A stretch of DNA of 53,530 bases from an uncultured Christiangramia sp. GTDB taxonomy: Bacteria; Bacteroidota; Bacteroidia; Flavobacteriales; Flavobacteriaceae. The first letter of the stretch is position 1; every line of letters starts with the position of its first letter. Position numbers and translations under genes: made by a program. Shown piece by piece: positions 1 through 53,530 of this stretch. Under the pieces are notes generated by a model, which saw only the letters and a program-made list of their open reading frames with translations, did no database searches and was not told where the DNA came from. Where the stretch lies: the NCBI RefSeq assembly GCF_913046405.1, contig NZ_CAJWRQ010000007.1, positions 1 to 53,530 of the forward strand, written 5' to 3'.

Positions 1-81
1 AACAAATTTCGCCGCAATATACTGCTAATTAGAGGAAAACAAAATATTATGTTAAATGGAATGATTCAAAATAAGCTCTAG
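1..81 (+). CDS. possible 3' end of a gene cut by the window edge
   Basis: Frame 1 is open from the first base to a TAG at 79-81, giving 26 residues rich in Lys, Arg, Asn and Ile. It could be the tail of a gene starting before the window, or chance in A+T-rich DNA. No family is recognisable and nothing else supports it. Confidence 0.15.
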   Translation, partial: NKFRRNILLIRGKQNIMLNGMIQNKL

Positions 82-281
82 GAGTGTTAAAGACGTTAAA
101 CAGGGCAATATTATGGACACGATATTTAGTAAAAATCAATTTTGCTAATCAAAAACTTTAAAATTTATTGAATTTGTAATGGAGAAATTTTGATCTCTAC
201 TCTATTAATGAGCGAATTGCATCATTCCTGCATTTTCAAGTCAATTTCTTCGGAAGGGATTTTAGCTTTTATAAATAAAAG
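82..281. other. A+T-rich spacer, no gene seen
   Basis: I see no convincing coding frame, RNA or repeat here. The short frame at 190-411 runs through the pgi terminator into the antisense of pgi and is not a gene. The right end of the spacer holds the T-rich tail of the pgi terminator. Confidence 0.5.
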
Positions 282-308
282 AAGCCTGAAGTTCCAGACT
301 TCAGGCTT
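282..308 (-). terminator. rho-independent terminator of the pgi operon
   Basis: An 11-bp perfect stem (282-292 with 298-308, loop 293-297) sits 29 bp past the pgi stop. On the minus strand it is followed by a T-rich tail (CTTTTATTTAT). It closes the DUF3108-TDO-M23-pgi transcript. Confidence 0.85.
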
Positions 309-336
309 TCATATTATACGTAATAATTCGAACTAT

Positions 337-1968
337 TTAGTTCATATAAAACTTCAACAGATTCTGTGTAGAGGAATCGTGACCTTCAGAATTATTAGAT
401 TCAAAATCTGAAAGAATTTTATTCGCCAGTTGTTTTCCTAATTCAACTCCCCATTGGTCATAACTAAAAATATTCCAGATCACGCCCTGTACAAATATCT
501 TATGTTCATACATGGCAATAAGTTTCCCCAGACTTTCCGGAGTTAGTTTTTGAACCAATAAGGTATTCGTTGGATTATTACCTTCAAATACTTTAAATGA
601 TTTGATCCTATCTATTTCTTCCTGGCTAAACCTCATGGAGCGCAACTCCTCTTTCACTACTTCTTCCGTTTTACCATTAAGAAGAGCTTCAGTTTGAGCA
701 AAATAGTTCGCCATCAATTTATCGTGATGCCCCTGATCTCCAAACAAACTTTCTTTGAAGCCAATAAAATCTGCAGGAATAAGCTTGGTTCCCTGGTGAA
801 TCAACTGGAAAAAAGCATGTTGTGAATTCGTTCCTGGTTCTCCCCAGATGATTGTTCCGGTCTGGTAATTTACTTTCTCACCATTACGGTCCACACTTTT
901 CCCATTACTTTCCATGATCGCCTGTTGCAAGTACGATGGAAATTTATCCAGGTATTGAGAATAAGGGATCACCGCTTCACTTTCAGCGCCGAAGAAATTA
1001 TTATACCATATACTTATTAGTGCCAGCTGTACCGGAATATTCTTTTCGAAATCTGTATTTCTGAAGTGATCATCCATCTTGCGGGCACCTTCCAGAAGAG
1101 ATTCAAAATTGTTGTATCCAATTCCAAGTGCTACTGAAAGACCTACAGCGCTCCACAAGGAGAATCTACCTCCAACCCAATCCCACATCGGGAAAATATT
1201 GTCAGGATCAATTCCGAAGCTTTCTACTTTATTAAGATTGGTAGAAACAGCAACGAAATGTTTGGAAACTTCCTTTTCAGGAGCCTTTTTTAGAAACCAT
1301 TCTCGAACCGTAGTAGCATTGCTTATTGTTTCCATGGTCGTGAAAGTTTTTGAAACTATCACGAAAAGGGTGGTTTCAGGATTTAGATCCTGAATGGTAT
1401 CATGTACATGATCTCCATCTACATTAGATATAAAATGTAAATTCAGATGATTCTGGTAGAATTTCAGGCTATCAGCAACCATTACCGGTCCAAGATCAGA
1501 TCCTCCAATTCCTATATTTACGATATCGGTAAATTTCTTCCCGGTAAAACCTTTGCGTTTCCCTTCGATCACCTCATCAGTAAAAGTTCTGATTTTTTCT
1601 TTTACTTCCTGCACTTCAGGAATTACATTTTCGCCATGCACCTGGACATTCGCGTTTTTTGAAGCTCGTAAAGCAGTATGTAAAACCGGTCTTCCTTCTG
1701 TCTGGTTGATGGCATCACCCTGAAAATATGCATCCATTGCTTCCTTCAAACCACATTCAGCAGCAAGCTTATTCAGTAATTTCCCGGTAGTTTCATTCAT
1801 TCGGTTCTTACTGTAATCCAGATAAAAATCCTCCCATTTAATGGTGAATTTGTCAGCTCTTTCTTCATCGTTATTGAACATATTCTTCATATGTTCAACC
1901 TGGATCTCTTTATAATGATCTTCTAATTCCTTCCAGGCTTTGGTAGTGGTTGGATTTATATTTTTCAT
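337..1968 (-). CDS. pgi: glucose-6-phosphate isomerase
   Basis: Cytosolic enzyme that interconverts glucose-6-phosphate and fructose-6-phosphate in glycolysis and gluconeogenesis. The 543-residue length is normal for the long bacterial form. Visible motifs are the sugar-phosphate loop GIGGSDLG (153-160), [10 protein letters not shown] (205-214), [14 protein letters not shown] (263-276), [19 protein letters not shown] (376-394) and [13 protein letters not shown] near the C-terminus. By comparison with the E. coli enzyme the catalytic residues should be Glu353, His384 and the Lys of GVELGK. The start codon directly abuts the stop of the upstream M23 gene with no spacer, so it is translated from the same mRNA. 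A terminator follows. Confidence 0.97.
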
Positions 1969-3201
1969 CTAGATACTTTTATAGGGAATTTGATCCAGTT
2001 CTGCCCGAATCGATTCAATATGATTTAAATAATCGTCTTTTAGATTGTCTGTGATATGCTCGGCTGAAGGCAGGTTCTGGCGGAATGGATCCACCTGTTT
2101 GCCATTCACCCAGAATCGATAACATACATGTGGCCCTGTGGCAAGTCCTGTACTTCCCACGTAACCTATCACATCGCCTTGCTTAACACTTTGCCCGTTT
2201 CTAACTGCACGCTTACTCATGTGAAGATATTGAGTAGTATATTTTCCATTATGTCTCACTTTAACATAATTCCCGTTTCCGGAGGTATAGCCTGAAGCGA
2301 TCACCGTTCCATTAGCAGTACTTACGATCGGTGTGCTATGTGGTGCAGCATAATCTGTTCCCAGGTGGGCTTTCCATCTTTTCTGAACCGGATGAAAACG
2401 TCTTTTTGTAAACCTTGAAGAGATCCTGGAATAATTTAGCGGAGCTTTCAGGAAAAAACTTTGTAATGCTTTAGCTTCCTCGTCATAAAAACTAGGCTGA
2501 CCAGAAACGCTATCGGTCATATAACTAAAGGCATAATATGGCCTGTCTGAATGTTTAAAAACCGCGGCATCTACCTTTTCAATCCCGGCGAAAATAGTAT
2601 CGTCAATATATTTCTCCTGGTAAACCATTTTGAACTGGTCTCCCTTTTGAAGTTTAAAGAAATCAATACTCCACTGATAAATATTTGAAAGTTCGTAAAC
2701 CAGAAGATTACTCAAGCCCTGAGCCTGCATTGCTTCTGAAAGGGAAGAAGTGATCACTCCGCTTACTTCTCTTTGCTTTATAGTTACCGGTCTTTTTTTC
2801 TTTTCAGCATAGATACTATCCCCAATAGAGACTACCGTATAGTTGATCTTATCATTTTCATAAATGAAATATTGCGGTGTTTTAGCCGAATCTTTTGCTC
2901 TTAGGATCATGTATTTCTTACCGGCAGTAATTCTCGCAGGGTTAAAGGTATCCTTTACTTTTTCTGAAACTTCAAAGACCTTTCCATGATTCACGCCATT
3001 TTGATCCATGATGTAACCAAAACTATCACCAGACCTTATGGTATCCCTAATGACCTCAAAATCATTCAGGATAAAACCATACTGTTTCTCGATCTTAGGA
3101 ATTTTTTTGGTCTCGACCTCATTTACGGCCTGTTCTTTCTCATCGTCATTGCAGGCAGTCATTGCCAGCATTAGCATTACTAATAAGCCTAATTTCTTCA
3201 A
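1969..3201 (-). CDS. M23 family metallopeptidase, lipoprotein
   Basis: Predicted peptidoglycan endopeptidase anchored as a lipoprotein: hydrophobic N-terminus with lipobox LAMTAC, Cys17. Residues 40-250 form the N-terminal region usual for Bacteroidota M23 proteins, and the LytM-type domain covers about 270-372. Zinc ligands His279 and Asp283 (HLGTD) and the catalytic His327 (YLHMS) are present. The usual HxH motif reads His358-Val-Cys360 (TGPHVCYRFW), so the third zinc ligand is cysteine instead of histidine. From memory this variant recurs in Bacteroidota homologues, so it is probably functional. The gene lies 4 bp after the tryptophan dioxygenase gene and abuts pgi. Confidence 0.9.
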   Translation of the reverse strand: MKKLGLLVMLMLAMTACNDDEKEQAVNEVETKKIPKIEKQYGFILNDFEVIRDTIRSGDSFGYIMDQNGVNHGKVFEVSEKVKDTFNPARITAGKKYMILRAKDSAKTPQYFIYENDKINYTVVSIGDSIYAEKKKRPVTIKQREVSGVITSSLSEAMQAQGLSNLLVYELSNIYQWSIDFFKLQKGDQFKMVYQEKYIDDTIFAGIEKVDAAVFKHSDRPYYAFSYMTDSVSGQPSFYDEEAKALQSFFLKAPLNYSRISSRFTKRRFHPVQKRWKAHLGTDYAAPHSTPIVSTANGTVIASGYTSGNGNYVKVRHNGKYTTQYLHMSKRAVRNGQSVKQGDVIGYVGSTGLATGPHVCYRFWVNGKQVDPFRQNLPSAEHITDNLKDDYLNHIESIRAELDQIPYKSI

Positions 3202-3205
3202 GTTT

Positions 3206-4174
3206 TTATGCTTTTTGTTTTTCAGTATTAAATGTGTGGTTCACCCATTGCTTCCCCCAGTTGTTCAGTTCTTCCTGACTCCATAATTCTGGAAAGAAAG
3301 AAACTCTTTGAAAACTTGGCGGTAGAAATTTCTTCCAGTTTGTTCCGCCGGTCGCTTTTATGGTTTCATCTTTCTTGCTCAAATATCGGTAAGCAGCACC
3401 CATATGCATGAGCAACCAGTTAATATTTACATTAACATCAAAGTTCCGAAGAGCCTGTTGTAGATCTTCATTTTGACGATCTTCTTCATGCATGGCCTGG
3501 TAACGCTGATATATGGTGTTTCCGTATACATCTTTTGCAATTCTTAGAAATCGAGGAGTATATCTTTTTTCAAATTGCTTAAGCGTAAGAGTTTTCTCGC
3601 CGGTTTCCAGATCTATACCTCCTTTTTTCCAGTAGATATTCTCAAAAAGTTCTTCGGAAGAGTTTTCTACTGTAAATTCATCTCTCAAATTAAAATCGAC
3701 AAGATTTTCCAAAGGAGTTGAATATAGTTCGATCATCCTGAACTGAGCCGATTGGAATCCACTGGCAGGTAGTAAAGCCATTCTGAATTTCAGAAACTGT
3801 TCCCTTTCCATTCCCTTGATCATTACATCGAAGGAGTCGATAAGTATTCTGAAATACCTATTCATCCTATTTAGCTTTTCAACGAAATAGGCAGATGTTA
3901 GGGTTTTGGTTTCTATGATCTGTTTTTGCTCGTGTATGATGAGCTTAAAGTATAATTCAGTGATCTGGTGATAAGTGATAAAGATCATCTCATCTGGAAA
4001 GTGCGTATTGGTCTTTTGTAAACTTAATAGCGTATCTACACTAATATAATCCCAGTAAGAAAGATAGCGGTCATAAAGCAGACCATCCAGATAAGACCCC
4101 ATATCCTGTCCCGAATTTTTGAACTTTTCTTCAAGCTTTCCAATTCGTTCCGCGATTTCGGGTTTTATCTCCAT
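3206..4174 (-). CDS. tryptophan 2,3-dioxygenase family protein
   Basis: Predicted haem enzyme opening the indole ring of tryptophan to N-formylkynurenine. Of its 322 residues, the recognisable parts are ITYHQITELYFKLI (66-79, the HQ-E-W/YFK substrate-pocket motif), LPASGFQSAQFRMIEL (135-150), the likely proximal haem ligand His257 in LLMHMGAAYR, and the GGTNW loop (276-280) where classical enzymes have GTGGSSG. It is somewhat longer and more diverged than classical KynA, so the family name is safer than a symbol. Start ATG lies 2 bp after the DUF3108 gene; no other kynurenine-pathway gene is in the window. Confidence 0.85.
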   Translation of the reverse strand: MEIKPEIAERIGKLEEKFKNSGQDMGSYLDGLLYDRYLSYWDYISVDTLLSLQKTNTHFPDEMIFITYHQITELYFKLIIHEQKQIIETKTLTSAYFVEKLNRMNRYFRILIDSFDVMIKGMEREQFLKFRMALLPASGFQSAQFRMIELYSTPLENLVDFNLRDEFTVENSSEELFENIYWKKGGIDLETGEKTLTLKQFEKRYTPRFLRIAKDVYGNTIYQRYQAMHEEDRQNEDLQQALRNFDVNVNINWLLMHMGAAYRYLSKKDETIKATGGTNWKKFLPPSFQRVSFFPELWSQEELNNWGKQWVNHTFNTEKQKA

Positions 4175-4176
4175 AT

Positions 4177-4953
4177 CTAATCCATTAGTATACTAAATTG
4201 ATGCTTTAGACCTTTGTAAGCTTCAAGATCGGCATCCAAAGACCCTACGGCCAGGTTTGCTTCAATTTTCACCGGAATTTTGTTTTTATCATCACTAATC
4301 CAGAAAGTAAGACTTTCTTTCTCCTTAAATACTCTTCCGGCCAGTACATAAGGTCTGAATTTCAGGGTTGCAACTTTACCAAACTTAGTTTTAATCGTAT
4401 CACGCCCCAGGAAAACAAGCTTAAAATCGAGGTTTTCGTCATCGATGAACATGTTCAGACGCATCTCATCACCTGGCTCTAACTCGTCGTTTTTAATTTG
4501 GTTGCGAATATAGTAAAATGATGATAACATATCGTGCACATTATGAGGCACAGAATATGATTTTTTCTGATTATTCTTTCGATTGAGAACATGGGCTTTC
4601 TTATCATTATGATCAAAGTCGATCACCAGGTCCTTGGTATAACCGCCTTCGTCAATATTACGTACAAAACGATAAGGTTTGCCAGTTTGCTTATCGATAT
4701 AAGTCTGGTAATCATCATCCACTTTAAAGAACAAGCCTAATAATCCTGTAGATCTACCGCGTCCTTTAATATGATAGACAGGTTTATTCTGAAATTTAGT
4801 TTCATTTACCTCCAGCGTCGCATAACTCGCATTGAAAACTCCATAGTGTATTCTGAATTTGAACCACTCACCTTCGTCAAATGCATCTTGTGAAAACATA
4901 TTTCCCGTGGTAAACACTAGAAAAAGAAAGGTAATTGTAATATAATTTCTCAT
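4177..4953 (-). CDS. DUF3108 domain-containing exported protein
   Basis: A 258-residue protein with a signal peptide (residues 1-21, ending NMFS before QDAF). The body matches the DUF3108 pattern: GEWFKFRIHYG near the N-terminus, an early YHIKGRGRSTG, VDDDYQTYID, and later a conserved metabolic-stability core with LGRDTIKTKFG. The family is found in periplasm or outer membrane and its role is unknown. First gene of the four-gene operon; a promoter is visible upstream at 5014-5045. Confidence 0.82.
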   Translation of the reverse strand: MRNYITITFLFLVFTTGNMFSQDAFDEGEWFKFRIHYGVFNASYATLEVNETKFQNKPVYHIKGRGRSTGLLGLFFKVDDDYQTYIDKQTGKPYRFVRNIDEGGYTKDLVIDFDHNDKKAHVLNRKNNQKKSYSVPHNVHDMLSSFYYIRNQIKNDELEPGDEMRLNMFIDDENLDFKLVFLGRDTIKTKFGKVATLKFRPYVLAGRVFKEKESLTFWISDDKNKIPVKIEANLAVGSLDADLEAYKGLKHQFSILMD

Positions 4954-5013
4954 AGGTTTAATTGTCTAAGTAATAGAATTTTCAGGCGTATGGATGGATT
5001 ACAATTACTATTC

Positions 5014-5045
5014 CAAAAGTATAGAAACAAAAAAACCCCATCAAA
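5014..5045 (-). promoter_or_regulatory. Bacteroidota-type promoter for the DUF3108-TDO-M23-pgi operon
   Basis: On the minus strand a -33 TTTG (5045-5042) is followed by a 20-bp spacer and a perfect -7 box TACTTTTG (5021-5014), about 60 bp before the DUF3108 start. The -33 element overlaps the hairpin that terminates hppD. Confidence 0.6.
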
Positions 5046-5057
5046 TTAATGATGGGG
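5029..5057 (-). terminator. terminator downstream of hppD
   Basis: An 8-bp stem CCCCATCA/TGATGGGG (5036-5043 with 5050-5057) and a run of seven T on the minus strand. It lies about 190 bp past the hppD stop. The interval 5058-5248 holds nothing I can recognise. Confidence 0.8.
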
Positions 5058-5248
5058 AATTTTGTCTTATTAACCAACTAAAACTTAAATTATGAAAAAA
5101 AATTCAATTCTGGTAACCACTCCAGAAATGCGGTGCAAAAGTCTCATATTTCTCCCTTACCCGCAACTCTTAAATAAACTTTAACTAAACGTTTACCAGA
5201 TTGTCATTTATTTCATTTTTCCACTTAAATTTTAGCAGATATTTAATC

Positions 5249-6391
5249 TTAATTTAATGTACCTCGCAAATCCTGTTCTCTTTCAATTGCTTCGAACAAA
5301 GCTTTAAAGTTTCCTTTTCCGAAGGATTGAGCACCTTTTCTCTGGATGATCTCGAAGAACATAGTTGGCCTGTCCAGAACTGGTTTTGTAAAAATCTGTA
5401 ACAAATACCCCTCATCATCGCGATCTACCAGCACTCCCAGCTCTTTTAATGGCGCCAGGTCCTCATCGATATCACCAACACGATCCAGTAGATCATCATA
5501 ATAAGTTTCCGGAACATATAAAAACTCCACGCCTCTATCCCTTAATGCTGTAACTGTTTCAATAATGTTATCTGTAGCTAAAGCTATATGCTGCACTCCG
5601 GCTCCATTATAAAAATCGATATATTCCTCGATCTGTGATTTCTTTTTTCCTTCCGCAGGCTCATTTATTGGAAATTTGATTCTACCATTCCCATTGCTCA
5701 TCACCTTGCTCATAAGCGCGGTATAGTCGGTCGAAATATCCTTATCATCAAATGATACCAACTGGGCGAAGCCCATTACTTTTCCGTAGAATTCCACCCA
5801 TTTGTCCATTTCATTCCAGCCTACATTTCCAACCATATGGTCGATAAACTGTAAACCTGTATCTGGCACCTGCGTTTTGGTATTGTAAACTCTGTAACCT
5901 GGTAAAAATGGTCCGGTATAGTCTTTTCTCTCTACAAAAAGGTGAATGGTTTCTCCATAAGTATGTATTCCAGAGATCACAGCCTTACCGTTTTCATCTT
6001 CCATTACATATGGCTCTACATAAGATTTCGCTCCTCTTTTTGTAGTTTCCTCGTAACTCTTTCTCGCATCGTCCACCCAAAGTGCTACAAACTTTACTCC
6101 GTCACCATGCTTATCTATATGCGCATTGATATCTCCTTCCGGCTGCAATGGTGAAGTAAGAACAACTCTAATTTTCCCCTGTTGCATTACATAGGAAACG
6201 CTGTCTTTACGACCAGTTTCCAAACCTGAATAAGCGATTGGCTGGAAACCCCATGCGTGTTGGTAATAATAGGCCGCCTGCTTGGCATTTCCTACGTATA
6301 GTTCTACAAAGTCTGTTCCCAGGATTGGCAGAAAGTCTTCTGCTTCAGGAACTACTTTTTCTAAATTTAATGATGTGCTATCTTTTGACAT
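5249..6391 (-). CDS. hppD: 4-hydroxyphenylpyruvate dioxygenase
   Basis: Non-haem Fe(II) enzyme converting 4-hydroxyphenylpyruvate to homogentisate in tyrosine catabolism. The 380 residues form two VOC (glyoxalase-fold) halves. Expected iron ligands are visible in the C-terminal half: His185 (DHMVGNV), His268 (GVQHIAL) and Glu347 (FFEIIQRKG). The N-terminal half (about 22-155) is the degenerate non-catalytic copy. It lies 102 bp after hmgA on the same strand, so the two probably act as an operon feeding the next step. Confidence 0.96.
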   Translation of the reverse strand: MSKDSTSLNLEKVVPEAEDFLPILGTDFVELYVGNAKQAAYYYQHAWGFQPIAYSGLETGRKDSVSYVMQQGKIRVVLTSPLQPEGDINAHIDKHGDGVKFVALWVDDARKSYEETTKRGAKSYVEPYVMEDENGKAVISGIHTYGETIHLFVERKDYTGPFLPGYRVYNTKTQVPDTGLQFIDHMVGNVGWNEMDKWVEFYGKVMGFAQLVSFDDKDISTDYTALMSKVMSNGNGRIKFPINEPAEGKKKSQIEEYIDFYNGAGVQHIALATDNIIETVTALRDRGVEFLYVPETYYDDLLDRVGDIDEDLAPLKELGVLVDRDDEGYLLQIFTKPVLDRPTMFFEIIQRKGAQSFGKGNFKALFEAIEREQDLRGTLN

Positions 6392-6493
6392 TGTTGTTAT
6401 TTTAAAGGATGTAAATATGATATAAACTTGAAATCAAATTTCAAAATATTACCACATCGCTCTATCCTGTGCTGATAAATCTTCTTTCATCTC

Positions 6494-7660
6494 TTAATGC
6501 TCTCCATCTAACCAGGACCTGTAATAAGTCTCATCGGCAATTTTCATCGCTTCTTCGGTAAGTTTTAACGGCTTGAAGGTATCTACCATTACGGCCAACT
6601 CTTCAGTTTCTACCTGCCCAATACTTCTTTCTACTGCTCCAGGGTGCGGCCCGTGAGGGATTCCCGCTGGGTGCAAGGATATATGACCTGCTTCAATATC
6701 GTTTCTGCTCATAAAATCACCATCAACATAATAGAGCACCTCATCACTATCAATATTACTATGACTGTAAGGCGCCGGAATGCTTTCCGGGTGATAATCG
6801 TATTTACGCGGACAAAAACTACAAACCACAAAAGCATCAGTTTCAAATGTTTGATGCACCGGTGGCGGCTGGTGAATTCTTCCGGTTATTGGCTCAAAAT
6901 CGTGAATGGAGAACGCGTACGGGTAATTGTAGCCGTCGTACCCAACCACATCAAAAGGATGCGTCGCGTAGACCATATCGAAAATTTCTCCCTGCTTCTT
7001 GATCTTGATAAGAAAGTCCCCTTCTTCATCATTGGTTTCCAGTTCATGTGGCTGGCGTAAGTCTCTTTCACAAAATGGAGAATGTTCCAGCAGTTGCCCG
7101 AACCAGTTCCTGTATCGTTTTGGAGTATAGATCGGTCTACGGGATTCAACGATAAAAAGCCTGTTGTTCTCATCATCAAAATCCATTTTGTAGATAGTCC
7201 CCCTTGGGATCAATAGATAATCCCCATATTTAAAATCAATGTTTCCAAGATGAGTTCTTAGCTTACCAGATCCTTTATGCACGAATATCAATTCGTCTGC
7301 ATCAGAGTTCTTATAGAAATAATCTTCCGTAGAACCTTGAGGAGAAGCGAGAATAATATCACAATCTGCATTGGTCAAAACCGCTTTTCTACTTTGAAGA
7401 TAATCTGGATGCGGAGTGATCTGGAAACCTTTTAAACGGTATGATTTCAGGTTATTTTCAATCGCAACCTTCGGTCGTACATCGTAACTTCCTTTGATTT
7501 CCTTCACCTGAGTCGGGCGATGTTCATGATACAGATTGGAAGACATTCCGTCAAAACCAATCGTTCCAAAAAGTTGCTCATAATAAAGGCTTCCATCAGG
7601 TTTTCTGAAAATCGTATGGCGCTTGTGTGGGATTTTGCCGAGTTTATGATAAAAAGGCAT
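6494..7660 (-). CDS. hmgA: homogentisate 1,2-dioxygenase
   Basis: Fe(II) dioxygenase cleaving homogentisate to maleylacetoacetate, the step after HppD. The cupin-fold protein has 388 residues, about 50 fewer than the human enzyme, which is usual for the short bacterial form. Likely iron ligands are His300 (PYSHSN), Glu307 (SDEVLYYVDG) and His336 (HPAGIPHGPHPG, 330-341). The next enzymes (maleylacetoacetate isomerase, fumarylacetoacetase) are not in this window. Confidence 0.93.
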   Translation of the reverse strand: MPFYHKLGKIPHKRHTIFRKPDGSLYYEQLFGTIGFDGMSSNLYHEHRPTQVKEIKGSYDVRPKVAIENNLKSYRLKGFQITPHPDYLQSRKAVLTNADCDIILASPQGSTEDYFYKNSDADELIFVHKGSGKLRTHLGNIDFKYGDYLLIPRGTIYKMDFDDENNRLFIVESRRPIYTPKRYRNWFGQLLEHSPFCERDLRQPHELETNDEEGDFLIKIKKQGEIFDMVYATHPFDVVGYDGYNYPYAFSIHDFEPITGRIHQPPPVHQTFETDAFVVCSFCPRKYDYHPESIPAPYSHSNIDSDEVLYYVDGDFMSRNDIEAGHISLHPAGIPHGPHPGAVERSIGQVETEELAVMVDTFKPLKLTEEAMKIADETYYRSWLDGEH

Positions 7661-7832
7661 GTGATTATATTTTAAAATCGATCAAAAATGAATTCATTTC
7701 TTGAAAGATTGTTATTATTTCCAGTATTTATTTCGATTTACACAAATATCAAGAAAATTTACCGAAACAATCTTAAATCTAGTGTAAAAACCGGTTACGA
7801 AAACGATAAAGTAATTATAGAAAATTCGTCGC

Positions 7833-10061
7833 TTAGAACCAGAATCCCAGGCTAAAAAACCAGTAACTTTCTTTATTTTCAGGTGAATAGGAATATTTTG
7901 CTTCCAGTGGTCCCATAAATGTTTCAATTCCGTAACCAATTCCGTAGCCATTATAATCGGGCATGCTCAACCAGTTTCCGGTGGTGTACAGATCATCTTC
8001 CACATTGGCAATATTGGCGCTGGCGATAATATGGTTCTTTCTGAAAAGCTCATAGTCGAACTCCAGTTGCGCCTTTATATAACTATCTGCGGAAAGGCTT
8101 AAGAAATCATAACCCAGGAAAGGTTTGAAATTATTGATAAAATCATTCCCGTAACCACCCAGAAAGAAATCCAGCACCTGGCTCTCATCGTTCCCTATCT
8201 TAAAACCGGTTCCTGTACTTATTCGCGTCGTGAATTTGGGAAAAGGCTGGATAGCATAACCTAAACTTCCCTTAGCGATCGAGAACTCCGAAAAATCATT
8301 ATTATAATCTGAAGAATACAGGTAAATATGAAAGTCTCCATCAAAACGAACTCCTTTGGTGGGGAAATATTTATTGTCGTATGAATCGAATTTCACGTAT
8401 CCAAAGCCGCCGGCATAATGGTCATTTGCCAGAACCAGTTCCTGACTTTGGTTAATCGCATCGTTAAACGTATTACTGCTATACTTTAAATATTTGTGTT
8501 CCACTCCTACACCTATTGAAAATACCTGCTGAAATAGTGATTCCACGTAGATCTGATTGGTGAAATCTCTCACCGTAACTTCCAGCTCTCTTATATCCTG
8601 AAATTCACTCAGACCTTCAGTATCTCTGATCCCGTCTAAGAGCAAGCCTTTATCAAAGGTGTTGTAACGAGAATTTATTCCGAAGCTCCAGTAAAAACCT
8701 TTATCCAGGTAATAGTTAAAATTGTAACGCAGGTTATCCCCCACGATAAGGTCCAGAGAAGCCACATCATTAGTAAATAGTAAACTCTTACGGGTAAGAT
8801 TCACCAGTGCCCCACTTTTATAAAGTTCATCATAATGCAATCCCAGTCGCAATAGCATTTTGTTTTCACTTTCCTCGATCTGCATGGCAAGTACATAATT
8901 GCCATTTTCATCTTCGGGTATTAGCTGGTAATTAATTCTCTCAAAGTTACCGGTCGCAGAAAGGTTGTTAATTCCAATATTCAGATCCTCGAAGTTGTAA
9001 GTTTCTTCGTAATCAAGTTTTAATTTACCCTGCACATAAGCTCTGGGATAGGTGTTATTTCCTTCTACTGAAAGTGCACTAATATTAAAACTATCGATCT
9101 TTGGAACCGGTTTCCGAATTAATAAGCTATCATCTGGATCACTTAGCAATTTGAGTTTTTCCAGCATATTGTTTGCGGCCACAGCTCCTGAATCTATGAT
9201 CGCCTGTCCTTTGTCAAAAGCCATGACCGAGAAAGAATTTACATTCGGTTTAATGTAAATATCGGTTTTTGGAGCTTTCTCCTTCATATCATTGATCGTG
9301 CGAAAATTTGAGATCTGACTCATAATTTCGAACACACTTCGTAATTTATCTCTTTTGACAAGACTGTCCTGCACATCCACACCAATGATCACCTCAGCAC
9401 CACGACGCCTTAATTCTTCGATCGGGTAATTATTAGCAACCCCACCGTCTGTGAGCAATTGTCCGTCAATTTTTATGGGACTTAGAAGTGTTGGTATCGC
9501 GCCACTTGCTGAAATTGCTTTAGCCAGTGATCCACTATCCAGAATTACTTCGTCCCCGGTTTCTACATTGGCCGCAATACAGAAAAACGGGATGGGTAAT
9601 TCACTAAAATCTTCCACATCGCTTACATGAATGGTAAGTCTGGAAAGTAAATTGTAAATATTCTGACCTTTAAAAAGTCCGCTAGGAAATGAAATATCAA
9701 AATTGTCAAAAGGTAGCGTGATCGCGTATTTTTCTGAATCTTCCTTTTCATAGAAAGTTTTAGCCCGCCTTGGCAGGTTATCCTGAATTAGAATATCAAA
9801 CTGTGTGGTTCTAAAAATAGAATCAAGTTCGCTGGCAGAATAGCCGGAAGCGTAGAGTCCGCCAATAATTGCTCCCATACTGGTACCTCCAATATAATCG
9901 ATCTTGATGCCTTGCTCTTCAAGGGTTTTTAGCACACCTATATGGGCAAGACCTTTGGCACCACCTCCGCTTAATACAAGTCCAACCTTTGGCCTATCCT
10001 CTTCCTGGCAAATTGCTCCAAAGGAAATGAGTAGACTAAGGATGAAAAGATATTTACGCAT
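7833..10061 (-). CDS. patatin-like phospholipase with POTRA and Omp85-type beta-barrel (type Vd autotransporter-like)
   Basis: A 742-residue predicted outer-membrane lipase. Signal peptide 1-18; patatin domain about 24-215 with oxyanion loop SGGGAKG (31-37), nucleophile Ser61 in GTSMG and dyad Asp205 in TDGGVANN. A POTRA-like segment follows (about 325-400, FNISALSVEGNNTYP), then a beta-barrel to the C-terminus, which ends in aromatic FWF as outer-membrane barrels do. This order matches type Vd secretion (PlpD-like), where the patatin domain passes through its own barrel. The start overlaps the end of uvrC by 8 bp. Confidence 0.92.
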   Translation of the reverse strand: MRKYLFILSLLISFGAICQEEDRPKVGLVLSGGGAKGLAHIGVLKTLEEQGIKIDYIGGTSMGAIIGGLYASGYSASELDSIFRTTQFDILIQDNLPRRAKTFYEKEDSEKYAITLPFDNFDISFPSGLFKGQNIYNLLSRLTIHVSDVEDFSELPIPFFCIAANVETGDEVILDSGSLAKAISASGAIPTLLSPIKIDGQLLTDGGVANNYPIEELRRRGAEVIIGVDVQDSLVKRDKLRSVFEIMSQISNFRTINDMKEKAPKTDIYIKPNVNSFSVMAFDKGQAIIDSGAVAANNMLEKLKLLSDPDDSLLIRKPVPKIDSFNISALSVEGNNTYPRAYVQGKLKLDYEETYNFEDLNIGINNLSATGNFERINYQLIPEDENGNYVLAMQIEESENKMLLRLGLHYDELYKSGALVNLTRKSLLFTNDVASLDLIVGDNLRYNFNYYLDKGFYWSFGINSRYNTFDKGLLLDGIRDTEGLSEFQDIRELEVTVRDFTNQIYVESLFQQVFSIGVGVEHKYLKYSSNTFNDAINQSQELVLANDHYAGGFGYVKFDSYDNKYFPTKGVRFDGDFHIYLYSSDYNNDFSEFSIAKGSLGYAIQPFPKFTTRISTGTGFKIGNDESQVLDFFLGGYGNDFINNFKPFLGYDFLSLSADSYIKAQLEFDYELFRKNHIIASANIANVEDDLYTTGNWLSMPDYNGYGIGYGIETFMGPLEAKYSYSPENKESYWFFSLGFWF

Positions 10062-11853
10062 TCTCTTTATGATAAAATTGATAAACGATGGTCGCCCGGG
10101 AAGCCCCGATCACGTCTGCAAGTTCCTTTTCGCTTGCCTCCTTCACTCTTTTAAGAGATCTGAAATTCTTCAGGAGTTCAATGACTGTTTTTTCGCCAAT
10201 TCCAGCAATAGACTCAAGTTCGGTATTTAACGCGGTTTTACTTCTTTTATTCCGGTGAAAAGTAATTCCGAAGCGATGCGCCTCATTTCGTAACTGCTGA
10301 ATGATCTTTAAAGATTCAGATTTTTTGTCCAGATATAAAGGTATGGAATCGCCGGGATAGTAGATCTCTTCCAGTCGTTTCGCGATTCCTATGATGGCGA
10401 TCTTTCCGCGTAGACCTAAGGTATCCAGTGCCTTCACACCGCTGGAAAGCTGCCCTTTTCCACCATCCACAATAATTAATTGTGGAAGCGGCTCATCTTC
10501 ATTAAGCAGTCTTCTATAACGTCTAAAAACCACTTCTTCCATAGAAGCAAAATCGTCTGGTCCTTCTACGGTTTTGATATTGAATTTTCGATAATCCTTT
10601 TTGCTTGGTTTTCCATCCTTGAATACCACGCAGGCGGCAACCGGATTGGTTCCCTGTATATTAGAGTTATCGAAACATTCTATATGTCGAGGTTCCTCGC
10701 TAAGTCTAAGATCTTCTTTCATTTGCGCCATAATTCGGTTTACATGACGGTCTGGATCTATGATCTTCATTTGCTTAAATCTTTCCTGCCTGAAATATTT
10801 CGCATTTCGCTGGGACAACTCTACGATCTTCTTTTTATCGCCCAGTTTTGGAACCGTGATCTTCAGGTCTTCACCAACATCGACCTTAAAAGGCACATAG
10901 ATCTCTGTAGATTTCGAGCTGAAGCGCTGCCTGATCTCCACAATGGCCAGTTCCAGCAATTCCAGGTCGCTTTCATCCAGCTTCTTTTTCATCTCGATGG
11001 TATGGGAGCGTATGATCGCACCGTGAGATAACTGCAGAAAATTCACATAGCCATAACCCTCATCACTTACTACGGAAAAAACATCTACATTATTAATTCG
11101 TGGATTTACCACGGTAGACTTGGATTGATAGTTCTCCAGGACATCGATCTTGATCTTGATACGCTGAGCATCTTCAAATTCCATATTCTCAGCATGCTCT
11201 TTCATTTGATTTCGAAAACGCTGAAGGGAATCCTTGAAATTACCTTTTACGATCTGGCGAATCGCTTCAATATTTCGATTATATTCTTCTTCAGGCTGCA
11301 AAGCTTCACAGGGTCCTTCACAATTACCAAGATGATATTCCAGGCAGACCTTATATTTCTCATTCCGAATCTTTTCTTCGGAAAGATCATAATTACAGGT
11401 TCTTAACTTGTATAATCCTTTGATTAGATCGAGTAGTGTGTTTACTGTTTTAAAGCTTGTAAAAGGCCCATAATATTCGCTGCCATCACGAACCAGTTTT
11501 CTGGTAGGAAAAACTCGTGGAAACCGCTCATTTTTAATACAGATCCAGGGATAGGTTTTGTCATCCTTCAGCATCACATTAAACCTAGGCTGATGTTTCT
11601 TGATCAAATTATTTTCCAGAAGCAATGCATCGGTTTCTGAAGCAACCACGATATGTTTTATTTCATGGATCTTCTTGACCATGACTCCAATTCGATGGCT
11701 GTCATGTCGCTTGGTGAAATAAGAAGTCACCCTTTTCTTCAAATTCTTGGCTTTCCCTACGTATAGGATCTTTCCATTCTTATCGAAATATTGATAAACA
11801 CCCGGGCTATTGGGCAAGGTTTTTAATTGTACGTCCAGAGCTGGCTTTTCCAT
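10054..11853 (-). CDS. uvrC: excinuclease ABC subunit C
   Basis: Nuclease making both incisions in UvrABC nucleotide-excision repair. With the start chosen it has 599 residues: GIY-YIG domain at the N-terminus (GVYQYF 18-23, YVGKAKN 31-37), a Cys-rich patch (CNYDL..CLEYHLGNCEGPC), UVR helix pair around 200-235, the RNase H-like UvrC domain (FDNSNIQGTNPVA, VDGGKGQLSSG) and a helix-hairpin-helix tail (SIAGIGEKTVIELL). A start six codons upstream (11871) is open, but the ATG at 11853 has a GAGG just before it and fits homologues. Confidence 0.95.
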   Translation of the reverse strand: MEKPALDVQLKTLPNSPGVYQYFDKNGKILYVGKAKNLKKRVTSYFTKRHDSHRIGVMVKKIHEIKHIVVASETDALLLENNLIKKHQPRFNVMLKDDKTYPWICIKNERFPRVFPTRKLVRDGSEYYGPFTSFKTVNTLLDLIKGLYKLRTCNYDLSEEKIRNEKYKVCLEYHLGNCEGPCEALQPEEEYNRNIEAIRQIVKGNFKDSLQRFRNQMKEHAENMEFEDAQRIKIKIDVLENYQSKSTVVNPRINNVDVFSVVSDEGYGYVNFLQLSHGAIIRSHTIEMKKKLDESDLELLELAIVEIRQRFSSKSTEIYVPFKVDVGEDLKITVPKLGDKKKIVELSQRNAKYFRQERFKQMKIIDPDRHVNRIMAQMKEDLRLSEEPRHIECFDNSNIQGTNPVAACVVFKDGKPSKKDYRKFNIKTVEGPDDFASMEEVVFRRYRRLLNEDEPLPQLIIVDGGKGQLSSGVKALDTLGLRGKIAIIGIAKRLEEIYYPGDSIPLYLDKKSESLKIIQQLRNEAHRFGITFHRNKRSKTALNTELESIAGIGEKTVIELLKNFRSLKRVKEASEKELADVIGASRATIVYQFYHKENA

Positions 11854-12006
11854 TACCTCAAAAATAAACATTAAAATAAGCTCACTAAACCTTTTTTGGC
11901 TTCCGAAGTAAATTTTAAGAATATCGCTCTACGTATCAAAATATTGCATAATCTTTCGTTTACTTTGCACAGCTCCCAGACTTAGGGCATTTTAGTATAT
12001 TGCATT

Positions 12007-12426
12007 ATGGAGAAGATTGTGATCGGAAGATTTGACAAGGCAGATTTTCCTGCTTTACACCTCAACGACATCGCCATTAAAATGGATACAGGAGCTTACA
12101 GTTCCTCGATACATTGCGAGAATATCAAAGAAGTTGATGATGAACTGCATTGTACCTTTCTGGATGCTGAACATCCTTTATATAATGGCAGAGCTTTTAT
12201 TTTTAAAGATTACGACATTGTATTTGTAAGAAGTAGTAACGGGATCATCCAGAAACGATATCTGGTGCGTACCAATATTAAACTCTTCGGAAAAGTATTT
12301 AAAATATCCTTATCGCTTTCAGACAGACAGGAAATGCGATATCCGGTATTGATTGGAAGAAAGTTTTTAACCAAAAAATTTATAGTGGACACCGAGCTTG
12401 TCGATGTCTCGTTTAACCTGAAGTAA
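12007..12426 (+). CDS. rimB: RimB-like ATP-dependent zinc protease / retropepsin-fold protein
   Basis: A 139-residue protein of the family annotated 'ATP-dependent zinc protease' or RimK/LysX-associated (PF05618). The retropepsin-type triad Asp27-Thr28-Gly29 lies in [13 protein letters not shown]. In Pseudomonas, RimB is reported to trim glutamates added by RimK. It is the first gene of a plus-strand run and sits 1 bp before rimK, divergent from uvrC across a 153-bp gap. Confidence 0.85.
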
Positions 12427-12427
12427 C

Positions 12428-13300
12428 ATGAAGATTAGAATATTATCCAGAAATCCCCGACTCTATTCTACAAGCCGACTGGTAGAAGCCGCTAAAAAGC
12501 GCAACCACGAGGTAGAAGTGATCGATCCTACAAAGTGTGACCTGGTTATAGAAAAGAAGAAACCAAGTATCTACTACAAAAACCATTTTCTGGATGATAC
12601 TGATGCGGTAATTCCAAGAATTGGAGCTTCGGTAACTTTTTACGGTACTGCCGTAGTAAGACAATTTGAAATGATGGGAACATTTACCACGACTGAATCT
12701 CAGGCACTGGTAAGAAGCAGGGACAAATTAAGAAGCTTACAGATATTATCGAGAGCAAGACTTGGTTTACCTAAAACTGTGTTTACCAACTATTCGAAAG
12801 ATGTGACTGAAATTCTGGATCATGTTGGTGGTGCCCCGGTAATCATCAAATTACTGGAAGGTACTCAGGGATTAGGAGTCGTACTGGCAGAAACTCAAAA
12901 TGCTGCAGAATCTGTAATTGAAGCCTTTAACGGGCTACAGGCAAGAGTAATCGTACAGGAATTCATCAAAGAAGCTGGTGGAGCAGATATCCGGGCTTTT
13001 GTGGTAGATGGACAGGTTGTAGGTGCGATGAAAAGACAGGGGAAAGAAGGTGAGTTTAGATCGAATCTTCACCGTGGAGGATCAGCATCCATCATTCAAT
13101 TAACAGATGAAGAGGAAAACGCAGCCATCAAAGCAGCGAAAGCAATGGCTCTTGGTGTAGCAGGTGTGGATATGCTGCAAAGTAGTCGTGGTCCTCTTAT
13201 ACTTGAAGTGAACAGCTCTCCTGGTCTGGAAGGAATTGAAGCAGCTACCGGAAAGGATATTGCCAAAACGATCATTAGATATATTGAACGAAACGTCTAA
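12428..13300 (+). CDS. rimK: RimK family alpha-L-glutamate ligase (ATP-grasp)
   Basis: ATP-grasp ligase; the family adds glutamate to the C-terminus of ribosomal protein S6 or makes poly-glutamate. 290 residues. N-terminal RimK pre-ATP-grasp domain (1-95, [15 protein letters not shown]), ATP-grasp with [11 protein letters not shown] (141-151), [15 protein letters not shown] (178-192) and magnesium site [13 protein letters not shown] (259-271). The one-base gap to rimB and three-base gap to the next gene point to tight coupling. The real substrate here is not shown by the sequence. Confidence 0.93.
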
Positions 13301-13303
13301 CAT

Positions 13304-14299
13304 ATGCCGCGAATAGACAAGAACAATGTTCTTGAGATCCTGGGAGAAAAAGTACTGCCGGGTAAAAGAGCGACCATAAATTTTAATATGGCCAAGCTAT
13401 ACACTACCACTTCTGTGGAGGTGCCGGTCATTATTGAACGTTCCAAAAAACCGGGTCCAGTTGTGCTTCTAACTGCTGGAATTCATGGTGACGAGATCAA
13501 TGGAGTTGAGATCGTAAGACAGATCATTTCAAAAGGTATTAACAAACCTAAAGTGGGTACCGTCATTTGCATCCCGATCGTCAACATCTTCGGATTTTTG
13601 AATATGGCTCGTGAATTTCCTGATGGACGTGATCTTAATCGAGTATTCCCCGGAACAAAAAATGGGTCGCTGGCGAGTAGATTTGCCTATCAATTCGTAA
13701 AAAAAATACTACCAATAGCTGATTTTTGCCTGGACTTCCATACCGGAGGTGCTGCCAGGTTCAATGCACCACAAATACGGGTTAAAAAAGGCGACGAACA
13801 AAGTATTAAATATGCCAAGATCTTCAACGCTCCTTTTACCATACATTCCAAAACGATCACAAAATCCTACCGGGAAACCTGTTCAAAATTAGGAATTCCC
13901 GTTTTGCTGTTCGAAGGTGGAAAATCCCTGGACTCCAATAAAGATGTAGCAAAAGTGGGTGTAGACGGCGCTATGCGTATTCTTAGTCATCTGGAAATGC
14001 TGAATGATAAATTTGAATATCCAGAGGTAAAAAGAGATACTGTTCTTATCGAGAATAGTTCCTGGTTACGGGCAAAATATAGTGGTCTTCTACATGTCAA
14101 GATCCCGTGTGGCAAACATGTTGAAAAAGGTGAGTATATCGCTACTATTACAGATCCCTACGGTAAGTTTAGCCATAAGATCAAAAGCAATAGTGAAGGT
14201 TACGTGATTAATATTAATGAATCCCCGATCGTTTATCAGGGTGATGCCATCTTTCACATATCCATGCAATCAAAAGTGCTTTTTGATGAAGAAGTCTGA
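13304..14299 (+). CDS. succinylglutamate desuccinylase/aspartoacylase family protein
   Basis: Zinc-dependent M14-fold amidohydrolase, 331 residues. Metal and catalytic positions: His61 and Glu64 (AGIHGDEING), His146 (LDFHTGG) and likely catalytic Glu204 (LLFEGGKS). DLNRVFPG (110-117) is the substrate-binding motif of the family. The C-terminal 70 residues form the beta-rich biotinyl-like extension. Members act on N-acyl amino acids or related amides; placement after rimB-rimK suggests it acts on the same glutamylated product, which is inference. Confidence 0.88.
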   Translation: MPRIDKNNVLEILGEKVLPGKRATINFNMAKLYTTTSVEVPVIIERSKKPGPVVLLTAGIHGDEINGVEIVRQIISKGINKPKVGTVICIPIVNIFGFLNMAREFPDGRDLNRVFPGTKNGSLASRFAYQFVKKILPIADFCLDFHTGGAARFNAPQIRVKKGDEQSIKYAKIFNAPFTIHSKTITKSYRETCSKLGIPVLLFEGGKSLDSNKDVAKVGVDGAMRILSHLEMLNDKFEYPEVKRDTVLIENSSWLRAKYSGLLHVKIPCGKHVEKGEYIATITDPYGKFSHKIKSNSEGYVININESPIVYQGDAIFHISMQSKVLFDEEV

Positions 14300-14858
14300 A
14301 ATCAGGAAGAAATTTAAGCTTTTACGCAGTCAGCTTGCTCAGGAAGATATCGAGAGCATGAGCATTGATATTGCGAATAGATGTCTTGAACTGAGCATCT
14401 GGGATGTACGATATTTTCATATTTTCCTGAGTATTGCTGAACAAAAGGAAGTAAATACAGAGTATTTGCTACATGTACTGCAGGGCAAAGACAAAGAGAT
14501 CATTGTTCCCAAGTCTGATTTCGAAACTGGTGAGATGATCAATTACTTACTTACCGATCAAACCAGGATTGTTAAGAATCCATGGAATATTCCAGAACCG
14601 GTAGATGGAATCCAGATTGCTGCACAACAACTGGACGCTGTATTTATTCCTCTTCTGGCACTGGACAAAAGCGGACACAGAGTTGGCTACGGAAAAGGTT
14701 TTTACGATCGGTTTTTAAGTCGCTGCAAAAAAGACATCATTAAAATTGGAGTTTCATTCTATGGACCCGTAGAAGAGATCAGTGATGTGTACACCAGTGA
14801 CATCCCACTGGACTATTGCGTTACCCCAAACAGGATCTACGATTTCAGGAAAAAATAA
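14286..14858 (+). CDS. 5-formyltetrahydrofolate cyclo-ligase
   Basis: ATP-dependent conversion of 5-formyl-THF to 5,10-methenyl-THF (EC 6.3.3.2). The 190-residue form starting at 14286 (MKKSEIRKKF) is chosen; an in-frame ATG at 14217 lies deep in the upstream gene and adds a non-homologous 23-residue leader. The family signature GYGKGFYDRF is at 134-143 and the N-terminal KxxxRKKF basic helix is normal. It overlaps the previous gene by 14 bp, so it is part of the rim transcript. Confidence 0.93.
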   Translation: MKKSEIRKKFKLLRSQLAQEDIESMSIDIANRCLELSIWDVRYFHIFLSIAEQKEVNTEYLLHVLQGKDKEIIVPKSDFETGEMINYLLTDQTRIVKNPWNIPEPVDGIQIAAQQLDAVFIPLLALDKSGHRVGYGKGFYDRFLSRCKKDIIKIGVSFYGPVEEISDVYTSDIPLDYCVTPNRIYDFRKK

Positions 14859-14911
14859 TTTTTGCTACAACTAGCTTAAAAATGTACATTTAACATTGCC
14901 AAAAGACCCTA

Positions 14912-16366
14912 ATGCTTAGCGACCTTCAGTTAAACAGCATACTTCAGGATTTCGATATCGCCTATTGGAAGATCAATCTCTTTTCCAAGGAGATTAGCTG
15001 GTCAGACCATTTCGGAAATCTTGTGGGTGATCCTAAGATCGAAGAAGATCGTTTTGAATTTTTTATCAATCATATTCTACATCCCGATTATCGTTACGAT
15101 TTCAGAATCCATTTTGAAAAACTTATCGCTGATCATGAAACCTTCAAATTTGAGATCAAGCTGAAACTTGGGAATGGAAAGTATCGCTGGTTTGAATGCA
15201 AGAATCTAAAAAGCAAGGATAATTCCTTCAGGGAAACAGCGGTACTCCTTTTTGTAAATATCCACCAGACCAAGCGGGACCAGTACACGATCGAAGAAAA
15301 CTTCTTCTACTATCGCGAGACTGCAGAAATGACTTCTACCGGAGGCTGGTATGTAGACACGATCAATAAGAATATTTACTGGGATGATGTAACTAAGAAA
15401 ATTCTCGATTGCCCCCGGGATTTTCAACCTGCATATGAAAAGCGGGAAAGCTTCTATGCTGAAGAACATCATAACAGAATGAAATCTGCCTTTGATAAAT
15501 GTGAGAACTTCGGGATTCCTTTTAAACTGGAATTGAAAATGATCTCCTTTCAGAATAGAGAATATTGGGTGCGATTAACAGGAAAACCAGTATATGATGA
15601 CGATCAGCAGGTGATTGGAATAAGAGGAGTTTTACAGAACATCGATGAAAACAAAAACAATGAACTGAATCTTCAGAACTCGTTGGATATCATTGCTTCG
15701 CAAAATTCCCGACTCTTCAACTTTGCCCACATCGTTTCCCATCATTTAAGATCTCATAGTAGCAATTTGAGTCTTATCGTGGAATTGCTACGAGAGGCTA
15801 AAACCGATAGAGATAAACTGGATCTACTGGCCAATGTTGATGATGTTGCTGGCAACCTGGATTCTGCGATTTCAAGACTTAATAATATTGTTAGTGTTCA
15901 AAGTTCGCTAAAGAAAGAGAGGGTTAAAATCAAATTTGAAGAGGCTCTGGAGATCGTTCTGGCATCGATATCATCACTCATTAATCGGGAAAATGCAAAA
16001 ATCGTCGCTGAGTTTCAGGATTTGAAAGAAATTAGCTATATACCTGAGTATCTTGAAAGTATTTTATTAAATTTAATCACGAATGCGATTAGATATAAAC
16101 AACCTGGTCGTAAACCGGTCATCTTTATCCAGACATATATTGAGAACGAAAAAGAATTTCTCGAGATAAGTGACAATGGAATGGGGATCGATCTTGACGA
16201 ATATGGTGATAAAATGTTTGGAATGTACCGAACCTTTCATCATACCAGTCAGGAAGCAAAAGGTATTGGTTTATTCATTACCAAAAACCAGGTGGAAGCT
16301 CTAGGGGGAGCCATATCTGTTAGTAGTACTCTAGACATAGGGACTACGTTTAAAATAAAATTCTAG
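14912..16366 (+). CDS. PAS domain sensor histidine kinase
   Basis: A 484-residue soluble kinase: no transmembrane segment or signal peptide. Two PAS-like regions (about 12-120 and 135-247, each with PAC-type ends), then a dimerisation helix with phosphoacceptor His277 (HIVSHHLRSHSSNL) and a HATPase domain: N-box Asn391 (LITNAIRY), G1 DNGMG (421-425), G2 GIGL (451-454). The signal is unknown. It is followed 9 bp later by a lone receiver protein, the probable partner. Confidence 0.92.
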   Translation: MLSDLQLNSILQDFDIAYWKINLFSKEISWSDHFGNLVGDPKIEEDRFEFFINHILHPDYRYDFRIHFEKLIADHETFKFEIKLKLGNGKYRWFECKNLKSKDNSFRETAVLLFVNIHQTKRDQYTIEENFFYYRETAEMTSTGGWYVDTINKNIYWDDVTKKILDCPRDFQPAYEKRESFYAEEHHNRMKSAFDKCENFGIPFKLELKMISFQNREYWVRLTGKPVYDDDQQVIGIRGVLQNIDENKNNELNLQNSLDIIASQNSRLFNFAHIVSHHLRSHSSNLSLIVELLREAKTDRDKLDLLANVDDVAGNLDSAISRLNNIVSVQSSLKKERVKIKFEEALEIVLASISSLINRENAKIVAEFQDLKEISYIPEYLESILLNLITNAIRYKQPGRKPVIFIQTYIENEKEFLEISDNGMGIDLDEYGDKMFGMYRTFHHTSQEAKGIGLFITKNQVEALGGAISVSSTLDIGTTFKIKF

Positions 16367-16375
16367 ATCTATACA

Positions 16376-16792
16376 ATGGGGCAGAAAGTAGAACTAGCGT
16401 GTATCATCGATGATGATAAGATATACGTGAACTTGGTTAAAAAGATCATAGAGATCAAAAAATTATCAGAGAATCTTCTTATCTACAAAAATGGTAAGGA
16501 AGCACTGGATTATTTTAAAAATTCCATGTCTTCTGTGACCCATGAGAATTTGCTTCCAGATATTATATTCCTGGATCTTAACATGCCTGTAATGGATGGC
16601 TGGGAATTTTTAAATGAATTCCTGAAGATCAAAAACAACCTGAATAAAAAGATCACTCTTTACGTGGTTAGCTCTTCAATAGACCCTCGGGATCTGGAGA
16701 GAGTGAAATCATTTAATATGGTTACAGATTATCTAATTAAACCTATTGAACTTAAAAAGTTCGAAAAGATCTTCGATAAAACTGCTGCCTGA
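16376..16792 (+). CDS. single-domain response regulator
   Basis: A receiver domain with no output domain, 138 residues. Acidic pocket Asp12-Asp14, phosphoacceptor Asp67 (IIFLDLNMPVMDGWEF), conserved Ser100 and Lys122 (YLIKPI). It likely takes the phosphate from the kinase just upstream and acts through protein contacts rather than DNA binding. It ends 2 bp from the end of convergent lspA. Confidence 0.94.
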   Translation: MGQKVELACIIDDDKIYVNLVKKIIEIKKLSENLLIYKNGKEALDYFKNSMSSVTHENLLPDIIFLDLNMPVMDGWEFLNEFLKIKNNLNKKITLYVVSSSIDPRDLERVKSFNMVTDYLIKPIELKKFEKIFDKTAA

Positions 16793-16794
16793 TA

Positions 16795-17400
16795 TTATTC
16801 TTCTTCCTTCGGAAATGCTTTTTTATTAAATATCAAAAGTAAAGCTACACCAACGCTAATTGCAGAATCTGCTATATTGAATACGGGTTCAAAGAATGTG
16901 AAGTACTCTCCACCCCAGAATGGGATCCAACCTGGCAAATAACCTTTCCACAGAGGGAAATAAAGCATGTCTACCACCTTCCCGTAGAATATCGAACTAT
17001 AGCCACCGGCTTCAGGTAAAAAACTTGCTACATGACCGTAGCTATCGTCAAAGATGATTCCGTAGAAAACAGAATCAATGATATTTCCAAAGGCGCCGGC
17101 AAAGATAAGCGCGATAGAAACGATCAATACTCTAGATCCATTCTTTCTAACTGCATCCCATAACCAGTATCCAATTCCAACTATAGCAGCCAGTCTGAAA
17201 AGCGTTAGGGCAAGCTTGCCATATTCTCCGGGAATCTTGGTTCCCCAGGCCATTCCTTCGTTCTCTACGAAAAGAATACTAAACCAGTCGAAAACCTCAA
17301 TCTCTTCACCCAGTGCAAAATGTGTTTTGATATAAATTTTGGAGATCTGATCTATTAATAAGATCAGGAAAATGATGATTCCAGCTTTTTTAAGCGACAT
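16795..17400 (-). CDS. lspA: lipoprotein signal peptidase (signal peptidase II)
   Basis: Inner-membrane aspartyl protease that removes signal peptides from prolipoproteins. 201 residues with four hydrophobic segments. Catalytic aspartates are Asp109 (GNIIDSVFYG) and Asp178 (FNIADSAISVG). It is about 40 residues longer than E. coli LspA because of a loop near 115-165, which is usual in Bacteroidota. The window encodes several lipoproteins that would need it. Confidence 0.95.
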   Translation of the reverse strand: MSLKKAGIIIFLILLIDQISKIYIKTHFALGEEIEVFDWFSILFVENEGMAWGTKIPGEYGKLALTLFRLAAIVGIGYWLWDAVRKNGSRVLIVSIALIFAGAFGNIIDSVFYGIIFDDSYGHVASFLPEAGGYSSIFYGKVVDMLYFPLWKGYLPGWIPFWGGEYFTFFEPVFNIADSAISVGVALLLIFNKKAFPKEEE

Positions 17401-17438
17401 GGTTGATTTTTAATTGAAACGCACCAAAAATACTAATA

Positions 17439-18062
17439 TTATTTAGTTTTTAGCACCAATATATTGCCGTCTATGGACTTAAGTTTTATAGGATTTCTAC
17501 CACTGAAATGTTCCGGGATCTCCACCTTGCCATTCCTGCTTACCGCCTCTACAAGACCAGAGGCTGTTTCAACCCGAATATTACCTTCGTAAGTATTAAT
17601 TGTAGCATTTCCAGCAAATTCTCTCAGGTTGCAATAGCCATCTTTTAGATTCGCTGTTAGCTGGCTGAAGGAACCAAATGCAATTAAGGAAGCAATATTG
17701 GAGTCTACAGAAATTTCAAGATCCTTTGGAATCTCCAGTTCCAGCTCTAAAGAAAAGACCTTATGTGCACTCAATTTATCAAAGCCTCCGGTAAGTTCCT
17801 GGGGATAGCTTGTTTCTATGCTCAAATTGCCATCATCGACTTTTGTTTGAACACGAATCTGATTAAAGTATTCACCTTCAGAGTGAGTAATGAGCCTGAT
17901 CCTGTCTGTATTGGTAGCGGTAATAGTAATTTTGAAAACCTCGTTGGTAAGTATATCGATGGATTCAATCCCGGCAGCATTGAAGATCTCACGGGTGTCC
18001 CGCTGGACATGCAAAGACATGTTCGTACAGAAAAGAATCAGCAGACAAAATTTCTTCAACAT
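17439..18062 (-). CDS. exported hypothetical protein, DUF4097-like beta-rich
   Basis: A 207-residue protein with an N-terminal signal peptide (MLKKFCLLILFCTNMSLHV) and a body of short repeating beta strands (about 90-200) like the adhesin-type DUF4097/DUF2807 folds; the assignment is by pattern only. GAAGGAAG just before the ATG is a good ribosome-binding site. It starts 19 bp from the terminator that ends the ileS-dksA unit, so it needs its own promoter or read-through. 38 bp before lspA. Confidence 0.7.
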   Translation of the reverse strand: MLKKFCLLILFCTNMSLHVQRDTREIFNAAGIESIDILTNEVFKITITATNTDRIRLITHSEGEYFNQIRVQTKVDDGNLSIETSYPQELTGGFDKLSAHKVFSLELELEIPKDLEISVDSNIASLIAFGSFSQLTANLKDGYCNLREFAGNATINTYEGNIRVETASGLVEAVSRNGKVEIPEHFSGRNPIKLKSIDGNILVLKTK

Positions 18063-18080
18063 CTTCCTTCAGTAAAAATA

Positions 18081-18108
18081 AAACGTCCGGAAATTGTTCC
18101 GGACGTTT
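18081..18108 (-). terminator. terminator after the dksA-like gene
   Basis: A 12-bp perfect stem (18081-18092 with 18097-18108) with a 4-base loop, followed on the minus strand by TATTTTTA. It separates ileS-dksA from the exported protein gene. Confidence 0.85.
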
Positions 18109-18119
18109 GTTTGTATTGC

Positions 18120-18503
18120 TTAGCGCTGCATATTTTTTGCTTCAATGCTTAAAGTTGCATGTGGCACCAATAACAGTCTTTCTTTGGCAATAAGCTTCCC
18201 GGTAACTCTGCAAATACCGTACGTCTTGTTTTCGATCCTGTTCAGGGCGTTCTTAAGATCCCGAATGAACTTCTCCTGCCTGATGGCTAGTTGAGAGTTA
18301 GCCTCCTTGCTCATAGTTTCACTTCCTTCCTCAAAAGCTTTGAATGTTGGGGAGGTATCATCTGTACCATTATTTCCATCATTCTTATAAGCAGACTGGT
18401 AGTTGGACAACTGCTCCTGTGCTTTTTCGATCTTGGATTTGATCAAAGCCTTGAACTCGGCTAGATCTGCATCGCTGTAGCGTTCTTTTACGTCTGTAGA
18501 CAT
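18120..18503 (-). CDS. TraR/DksA family transcriptional regulator lacking the zinc finger
   Basis: RNA polymerase secondary-channel regulator of the DksA family, 127 residues. N-terminal coiled coil (about 10-90) and a C-terminal globular part with YGICRVTGKLI and RLLLVPHATLSIEAK. Only one of the four zinc-finger cysteines remains (Cys98), as in other flavobacterial homologues I recall. DksA proteins modulate rRNA and stress promoters with ppGpp; whether this form responds likewise is not shown. It lies 3 bp after ileS. Confidence 0.9.
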   Translation of the reverse strand: MSTDVKERYSDADLAEFKALIKSKIEKAQEQLSNYQSAYKNDGNNGTDDTSPTFKAFEEGSETMSKEANSQLAIRQEKFIRDLKNALNRIENKTYGICRVTGKLIAKERLLLVPHATLSIEAKNMQR

Positions 18504-18506
18504 GGC

Positions 18507-21500
18507 TTAATGTTTTTTAATGAACATTTTAGTGGCGACATCATCAAATTCAACATCTGCACCTTCTTCCACCACCTCTGCAAAATCGAGGTTTGCAGTT
18601 AATGTTTCGGTTTTAATATAGGTTATATTATCGTTCACGGCATCCTCGATCATGCCGTCCTTTTGTAGGGTAACATCTATTATATCAGTTACTTCAAAGC
18701 CTGAATCTTTTCGGAGGTTCTGGATCCTGTTTACCAGTTCCCTGGCAACACCTTCCCTTTTCAATTCCTCACTGATACTAACATCCAGAGCCACAGTTAG
18801 ATTACCACTGCTGGCTACTAACCATCCTTCTATATCCTGAGAGCTTATTTCTACCTCAGCGAGTGACAAATTAACCATTTTTTCGTTAATGTTTAATTCG
18901 ATCTCTCCTTCTCTCTCGATCTTTGCGATGTCTTCTGCGGAAAAATTATTCACTGCATTGACAATCAGCTTTATATCCTTACCAAATCTTGGGCCAAGAA
19001 CTCGGAAGTTAGGTTTTACCTGCTTTACCAGAAGTCCTGAAGCATCATCTATAAGCTCGATCTCCTTCACATTTACTTCAGACTTTATGAGGTCTGCAAC
19101 CGCCTCAATTTCATGCTTTTGTGCATCATCAAGTACCGGAATCATTACTCTTTGAAGAGGTTGACGCACTTTGATCATTTCCTTCTTCCGTAGTGAAAGC
19201 ACCAGAGAAGAGATCGTCTGTGCTTTTTCCATTTTGTGCTCCAGGGATTTATCAACAAATTCTGGTTGATAAACCGGGAACTCAGCAATATGTATAGATT
19301 CTGAAGTATCCTTCCCAGTAGCATTATTCAGATCTCTGAAGAGTCTGTCCATAAAGAATGGCGCTACCGGTGCTCCCAGCTTTGCCACAGTCTCCATACA
19401 GGTATATAATGTCTGGTAAGCTGAAATTTTATCCTGCTCGTAATCACCTTTCCAGAAACGTCTTCTGCTTAAACGCACGAACCAGTTACTAAGGTTCTCC
19501 TGAACAAATTCTGAAATAGCACGAGTTGCTTTTGTTGGCTCATATTCAGCATAGAACTTATCTACCTTCTGAATAAGTGTGTGCAGTTCTGATAAAATCC
19601 AGCGATCTATTTCAGGTCTTTTGTCAAGATCTACGTCTGCTTCAGCATACGTAAAACCGTCTATGTTTGCGTACAGTGTAAAGAACGAATAGGTGTTGTA
19701 TAAGGTTCCGAAGAATTTACGCTGAACCTCTCCAATACCTTCAATATCAAATTTTAAATTATCCCATGGATTTGCATTAGAGATCATATACCATCTCGTA
19801 GCATCTGGTCCGTAAACAGCCAGAGTCTCAAATGGGTCTGCTGCATTTCCAAGACGTTTGGACATTTTCTGCCCATTCTTGTCTAGTACAAGTCCGTTAG
19901 AAACAACGTTCTTATAGGCAACATCATCAAAGATCATGGTTGCGATCGCATGCAGCGTATAGAACCATCCACGGGTCTGGTCTACACCTTCAGCAATAAA
20001 ATCTGCCTTACGCCATTCATCTTCGACTTTCTCCTTATTCTCGAATGGATAATGCCACTGTGAGTAAGGCATGGAACCGGAATCAAACCAAACATCGATA
20101 AGGTCTGCTTCACGTTTCATAGGTTTTCCTGAATCTGAAACCAGGGTAATCGTGTCTACCACATTCTTATGAAGATCTACTTTTTCGTAGTTCTCTTCAC
20201 TCATGTCACCAGCTACAAAATCTGAAAATATATCTTTTTCCAGCACTCCGGCCTCAACAGCTTTCGCCATCTCCTCCTTTAATTGCGCTACAGATCCAAT
20301 CACCTTCACATCCTTGCCATCATCGGTTCGCCAGATAGGTAAAGGAATTCCCCAATACCGGCTACGGCTAAGGTTCCAGTCATTTGCATTGGCCAGCCAG
20401 TTTCCAAATCTTCCTTCACCAGTAGACTTTGGCTTCCAGTTGATGTTCTGGTTAAGCTCATGCATTCTGTCCTTGAACTCGGTTACTTTGATAAACCATG
20501 AGTCCAGTGGGTAATATAAAATTGGCTTATCTGTTCTCCAGCAATTTGGGTAGCTGTGAACATATTTTTCAACTTTAAAAGCCCTGTTCTCTTCTTTTAA
20601 TTTAATGGCCAGCTCAACATCTACAGACTTCTCAGGTGCCTGCCCTTCATCATAATATTCATTTTTTACATACTTCCCGGCAAATTCACCTAACTCAGGT
20701 CTGAATTTCCCCTGAAGATCCACCAATGGCACCAAATTACCGTTCTCATCCTTCACAAGAAGTGGCGGTACTTCTGGAGAAGCCTGTTTCGCTACCAAGG
20801 CATCATCTGCCCCAAAAGTTGGAGAAGTGTGTACGATTCCCGTACCATCTTCAGTGGTCACGAAATCTCCCGCGATCACACGGAAAGCATTCTCTGGATT
20901 GTCGTAAGGTTGCGCATAATCCAAAAGCTGCTCGTATTTAATTTCAACAAGGTCTTTTCCTGTAAAACCTTCGCCTATTAAATACGGGATCTTTTTGTCG
21001 CCCTCAGCATAAGCTTTAAGCTCTTCTTCCGAAGAAACCTTAGTGAATTTTTTATCAAATTGTTTTTCAGCCAGATCTTTCGCCACGATGATAGTGATTG
21101 GCTCAAACGTATATTGATTATATGTTTTTACGCTTACATACTGGATCTTAGGTCCAACAGTAAGTGCAGTGTTCGATGGTAAAGTCCAGGGTGTGGTAGT
21201 CCATGCGATCAGGAAAGCTCCTTCCAGGCCAGCGCCAACCGGTGCAGCAGAGGAGTCTGTGATCTTAAACATCGCCGTTACCGTAGTATCAGTAACATCC
21301 TGGTAAGTTCCCGGCTGATTAAGCTCATGAGAACTTAAACCTGTTCCAGCTTTTGGAGAATACGGCTGAATGGTATAGCCCTTGTAAATAAGATCTTTCT
21401 TATATATTTCTGAAAGCAACCACCATACAGTTTCCATGTATTTGGACTTGTATGTGATATATGGATCTGTCATATCGACCCAATAACCCATTTTTTTGGT

Positions 21501-21908
21501 AAGATCGTTCCAGACATCGGTATAACGCATGACGGCATTTTTACAAGCCTCGTTATATTTCTTAACACTAATTTTTGTTCCAATATCCTCTTTGGTGATC
21601 CCAAGCTCTTTTTCCACGCCAAGTTCGATAGGAAGACCATGAGTATCCCAACCTGCTTTACGTTTAACCTGAAACCCTTTTTGAGTTTTGTAACGACAAA
21701 AAATATCTTTGATAGAACGGGCCATCACATGGTGAATACCAGGTAAGCCGTTTGCAGATGGAGGTCCTTCGAAAAAGATGTAAGATTCCTTGCCTTCGCG
21801 AGAACTTATACTCTTTTCGAAAATATCATTCTCTTCCCAGTAATTAAGAATTTCTTCGGCCACTTTAGGCAGGTCAAGACCTTTATATTCAGGGAATTTT
21901 GCACTCAT
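18507..21908 (-). CDS. ileS: isoleucine--tRNA ligase, eukaryote-like (IleS2) type
   Basis: Class Ia aminoacyl-tRNA synthetase, 1133 residues. The HIGH-type motif is GIHH (57-60) after GPPSANGLP, and KMSKR is at 681-685. The editing domain lies between (about 200-430, with WTTTPWTLPSNTAL at 236-249). TRGWFYTLHAIA (645-656) in place of the HRGWF form and the absence of the C-terminal CxxC zinc knuckle put it in the eukaryote-like IleS2 group, known for mupirocin tolerance. That is typical of Bacteroidota chromosomal enzymes rather than a sign of recent transfer. Confidence 0.95.
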   Translation of the reverse strand: MSAKFPEYKGLDLPKVAEEILNYWEENDIFEKSISSREGKESYIFFEGPPSANGLPGIHHVMARSIKDIFCRYKTQKGFQVKRKAGWDTHGLPIELGVEKELGITKEDIGTKISVKKYNEACKNAVMRYTDVWNDLTKKMGYWVDMTDPYITYKSKYMETVWWLLSEIYKKDLIYKGYTIQPYSPKAGTGLSSHELNQPGTYQDVTDTTVTAMFKITDSSAAPVGAGLEGAFLIAWTTTPWTLPSNTALTVGPKIQYVSVKTYNQYTFEPITIIVAKDLAEKQFDKKFTKVSSEEELKAYAEGDKKIPYLIGEGFTGKDLVEIKYEQLLDYAQPYDNPENAFRVIAGDFVTTEDGTGIVHTSPTFGADDALVAKQASPEVPPLLVKDENGNLVPLVDLQGKFRPELGEFAGKYVKNEYYDEGQAPEKSVDVELAIKLKEENRAFKVEKYVHSYPNCWRTDKPILYYPLDSWFIKVTEFKDRMHELNQNINWKPKSTGEGRFGNWLANANDWNLSRSRYWGIPLPIWRTDDGKDVKVIGSVAQLKEEMAKAVEAGVLEKDIFSDFVAGDMSEENYEKVDLHKNVVDTITLVSDSGKPMKREADLIDVWFDSGSMPYSQWHYPFENKEKVEDEWRKADFIAEGVDQTRGWFYTLHAIATMIFDDVAYKNVVSNGLVLDKNGQKMSKRLGNAADPFETLAVYGPDATRWYMISNANPWDNLKFDIEGIGEVQRKFFGTLYNTYSFFTLYANIDGFTYAEADVDLDKRPEIDRWILSELHTLIQKVDKFYAEYEPTKATRAISEFVQENLSNWFVRLSRRRFWKGDYEQDKISAYQTLYTCMETVAKLGAPVAPFFMDRLFRDLNNATGKDTSESIHIAEFPVYQPEFVDKSLEHKMEKAQTISSLVLSLRKKEMIKVRQPLQRVMIPVLDDAQKHEIEAVADLIKSEVNVKEIELIDDASGLLVKQVKPNFRVLGPRFGKDIKLIVNAVNNFSAEDIAKIEREGEIELNINEKMVNLSLAEVEISSQDIEGWLVASSGNLTVALDVSISEELKREGVARELVNRIQNLRKDSGFEVTDIIDVTLQKDGMIEDAVNDNITYIKTETLTANLDFAEVVEEGADVEFDDVATKMFIKKH

Positions 21909-22032
21909 TTTCTCCTATTTTCAAATGATGTGCGAAAATAAGGATTTTTAACAAAAGATGATATGATTCCTCGCTAAAAAACGACCGCTTTTCAGCATCA
22001 GATAATTCTGAATTGGGAAAGTAATGAAGTTG

Positions 22033-24426
22033 CTAAAAATTGTATTTCAGGGCAATGATCAAATTTCTACCTGCCGCAGCAATTCCGGAAGAATAGGTAC
22101 GATAACGCTGATCTGTAATATTTTCCAGTGAAACAGTAGCCAGCCAATTTGGATTGAGCCTGTATTGTCCCGTTAGGTTGAGCGTATACCATGCCGGTGA
22201 ATATGGATTTCCATTGGCATCTGTTGCATATAAATAGGCTTTATCCTGCTCTCCCGGAGCCAGATCTTCAAAGTCAAATTCACCATTGTACTCTGCAAAT
22301 AGGTCAAGTTTTAGTTTTCGCTTGTTCCAGACCAGATGCGTACTGCCAAACATTGGTGCTGCATGTCTCAAGGGCACATATTCCCCACCATCATTTTCTT
22401 CTCCATAGGTATAGCTAAACTGAGAGTTCATACGCAAGGCAACCGAAAAATCTATTTCCAGTCCAGCTTCCAGTCCATAAACATAAGCGTTGGCAGCATT
22501 TTGTATGGCCTGTACACGACTAGGTTCGCCCTGGTAATCGATCTCGGTTACACCATCCAGATCATAATCTCTTCGAACCATCGCATCATCGAGGTACGTA
22601 TAATAAGCGGTTAGCCCAAGACGAAGATTATCGCTGAAATTGAAGTCGGCTCCAGCCTCTGTATTATAGGCATATTCCGACTTCAGGTTTGGATTTGGGA
22701 CGACAACAGACCCAGGTTCAGAATCAAATATTTTACCAATATCATCAATATTAGGAGCACGAAAAGCGGTAGAAAGTCCCAGTCGCCAGCCTACAAAGTG
22801 ATTTTGACGCCAGTTAAGTCCAAGACTTCCGGTAAGTGCCCCAGTACTGATATTTGCTTCCTCAAAAGGAAAATCATAGAAACGATCCTCAAATCTTGCG
22901 TTCACCAGGATATGGTTGTAGCGTAGTCCCGACTGTAACGAAAGGTCCTCACTTATTTTCCACTGGTAACTGGAATACATCGCCATGGATTGCCATTTTG
23001 AGTCATCTGGATACCTGCTTGCCGTATCTCCGGTTTCTCCATTCTGAATATTTCTGAAGGCTCCTTCGGAAGCAACCGAATTAAGTACATATTCGAAACC
23101 GTAGAACAACTTGCTCTCAGACAAAGACTTTTCGAAATCCAGATTTGCTGAATAAGCATCTACATTTTCTTCCGTAGAGAAAAGTAAAGGCTCTCCAAAA
23201 TCCCGATCATTTCTACTCTCACCAAAATACTGATAAGCACCTGTAAACTGAACTTTATCATAAAATTCTGAACGGCTACGGTGATTGATTTTCAAATTTC
23301 CAAGAAACCAGGTTTGCGGACCATAATACCATTCTGCAGCACGTAAAACACCATCTTGCTTGCGGTATAGTCTGTCAAACCTCGGAAAATCGGAAGTCTG
23401 GGAATAAACAATTCCTAGATTAAAATCCCAGTCTTTGGATGGCATATATTTCACCTTTTGCAAGAGGTTGATCTGGTCATATCCTGTTGGCTTTTGAACC
23501 AGCGGATCTGGATTCTCCACCATCACATCGATGCCGTTCTGCCTTTCAGCATAATCAGGTCGCAGATAGTCGTCTGGACCATGTTCTCCCATCTTAAGAT
23601 CTCCAAAATCTGAATAAGTGATCCCGGTTCTAAAAGCCCAGTTTTCACGTCCTACATTCACATCTGCATGTACGGTATTTTCGTTATTTGCCGTGGCAAA
23701 ACGAGTATATATAGAGCCTGAAACAGAAGAGTCACCGGTAAAACTAAAATCTGGCTGCAGTGTATAAAAATTCATCACCCCGCCAATAGCATCACTCCCA
23801 TAAACCATGGAACCAGGACCTAAAATCACTTCTGCTCTTTCAATCGCCAAAGGGTCTATATTAATCACATTTTGCAGGTTGCCACTTCTAAAAATTGCGG
23901 TGTTCATCCTTACGCCGTCAACAGAAATTAGCACACGATTGGTTGCAAAACCGCGGATCATAGGACTTCCCCCACCTAACTGACTTTTTTGCACAAATAC
24001 CTGACCGGTACTTTCTAACAGATCAGCGGAGGTTTGCGGACTATTCAGCAGTACGTCTTCTTTATCAATACTTACTATTTTCTGCGGAATTTCATCTTTC
24101 TGAAGCTGAAATTTTGCTACAGAAAGCACCACCTGATCCAGCTTATTCTGATCTTCCTGAAGATAAACAATCTGGTTTTTAATAGCTGACTTCTTAATTT
24201 TGAATACCTCGTGCGAGATATGTTGAAAAAAAAGTACTTCGGTACTATCGAATTTAGATATATCCGCACGACCTTCAAAATTGCTCAGGCTAGTTTTAGT
24301 CTTTTCAGCATTAAAAATCATGACATTGCTTAAAGGTTCTTCAGTAGCACTATCCAGCACAATAATATCTTGTGAAAACAAATTTATGTTGAAAAGAACA
24401 TAAGAGAGAAATACAAAAATTCGCAT
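22033..24426 (-). CDS. TonB-dependent receptor, hemoglobin/transferrin-type
   Basis: Outer-membrane active transporter, 797 residues. Signal peptide (1-18), a short carboxypeptidase-regulatory-like domain (about 19-95), plug (about 110-215) with GGGSPMIRGFATNRV and ILGPGSMVYGSDAIGG, then the 22-strand barrel ending in an aromatic residue (LIIALKYNF). The plug wording, especially SVDGVRMNTAIFRSGNLQN, is that of haem/hemoglobin-type receptors, so haem iron is the likely cargo, but not proven. Its ATG overlaps the recO stop by one base (TAATG), so it is cotranscribed with recO. Confidence 0.9.
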   Translation of the reverse strand: MRIFVFLSYVLFNINLFSQDIIVLDSATEEPLSNVMIFNAEKTKTSLSNFEGRADISKFDSTEVLFFQHISHEVFKIKKSAIKNQIVYLQEDQNKLDQVVLSVAKFQLQKDEIPQKIVSIDKEDVLLNSPQTSADLLESTGQVFVQKSQLGGGSPMIRGFATNRVLISVDGVRMNTAIFRSGNLQNVINIDPLAIERAEVILGPGSMVYGSDAIGGVMNFYTLQPDFSFTGDSSVSGSIYTRFATANNENTVHADVNVGRENWAFRTGITYSDFGDLKMGEHGPDDYLRPDYAERQNGIDVMVENPDPLVQKPTGYDQINLLQKVKYMPSKDWDFNLGIVYSQTSDFPRFDRLYRKQDGVLRAAEWYYGPQTWFLGNLKINHRSRSEFYDKVQFTGAYQYFGESRNDRDFGEPLLFSTEENVDAYSANLDFEKSLSESKLFYGFEYVLNSVASEGAFRNIQNGETGDTASRYPDDSKWQSMAMYSSYQWKISEDLSLQSGLRYNHILVNARFEDRFYDFPFEEANISTGALTGSLGLNWRQNHFVGWRLGLSTAFRAPNIDDIGKIFDSEPGSVVVPNPNLKSEYAYNTEAGADFNFSDNLRLGLTAYYTYLDDAMVRRDYDLDGVTEIDYQGEPSRVQAIQNAANAYVYGLEAGLEIDFSVALRMNSQFSYTYGEENDGGEYVPLRHAAPMFGSTHLVWNKRKLKLDLFAEYNGEFDFEDLAPGEQDKAYLYATDANGNPYSPAWYTLNLTGQYRLNPNWLATVSLENITDQRYRTYSSGIAAAGRNLIIALKYNF

Positions 24427-25145
24427 TAATTAAAAATTTCGTTAAGAACGGTTAGGGATTTTGGTTTTCTAAAACCTTCGATATGTAATTCGTAGTACAG
24501 CAACAACATTCTTAAAAAGTCAGCACGTTGTTCACCACTCAATTTTACCCGCTGCATATCATTGAAATTCACATTTAAAAATGCCCGCAAAATATCAAGA
24601 TTTTCTCCTTCTACGCAATAATCGTTCGTTTTAACAGGCTCAAAAGTTCCTTCCAATAAATTAAAGAATGGCTGCTCGGTATTTAGGTCATCGGGCTGAA
24701 ATCCTAAAAAACCAGATAATTTCAGCAAAAACATGATATGAAAATTAGCAGTTTTATCATGTAAATCCAACCAGCTAAAAGCGGTTTCTAAAAAGTGATA
24801 CAGCGCGGGATTGGCTTCTTCTTCCCTAATCGCGCTTTTTAAAACTTCTGCAATAAACATCACCAGGCTGGTTTTGATCATATTGGTATACAAGGAGGTA
24901 TAGGTATTGATCACCTTGGTATCTTTTAGGTATTCCAGTGTGCCCTTGTTTTTATGACTGGCGACAATCTCAAGCTGCGTTAATAATTGAAACTGACTTA
25001 CCTTAAACTTTCCTTTCTTCGATTTTAGAATTCCACGTAACATATAAGTACGCAAACCACTTTCTAAAGAATACAAATTAACGATTAGATCTGCCTCTCC
25101 GTATTTCAGCGCACTAATTACAATTGCTTTAGAATTAACTATCAT
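24426..25145 (-). CDS. recO: DNA repair protein RecO
   Basis: Recombination mediator that helps load RecA with RecF/RecR. 239 residues: N-terminal OB-fold (1-80, with SALKYGEADLIVNLYS), then an alpha-helical domain. No zinc-binding cysteine cluster is present, as in many Bacteroidota RecO proteins. Coupled by a one-base overlap to the TonB receptor gene downstream. Confidence 0.93.
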   Translation of the reverse strand: MIVNSKAIVISALKYGEADLIVNLYSLESGLRTYMLRGILKSKKGKFKVSQFQLLTQLEIVASHKNKGTLEYLKDTKVINTYTSLYTNMIKTSLVMFIAEVLKSAIREEEANPALYHFLETAFSWLDLHDKTANFHIMFLLKLSGFLGFQPDDLNTEQPFFNLLEGTFEPVKTNDYCVEGENLDILRAFLNVNFNDMQRVKLSGEQRADFLRMLLLYYELHIEGFRKPKSLTVLNEIFN

Positions 25146-25181
25146 CGAACTTAAAGTATGATTTTGGTGACGGAAGGTATA

Positions 25182-25208
25182 AAAAAAGCCGCTTTTACAA
25201 GCGGCTTT
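25182..25208 (-). terminator. terminator of gdhA
   Basis: A 10-bp stem (25185-25194 with 25199-25208) and a minus-strand run of seven T, 24 bp past the gdhA stop. Confidence 0.88.
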
Positions 25209-25231
25209 ATCTTATTTATGTAGATCAGGAT

Positions 25232-26575
25232 TTATACCACACCTTGAGCTAACATGGCATCGGCCACTTTAACAAAGCCGGCAATATTTGCGCCTTTTAC
25301 GTAATCTACATAACCATCTTCATCACAACCGTATTCCACACATTTTTCATGAATATCGTTCATGATTTCGTGAAGTTTATTATCAACCTCTTCAGAGGTC
25401 CAATTATAACGCAATGAATTTTGTGTCATTTCCAGTCCAGAAGTGGCCACCCCACCCGCGTTAGATGCTTTACCAGGAGAGAATAAAATTTTAGCATCAC
25501 GAAAGACTTCTACTGCCTCTGGTGTACATGGCATGTTTGCTCCTTCTCCAACACACATACAACCGTTCTCTACTAATTTCTTAGCATCAGCTTCTTCTAA
25601 TTCGTTTTGTGTAGCACATGGCAATGCAACATCGCATTTCACTTCCCACGGAGATTTATCTGCGTAAAACTTGGCATCGGTATATTTCTGGGTATACTCA
25701 TTGATCCTGCCTCGTTTTTCGTTCTTAAGCTCCATGATAAATTGAAGTTTGTCTGCATCGATTCCTTCTTCATCATAAATATATCCACCAGAATCAGACA
25801 TGGTTACCACTTTAGCGCCAAGCTCTATTGCTTTTTCTGCAGCGTACTGGGCCACGTTACCAGAACCAGAAATAACCACCGTCTTACCTTGCAGTTTTTC
25901 TCCTTTGGTCTTTAGCATATTCTGGGTAAAATATACGTTACCGTAACCAGTTGCTTCTGGACGAATTAAAGATCCACCGTAAGACAATCCTTTTCCGGTT
26001 AAAATTCCGGTGAATTCGTTTCGTAATCTTTTGTACTGGCCAAACATATACCCAACTTCACGTGCTCCCACTCCAATATCTCCGGCAGGAACATCAGTGT
26101 TATGCCCTATGTGCTTGCTAAGCTCTAGCATAAAACTTTGGCAAAAACGCATTACTTCATTATCCGACTTTCCTTTTGGATCAAAATCTGAACCTCCTTT
26201 ACCTCCACCCATAGGTAAGGTTGTAAGACTATTCTTAAAGGTTTGCTCAAAAGCCAAAAACTTAAGAATACTTAAATTTACCGATGGATGAAAACGCAGA
26301 CCTCCTTTGTATGGTCCGATGGCCGAATTCATTTGTACACGATAACCGCGATTAATCTGAATGTTACCTTCATCGTCTAACCAAGATACTCTGAACATGA
26401 TTACACGCTCTGGCTCTACCATACGCTCTAATAATTTAGCGTTTTGATATTTTTTATTTTGTTCAATAAAAGGTATTATGGTTTCAGCAACTTCATGAAC
26501 CGCTTGTAAAAATTCGGGTTCATTTTGATTTCTTTTAGACACTTTATCCAAGAAATCCTGTATATTTTTTTCCAT
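25232..26575 (-). CDS. gdhA: NADP-specific-type glutamate dehydrogenase
   Basis: Hexameric enzyme joining ammonia and 2-oxoglutarate to form glutamate. Start placed at 26575 (MEKNIQDFLDKV), giving 447 residues, the normal length; the open frame upstream adds a 16-residue non-conserved leader and would begin inside the promoter. Motifs: GPYKGGLRFHPSVN (87-100), catalytic Lys126 in PMGGGKGGSDFDP (121-133), Rossmann GSGNVAQ and SDSGG. A -7 box is seen at 26621-26628. Confidence 0.95.
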   Translation of the reverse strand: MEKNIQDFLDKVSKRNQNEPEFLQAVHEVAETIIPFIEQNKKYQNAKLLERMVEPERVIMFRVSWLDDEGNIQINRGYRVQMNSAIGPYKGGLRFHPSVNLSILKFLAFEQTFKNSLTTLPMGGGKGGSDFDPKGKSDNEVMRFCQSFMLELSKHIGHNTDVPAGDIGVGAREVGYMFGQYKRLRNEFTGILTGKGLSYGGSLIRPEATGYGNVYFTQNMLKTKGEKLQGKTVVISGSGNVAQYAAEKAIELGAKVVTMSDSGGYIYDEEGIDADKLQFIMELKNEKRGRINEYTQKYTDAKFYADKSPWEVKCDVALPCATQNELEEADAKKLVENGCMCVGEGANMPCTPEAVEVFRDAKILFSPGKASNAGGVATSGLEMTQNSLRYNWTSEEVDNKLHEIMNDIHEKCVEYGCDEDGYVDYVKGANIAGFVKVADAMLAQGVV

Positions 26576-26620
26576 AAGGCGTCGCTTAAGTTTGTTTAAA
26601 AAAAATGTTTTTTCGAGGTG

Positions 26621-26628
26621 CAAATATA
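26621..26628 (-). promoter_or_regulatory. -7 promoter box for gdhA
   Basis: TATATTTG on the minus strand, a perfect TAnnTTTG, 46 bp before the chosen gdhA start. No matching -33 TTTG is at the normal spacing. Confidence 0.45.
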
Positions 26629-26743
26629 TGAGATATATAAAAATTATCGATAAAATTTTAGTTTTTCATACAATATTAACTTTCTATTGAATTTCATTAA
26701 AAAAAAGAAAAACTCAATTTAAAAATACCTAATCTTCTTTTTA

Positions 26744-26751
26744 TATATTTG
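26744..26751 (+). promoter_or_regulatory. -7 promoter box for the THC0290_0291-type gene
   Basis: Perfect TATATTTG, 25 bp before the TTG start at 26777. It diverges from the gdhA promoter in a 201-bp very A+T-rich intergenic region. Confidence 0.45.
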
Positions 26752-26776
26752 CCTATAAATCCTTTAAACCCCTGTA

Positions 26777-27535
26777 TTGAAGCGGATTCGTATCATATTT
26801 TTAATCGGTTTTTTATGCATTTCATCTCCTTATTCTTTTGGGCAGGTATTGCACGAAATAGGAGTTACTGCCGGGCCGGCAGCTATTACTTCCGATTATG
26901 GACAACGCGGTGAATTTAGAAACTTTTATTACAACACCGGTTTTGGGGTAGGATTTCAGCATTACATGAATTTTGTATACACCGGGAATAATTACCGCAC
27001 AAGCTATTTTAAAGACTTTTTTAGGGTAAGAACAGAAATAGATTATTTTCATTCTTACTTAAACCATTACGGCCCTATTTCTTACCAAAACAACCCCAGG
27101 GGAGAAATGCTAAGAGCTATGCACGGTGAAACCAATATATTCGAAATAGGTACGCAACTGGAATGGCACTTTACCCAAATTAGGGAGTTTCTGATTTTTT
27201 CAGAACGCTTTTCTCCATATATCACCGCAGGCATACATGCAGTTTACTACATCCCTGATGCGTACAGTGATCTTGGACCCATCGATAATCCTAGAGTCTT
27301 ATTCCCTGCTTTTCAGGGGGGACTTAATTTAGATAGCGGGTTCACCTATAATTTCGTGTTTGGGGGAGGCACGCGCTATCGACTGGGAAGAAATAGTGAT
27401 TTAGTGGCTGAAATTAAATGGCAGTATTATGGCAGTGATTACATTGAAGGCTTAAATGTACAAGGGCCGCAAAATAAATCGAACGACTGGACCATTTGGC
27501 TAAACTTTGGATATATTCACTATCTCAATTTTTAG
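26777..27535 (+). CDS. THC0290_0291 family outer-membrane-like protein
   Basis: A 252-residue exported protein with signal peptide (1-22, ending SPYSFGQ) and an alternating beta pattern ending in aromatic residues (FGYIHYLNF), consistent with a small outer-membrane barrel. The N-terminal text EIGVTAGPAAITSDYG and GFGVGFQHYMNF resembles the flavobacterial family NCBI calls THC0290_0291; function unknown. The start is TTG; no ATG gives a signal peptide. It ends 40 bp from a convergent gene. Confidence 0.72.
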   Translation: MKRIRIIFLIGFLCISSPYSFGQVLHEIGVTAGPAAITSDYGQRGEFRNFYYNTGFGVGFQHYMNFVYTGNNYRTSYFKDFFRVRTEIDYFHSYLNHYGPISYQNNPRGEMLRAMHGETNIFEIGTQLEWHFTQIREFLIFSERFSPYITAGIHAVYYIPDAYSDLGPIDNPRVLFPAFQGGLNLDSGFTYNFVFGGGTRYRLGRNSDLVAEIKWQYYGSDYIEGLNVQGPQNKSNDWTIWLNFGYIHYLNF

Positions 27536-27575
27536 AAAGCTTCTTACAGAATGAATAAAACCATCCTTAGGCAAT

Positions 27576-28196
27576 TCATTCCTGAAATTTATCGAACTCC
27601 TTTATTTTTTGGCCAAAACAGTTATTTACCATCATTTCAAATTGCGGAATATTTTCGATTTTAGTAACATATACCGCACGTGAATCACCGTACTTTAACC
27701 GGATCACCTTCTCATTTACTTCCTTAAGACTTAAGCTACGGTCCCTTTCATCTTTAAACAACACCTGATTTCCTGCACTCAGCATAAAATCCTTTAATTT
27801 AAAATGAATATTTTCGTTCTGGCCGTAAATATCTATAGCCCCTTTAGAAATGTAATAACGCGGAATAGTACCGTCGCAAGGCTCGTAAAGTAAAAACTGA
27901 TCGTTATATTTTTTAATCTCAACCAGTTTAAATATAGAATTTTCATGTTTTCTTACTTCGGAAGTGATCACCGAATCTAATTGCTGATAAAAAACCGAAG
28001 TCTTTGTAGTATCTATAAAAAGTTGATACTTTTTTAAATCTAATGCCGCAGCAGAGGTGCGCTCGGGAATGCTGTCTGATGGAGCCATATAAGGATCCAT
28101 AGATGTTACTTCAGTTTCAACTTTGGTAGAAGTATCGTTTTTACAACTGAAAAAGCTCAAAAAAACAATGAATATAAAAAATATCCTATACCTCAT
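27576..28196 (-). CDS. hypothetical lipoprotein
   Basis: A 206-residue protein when started at 28196 (MRYRIFFIFIVF), with lipobox SFFSC and Cys18. The longer reading to 28262 adds a charged leader before the signal sequence and is less likely. The body has no family I recognise; it has a short Pro-Ser-Thr linker after the lipid site and a folded region with YEPCDGTIPRYYIS. The start overlaps the end of pncA by 11 bp, so it belongs to the pncB-pncA transcript. Confidence 0.7.
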   Translation of the reverse strand: MRYRIFFIFIVFLSFFSCKNDTSTKVETEVTSMDPYMAPSDSIPERTSAAALDLKKYQLFIDTTKTSVFYQQLDSVITSEVRKHENSIFKLVEIKKYNDQFLLYEPCDGTIPRYYISKGAIDIYGQNENIHFKLKDFMLSAGNQVLFKDERDRSLSLKEVNEKVIRLKYGDSRAVYVTKIENIPQFEMMVNNCFGQKIKEFDKFQE

Positions 28197-28788
28197 CTGC
28201 ATATAATATCTTCCCTCCTTTTTCAACAATTCCAGCTTTTGCTTTTTCAAAACCTGTAGCATCTATAGCGCATGTGGCATCTTCAATTAAAAAAGCTGCA
28301 AAACCTTCAGCTAAAGCATCCTTAACACTAAAAGCTACACAAAAATCACCGGCCAGACCGGCAAAATATAGCTCGGTTACTCCTTTTTCTTTTAAATAGC
28401 CACTTAAACCAGTAGATTTTAAATGAGCATTATCATAAAACCCACTGTAACTATCAATTTCAGGATCGGTACCTTTTCTAAAAATCGCTTCGATTTTATT
28501 CAATTTCAGCTTAGGATGAAAATCGGCACCCCTACTACCCTGCACACAATGATCCGGCCACATGACCTGATCGATTCCGTTTAAATCAATTACCTCATAA
28601 AGGTTTTTATGATGGGTGCTGGCAAAACTGGCATGTCCCGCCGGATGCCAGTCCTGGGTAGCAAGCACTAAATCGAATTGATGCTGAATTTTATTAATTA
28701 TTGGTACAATCTTATCGCCATCGGGAACGGCTAAGGCGCCGCCAGGCATAAAATCGTTTTGTACGTCTATAAGAAGTAAAGCCTTCAT
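28186..28788 (-). CDS. pncA: nicotinamidase
   Basis: Hydrolyses nicotinamide to nicotinate for the Preiss-Handler NAD salvage route. 200 residues, isochorismatase fold. Triad Asp8 (LLIDVQNDFMPGG), Lys105 (IFRKGTDPEID) and Cys150 (AGLAGDFCV); metal site Asp46, His48 (QDWHPAGH) and His80 (WPDHC). It follows pncB by 6 bp, which supplies the next enzyme. Confidence 0.95.
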   Translation of the reverse strand: MKALLLIDVQNDFMPGGALAVPDGDKIVPIINKIQHQFDLVLATQDWHPAGHASFASTHHKNLYEVIDLNGIDQVMWPDHCVQGSRGADFHPKLKLNKIEAIFRKGTDPEIDSYSGFYDNAHLKSTGLSGYLKEKGVTELYFAGLAGDFCVAFSVKDALAEGFAAFLIEDATCAIDATGFEKAKAGIVEKGGKILYADEV

Positions 28789-28794
28789 GCCATT

Positions 28795-30234
28795 TTACAT
28801 TTTATGTTCGCTAATTAATCGATCCCTTTCTGCCTTTAATTTTTCTGAGATACTGACTTTATAAATATGCGGATTGTTAAAGCGTTTATACTCAAGTGGT
28901 AATTCTGCCAATCTCGATTTGCTGTATGCCGCAATTTCAGAAAGTGTTCTTTTTTTGATTTTCATTATGCCATTTTCCATTACTGGTTGCAATAATGCTT
29001 CTTTTTGGTAAGCGGAAACATCTAAAAACTTGTAAGGTTCTGACGGGTGAAAAACTTTAGACAGTTCAGTATCATTTTCGTTTTCCATCACAATTACATC
29101 GATTCCTGCACACTCTCCGTTTTTATCTTTCATTCGGTATACCTGCTTTCGATGCGGCAAAGTGGTTTTAATCAAACTTTCTGAAATTTTGATTCTTGGC
29201 TTTCCGTCTGAAAATGTGAGCTTGTACACACCATCTAAAGCTGCATCAGGTTTGCCAATCACAAGATTTGTTCCCACTCCGTAAATATCGATTGGCGCAT
29301 CCTGTTCCTGTAAACTTTTAATCACAAATTCATCTAATTGATTTGAAGCCGCAATTTTCACATATTCGAGACCTGCAGCATCTAAAAGTTGTCGCGCTCT
29401 TTTACCCAAATATGCCAAATCTCCGCTATCTAAACGAATAGCCATTAATTTTTGGCCTTGTTCTTCCATTTCCTTTGCCACTGTAATCGCATTGGGAACA
29501 CCACTTTTTAAAGTATCATAGGTATCCACCAAAAGCACACAAGCTTTAGGCCGTCCTCTGGCGAATTCCCTAAAAGCAGTAAGCTCATCATCATAACTCT
29601 GCACAAACGAATGCGCCATCGTTCCAGAAACCGGAATATCCAAATCCCGACCGGCAATGACATTACTGGTCCCGTTAAAACCGCCAATCATGGCCGCTCG
29701 CGTAGCGTAATAACCGCCAGGACCCTGTGCACGTCGCAATCCAAAATCAAGCAAAGTCCGCTCTCGAGACACCAATCGCATTCTACTGGCTTTGGTTGCT
29801 ATAAGGGTTTGAAAGTTTAATAAATTCAATAAAATCGTTTCGATAATCTGAGCTTCGATTAAATTGGCTTCCACCTGTAAAACAGGTCGGGTTGGAAAAA
29901 CTACATCCCCTTCCTGTACCGAGTAAATATTTCCTGAAAATTTAAAATTCTTGAGATATTCTAAAAAATCATCCTCAAAATCGTATTGCTTTAAAAATTG
30001 AATATCTTCCTTACTAAACCGAAGATTTGTAATAATTTCCAGTAAATCTTCTAACCCTGCAAAAATGGCAAAACCACTTCCGTACGGAATTTTTCTGAAA
30101 TAATAATCAAAAACGGCTTTGGTGTTTCGTTTTCCATTTTTAAAATAAACCTGCGACATCGCAAGTTGGTATTGATCGGTATAGGTTGCCGTAAAATCAA
30201 ACATAAGAGGTTGGTTTTGTAAATCGATAATCAA
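28795..30234 (-). CDS. pncB: nicotinate phosphoribosyltransferase
   Basis: Couples nicotinate with PRPP to give nicotinate mononucleotide, next after PncA. 479 residues. Visible: FGLRRAQGP (164-172), the phosphorylatable His208 in SGTMAHSFVQ, LLVDTYDTLKSG and the phosphate-binding IYGVGTNLV. First gene of the pncB-pncA-lipoprotein unit. A decayed macro-domain gene, whose family binds ADP-ribose, lies just upstream on the same strand. Confidence 0.95.
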   Translation of the reverse strand: MIIDLQNQPLMFDFTATYTDQYQLAMSQVYFKNGKRNTKAVFDYYFRKIPYGSGFAIFAGLEDLLEIITNLRFSKEDIQFLKQYDFEDDFLEYLKNFKFSGNIYSVQEGDVVFPTRPVLQVEANLIEAQIIETILLNLLNFQTLIATKASRMRLVSRERTLLDFGLRRAQGPGGYYATRAAMIGGFNGTSNVIAGRDLDIPVSGTMAHSFVQSYDDELTAFREFARGRPKACVLLVDTYDTLKSGVPNAITVAKEMEEQGQKLMAIRLDSGDLAYLGKRARQLLDAAGLEYVKIAASNQLDEFVIKSLQEQDAPIDIYGVGTNLVIGKPDAALDGVYKLTFSDGKPRIKISESLIKTTLPHRKQVYRMKDKNGECAGIDVIVMENENDTELSKVFHPSEPYKFLDVSAYQKEALLQPVMENGIMKIKKRTLSEIAAYSKSRLAELPLEYKRFNNPHIYKVSISEKLKAERDRLISEHKM

Positions 30235-30278
30235 GATTTATTTTTTTAATGAACTATGCAGTTTATCCACATCGTTAA

Positions 30279-30671
30279 TTAAATTTCAGCCAATCGATCT
30301 TTATAAAATTCTAAATCTTCAGTACTGAACAATACAAATTTAAGCCTTTGCAAGTGTTTTAACCCTTCTGCTTCCGTCAAAATTGTATTAAAAACCAATT
30401 CAACGGCATTAATTTTGGAATAACAGAAAATTCCTGTTGAAATTTCAGGTATAACACCTACTTGATTTTATGTTTTCAGTGAGTTTTATAATATACTGAT
30501 AGAATATTCTATCTTCAGGTTTGTCGTTTTTCTAAAGTTTATTTCCCGATTTTGTAAATCGCATTGATGCCCCCGGAGGGAGTTTAGCATTTGCGGCATT
30601 TACTATAGCATCAACATCTGGTTGACTTGCAATATTTACATTTTTGATATAAATATATAAACCATGGATTT
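30279..30671 (-). pseudogene. degraded macro-domain (ADP-ribose-binding) gene
   Basis: Two separate minus-strand blocks give recognisable macro-domain text. The first, from an ATG at 30671, reads IASQPDVDAIVNAANAKLPP, the core motif, but then loses the glycine-rich loop and shifts frame. The second, ending at 30279, reads VGVIPEISTGIFCYSKINAV and KFVLFSTEDLEFYKDRL, the late strand-loop and C-terminal helix. The central third is missing or scrambled. Macro domains act on ADP-ribose derivatives, so an original link to the NAD salvage genes is plausible. The flanks (30241-30278 and 30672-30768) show nothing else. Confidence 0.75.
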
Positions 30672-30768
30672 TCAGACTCATAGCACAATTATTTTTTCCA
30701 AATTCAATTTTATTTAAAATACTGCTTTATTTTTTTGAATATTATTTAGTGATAATTAAAAATTCCGT

Positions 30769-30776
30769 TATATTTG
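30769..30776 (+). promoter_or_regulatory. -7 promoter box of tRNA-Asn
   Basis: Perfect TATATTTG followed by C, 24 bp before the mature tRNA 5' end. Confidence 0.5.
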
Positions 30777-30799
30777 CATCCGCAAAATTGATTGCAAAT

Positions 30800-30873
30800 T
30801 CCTCCTTAGCTCAGTTGGTTAGAGCATCTGACTGTTAATCAGAGGGTCCTTGGTTCGAGCCCAAGAGGGGGAG
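30800..30873 (+). tRNA. tRNA-Asn (GTT)
   Basis: A 74-nt cloverleaf: acceptor 30800-30806 with 30866-30872 (one G-U pair), D arm GCTC.., anticodon loop CTGTTAA with anticodon GTT at 30834-30836, T arm CTTGG/CCAAG with loop TTCGAGC, discriminator G at 30873. CCA is not encoded. Confidence 0.97.
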
Positions 30874-30874
30874 C

Positions 30875-30907
30875 AAAAAGCCACACTAGTTTTAGTGTGG
30901 CTTTTTT
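30875..30907 (+). terminator. terminator of tRNA-Asn
   Basis: A 14-bp stem (30875-30888 with 30893-30906) and loop GTTT, ending in six T; it begins two bases after the tRNA. Confidence 0.9.
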
Positions 30908-30917
30908 GTTATCTTCC

Positions 30918-31046
30918 ATGATGCATTTTGTTTATATTATTTATTCGCAGAAAGTTGATCAATACTATATCGGAGAAACCGAAGATATTGAAAATAGGGA
31001 TCAATTCTACAATCTGGGTTTTTACGATTTTAAGAATATAATTTAA
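30918..31046 (+). pseudogene. truncated GIY-YIG nuclease remnant
   Basis: A 42-codon frame whose start reads MMHFVYIIYSQKVDQYYIGE, the exact opening of the small GIY-YIG (UPF0213-like) nucleases common in Bacteroidota. After ETEDIENR the match to the catalytic helix fails (DQFYNLGFYDF) and a stop follows at 31044. About half of the usual 80-100 residues are gone. It lies 11 bp past the tRNA-Asn terminator, a common place for such genes. Confidence 0.7.
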
Positions 31047-31233
31047 TCAAGGTGTACCGATATACACATCCTTCAGCGAGTTCCTCAAAAATAGATTTCT
31101 AGTTTGTAAGTTTAGTAACGTTCAAAATGAGGTAGAAGACCAATCCTAATTGGTATGAAAATGAGCTCATCGTTGACGTTAAGGAGGTTACCGAAGAAGA
31201 GGCGAAAAGAAGATTAGAAGAACATCCTGATAA
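31047..31233. other. decayed spacer after the GIY-YIG remnant
   Basis: No intact gene. A frame without a start codon, ending at the TAA at 31262-31264, encodes a charged peptide (EVTEEEAKRRLEEHPDKWKK) that looks once-coding but has no recognisable family. Confidence 0.4.
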
Positions 31234-31395
31234 ATGGAAGAAACAGAAGATGGAATTGAATTAAGTGATGAGGATGCTTTAACCTTAATAAAAACATCAG
31301 TAATTATTGACCACTGGTCAACTTTAGATTTTCAAATTGAAGACAAGGAACCATTCGTTGTAGGATATATCAAAACAGAAAGTAGAACTGAATAA
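31234..31395 (+). CDS. small hypothetical protein (53 aa)
   Basis: ATG at 31234 to TAA at 31395 gives 53 residues, strongly acidic at the N-terminus (MEETEDGIELSDEDALT) with a compact hydrophobic middle. It overlaps the charged frame described before it by 31 bp in another phase. It may be a small gene, or the tail of a broken larger one; no family is recognised and no ribosome-binding site is obvious. Confidence 0.3.
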   Translation: MEETEDGIELSDEDALTLIKTSVIIDHWSTLDFQIEDKEPFVVGYIKTESRTE

Positions 31396-31710
31396 CAATA
31401 ACACAATGCCCCAATCAAGTGGATGGCTCCGCCATCGAATGACGGAGTAGCACCCCTCACACCACCAGAAAGATTGAAGGTCTGCGTATTCCGCTTTTCA
31501 TTCTATTGATTGGAAGCCCTGAATCCACCACACAAAAATCTTAGATAATCTTACCTAATCTTTTCGCGAAGAGTTTACTTCCCAATATTAGTACTAAAGT
31601 TATCTTCATATCTTACATAGCTGTGACCTCTATTTTCCTGTTATTTCTCAAACTCATCGAGCAGGGATTAGAGCATACCTAAACTTTATTTAAAATTAAT
31701 CTAATTAAAA
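31396..31710. other. gene-free region with possible mobile-element scar
   Basis: No coding frame. 31400-31530 is richer in G+C than its surroundings, contains a small palindrome GATGGC/GCCATC near 31424-31438, and a CCCCTCACACCACC stretch resembling the segment near the maturase end of bacterial group II introns (opposite orientation). From 31560 on it is plain A+T-rich leader DNA. Confidence 0.3.
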
Positions 31711-31742
31711 TTTGTGATAAAAGTAAGTTCGTTTTAAATTCG
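31711..31742 (+). promoter_or_regulatory. promoter for the siderophore receptor gene
   Basis: -33 TTTG (31711-31714), 20-bp spacer, and -7 TAAATTCG (31735-31742, one mismatch to TAnnTTTG), 38 bp before the ATG. No clear Fur box could be recognised by eye. Confidence 0.5.
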
Positions 31743-31780
31743 CAACCGATTATTTAGAATTGTTTTAAATAAAATTCAAA

Positions 31781-34249
31781 ATGAAAAAAAATTACTTTCT
31801 CTACTTCTTTTTACTAGCACTATTTAACACGGCCTATGGTCAGAATATTTCCATTCACGGAAAAGTTTTTTCCGATTCGGGAACTCCAATTCATAATGCC
31901 AATGTATTTGTACTAAACTCCAGCACAGGTGCTATGACCAATAAGAACGGACACTACGAACTTAAGAATCTTGCCCCTGGCAAATACACTATAAAAGCTT
32001 CCTATCTGGGATATGAATCTATAAATAAATCAATCACTGTAAAGGAAGGAACAAAAGCTGAACTAGACTTCCTATTAAATGAATCGGCCACCCAGTTGCA
32101 AGGGGTAGAGATTATCGGTAGGAAAGAACGTAACTACAAGAACACCACCTCTTTTATTGGTACTAAATCAGCTACGCCGCTTATCGACGTACCGCAGGCC
32201 GTAAGCTACGTCACTAAAGAGGTTATCTTAGATCAGGCAGCCTTTACCGTGAACGATGTGGTGAAGAATGTTAGTGGTGTTAACCAGTTTTCTTTTTATA
32301 ACGACTTAACAATTAGAGGATTTAGAGTTCAGGGACAACGAAATAGTAGTATGCTTTTAAACGGCTCCCGAATGATGACCAGTTTTTGGAGTCAGCAGAT
32401 TATTCCCCATGTCGAACGAGTAGAAGTTATTAAAGGGCCTGCTTCTGCCTTGTTTGGAAATGCATCCCCAGGCGGAACAATAAATACCGTTACAAAAAAA
32501 CCGCTACAAACCACTAAACAATCTATAAGTGCCAGTATGGGTAGTTTTAATACGTTTAGGTTGTTAAGCGACTTTACCGGCCCAATGAGCAAAGACAAAA
32601 AGCTTTTATACCGTCTAAACTTAGGATACCAAAATACCGATGGTTTCAGGGATTTGCAATTCAACAAAAATATTGTTGTGGCACCTTCGTTCTCTTTTAT
32701 CCCTAACGAAAAAACACGTTTAAATTTAGATGTAGTCTACCAGGACAATAAAGGACGACTGGATCGTGGACAAGCCGTTTTTGGTGATGGCGACCTCTAC
32801 TCTACACCAATAACTACTTCCTTAAGTGCAGAAAATGATTACCTGAACGAACAAAATCTAAATGTAACTTTATCATTTCAGCATAAATTCAATGAACACA
32901 TCAGTTTTAATAGTTCGTATATGAATTCTGGTTACGATGAAGATTTGTTAGAGCATAGAACGGCCAACAATTTTTTGGCCCTTGGTGACGGCTCTTATGA
33001 TATTACGAAAGTAGCTATGCGCGTATTTAATCGTAAGCGCTCATGGAACAACCAAAACTTTACCAATTACCTTAATGTTGATTTTAACCTTGGAGCCATA
33101 GAGAACAAGTTTTTGGTGGGCTATGATTATTTTCAACAGGAGCTGGAGCCGGGAGGATCTCAACTAGAGGCCAACGCTTATCTTTTAAAAAATGGTAAGG
33201 CAACGAATTCCTTCAATGTTGCCAAAAAAGATAATTATGTACTTGACGAAAATGGCAACCCTGTAGCCAATGTAGCGCCTTTTGATCTGACTTCTACCAA
33301 CGGAAACGCTATGCGCGACATGAGCAATTATGTGTATGGTATTAGAAATTATGACCGGTACAAACAAACCGGAAATGGTATTTATCTACAAAACCAATTT
33401 CAATACAAAAAGTTTAATCTTTTGGTGGGGCTACGCTACGATGACTTTACCGATTATCTAAACTATGAAACTGCTGAAGAAGAAAAAATTAGTCAGGATA
33501 AATTTATACCACGAATCGGAATGGTATACAAGCTTAAACCAAATGTTAACTTTTACGGCACCTGGGTAAAGGGTTACCAACCGCAAACGGCCACCACTAT
33601 CAATAATCCTGAAGCCGGAGGGCCTTTTGATCCTTTGACCAGTGAATTGTTTGAAGCTGGGATAAAAACAGAGTGGTTCAATAAACGCCTAAGCGCTACT
33701 TTAGCTGTTTATTCCCTAAGCCAGAAAGGCGCTTTATACAATGCTAATGATTCCAGTAACTCTGATTTACTAAAGCAAATTGGGGAAGAAAAATCAGAAG
33801 GTGTTGAAGTTGACATTTACGGTCAGATTATGCCCAACTGGAGTGTGATTATGAATTATGCATATAACCACGCTTATTTTACCGAAGCCGATGAATCTAC
33901 ACTCGCCACTTTTGGTAATCAAAAACCCAACGCCCCCAGAAATACCTTCAATTTTTGGTCAAAATATATCATTGATCATGGAGATTTAAATGGATTAGGA
34001 TTTGGACTTGGTTACGATTATGTAGGCGAAAGAAACGGATCTATTGTGAGAGACCCAGAGTTGATCCCGGTTTTTCCTAGTTATGGATTGTTTAATACCG
34101 CTATCTATTATAAAGTGAATAAATTCCAGATACAATTAAATATTAATAATGTATTTGACAAAACACATTGGGTAGGTGGTTACGATTTCTTGCGTGCCTT
34201 CCCGGGTAGACCTCGAAACATTATGTCAACCGTTTCATATACTTTCTAG
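31781..34249 (+). CDS. TonB-dependent siderophore receptor
   Basis: Outer-membrane receptor of 822 residues. Signal peptide 1-20, carboxypeptidase-regulatory-like domain about 21-110 (GYESINKSITVKEG), plug about 125-235 with TIRGFRVQGQRNSSMLLNG and IKGPASALFGNASPGG, and a 22-strand barrel ending SYTF. Plug and barrel text is of the ferric-siderophore type (FhuE/FpvA class). The PepSY protein begins 2 bp later and would handle reduction at the inner membrane. Iron regulation is likely but no operator was identified. Confidence 0.92.
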   Translation: MKKNYFLYFFLLALFNTAYGQNISIHGKVFSDSGTPIHNANVFVLNSSTGAMTNKNGHYELKNLAPGKYTIKASYLGYESINKSITVKEGTKAELDFLLNESATQLQGVEIIGRKERNYKNTTSFIGTKSATPLIDVPQAVSYVTKEVILDQAAFTVNDVVKNVSGVNQFSFYNDLTIRGFRVQGQRNSSMLLNGSRMMTSFWSQQIIPHVERVEVIKGPASALFGNASPGGTINTVTKKPLQTTKQSISASMGSFNTFRLLSDFTGPMSKDKKLLYRLNLGYQNTDGFRDLQFNKNIVVAPSFSFIPNEKTRLNLDVVYQDNKGRLDRGQAVFGDGDLYSTPITTSLSAENDYLNEQNLNVTLSFQHKFNEHISFNSSYMNSGYDEDLLEHRTANNFLALGDGSYDITKVAMRVFNRKRSWNNQNFTNYLNVDFNLGAIENKFLVGYDYFQQELEPGGSQLEANAYLLKNGKATNSFNVAKKDNYVLDENGNPVANVAPFDLTSTNGNAMRDMSNYVYGIRNYDRYKQTGNGIYLQNQFQYKKFNLLVGLRYDDFTDYLNYETAEEEKISQDKFIPRIGMVYKLKPNVNFYGTWVKGYQPQTATTINNPEAGGPFDPLTSELFEAGIKTEWFNKRLSATLAVYSLSQKGALYNANDSSNSDLLKQIGEEKSEGVEVDIYGQIMPNWSVIMNYAYNHAYFTEADESTLATFGNQKPNAPRNTFNFWSKYIIDHGDLNGLGFGLGYDYVGERNGSIVRDPELIPVFPSYGLFNTAIYYKVNKFQIQLNINNVFDKTHWVGGYDFLRAFPGRPRNIMSTVSYTF

Positions 34250-34251
34250 CA

Positions 34252-35544
34252 TTGAAATTATCAAAGAAAAAGTTATTTAAAATTCATAGTTGGATTGGTA
34301 CCAAGTTAAGCATACTATTTTTTATAGTATGCTTTTCAGGTACTATGGCAACCCTTAGCCACGAGATGGACTGGTTGTTTATTTCTGAGATCAGGGCTAA
34401 ACCCCAAAAAGAATTTGCCTCGAGAAATACCATTATCAGTAATCTCAAAAAGCAATATCCCAATGCTCAGATTTCCTATTGGATGCGGGCAGAAGAACCT
34501 TATTTATGTGATATCATCTATACAAAGGTGGATGGCAGGCAAACCTATGTCTTCGCCAACCCATATACAGGAAAAATACAGGGAAATGCCAACCTTACCT
34601 TTCAACGCTTTTTCAGGGATCTTCACTATTTTTTATTTATGCCTTTTTATCAATTTGGCTATTTAGTGGTATTGAGCTTTGCTTTTTTGTTGCTGATTTC
34701 CTTTTTAACGGCTTTATGCTTTTACAAAAAATGGTGGAGAAAATTATTTAAACTCGAAACAACAAAAGGCCCGTTGGTGTTTTTCAGAAGTCTTCACCGG
34801 CTCGTGGGATTATGGTCTATTCCGTTTTCCATTCTGTTTTCAGCTACCGGAATATGGTATTTTATAGAACGGACCAATATTGCCGATGTACGCACCGCAG
34901 TAAACCTTAAACCTCCAAAGCTGGAATATAGCAATGCAAATAACGATAGTATTAATCTTACCTATACTATTGACTATGACCGTATCACCCAGGTAGCCCA
35001 AAAAGCAATTCCTTATTTTAAGCCAGAAGGTATAAACATCCCCAATACAAAGAATGAGCCTGTGTATGTTAGGGGCAACTCTGATGTTCCGCTGGTTCGT
35101 CAACGTGCTAATAGGGTTTATATAAACCCATACAACTACAAAGTAGTAAAGATCCAAAATGCTAAAAATATAAGTAATATCATGTGGATAAATGATATTG
35201 CCGATCCACTTCATTTTGGATACTGGGGAGGACTAACCACAAAGATTATCTGGTTTTTTATAGGTTTAGGCATTTCTTCATTGATATTAACCGGAATATG
35301 GATTACCCTAAAACGCAAGGCGTTACAAAGAAAAAAGAAGCAAATCTCAATATTGGGTAAATGGAAGTTTGTAAATTGGGGTATATATATCCTTCTAATC
35401 ATAAGCATGTATGTACAACTGGTGTCCCGTTACCATACGTCATCTACAGGAATACTGGTCATTAGCTGTGGATGGATTGTAATTTTACTGCTTACTTATT
35501 ATGTTTTTGTTCACCGTTTAAAAAAGATTACCCATACAAAATAG
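34252..35544 (+). CDS. PepSY-associated TM helix domain protein, probable siderophore-iron reductase
   Basis: Inner-membrane protein of 430 residues with hydrophobic helices near 17-35, 135-157, 187-205, 330-352, 370-388 and 398-420, and a large periplasmic loop between. KIHSWIGTKLSILFFIVCFSG and the later RLVGLWSIPFSILFSATG are PepSY_TM signatures, with histidines (His12, His127, His188, His321 approximately) suited to haem or metal binding. Start is TTG, 2 bp after the receptor stop. Such proteins sit with siderophore receptors and are thought to reduce iron from imported complexes. Confidence 0.85.
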   Translation: MKLSKKKLFKIHSWIGTKLSILFFIVCFSGTMATLSHEMDWLFISEIRAKPQKEFASRNTIISNLKKQYPNAQISYWMRAEEPYLCDIIYTKVDGRQTYVFANPYTGKIQGNANLTFQRFFRDLHYFLFMPFYQFGYLVVLSFAFLLLISFLTALCFYKKWWRKLFKLETTKGPLVFFRSLHRLVGLWSIPFSILFSATGIWYFIERTNIADVRTAVNLKPPKLEYSNANNDSINLTYTIDYDRITQVAQKAIPYFKPEGINIPNTKNEPVYVRGNSDVPLVRQRANRVYINPYNYKVVKIQNAKNISNIMWINDIADPLHFGYWGGLTTKIIWFFIGLGISSLILTGIWITLKRKALQRKKKQISILGKWKFVNWGIYILLIISMYVQLVSRYHTSSTGILVISCGWIVILLLTYYVFVHRLKKITHTK

Positions 35545-35827
35545 TTATAGGCCACTAAGCTTCCAGAAACAAGAATAATTATTTGCCTAAATGCCTCTAA
35601 AAATCATTTTTATAATTCCCTTACTGGTACAAAGGTCTGCTATTTTTAGTAGGCCATTTTGTTTTTTGAACATACATTCATTTATAGTGTATTATTTTGA
35701 GAAAATTGATCTTAAATTTTTTAACTAATTATCGATTGACATAATCATTAGGAAAATCAGTAAAATTTTCTCTATTTTTATATAATCTTAACCGCTAGCT
35801 GCTTTTTAATATTAATTCTGATATTCT

Positions 35828-37405
35828 ATGACAATTTTGAGACTTGCAGCTCTTATAGCTTTATTATTTTTAGCCTCCTGTAAAAACAATACTCAGGATC
35901 AAGAAAAAAGTAAAAACAAAACCGCATCAATCCAAACCGATGAGGATTTTCGACCTTCCTTTCATTTCTCTCCAAAAGAAAACTGGATGAATGATCCTAA
36001 TGGAATGTTTTACTTAAACGGTACGTATCATTTATTCTTTCAGTATTATCCAGAAGATAATAAATGGGGACCAATGCACTGGGGACACGCTACCAGTAAA
36101 GACATGATTACCTGGAAAGAACAGGACATCGCTCTTTTTCCCGATGAAAAAGGCTATATTTTTAGCGGGAGTGCGGTTGTAGATCACAATAACACTTCGG
36201 GCTTTGGAGATGGCACCACTCCGCCAGTTGTAGCCATGTTTACCTATCATGATGCGAAGGCTGCTGAAGAAGGCCGAATCGATTATCAATCGCAGGCTAT
36301 TGCTTATAGCCTGGATGAAGGAAAAACCTGGACAAAATACAAAGAAAACCCGGTAATTAAGAATCCCGAATTACAAGATTTCAGGGACCCTAAAATGAAC
36401 TGGGATGAAGCAAACAATCAATGGTTAATGGTGCTTTCGGCTAAAGACCGTGCCTATTTTTACACTTCAGAAAATTTAAAAGACTGGAAAAAGGTATCGG
36501 AATTTGGTGAAAATTACGCAGCACAGGACGGCGTTTGGGAATGCCCCGATTTCTTCCCTATGAAAGTAGAAAACAGCGAAGAAACCAAATGGGTGCTTAT
36601 TCAAAGTACTAATCCCGGCGGATACAATGGCGGCTCGGCCACGCAATATTTTGTGGGTAATTGGGATGGTAAGAACTTTACTCCTGAAGCCGATCTTCAT
36701 GGAAAAAACATAGACCATCCTTACTGGCTGGATTTTGGAAAAGATAATTATGCCGGAGTTACATGGTCTAATATTCCAAAAGAAGATGGCCGGACTTTAT
36801 TTATGGGCTGGATGTCTAACTGGCTTTATGCTCAGGAAGTTCCTACTGAAACATGGAGAAGCGCCATGACAATTGCACGAAAATTAACGCTAAAAAAAGA
36901 AGATGATAAGTATATTATCACATCTACCCCGGTTAAAGAACTTGAAAAATATATTGGTGAAACGATCACCAAATGGAAGGTAACCGACGAGGATCATGCA
37001 ATAATCGATACCAACGAGCTTGATCTTACCAAAGCACAGGTTTCTTTTTTAATTCCCAAGATCACCAAAGATGTTCATTTATCTTTAAGTAATGATAGTG
37101 GCGATCATTTTAAATTTGGATTTAAAAAAGCAGAAAACGAGTTTTATATTGATCGATCTGAATCTGGAATTACTGACTTCGGAAAGGAATTTGCTTCTAC
37201 CATATCTACCGGAAGAAGAATATCGACTTCAGATTCCTTACAAGTAAACATGATTTTAGATAATATGAGCATCGAAGTTTTTTATGATGATGGAGAAACA
37301 GTAATGACCGAGATCTTCTTTCCCAAGCAGCCTTATACCAGTTTAAAGATTAATGAAGGTGTTCCTGTAATCGATATTGAAGCCAACGAATTCAATTTTA
37401 ATTAA
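35828..37405 (+). CDS. glycoside hydrolase family 32 protein (levanase/invertase-type), lipoprotein
   Basis: Fructan or sucrose hydrolase of 525 residues, lipid-anchored (lipobox FLASC, Cys18). Five-bladed propeller with the GH32 catalytic trio: nucleophile Asp56 in WMNDPNG, transition-state Asp187 in FRDP, and acid/base Glu238 in WECPDF. The C-terminal beta-sandwich covers about 385-525. It heads GH32-map-PfkB, which releases and then phosphorylates fructose; no SusC/SusD or sugar permease is adjacent. The 283-bp gap before it shows no further gene. Confidence 0.93.
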   Translation: MTILRLAALIALLFLASCKNNTQDQEKSKNKTASIQTDEDFRPSFHFSPKENWMNDPNGMFYLNGTYHLFFQYYPEDNKWGPMHWGHATSKDMITWKEQDIALFPDEKGYIFSGSAVVDHNNTSGFGDGTTPPVVAMFTYHDAKAAEEGRIDYQSQAIAYSLDEGKTWTKYKENPVIKNPELQDFRDPKMNWDEANNQWLMVLSAKDRAYFYTSENLKDWKKVSEFGENYAAQDGVWECPDFFPMKVENSEETKWVLIQSTNPGGYNGGSATQYFVGNWDGKNFTPEADLHGKNIDHPYWLDFGKDNYAGVTWSNIPKEDGRTLFMGWMSNWLYAQEVPTETWRSAMTIARKLTLKKEDDKYIITSTPVKELEKYIGETITKWKVTDEDHAIIDTNELDLTKAQVSFLIPKITKDVHLSLSNDSGDHFKFGFKKAENEFYIDRSESGITDFGKEFASTISTGRRISTSDSLQVNMILDNMSIEVFYDDGETVMTEIFFPKQPYTSLKINEGVPVIDIEANEFNFN

Positions 37406-37426
37406 TAACTATTCGAATTAAAATCC

Positions 37427-38191
37427 ATGTCCATAAGCACTGAAGCAGAATTAAACGGAATGAAAAAGATTAGTGAAGTTGTTGCAATTACACTTAAACT
37501 AATGAGAGCATTTACAAAACCTGGAATTTCTACCAAAGAACTGGACGATTATGGTGGTGAAATTCTTAAAAGTTATGGTGCAAAATCGGCACCTTTCGAA
37601 ACTTATGGGTTTCCCGGTTATACCTGCATTAGTGTAAATAACGAAGCTGCCCACGGTATTCCGTCAAAAAATAAAATTCTAAAGGAAGGCGATTTAATAA
37701 ATATCGACGTGTCCGCAGAATTAAATGGATTCTGGGCAGATAATGGAGGTTCTTTTATTATTGGAAAAGATCTCAATAATCACCAACCTCTGGTAGATGC
37801 TTCGAAGAATATTCTGCAAAAAGCGATAAGTCAAATTAAAGGCGGAGTGAAAATCGCAGATATAGGCTATTTAATGGAAACTGAAGCGAAAAAGTCTGGA
37901 TTTAAGGTCATTAGAAATTTAGCAGGACACGGGGTGGGTAGAAGTTTACACGAAAAGCCCGAAAACATTCTAAATTATAGAATTAAAAGCAATCGGGAAC
38001 GCTTCAAAAAAAATACCACTGTAGCCATAGAAACTTTTATCGCTACAAAATCGACCATAGCAGTAGAGCAAAATGATGGCTGGACACTTATTGGAAACAA
38101 AGGTGGTTATGTAACACAACATGAACATACTATTATGGTCACCGATGGTCTTCCTTTAATATTAACTGCAGCTAACGAAATTTGGAACTAA
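37427..38191 (+). CDS. map: type I methionyl aminopeptidase
   Basis: Removes N-terminal methionine from proteins. 254 residues, with all five metal ligands (Asp94, Asp105, His168, Glu202, Glu233) and substrate His76 (EAAHGIP). Motifs INIDVSAELNGFWADNGGS and RNLAGHGVGR are standard. It lies 21 bp after GH32 and 1 bp before the fructokinase-like gene, an unusual setting: the housekeeping copy in this phylum is normally with ribosomal-protein genes, so this is probably a second copy. Confidence 0.92.
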   Translation: MSISTEAELNGMKKISEVVAITLKLMRAFTKPGISTKELDDYGGEILKSYGAKSAPFETYGFPGYTCISVNNEAAHGIPSKNKILKEGDLINIDVSAELNGFWADNGGSFIIGKDLNNHQPLVDASKNILQKAISQIKGGVKIADIGYLMETEAKKSGFKVIRNLAGHGVGRSLHEKPENILNYRIKSNRERFKKNTTVAIETFIATKSTIAVEQNDGWTLIGNKGGYVTQHEHTIMVTDGLPLILTAANEIWN

Positions 38192-38192
38192 A

Positions 38193-39092
38193 ATGACACA
38201 AAAGCTAAAAGCAGTCTCTTTTGGAGAAATTTTATATGATATTTTCCCTAATTCAGAAAAAATTGGGGGAGCACCTTTAAATGTTGCTTCCCGCCTAAGC
38301 GCCAACGGAATTGACACCTCGATGATTAGTAGTGTTGGCCAGGATGAAAAGGGAAAAAATTTATTGGAATACCTAAAATCCAGAAAAATAGATCATTCTT
38401 TAGTTGCTAAAACTCCAGATTTCCCTACCGGTGTAGTAAATGTAGAGCTCGATAAAAATGGTTCAGCTTCTTATACTATCGAATATCCTGCTGCATGGGA
38501 TAAAATCGATATTTCTGAAAATATGATCGAAAAAGTAAATACTTCAGATGCTTTTATCTTCGGAAGTTTGGTTTGTCGCGATCAAAAAAGCAGAGAGACC
38601 TTAAATGAATTACTCCAATATGCAAAATTCTCTGTTTTCGACATCAATCTAAGACCACCGCATTACAAAAAAGAAGTTTTAGAAGACCTTATTTTAAAAG
38701 CTGATTTCATTAAATTTAATGACGACGAATTATATGAGATCGCGGCGATGTTCGACTCGCCTTTCCACTCGCTGGAGCAAAACCTCAGCTACATGGCTAA
38801 AATCACTAATGCAAAAACCATCTGTGTAACCAAAGGCAGTCATGGTGCCGTTCTTTTTACTGAAGGAAAATTATACTACAACAGCGGTTATAAAATAAAA
38901 GTAGCAGATACCGTGGGAGCCGGTGATAGCTTTTTAGGATCATTGATTTCAAAATTATTACAAAAAGAAGCGCCTCAAAAAGCATTGAATTATGCCTGCG
39001 CGATTGGCGCCCTGGTGGCCTCGCAAGAAGGTGCAAATCCTAAATTTTATGCTGAAGAAATTGAAAAGTTTATGTTTCCTGATGCGGAATAG
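38193..39092 (+). CDS. PfkB family carbohydrate kinase, probable fructokinase
   Basis: Ribokinase-fold sugar kinase, 299 residues. N-terminal sugar-binding IGGAPLNVASRLSANG (24-39) and C-terminal anion hole and base DTVGAGDSF with Asp245. Context with a GH32 fructosidase points to fructose as substrate, giving fructose-6-phosphate for glycolysis; the sequence alone cannot exclude other sugars. Last gene of the cluster. Confidence 0.88.
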   Translation: MTQKLKAVSFGEILYDIFPNSEKIGGAPLNVASRLSANGIDTSMISSVGQDEKGKNLLEYLKSRKIDHSLVAKTPDFPTGVVNVELDKNGSASYTIEYPAAWDKIDISENMIEKVNTSDAFIFGSLVCRDQKSRETLNELLQYAKFSVFDINLRPPHYKKEVLEDLILKADFIKFNDDELYEIAAMFDSPFHSLEQNLSYMAKITNAKTICVTKGSHGAVLFTEGKLYYNSGYKIKVADTVGAGDSFLGSLISKLLQKEAPQKALNYACAIGALVASQEGANPKFYAEEIEKFMFPDAE

Positions 39093-39342
39093 CTGATAAC
39101 CGGAGACAGACTGCAATTCTTTGCAAAAGATTTTATATCGAAGTCTCCAGTTAAGTAGCAGTTTGATAAAATTATGCGTAGCCTCCTCGCTGTTAAAAGT
39201 TAAGAGAAAAGAATCAGGAGACAAGAGACAAGACTTAGCGCCGAATTTTAAGGTGCCGCTTAAGGAAAATTTGGATTTAAAAAAGGATTATAAAATTTCT
39301 TAAATCGAAATGCGATGCTGAATCGTAGTCCGGAGATTAGAA
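39093..39342. other. gene-free spacer after the fructan cluster
   Basis: No gene; an imperfect inverted repeat GGAGAC/GTCTCC (39103-39149 area) and an AGAGAAAAGAATCAGGAGAC stretch near 39203, which loosely matches the reverse complement of the repeats at 51.8 and 52.1 kb. Confidence 0.35.
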
Positions 39343-39535
39343 TTATTTATTCCCTGGAATACGTAAGCCTCTAAAAGCATAATATCCTACGAAATACCCC
39401 AGACCCATCATTAAGATTGGGTTTAAGTTATCACCAAGTATATCTTTAAATATCAAATTAATCGCAAGCAATACACTAAATAGCGATAAATCCTAGCGTA
39501 AGAATAGTATTCAAACTGATTTTATTTTCACTCAT
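39343..39535 (-). pseudogene. small membrane protein broken by a frameshift
   Basis: From ATG at 39535 the frame reads MSENKISLNTILTLG and then stops. Shifting by one base recovers LSLFSVLLAINLIFKDILGD and, further on, a glycine-rich membrane segment (MMGLGYFVGYYAFRG) to a TAA at 39343. The joined product would be about 63 residues with two transmembrane helices. One inserted base (or one sequencing error) near 39475-39495 explains it. No family name is known to me. Confidence 0.65.
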
Positions 39536-39761
39536 AGTATACGTTTTTAAAGACAAAAAATATTTTATTTCCCCCGAATAATTTACAATTTAGGTATTTT
39601 TTATTTGAAATGGAAAATAGTAATTAAAATAAAGGAATGAACAGGAATGTTCAACAACCTGCAAGGGAACATCGAAGAAAAGCCAACGCCTAAAAGCAGA
39701 CAGTTTCAAGCTAAAAGCTCCCAACTAATTCCACTCCATTCTAAATACTAACAATACTAAA
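39536..39761. other. gene-free spacer
   Basis: A+T-rich, no coding frame or hairpin terminator recognised; no thiF is found here downstream of thiH. Confidence 0.4.
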
Positions 39762-40868
39762 CTAAAACTTCTCCCAGTCTTTCCAAACCGGTTCGATTCC
39801 GTTTTTCATTAACATGGTAGCGATCGTTTCGGTACTACGCTCATCTGAAATTTCAAACTGCTCCAGCGATTGTGGTTCTACCACATAACCACCAGGATTG
39901 GTTTTTGATTCGGCACTCATCGAGGTGATTCCTAAATGCGCAATATGATCGCGAAATTTTTCCTGTTCGCGGGTAGAAATCGATAATTCTACATCTTCAT
40001 CTAAAATTCGATACGCACAGATTAATTGTAGCAAATCGGGGTCGGTCATTTCAACTTTGGGTTCTAAACCGCCGCTAAAAGGTCGCAATCTTGGGAAAGA
40101 AATCGAATACTTTGTTTTCCAATAAGTCTTCTGCAAATATTTAAGGTGCAAAGCCGTAAAAAAACTATCGGCACGCCAATCTTCTAATCCAAATAAAGCC
40201 CCAATTCCTATTTTGTGAATTCCGGCTTTCCCCAAACGGTCTGGTGTTTCTAAACGATAATCAAAATTCGATTTTTTCCCTTTAGGATGATGAATTTTGT
40301 AGGTCTCGCGGTGATAAGTTTCCTGGTACACTAGAGTGGCATATAAACCATCGTCAACCAATCGTTCGTATTCTTCCAGATCCAGCGGTTGCACTTCAAT
40401 AGAAATATTTACAAAATGTGGTGTTAAAAGACGAACAGCATTACTCAAATAATCAATGCCCACCGTTCTATTCGCTTCCCCTGTAACCAGTAAAATATGC
40501 TGGTAGCCTTTCTTTTTCAGAAATTCGGCTTCTTTTAAAATTTCAGCATCGGTTAAGGTGCGCCGCGGAATTTTATTCGTTAAACTAAATCCGCAATACG
40601 TACAGATATTTTGGCATTCGTTACTTAAATACATTGGCACGTACATTTGCATGGTATTGCCAAAACGCTTTTTGGTAATCAGTTTACTTTTGGTAGCCAT
40701 TGGCTCTAAATAAGGCTTGGCTGCTGGAGAAATCAAGGCTTTAAAATCTTCAAGATCGGGTTTTACAGCACTTAAAGCACGCTCTACATCTTGTGCATTT
40801 TTGTGTTGAATACTTTCCAAAACCTCATCCCAATCATACTGCGCAAGTACTGTTTTAAAACTACTCAT
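39762..40868 (-). CDS. thiH: 2-iminoacetate synthase ThiH
   Basis: Radical SAM enzyme cleaving tyrosine to p-cresol and dehydroglycine for the thiazole ring. 368 residues. The [4Fe-4S] motif is Cys85-x3-Cys89-x2-Cys92 ([12 protein letters not shown]), and the C-terminal BATS-type part includes [13 protein letters not shown]. Starts inside the end of thiG (8-bp overlap), so it is the last gene of the thiamine operon. Use of ThiH rather than ThiO means thiazole synthesis by the anaerobic-type route. Confidence 0.95.
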
Positions 40869-41631
40869 ATAAAAATTGTGTTAGTGGGCTACTGGCTTGG
40901 GCAATCTTACCGGTTCCGGCAAGTTTTGCTTCGTAAGCCATTCGCCCGGATTCTACGGCCATTTTAAAGGCTTTTGCCATTTGTACCGGATTCTTAGAAA
41001 CGGCAATTGCGGTGTTTACCAAAACAGCATCGGCTCCCATTTCCATAGCAAAAGCAGCCTGTGAGGGAGCCCCAATCCCTGCATCTATAATTACCGGAAC
41101 ATTACTTTGTTCGATAATAATTTCTAAAAAATCGAAGGTTTTTAAGCCTTTATTAGTACCAATAGGAGCACCTAAGGGCATTACACATTGCGTACCTACA
41201 TCTTCGAGACGCTTACACAGCACCGGATCAGCATGAATATACGGCATGACTACAAAGCCCAGTTTCACCAGTTCTTCACAGGCTTTTAGGGTTTCTACTG
41301 CATCTGGCAATAGGTATTTAGGATCGGGATGAATTTCGACTTTCACCCAGTTTGTTCCAAGCGCTTCCCTGGCCATCTGGGCTGCAAAAACAGCCTCTTT
41401 GGCATCGCGAACGCCTGAGGTGTTCGGCAATAAACTTAGTTTTTCATGCGCTAGGCTACTAATCATATCATCTTCAGTATTGCCCGCTTCAACTCTTTTG
41501 AGCGCCACGGTTACCAACTCACTTTCTGAAGCCAAAACTGCTTCGCGCATTAAACCTGAATTACTGAATTTTCCCGTTCCCGTAAATAATCGGGAATCAA
41601 AGCTTTTATCTGCTATTTTTAGTTTTTTCAT
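40861..41631 (-). CDS. thiG: thiazole synthase
   Basis: Builds the thiazole phosphate from deoxyxylulose-5-phosphate, ThiS-thiocarboxylate and dehydroglycine. 256-residue TIM barrel; Schiff-base lysine Lys97 in [11 protein letters not shown], phosphate-binding segments around [12 protein letters not shown] and [12 protein letters not shown]. Overlaps thiH by 8 bp and is separated from thiE upstream by a 333-bp repeat-bearing gap. Confidence 0.95.
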
Positions 41632-41700
41632 TTTGTATTTTTTATTCCCCTAGTCCCCACCAAAAGGAGGGATTTTATATTTTGATTTTTAATTCTGAAA

Positions 41701-41763
41701 TCAATTCATTTTCAAATCAGCTCATTACCACATCATCAAATTGGCTATTTTCTCAAATCTAAA
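41701..41763. repeat. 63-bp direct repeat, copy 1
   Basis: Starts TCAATTCATTTTCAAATCAG; identical to 41907-41969 except for one base. It lies in the thiE-thiG gap. Confidence 0.9.
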
Positions 41764-41906
41764 TACAAACTTAAATCCACTTCTCGATACAATTGCTCCT
41801 TACCTCGCAAGCACTCGAAGTGACAAGCGTTTCTCAAGAGTGACTTCAGATCTTCATTTAAAATTCAACATTTAGCATTCAAAATAAATTAGTCCTGAAT
41901 CTTGCT
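41764..41906. other. spacer between the 63-bp repeats
   Basis: No gene. It contains a CTTCTCGATAC..GCACTCGAAGTGAC stretch of the kind seen dispersed in flavobacterial intergenic DNA, and an ATTCAACATTT motif also seen near 51.8 and 52.1 kb. Confidence 0.4.
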
Positions 41907-41969
41907 TCAATTCATTTTCAAATCAGCTCATTACCACATCATCAAATTGACTATTTTCTCAAATCTAAA
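41907..41969. repeat. 63-bp direct repeat, copy 2 (overlaps thiE stop)
   Basis: Second copy, 206 bp from the first; its last bases include the thiE stop codon (41965-41967). The pair looks like a local duplication or deletion scar within the operon. Confidence 0.9.
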
Positions 41970-42639
41970 CTCTCACAGCAAAGCGATCTAAAATCTGCTG
42001 AATTTCATTTTTGGGATCTTTTGAATGCGTTAGTAAGCTGGAAACAGCCACTCCGCTTAAACCTATTTTTCGAAGTGCCTCAATATCATCAAGTACAATC
42101 CCGCCAATGGCTATTATCGAAACCGGATTTTCTTGTTTTAAATATTCTGCCATCAATTTTTGATAGCCTGAAAAACCAAGAACAGGACTCAGTTCCTTTT
42201 TGGTGGAAGTAAATCGTAAAGGCCCCAAACCAATATAATCAACTCCGTTTTCCAGATGCTCCAAACAATGCTGAAGCGTATTCGCCGTTCCGCCAATGAT
42301 TTTATCCTTTCCTAAAATCTTTCTAGCCTCTAAAACATCTGTATCTTCCTGTCCCAAATGAACTCCGTCAGCATTACAGGTTTTCGCTACTTTTACATGA
42401 TCATTTACAATTAGCTTTGCTTTGTATTTGGCGCATAATTCCCTTGTCAAAATCGCCGTTTTCAGTATTTCTTTTTGCGGCATCTCTTTGATTCGTAACT
42501 GAATCCAGTTTGCACCTGCCTTTAAAACACGTGTTATATTTGCTAAGTGTTCCTCGCGATCTTTACCCTGCGAGATATAATGCAAACAGGAGATTTCTTT
42601 TGGTAAATTCACCGGATGTTTAGTTGAAAACTGACTCAT
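41965..42639 (-). CDS. thiE: thiamine phosphate synthase
   Basis: Couples HMP-pyrophosphate and thiazole phosphate. Start at 42639 (MSQFSTKHPVN) gives 224 residues; the longer open reading to 42753 lies wholly inside the next gene. TIM-barrel motifs: GANWIQLRIKEM, LIVNDHVKVAKTCNADGVHLGQED and DYIGLGPLRFTSTKKE, and the phosphate site IIAIGGIVLDD. All key ThiE residues seem present, so this is the catalytic one of the two paralogues. 20-bp overlap with the upstream gene. Confidence 0.92.
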   Translation of the reverse strand: MSQFSTKHPVNLPKEISCLHYISQGKDREEHLANITRVLKAGANWIQLRIKEMPQKEILKTAILTRELCAKYKAKLIVNDHVKVAKTCNADGVHLGQEDTDVLEARKILGKDKIIGGTANTLQHCLEHLENGVDYIGLGPLRFTSTKKELSPVLGFSGYQKLMAEYLKQENPVSIIAIGGIVLDDIEALRKIGLSGVAVSSLLTHSKDPKNEIQQILDRFAVRV

Positions 42640-43216
42640 ATTGTTGCTGAATTTTAATAAAACTATGTATTGGATCTTCCTGTAGCCAAACCGCTCCCAG
42701 AACAGCCACACCATAAAACCCCATATTATAGGCAAGTGGAATTTTCGCTGCATCTATCCCGCCAAGCGCGATCACTTTTTGCTGGATGTCCAGGACTTGA
42801 AACGTTTTTCCCACATACCCGGTTTTAGAGATGGAATTAAAAATCGGACTCAAAAAACAGTAATCGAAAATCGATGTTCTAGAGATCTTTTCTTTTTGAT
42901 GAAACGAGGTACTCACTGTAAATTTTAAATGCTGAAATGTGTTGACATAATCTTCTAAAGTTTCCTTCAGACTTGTTCTGAAATATTCCGGAAGGTGAAC
43001 CCCTTTCAACCCAAATTCTCGTGCTAATTCGTGATGCTGATGCAGCACCATTTTAGAACGATATCCCAGCTCAAAGTTTTCTAACCAGGTTTTCAGCTCT
43101 TCAAAAGAAACTTCAGGTTTACGAATATGAAGTGTTTCTAAACCTGCATCGAACATCGATTTCAGCTGAGATTCTTCATTCTCGATCAACTTTTCCGCAG
43201 AAATTACAATCAGCAT
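42620..43216 (-). CDS. thiamine phosphate synthase-like (ThiE/TenI family) protein
   Basis: A 198-residue ThiE/TenI-fold protein: LETLHIRKPEVSFEEL, GVHLPEY instead of GVHLGQED, FLSPIFNSISKTGYVG and IALGGIDAAK. The pyrophosphate-binding Asp of ThiE (in GQED) is replaced, as in TenI, which turns thiazole tautomers into the aromatic form. That makes a TenI-like job more likely than a second synthase. Between thiC and thiE in the operon. Confidence 0.85.
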   Translation of the reverse strand: MLIVISAEKLIENEESQLKSMFDAGLETLHIRKPEVSFEELKTWLENFELGYRSKMVLHQHHELAREFGLKGVHLPEYFRTSLKETLEDYVNTFQHLKFTVSTSFHQKEKISRTSIFDYCFLSPIFNSISKTGYVGKTFQVLDIQQKVIALGGIDAAKIPLAYNMGFYGVAVLGAVWLQEDPIHSFIKIQQQYESVFN

Positions 43217-43272
43217 AATTTTAAGCTTTGTTATTACTTGAAGCTCGCAAACTTCACACTTTCACCTTTCTA

Positions 43273-43328
43273 ACTTTCTAACTTTCAAACTTTCAAACTT
43301 TCAAACTTTCAAACTTTCAAACTTTAAA
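43273..43328. repeat. tandem octamer array
   Basis: Seven 8-bp units of ACTTTCAA type: five perfect (43281-43320) with one variant unit on each side, in the 123-bp gap between thiC and the TenI-like gene. Slippage-prone; no hairpin. Confidence 0.9.
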
Positions 43329-43339
43329 AACTTACACCT

Positions 43340-45452
<2,113 letters not shown>

Positions 45453-45639
45453 ATCCTTAGATTTTTAATAGCTGTAAACCAAGGGGAATTGTCCCTGAAG
45501 AAAAGTGAGTAATTTCGTGGTAAATCCACGAGCTATGAACCGAAATTTAATTTTTACTCTTAAACCAGATTATAAATAGTAAGTCTGGTTTTTAAATAAA
45601 TCAAAAAGATTTCAGCCTGATATTGGCCATATTCGATTC
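45453..45639 (-). promoter_or_regulatory. thi operon leader between riboswitch and thiS
   Basis: No gene. Two hairpins are visible: AAACCAGA/TCTGGTTT (about 45567-45596) and CGTGG-TAAAT-CCACG (about 45517-45531). Neither is followed by a good T-run on the minus strand, so the switch may act on translation or on mRNA stability, or on a hairpin not seen by eye. Confidence 0.4.
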
Positions 45640-45729
45640 AAAATTTTCGTACTTTTTCCTTCGCAGATGCTAATCTGGATCAGGTTCAAAGGGTGTTATC
45701 TCAGCCAAATTTAATTGGCACCCCTAAAG
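45640..45729 (-). promoter_or_regulatory. TPP riboswitch (THI element)
   Basis: On the minus strand from 45729: GGGGTGCC ... GGCTGAGATAACACCC TTTGAACCTGATC ... GATTAGCATCTGCGAAGGAA, the canonical TPP aptamer with both conserved internal loops. It controls thiS-thiC-tenI-thiE-thiG-thiH by repressing in the presence of thiamine pyrophosphate. Confidence 0.97.
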
Positions 45730-45739
45730 TTTACATCTT

Positions 45740-45747
45740 CAAAGTTA
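45740..45747 (-). promoter_or_regulatory. -7 box of the thi operon promoter
   Basis: Perfect TAACTTTG on the minus strand, 10 bp before the aptamer starts, so transcription would begin just at the riboswitch 5' edge. Confidence 0.6.
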
Positions 45748-45811
45748 ACTCAAATTTTCCGGGATAAAAAAATGCTGAAGCTATAATCTCCAAAATTGGA
45801 TACACTTTTAA

Positions 45812-45819
45812 TACCTTTG
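45812..45819 (+). promoter_or_regulatory. possible -7 box for the queD-like gene
   Basis: TACCTTTG followed by C, 100 bp before the ATG at 45920. The nearest TTG upstream is too close (13 bp) to be a proper -33 box. Confidence 0.35.
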
Positions 45820-45919
45820 CTTTTAAATATTCCCTGAAAAATCCAGAGTCGATCTTATATAATTTCAGCTTAAATTTTACAGGGAAAATAATTACACAAG
45901 GCAGACTTAAAATTTCGGT

Positions 45920-46369
45920 ATGGCAAAAATCAGGATTACCAAACAATTTTCTTTTGAAACAGGACACGCGCTTTACGGCTATGATGGCAAGTGCCGCAAT
46001 GTGCACGGCCACAGTTATAAACTTAGCGTAACTGTTATTGGAGAGCCAATCACAGATACTGAAAATGTAAAATACGGAATGGTAATCGATTTTGGTGATC
46101 TAAAAAAGATCGTGAAATCTGAAATTGTAGACCAATTTGATCATGCTACAGTTTTTAATCAAAACACCCCACATATCGAGCTTGCCAAAGAATTAAAAAA
46201 CCGTGGTCATCATGTAATTTTAGTAGACTATCAACCCACCAGTGAGAATATGGTAATTGATTTTGCTGAAAAAATAAAGAAACATTTACCGGATCATATT
46301 CAACTACATTCTTTAAAACTTCAGGAAACCGAAAGCAGCTTTGCAGAGTGGTATGCAATTGATAATTAG
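45920..46369 (+). CDS. queD: 6-carboxytetrahydropterin synthase / PTPS family (QueD-like)
   Basis: T-fold enzyme of the queuosine/7-deazapurine route or of pterin synthesis. 149 residues. Zinc ligands His16 (FETGHAL), His29 and His31 (NVHGHSY), catalytic Cys25 and the QFDHATVF motif (72-79) with His75. Glu in LQETESSFAEWY binds the pterin. The presence of Cys25 and the short length favour QueD. Stands alone, divergent from the thi operon. Confidence 0.87.
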   Translation: MAKIRITKQFSFETGHALYGYDGKCRNVHGHSYKLSVTVIGEPITDTENVKYGMVIDFGDLKKIVKSEIVDQFDHATVFNQNTPHIELAKELKNRGHHVILVDYQPTSENMVIDFAEKIKKHLPDHIQLHSLKLQETESSFAEWYAIDN

Positions 46370-46417
46370 AAATCTTGATTTTCGAGACTTTTGATATCTT
46401 ACTGATTAAACTAAAAA

Positions 46418-46795
46418 ATGAATCCGATTATTCCTGCCATTGTCATCGTAATACTGTTGGGCTCCTATTTTGTGCTGAAAAACTATAACAACAGAAAAAG
46501 AGACCAATCGCTGAAAGGAAAGAATATTAGTCAGTTTCAAATTTTAGATGTTCGCACTCCAAGGGAATTTAAACAGGGACATATAAAAAATGCCATTAAT
46601 TTTCCGCTGGGCATTATCAATTCAGACAGCCTTAAAAAGTTAAATAAAGAGCTTAATTATATCACCTATTGCGCACATGGAATACGCAGTGTAAAAGCCA
46701 GCAAAATTTTAAAAGAAAACGGTTTTAAAGTCACTAACGGTGGTTCGATAAAAGACCTCCAGAAATTAATAGCGTATTCTGAAAACAGAAACTAA
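46418..46795 (+). CDS. membrane-anchored rhodanese-like protein
   Basis: A 125-residue protein: N-terminal transmembrane helix (3-20), then a rhodanese domain with LDVRTPREFKQGHIKNAINFP (43-63 region) and catalytic Cys85 in TYCAHGIRSVKAS. The six-residue active loop CAHGIR fits a sulfurtransferase. Faces the periplasm or the cytoplasm depending on helix orientation, which is not certain. Confidence 0.88.
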   Translation: MNPIIPAIVIVILLGSYFVLKNYNNRKRDQSLKGKNISQFQILDVRTPREFKQGHIKNAINFPLGIINSDSLKKLNKELNYITYCAHGIRSVKASKILKENGFKVTNGGSIKDLQKLIAYSENRN

Positions 46796-46816
46796 TCGTG
46801 CTTTACAAGTTTCTGT

Positions 46817-46824
46817 TAACTTTG
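46817..46824 (+). promoter_or_regulatory. -7 box for the LpxH-like gene
   Basis: Perfect TAACTTTG, 20 bp before the ATG at 46845. Confidence 0.45.
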
Positions 46825-46844
46825 TAAAAGTTAAGTAACGAGCA

Positions 46845-47606
46845 ATGATCATTCCCGAAGGAAAAAAAGTATATTTTAGTAGTGATAATCACTTAGGTGC
46901 TCCCACCAAAGAAGCCAGTAAACCCAGAGAGGCGATATTCGTTAAATGGTTGGATGAAATTAAAGAAGATGCCGCTGCTATTTTTTTGCTAGGTGATCTT
47001 TTTGATTTTTGGTTTGAATATAAACATGCTGTGCCTAAAGGCTTTGTTAGAGTTTTAGGAAAACTGGCCGAACTAAAAGACAGTGGTATTCCCATCTATT
47101 TTTTCATCGGAAATCACGACCTATGGATGGAAAATTATTTTGAAGAAGAACTAAATATCCCCACCTATCGCAAACCACAGGAATTTGAATTTAACGGAAA
47201 GAATTTTTTAATAGGTCATGGGGACGGACTTGGTCCGGGAGATTATGGCTATAAGCGGATGAAAAAGGTATTTACCAATCCCTTTGCAAAATGGTTGTAT
47301 CGTTGGCTGCATCCTGATATTGGCATTCCGTTAGCCCAATATTTTTCAGTAAAAAATAAGCTCATCTCAGGAGATGAAGATGCTGAATTCTTAGGTGAAG
47401 ATAACGAATGGTTAATCCAGTATTGTAGGCGTAAACTGGAAACTAAACATTATGATTATTTTCTTTTTGGTCACCGCCATTTACCTATGGAAATTAAGCT
47501 GAAAGAAGATTCTAAATATATCAATACCGGCGACTGGATTACACATTATACCTATGCCGAATTCGACGGAAATGATTTGCAGTTAAAAAAGCTGAAGGAT
47601 AAATAG
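46845..47606 (+). CDS. UDP-2,3-diacylglucosamine diphosphatase (LpxH-like)
   Basis: Calcineurin-type metallophosphoesterase, 253 residues, probably cleaving UDP-diacylglucosamine to lipid X in lipid A synthesis. Metal ligands in order: Asp14 and His16 (SSDNHLG), Asp51 (LLGDLFDFW), Asn90-His91 (IGNHDLW), His125 (IGHGDG), His210 and His212 (FGHRHLP). Cytosolic with membrane-associated action. 50 bp after the rhodanese gene. Confidence 0.87.
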   Translation: MIIPEGKKVYFSSDNHLGAPTKEASKPREAIFVKWLDEIKEDAAAIFLLGDLFDFWFEYKHAVPKGFVRVLGKLAELKDSGIPIYFFIGNHDLWMENYFEEELNIPTYRKPQEFEFNGKNFLIGHGDGLGPGDYGYKRMKKVFTNPFAKWLYRWLHPDIGIPLAQYFSVKNKLISGDEDAEFLGEDNEWLIQYCRRKLETKHYDYFLFGHRHLPMEIKLKEDSKYINTGDWITHYTYAEFDGNDLQLKKLKDK

Positions 47607-47632
47607 AAAGTTACAGTTTACAGTAAATAGTA

Positions 47633-48124
47633 ATGGCTAAAAAAATGATTAAAAATCTTCAAATATTCATCCTTTTCTTAGCCTTGCCCATACTCAGCTA
47701 TAGCCAGAAAGTCAATACTATAAACTGGTTGAATTTTGAGCAATTAGAAGATTCTTTAGCCAGAAAACCGAAAAAAACTTTTATCTATTTCTACGCCGAT
47801 TGGTGTGTGTACTGCAAAAAGATGGAGCAAAATGCATTTAAAAATGCTGAAATTATTGAAAAATTAAACTCTGATTTCTACGCGGTTAAAATGAATGCCG
47901 AAAGTACTGATACAATTAATTTTGAGGGCCAGAAATTCTATAATCAACAAGCCGAAAGCATGCGAAATGGCATTCATCAGATTCCACTTCTATTAGCTAG
48001 TCGAGAAAACTTTGAATTTAGCTTACCAGTGATCCTAATTTTAGACGAAAAATTTAGGGTTAAAAACCGCGAATTTGAATATTTAACGACTAAAAAAATG
48101 ATGGAGTTGATAAGCATCCACTAA
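47633..48124 (+). CDS. exported thioredoxin-family protein
   Basis: A 163-residue protein with signal peptide (about 1-24, ending LSYSQ) and a thioredoxin-like domain with active site Cys58-Val-Tyr-Cys61 in FYADWCVYCKKME, and a cis-proline QIPLLL. Likely periplasmic thiol-disulfide oxidoreductase. The start could be the ATG four codons later. Confidence 0.88.
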   Translation: MAKKMIKNLQIFILFLALPILSYSQKVNTINWLNFEQLEDSLARKPKKTFIYFYADWCVYCKKMEQNAFKNAEIIEKLNSDFYAVKMNAESTDTINFEGQKFYNQQAESMRNGIHQIPLLLASRENFEFSLPVILILDEKFRVKNREFEYLTTKKMMELISIH

Positions 48125-48139
48125 GCTAAGTGCATATCA

Positions 48140-48652
48140 TTATTGCGCTACTAAAGGCAGAATAACAAGCAGCTCAGTTTCAGAAACCTCTATCTGCGCT
48201 AGAACTTCCCCATTTATCGATGCACTTATCGGAATAATATAAGAATAACAAGGTTCTTCAATTTGTTCTGCCCGAATCACCAAATCGGTCGTTTCAAATC
48301 CCTCTACACTTATTTGATATTTATAAGTTTCCTTACCGCCTGCCATAAATACTCCCAAAGAATATTGAATTTCACTAGCTATAGTATTAGTTGCTGTATT
48401 TTCAATTTCGGGTATATAAACAAAATCAGAATTCCCCGAAGCTGATTGTATCGTAATAATCTCTGGATCAATACTTCCGTTTTCAAGAAGATTTTCCCCC
48501 GAAGCATCTACCAGTCTTATTAAAAATTGTGGAGAATAATAAGAGTCTAAAAGCGCATTTTTTTCCAAAGAACATTCAATTTCCTCCTCATCATCACCTG
48601 CACAACCTACCAAAAACACCAGTAAAAATAAAAATCGTAAAGTAGCTCTCAT
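48140..48652 (-). CDS. hypothetical lipoprotein
   Basis: Started at 48652 (MRATLRFLFLLVFLVGC) it has 170 residues, lipobox FLVGC with Cys17, then a run of acidic residues (DDEEEIE) as in surface-exposed Bacteroidota lipoproteins, which matches the lipoprotein export signal idea. The rest is beta-rich and of no family I know. The 11-residue longer reading is less likely. Confidence 0.7.
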   Translation of the reverse strand: MRATLRFLFLLVFLVGCAGDDEEEIECSLEKNALLDSYYSPQFLIRLVDASGENLLENGSIDPEIITIQSASGNSDFVYIPEIENTATNTIASEIQYSLGVFMAGGKETYKYQISVEGFETTDLVIRAEQIEEPCYSYIIPISASINGEVLAQIEVSETELLVILPLVAQ

Positions 48653-48718
48653 AAATCCCTGTTTTATAAATAGATACCTAAACAACTAAATAGTTGCGTA
48701 ACCATCCAAAAATAATTT

Positions 48719-48795
48719 GCGTTAGGGATTGCAGTGAAAATCCTTTTGTGAGGAACGAGCATAAGATTGTAGCGTAAAGCCCGGCGCAGGCAACG
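48719..48795. repeat. dispersed flavobacterial intergenic repeat
   Basis: GCGTTAGGGATTGCAGTG ... CCTTTTGTGAGGAACGAGC ... AGATTGTAGCG ... AAGCCCGGCGCAGGCAACG. I recall this text from many Flavobacteriaceae intergenic regions; it can fold into an imperfect hairpin. Only one copy is in this window. Confidence 0.6.
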
Positions 48796-48843
48796 TCTAT
48801 TAACCAACATTTACTACATCAATTAAAAATGGCTCGATGAGCC

Positions 48844-49584
48844 TTAGAAGCCACGTTCTTTCTGGATGGTTTCGTAGGCTTCCTGTACTTTATCAAATTT
48901 CTCACGAGCCCCTTTTTTATAAGCCTCATCCATGTGTTCTAACTTATCGGGGTGGTATTTCTTTACCATTTTACGATAGGCTTTTTTCACATCGGCATCT
49001 GAGGCTGATTTATCAATCTCCAGTATTTTATAAGCACTCTCTGGCGTTTGCTTAAGAAACATGGCCTTAATACTTTCAAAATCCTTAGCACCAATCTTAA
49101 GATAACTGGCGATTTGCTGGATCATATTAGCCTCTGAGGTACTTACCGAGCCATCGGCCTGGGCAATCCCAAATAAAAAGTGCGTAATTTGCAATCGGGT
49201 GGGATACTGAGTACGGCTGGCCAAATATTGTGAAATTCGGGAGGCCGATAATTCGCGGTTTTTAATGACATCATTAAAAGTTCTAAACGTAGCATTGGCC
49301 CGTTCTTTCCCGTAAGCACGAACAAAATAGGAACGCACATAATCCAGTTCGGTTTGCGAAACTTTACCATCTGCTTTAATAACCAGGGCGCAAAGTGACA
49401 ATAAATTGAGTTCAAAATCACCCGGACTTACCGAAGACGTCTGCTTCCCTCCCATCATTGACTGTAAAAAGCCACCACTGCTGCGATTCCAATTATCTAA
49501 AAGTGTCCCAATGATAAAACCAATAATGGCCCCGGGATATCGCATGTACATAAAACCTAAAACAGCTAAAAGCCACTTTATCAT
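48844..49584 (-). CDS. TerB/DnaJ domain protein (DjlA-like)
   Basis: A 246-residue co-chaperone-like protein: N-terminal membrane segments (5-30) with glycine-rich linker, a TerB-like tellurite domain (about 55-180, with ALVIKADGKVSQTELDYV), and a C-terminal J domain with His211-Pro-Asp213 in KKYHPDKLEHMD. The layout matches DjlA, a membrane-anchored DnaK partner. A TATCTTTG -7 box is on the minus strand at 49602-49609. Confidence 0.87.
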   Translation of the reverse strand: MIKWLLAVLGFMYMRYPGAIIGFIIGTLLDNWNRSSGGFLQSMMGGKQTSSVSPGDFELNLLSLCALVIKADGKVSQTELDYVRSYFVRAYGKERANATFRTFNDVIKNRELSASRISQYLASRTQYPTRLQITHFLFGIAQADGSVSTSEANMIQQIASYLKIGAKDFESIKAMFLKQTPESAYKILEIDKSASDADVKKAYRKMVKKYHPDKLEHMDEAYKKGAREKFDKVQEAYETIQKERGF

Positions 49585-49718
49585 AGATCGAAATTTTTTA
49601 GCAAAGATAACATTTACAAAACTAACCGCTTTTATTGTAAGGGCAGCGATTTACGCACGACAACTTTATAAGAAATTAGGTTTAACGGCTGACTTTCATG
49701 AAGCTGAACTTAATTTAA

Positions 49719-49726
49719 TATCTTTG
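49719..49726 (+). promoter_or_regulatory. -7 box for the bacilliredoxin gene
   Basis: Perfect TATCTTTG, 34 bp before the ATG at 49761. Confidence 0.45.
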
Positions 49727-49760
49727 TAAACTAATAAAGTCTAATAATAAATTACAATAT

Positions 49761-50171
49761 ATGTATCCAGCAGATTTAGTAAAGCCAATGCGAGAAGATC
49801 TTACTAGCATAGGTTTTGAAGAATTACATACCGTAGAAGATGTAGAAGCGGCAATGAAAAAAGAAGGAACTACGTTAGTTGTAGTAAATTCTGTTTGCGG
49901 ATGTGCTGCAGCAAATGCTCGTCCTGGTGCCAGAATGTCTTTACAAAATGCAAAAACTCCAGATAACTTATATACCGTTTTTGCCGGTGTAGATCGCGAA
50001 GCTACTGATGTTGCTCGTGGTTTTATGGTACCGTTCCCTCCTTCGTCGCCTTCTATGGCCTTATTTAAAGATGGTGAGCTGGTACACATGTTAGAGCGCC
50101 ATCATATTGAAGGACGTCCTGCTGAAATGATTGCAGAGAACCTTACCGGTGCTTACGACGAATTTTGCTAA
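49761..50171 (+). CDS. BrxA/BrxB family bacilliredoxin
   Basis: A 136-residue thioredoxin-fold protein; the C-G-C motif is Cys46-Gly-Cys48 in VVNSVCGCAAANARPG. In Bacillus, family members remove bacillithiol from oxidised proteins; Bacteroidota that carry it also often make bacillithiol. Stands alone between its own -7 box and terminator. Confidence 0.93.
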   Translation: MYPADLVKPMREDLTSIGFEELHTVEDVEAAMKKEGTTLVVVNSVCGCAAANARPGARMSLQNAKTPDNLYTVFAGVDREATDVARGFMVPFPPSSPSMALFKDGELVHMLERHHIEGRPAEMIAENLTGAYDEFC

Positions 50172-50194
50172 GCAGCATTCACATTTAAAATATC

Positions 50195-50226
50195 AAAAAC
50201 CGACAAATTGCTTGTCGGTTTTTTTA
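50195..50226 (+). terminator. terminator of the bacilliredoxin gene
   Basis: A 12-bp stem (50195-50206 with 50212-50223), loop ATTGC, then a T-run. Confidence 0.9.
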
Positions 50227-50307
50227 TCTCCACTATTTTCCCATATTGCCCAGAATGCGACATGGAATGATCGTATAAGAAATCTGTGGCTATTTCCTTT
50301 AAAAACT

Positions 50308-50315
50308 TATTTTTG
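50308..50315 (+). promoter_or_regulatory. -7 box for plsC-like gene
   Basis: Perfect TATTTTTG, 17 bp before the ATG at 50333; TCTG 21 bp upstream may serve as -33. Confidence 0.45.
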
Positions 50316-50332
50316 TAGTTTTAAACTGCATA

Positions 50333-51064
50333 ATGAAGAAAATACTATCATATCCATTAACGGTAATTTTTTACTTTTTTTTCTTTCTTACCTTACTAAT
50401 ATTTCATCCAGTCCAATGGATATCATTAAAATTGGGAGGTTATTCTGCACATAAAAAAAGTGTAGATATTTTTAATTTTTTCTTGCTGCGTTGCCTTAAC
50501 ATATTAGGAACACGATTTGTGGTTGAAAACGAACATAATATCCCGGTAGAGCGTCCATGTATATTTGTTGCTAACCATCAGGGCGTTTACGATATCCCAC
50601 CCATTATCTGGTATTTAAGAAAACACCATCCCAAATTTGTTAGTAAAAAAGAATTGGGCAAAGGGATTCCCAGTATTTCTTTTAATTTAAGACATGGTGG
50701 ATCGGTTTTAATCGATCGTAAAAACCGTAGAGAAAGTTTATTAAAAATGGCAAAATTTGCCAAATATTTAAAAGAGACCAATCGCTCTGCCGTAATCTTT
50801 CCTGAGGGTACAAGAAGTCGAGATGGCCAACCTAAAAAATTTGCGGCCAGTGGAATGCAGATGCTTTTTAAGCAGATGCCACATGCGCTGGTGGTACCAA
50901 TAACCATTAATAACTGCTGGCAACTTTTAAAGGATGGAAGTTTCCCTTTAACAATAGGGGTAAAATTACGAATGAAAGTTCATAAACCTATTGAAATCGA
51001 TTCTACCGATCCGGAAAGCCTGGTAGCCCTGGTAGAGCGTACAATAATTGCTGATATTCGATAA
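50333..51064 (+). CDS. plsC: 1-acyl-sn-glycerol-3-phosphate acyltransferase
   Basis: Membrane acyltransferase making phosphatidic acid from lysophosphatidic acid. 243 residues; N-terminal hydrophobic segment (8-30), catalytic His82-x4-Asp87 (VANHQGVYD), substrate motif FPEGTRSRDG and VPITINNCW. The HD-domain gene starts 3 bp after it. Confidence 0.9.
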   Translation: MKKILSYPLTVIFYFFFFLTLLIFHPVQWISLKLGGYSAHKKSVDIFNFFLLRCLNILGTRFVVENEHNIPVERPCIFVANHQGVYDIPPIIWYLRKHHPKFVSKKELGKGIPSISFNLRHGGSVLIDRKNRRESLLKMAKFAKYLKETNRSAVIFPEGTRSRDGQPKKFAASGMQMLFKQMPHALVVPITINNCWQLLKDGSFPLTIGVKLRMKVHKPIEIDSTDPESLVALVERTIIADIR

Positions 51065-51067
51065 ACT

Positions 51068-51724
51068 ATGACTAACAAAGATTTGATTATTGAAAACACC
51101 ATTCAGTTTGTAAAAGATACACTTAAAAACGCTGAAGGTGGGCATGACTGGTTTCATATAGAACGTGTTTTAAATAATGCTAAACTTATCGCTAAGACAG
51201 AAGAGGCCAATGATTTTATCATTCAGCTTGGCGCATTACTTCATGATATTGCCGATTCTAAATTTCATAATGGAGATGAGGCGGTTGGGCCAAAAGTAGC
51301 TACCGAATTTCTACAATCTCAGCAGGTAAATGCAGATGTTATCGAGCATGTGGTAAAAATTATTCAGAATATCTCTTTTAAAGGCGGAAATGTAGAGCAA
51401 CAATTTCATTCGACCGAATTGGATATCGTTCAGGATGCCGATCGTTTAGATGCCCTTGGTGCCATCGGGATCGCAAGAACCTTTAATTATGGTGGCTTTA
51501 AGGGAAGACCGCTTTATGACCCTGAAATAGCGCCAAAATTAAATATGACAAAAGAAGAATATAAAGCCTCTAATACTCCAACGATCAATCATTTCTACGA
51601 AAAGTTGTTATTGCTTAAAGATCGAATGAACACCAAAACTGGTACTGAAATTGCACAAAAACGCCATCAATATATGGAAAGCTTTTTAGATCAGTTTTAC
51701 GCAGAATGGAATGGGGAAGCTTGA
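51068..51724 (+). CDS. HD domain-containing hydrolase
   Basis: A 218-residue soluble metal-dependent phosphohydrolase (YedJ-like). Metal ligands His26 (GGHDWFHIERV), His59-Asp60 (GALLHDIAD) and Asp123/Asp125 (IVQDADRLDALG). The natural substrate is unknown. Cotranscribed with plsC. Confidence 0.88.
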   Translation: MTNKDLIIENTIQFVKDTLKNAEGGHDWFHIERVLNNAKLIAKTEEANDFIIQLGALLHDIADSKFHNGDEAVGPKVATEFLQSQQVNADVIEHVVKIIQNISFKGGNVEQQFHSTELDIVQDADRLDALGAIGIARTFNYGGFKGRPLYDPEIAPKLNMTKEEYKASNTPTINHFYEKLLLLKDRMNTKTGTEIAQKRHQYMESFLDQFYAEWNGEA

Positions 51725-51767
51725 ATTATTTTACAGTAAACGGAAAAAGGCATCAGCTTTCAGAATA

Positions 51768-51863
51768 ATTCAAAATTCAACATTTAAAATTCAACTTCTT
51801 GTCCTGCTTCCTGGCTCTTGATTCTTGAATATCTCGTCTATTTTCTCTTCTCTATATTCTAGA
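51768..51863. repeat. dispersed A+T-rich repeat, copy 1
   Basis: Begins ATTCAAAATTCAACATTTAA, later GCTTCCTGGCTCTTGATT and TATATTCTAG. Same order of blocks recurs at 52057-52146. Confidence 0.75.
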
Positions 51864-52056
51864 TTATCACCGTATAAAGCACTTCAAATCATAGATTCAA
51901 TTAATCTGCTTTTGAAAAATCACTCGGCCCTCATTAGCATTTAGGTCACTGAGTGATTTCAAAAATCGTATCGAAGTGCCCAGGATGATAGCAGTCAATC
52001 TACATTGACCATTAACAATAACCTGTACAAAACTCTAAACAGTCAGCTTAAAAAAA
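51864..52056. other. spacer with inverted repeat
   Basis: No gene. AAATCACTC (51917-51925) and GAGTGATTT (51951-51959) form a 9-bp stem with a 25-base loop. Confidence 0.5.
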
Positions 52057-52146
52057 ATTCAAAATTCAGCATTTAAAATTCAAAATTTTTAAAATAGCTT
52101 CCTGGCTCTTGATTTGCGAAATCTCTTTTATCTGACCTATATTCTA
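52057..52146. repeat. dispersed A+T-rich repeat, copy 2
   Basis: ATTCAAAATTCAGCATTTAA ... GCTTCCTGGCTCTTGATT ... TATATTCTAG, about 290 bp from copy 1, with small internal differences. 52147-52211 is further A+T-rich spacer with fragments similar to the thiE end region. Confidence 0.75.
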
Positions 52147-52211
52147 GCAGCGCAGCGATCTAAATTCTTAATCCCCATCGCCACATCTTCAAATTAGCAA
52201 ATTGATCAATT

Positions 52212-53225
52212 CTAATTCTTCAAGTGTTCCGCAAAAAAGCCCATCATCGCTTTATAAAGATCTAATCGATTTTCTTCTTTAGCAAAACCGTGACCCTCAT
52301 CGTATTTCACCATATAAGGCACTTCTACTCCTTTAGATCTAAGGGTCTCTACGATTTGATCGGCTTCGTTAATATTCACTCTAGGATCATTAGCCCCCTG
52401 AACCACAAACAACGGATTTTTGATTTCATCGACATGTAAGGCGGGCGAAATCTCGTCCATAACCTTTTTCTCTTCCGGAATGCCCGGATTATACCATATC
52501 TTATATAATAACTCCCGATACTTTTCCCAGTATGGCGGGATAGTTTCCATAAAAGTATTTAGGTTACTCACACCTACATAATCTACTCCGCAGGCATATT
52601 TTTCTGGTGTTTTTGTCATTCCGCGTAATACAGCATAACCACCATGACTGCCGCCATATATCGCTATGCGCTCTTTATCTACCCAACCTTGTTCAATTAC
52701 ATAATCTACGCCATCTTCCACATCGTCCATTGCTTTACGACCAATTTCTCCAAAGCCTGCTTTTAAAAATTCTTTTCCATAGCCTCCAGAAATTCTAAAG
52801 TTTACATTTAAGGTTGCATAGCCACGGCTGGCGAATAATTGCGCTTCTGGATTAAAGCCCCAGCTATCACGGATTCCCTGTGGACCGCCATGAGGATTTA
52901 CCACTAATGGCACTTGCATTCCTTCCTGATAGTTATGCGGCAAAGTAATATAACCGTGTAGCCTTAATCCATCCCGACTTTTAAAAGTGATAGGCTTCAT
53001 ACTCGCCATATCTTCTTCTTTTAGATGCGGTAATAATTTATAGAGTAAACTTACCTCATCAGCTTCTACATCATATAGGTAGTACTCTCCTACAATTTTA
53101 TCGCTGGTTACCGCAATCATATATTTGGATTCGTCATCTGTTCTACCTACGGTAAAAAACTGTTTATCTCCAAATTCCCTAAAATACTTACTAATATCAA
53201 GTTTATCATTTTTTGGAAAATACAT
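52212..53225 (-). CDS. S9 family (prolyl oligopeptidase) peptidase, 5' end missing
   Basis: Only the C-terminal catalytic half is present, 337 codons from the first in-window ATG. Alpha/beta-hydrolase triad Ser193 (GGSHGGY), Asp280 (GANDPRVN) and His312 (DEGHGF) are intact. Residues 1-75 are the last blade of the N-terminal beta-propeller, so some 300 residues and the real start are lost. The homologous text stops at about 53225, where an unrelated gene begins on the opposite strand. The ATG at 53223-53225 is almost surely not the native start. Confidence 0.85.
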   Translation of the reverse strand: MYFPKNDKLDISKYFREFGDKQFFTVGRTDDESKYMIAVTSDKIVGEYYLYDVEADEVSLLYKLLPHLKEEDMASMKPITFKSRDGLRLHGYITLPHNYQEGMQVPLVVNPHGGPQGIRDSWGFNPEAQLFASRGYATLNVNFRISGGYGKEFLKAGFGEIGRKAMDDVEDGVDYVIEQGWVDKERIAIYGGSHGGYAVLRGMTKTPEKYACGVDYVGVSNLNTFMETIPPYWEKYRELLYKIWYNPGIPEEKKVMDEISPALHVDEIKNPLFVVQGANDPRVNINEADQIVETLRSKGVEVPYMVKYDEGHGFAKEENRLDLYKAMMGFFAEHLKN

Positions 53226-53226
53226 T

Positions 53227-53530
53227 ATGGAAACAAGTGATACTTTTTGTGCACTCCCTTGGGTGCATCTCTCAACCAGACCAAATGGACATATGCGAGT
53301 ATGCTGTACAGCAAACGCATCTGGTGTTCAGAACCCAGACTCCCAAGATAAAGTAGAATCGGATATTGGCATTATTAAAAATGATGATGGTATGCCTTCT
53401 AATCTTGCTAATACATCCTTAGCTGAAGCTTGGAATAATGCTTATATGAGAGGTACACGTAAAGCAATGATGCGAGGTGAGAAACCTAAGAGTTGTATTA
53501 AGTGTTATAAAGAAGAGGATGCTGGTCATC
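53227..53530 (+). CDS. twitch/SPASM-type radical SAM protein, 3' end beyond the window
   Basis: 101 codons open to the window end, starting METSDTFCALPWVHLSTRPN. A Cys8, a Cys26-Cys27 pair (MRVCCTAN) and Cys90-x2-Cys93 (KSCIKCYKEED) form a SPASM/twitch-like auxiliary iron-sulphur module at the N-terminus. From memory this arrangement, with the radical SAM core following, is seen in proteins of marine phages and their metagenomic relatives. The radical SAM CxxxCxxC motif itself lies outside the window. Nothing flavobacterial surrounds it. Confidence 0.75.
   Translation, partial: METSDTFCALPWVHLSTRPNGHMRVCCTANASGVQNPDSQDKVESDIGIIKNDDGMPSNLANTSLAEAWNNAYMRGTRKAMMRGEKPKSCIKCYKEEDAGH

Follow-up and report, generated by a model that had tools for sequence, protein, structure and literature searches.

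A truncated S9 peptidase gene joined to a virus-like radical SAM fragment in a contig that is very probably a three-part assembly chimera

Introduction

Near the end of a contig assigned to an uncultured Christiangramia sp., a minus-strand gene of the S9 prolyl-oligopeptidase family is cut short, and a plus-strand reading frame of a different kind begins at almost the same position. The question is whether the two are native neighbours, whether virus-like DNA has been inserted into a flavobacterial gene, or whether the arrangement was created during assembly. The window, which is the whole stretch of 53,530 nucleotides that was analysed, corresponds to the entire contig C7 of genome G000 (2.9 Mb in 167 contigs; completeness 90.45, contamination 3.02). 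Position 53530 is taken as the contig end. The features of the window are as follows.

1-23732, no strand: Christiangramia-type segment, native to the bin (nucleotide identity to relatives G032 and G008; overlap with contig C75)
22033-24426, minus strand: TonB-dependent-receptor-like ORF from the ORF list, a hybrid of two genera that contains the switch zone
23733-23799, no strand: switch zone between two bacterial genera, within the TonB-receptor-like gene (identical runs to G008, G032 and Zunongwangia pacifica)
23800-53178, no strand: Zunongwangia-type segment (nucleotide identity to Z. pacifica compared with Christiangramia relatives)
52212-53178, minus strand: gene of the S9 prolyl-oligopeptidase family, represented by its C-terminal part and cut off on its 5' side by the junction (Pfam PF00326; alignment with Z. 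pacifica)
53179-53226, no strand: 48 bases that match neither side, probably the leader of a viral gene
53227-53530, plus strand: start of a viral radical SAM gene, of which 101 codons are present before the contig ends (IMG/VR matches; codon positions of the differences)

The GC content is 0.372 in the tail, 0.373 in the Zunongwangia part and 0.395 in the Christiangramia part; the tail is not set apart by GC.

The peptidase gene breaks off at 53178

The minus-strand ORF at 52212-53225 encodes the C-terminal portion of a peptidase of the S9 family (Pfam PF00326, E=1.2e-48). Its catalytic domain is nearly complete, with PF00326 positions 1-211 of 213 represented. The 5' part of the gene is absent beyond 53178, and the window does not hold an intact S9 peptidase gene with its full propeller and catalytic domain. 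A sequence-only reading of this DNA had described a truncated minus-strand peptidase gene meeting a foreign plus-strand frame, which holds, but it had placed the end of the peptidase homology at about 53225, whereas the homology ends 47 bases before that position, at 53178. Nucleotide matches to GTDB genomes stop at 53176-53178 in 24 of the 25 best alignments listed, the remaining one (L226) stopping at 53112. The closest match is the peptidase gene of Z. pacifica (L203), which is 90.9% identical at the nucleotide level up to 53178 and dissimilar thereafter, with 95% amino acid identity across ORF residues 16-337. In Z. pacifica, the S9 gene runs on upstream of the break, whereas the copy in the window is truncated there.

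The protein comparisons place the break at the same point. In close relatives, protein searches find no match to the initial 11-15 residues of the ORF. Genus-level protein matches start at ORF residue 12-14 in close relatives, and most of the closest GTDB relatives start at residue 16 (best 80 of 312 loci). None of these best 80 of 312 GTDB relatives starts before residue 5. Early starts, at residues 3-9, are seen in two of the 80 GTDB loci (68-69% identical) and in a few weak matches elsewhere. In the residues before the break, all 20 relatives listed (of 80 loci) exhibit the motif PVSxTYKK, and the window has MYFPKNDKLDIS at this position. A lineage-specific N-terminus was considered for the additional residues of the ORF and was rejected, as the 20 listed relatives (of 80) carry PVSxTYKK instead.

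The foreign sequence consequently is 53179-53530. It comprises 352 bases and not the 304 bp that had been assigned to the tail. The ATG at 53225 on the minus strand falls within this foreign sequence and is therefore not the native start. The head-to-head appearance, with two start codons within two bases of each other, and the near-zero gap are therefore accidental. That the two genes form a natural divergent pair with hardly any space between them is rejected for the same reason, the ATG of the peptidase frame being situated in foreign sequence.

The last 304 bases derive most likely from a virus

The plus-strand frame at 53227-53529 comprises 101 codons. The fragment matches the Pfam SPASM family (PF13186) with E=1.4e-5, which passes the curated cut-off, and has a weak match to PHROG 14086 'radical SAM' (E=0.0039). 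Relatives of the tail protein are encoded by all 108 of the 108 pattern-matched stretches of IMG/VR, and the four closest loci (L003-L006) share 94% amino acid identity with it over the entire fragment (best 80 of 108). At the nucleotide level, identity to the seven closest viral loci, the nearest relatives of the tail, is 86-88% from about the start codon onward. L003-L006 are identical to one another across the tail stretch and differ from the tail by 40 nucleotides, of which 33 fall at codon position 3, five at position 1 and two at position 2. With this codon-position bias, 53227-53529 is a conserved coding frame and not a chance one. The good coding frame read from the ATG at 53227 is thus confirmed, and the comparison of the tail with viral sequences, which had been suggested as a check, gave strong matches to IMG/VR viral contigs.

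The fragment exhibits the SPASM/Twitch-type N-terminal cysteine motif and the coding constraint of a viral radical SAM/SPASM protein. It comprises only the N-terminal cysteine-rich part, and the radical SAM core lies further along in the full-length viral protein. The full-length relative in L004 comprises 477 amino acids, with PF04055 at residues 144-299, and SPASM is not listed for it in Pfam at E 0.001. The CX3CX2C motif, read by eye, is present in this 477-residue relative and would fall beyond the contig end in the window.

L004 is the only viral locus of which the neighbours were annotated. The relative is preceded by two genes that match tail-fibre PHROGs, which bears out the earlier description of the gene as phage-like. 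It is followed by an opposite-strand ORF without matches and then by two further radical SAM-like genes, of which the final one does not reach the Pfam cut-off. Three radical SAM-like genes are thus found close together at 5001-9660 of L004, after tail-fibre-like genes. This cluster is possibly a virus-coded system for the modification of peptides or of tail fibres. PMC5332604 reports an uncultured marine T4-like viral genome with 12 radical SAM genes. L004, with three such genes within 4.7 kb, is similar in having several viral radical SAM genes together. In contrast to that genome, the window holds no more than the initial 101 codons of a gene of about 477, and the comparison with L004 is one of gene content.

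Among phage records, the full-length L004 protein has three matches of 24-27% identity, none of which covers 80%; they belong to two Vibrio phages and to a marine virus from an amplified single cell. The tail protein of the window has one match in these records, with E=0.5. Relatives of this gene are encoded by 108 IMG/VR stretches, against only three phage records with distant ones. The tail protein is found in one of 395 Flavobacteriales genomes searched, namely the window's own and there in a single copy. The source of the tail is most likely a virus.

The 48 bases at 53179-53226 show no match to the peptidase or to the leaders of the viral relatives examined. No exact match to a 23-mer from this stretch was found in viral or genome contigs, and a short-word search against 80 viral loci gave matches of at most 20 bases among the matches listed. 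The 48 bases are probably the leader of the parent virus's gene. An exact 26-mer search for the viral parent itself found nothing. A 21-mer led to four contigs, which were rejected as the viral parent, since this AT-rich word is all that they have in common with the window and they differ on both sides of it.

A second junction lies within a receptor-like gene

A second and larger junction, which the sequence-only reading missed, is located at about 23.73-23.80 kb. Positions 1-19999 align as one piece with G032 (94% nucleotide identity) and G008 (93%), and positions 19000-24111 align with G008 at 91%. Identity to Christiangramia relatives is approximately 89-94% per kb up to about 23.8 kb. Past this point, it is approximately 68-79% in the longer alignments, and short conserved pieces, for example the tRNA region, show higher values. 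Identity to Z. pacifica past 23.8 kb, calculated on covered bases, is 85-94% in most kb bins and 78-79% in two of them, and the closest Zunongwangia relative is about 90% identical to the segment. The Z. pacifica coverage has gaps (for example, 316 of 1000 bases are covered at 31-32 kb). The Z. pacifica pieces stop or resume near the ends of C17 (74194 bases), of C46 (20622 bases) and of a 306095-base L203 contig, as would be expected of one collinear stretch broken by assembly.

The position of the switch can be narrowed down by runs of identical bases. At 23733-23799, 67 bases are identical to G008 (66 in G032), and identity to both drops from 23800 onward. In Z. pacifica, a run of 26 bases at 23789-23814 and another of 32 bases at 23870-23901 match the window exactly. 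The 67-base run alone proves nothing, because another G008-identical run of 62 bases is present nearby, at 23597-23658. G007 shows no run of more than 26 bases in the switch region. The switch zone is situated inside the ORF at 22033-24426, which we take from its sequence to be TonB-dependent-receptor-like. This hybrid ORF is an unsafe basis for other findings.

Contigs from a de Bruijn graph overlap by the word size k, and 55 is a common k in SPAdes. The first 55 bases of the window (1-55) are exactly the final 55 bases of C75, which is itself collinear with G032 at 93% nucleotide identity. This overlap is the trace of an assembly with word size 55, and a word-sized switch at 23.73-23.80 kb is therefore plausible.

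Christiangramia-type counterparts are present elsewhere in the bin

The genus search covered 24 genomes, G000 included, and G000 alone has the block at 48.8-51.7 kb twice, on C7 and on C50; two of the other 23 have a second match to the block, of less than 200 bases. C50 shares 91-94% nucleotide identity with G032 over the 14.3 kb compared, and a search of G000 with the C-terminal part of the peptidase led on C50 to a peptidase frame that stays open over 660 codons. C50 thus carries the 48.8-53.2 kb block in its Christiangramia version, and the bin has this orthologue in addition to the foreign part. In addition, the pieces at 35.96-36.91 kb and 45.9-47.6 kb have counterparts of 73-78% identity in G000, on C8 and C52. 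As the bin has its own Christiangramia copies on C50, C8 and C52, the right part of C7 is extra.

No sequence was seen in G000 that would carry C7 on beyond 23.8 kb in Christiangramia-type form, although the same query brought out the corresponding sequence of the Christiangramia relatives at 75-76%. The counterpart of 25.1-26.6 kb, which is found in relatives, was likewise not seen in G000.

These data bear on whether the bacterial switch could be natural, i.e. whether a Christiangramia strain acquired about 29 kb of Zunongwangia DNA by recombination at the conserved receptor gene. Homologous recombination, too, would act in a conserved stretch such as the one that contains the switch, and the gene order across the switch is common to Christiangramia relatives. 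Nevertheless, such a transfer is very improbable, given the Christiangramia version of the last block that the bin also carries on C50, the lack of a double block in the other 23 genomes and the far end of the segment, which passes into virus-like sequence and not back to Christiangramia.

Origin of the contig

Adjacent parts of the contig align to different organisms, as in an inter-species chimera. The contig is very probably a three-part assembly chimera of Christiangramia-type, Zunongwangia-type and virus-like sequence. The comparisons show from what type of source each of the three parts comes, where the two breakpoints lie and that the bin has an orthologous block in duplicate. A metagenomic assembly chimera had already been the first choice of the sequence-only reading, and it is favoured here as well, with another inter-genus misjoin in the same contig. 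The junction between the peptidase and the radical SAM gene is almost certainly an artefact.

The assembler would have left the Christiangramia genome at the conserved stretch 23733-23799 in the TonB-receptor-like gene and gone on into a co-occurring Zunongwangia-like genome, plausibly where a word of about 55 bases, common to both genomes, was collapsed in the de Bruijn graph. At 53178, the sequence would then have been joined to 352 bases that are most likely viral and that end in the N-terminal part of the radical SAM gene. As no long word common to the peptidase and the virus is visible at 53178, this viral join may have come from a chimeric read or insert.

The case resembles the inter-reference misassemblies of short-read metagenome assembly that are counted per genome in PMC11261854, with SPAdes and megahit among the assemblers, in that a single contig has pieces aligning to more than one genome. 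It differs from them in having three sources, one of which is virus-like, and in being recognised in the assembled sequence.

A real insertion, in which a Zunongwangia-like bacterium has its S9 peptidase gene split by viral DNA or by a larger element that shows its edge here, would agree with a peptidase gene cut cleanly at a single place (53178) and with a viral gene that is intact from its start codon to the contig's limit. It is nevertheless highly unlikely. The L004 relative adjoins tail-fibre-like genes on a viral contig, none of the other 394 Flavobacteriales genomes, of 395 searched, yielded a relative of the tail gene, and the join lies 352 bases from the end of a contig that is chimeric elsewhere too. 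An integrated phage or mobile element would have its gene in bacterial chromosomes of the group, and the single occurrence among the 395 genomes is in the bin itself. The insertion or rearrangement by a phage-like element that had been offered as the other option finds no support in these searches. The more specific proposal that an L004-like virus, or a satellite with its radical SAM gene, truly inserted in the Zunongwangia-like peptidase gene is scarcely credible.

Significance

If an insertion were true, it would bear on DNA exchange between such viruses and flavobacteria, and an L004-like insertion would place such viral DNA in a bacterial chromosome, which would be unusual; nothing that was found supports insertion. 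The junction is not a biological feature. Its value is for quality control only, as a warning against trusting the contig. The stretch 23.8-53.53 kb, about 29.7 kb of a contig of 53.5 kb, should not be counted as part of the Christiangramia bin, and no biological meaning should be given to the hybrid receptor gene, the truncated peptidase or the virus-like tail.
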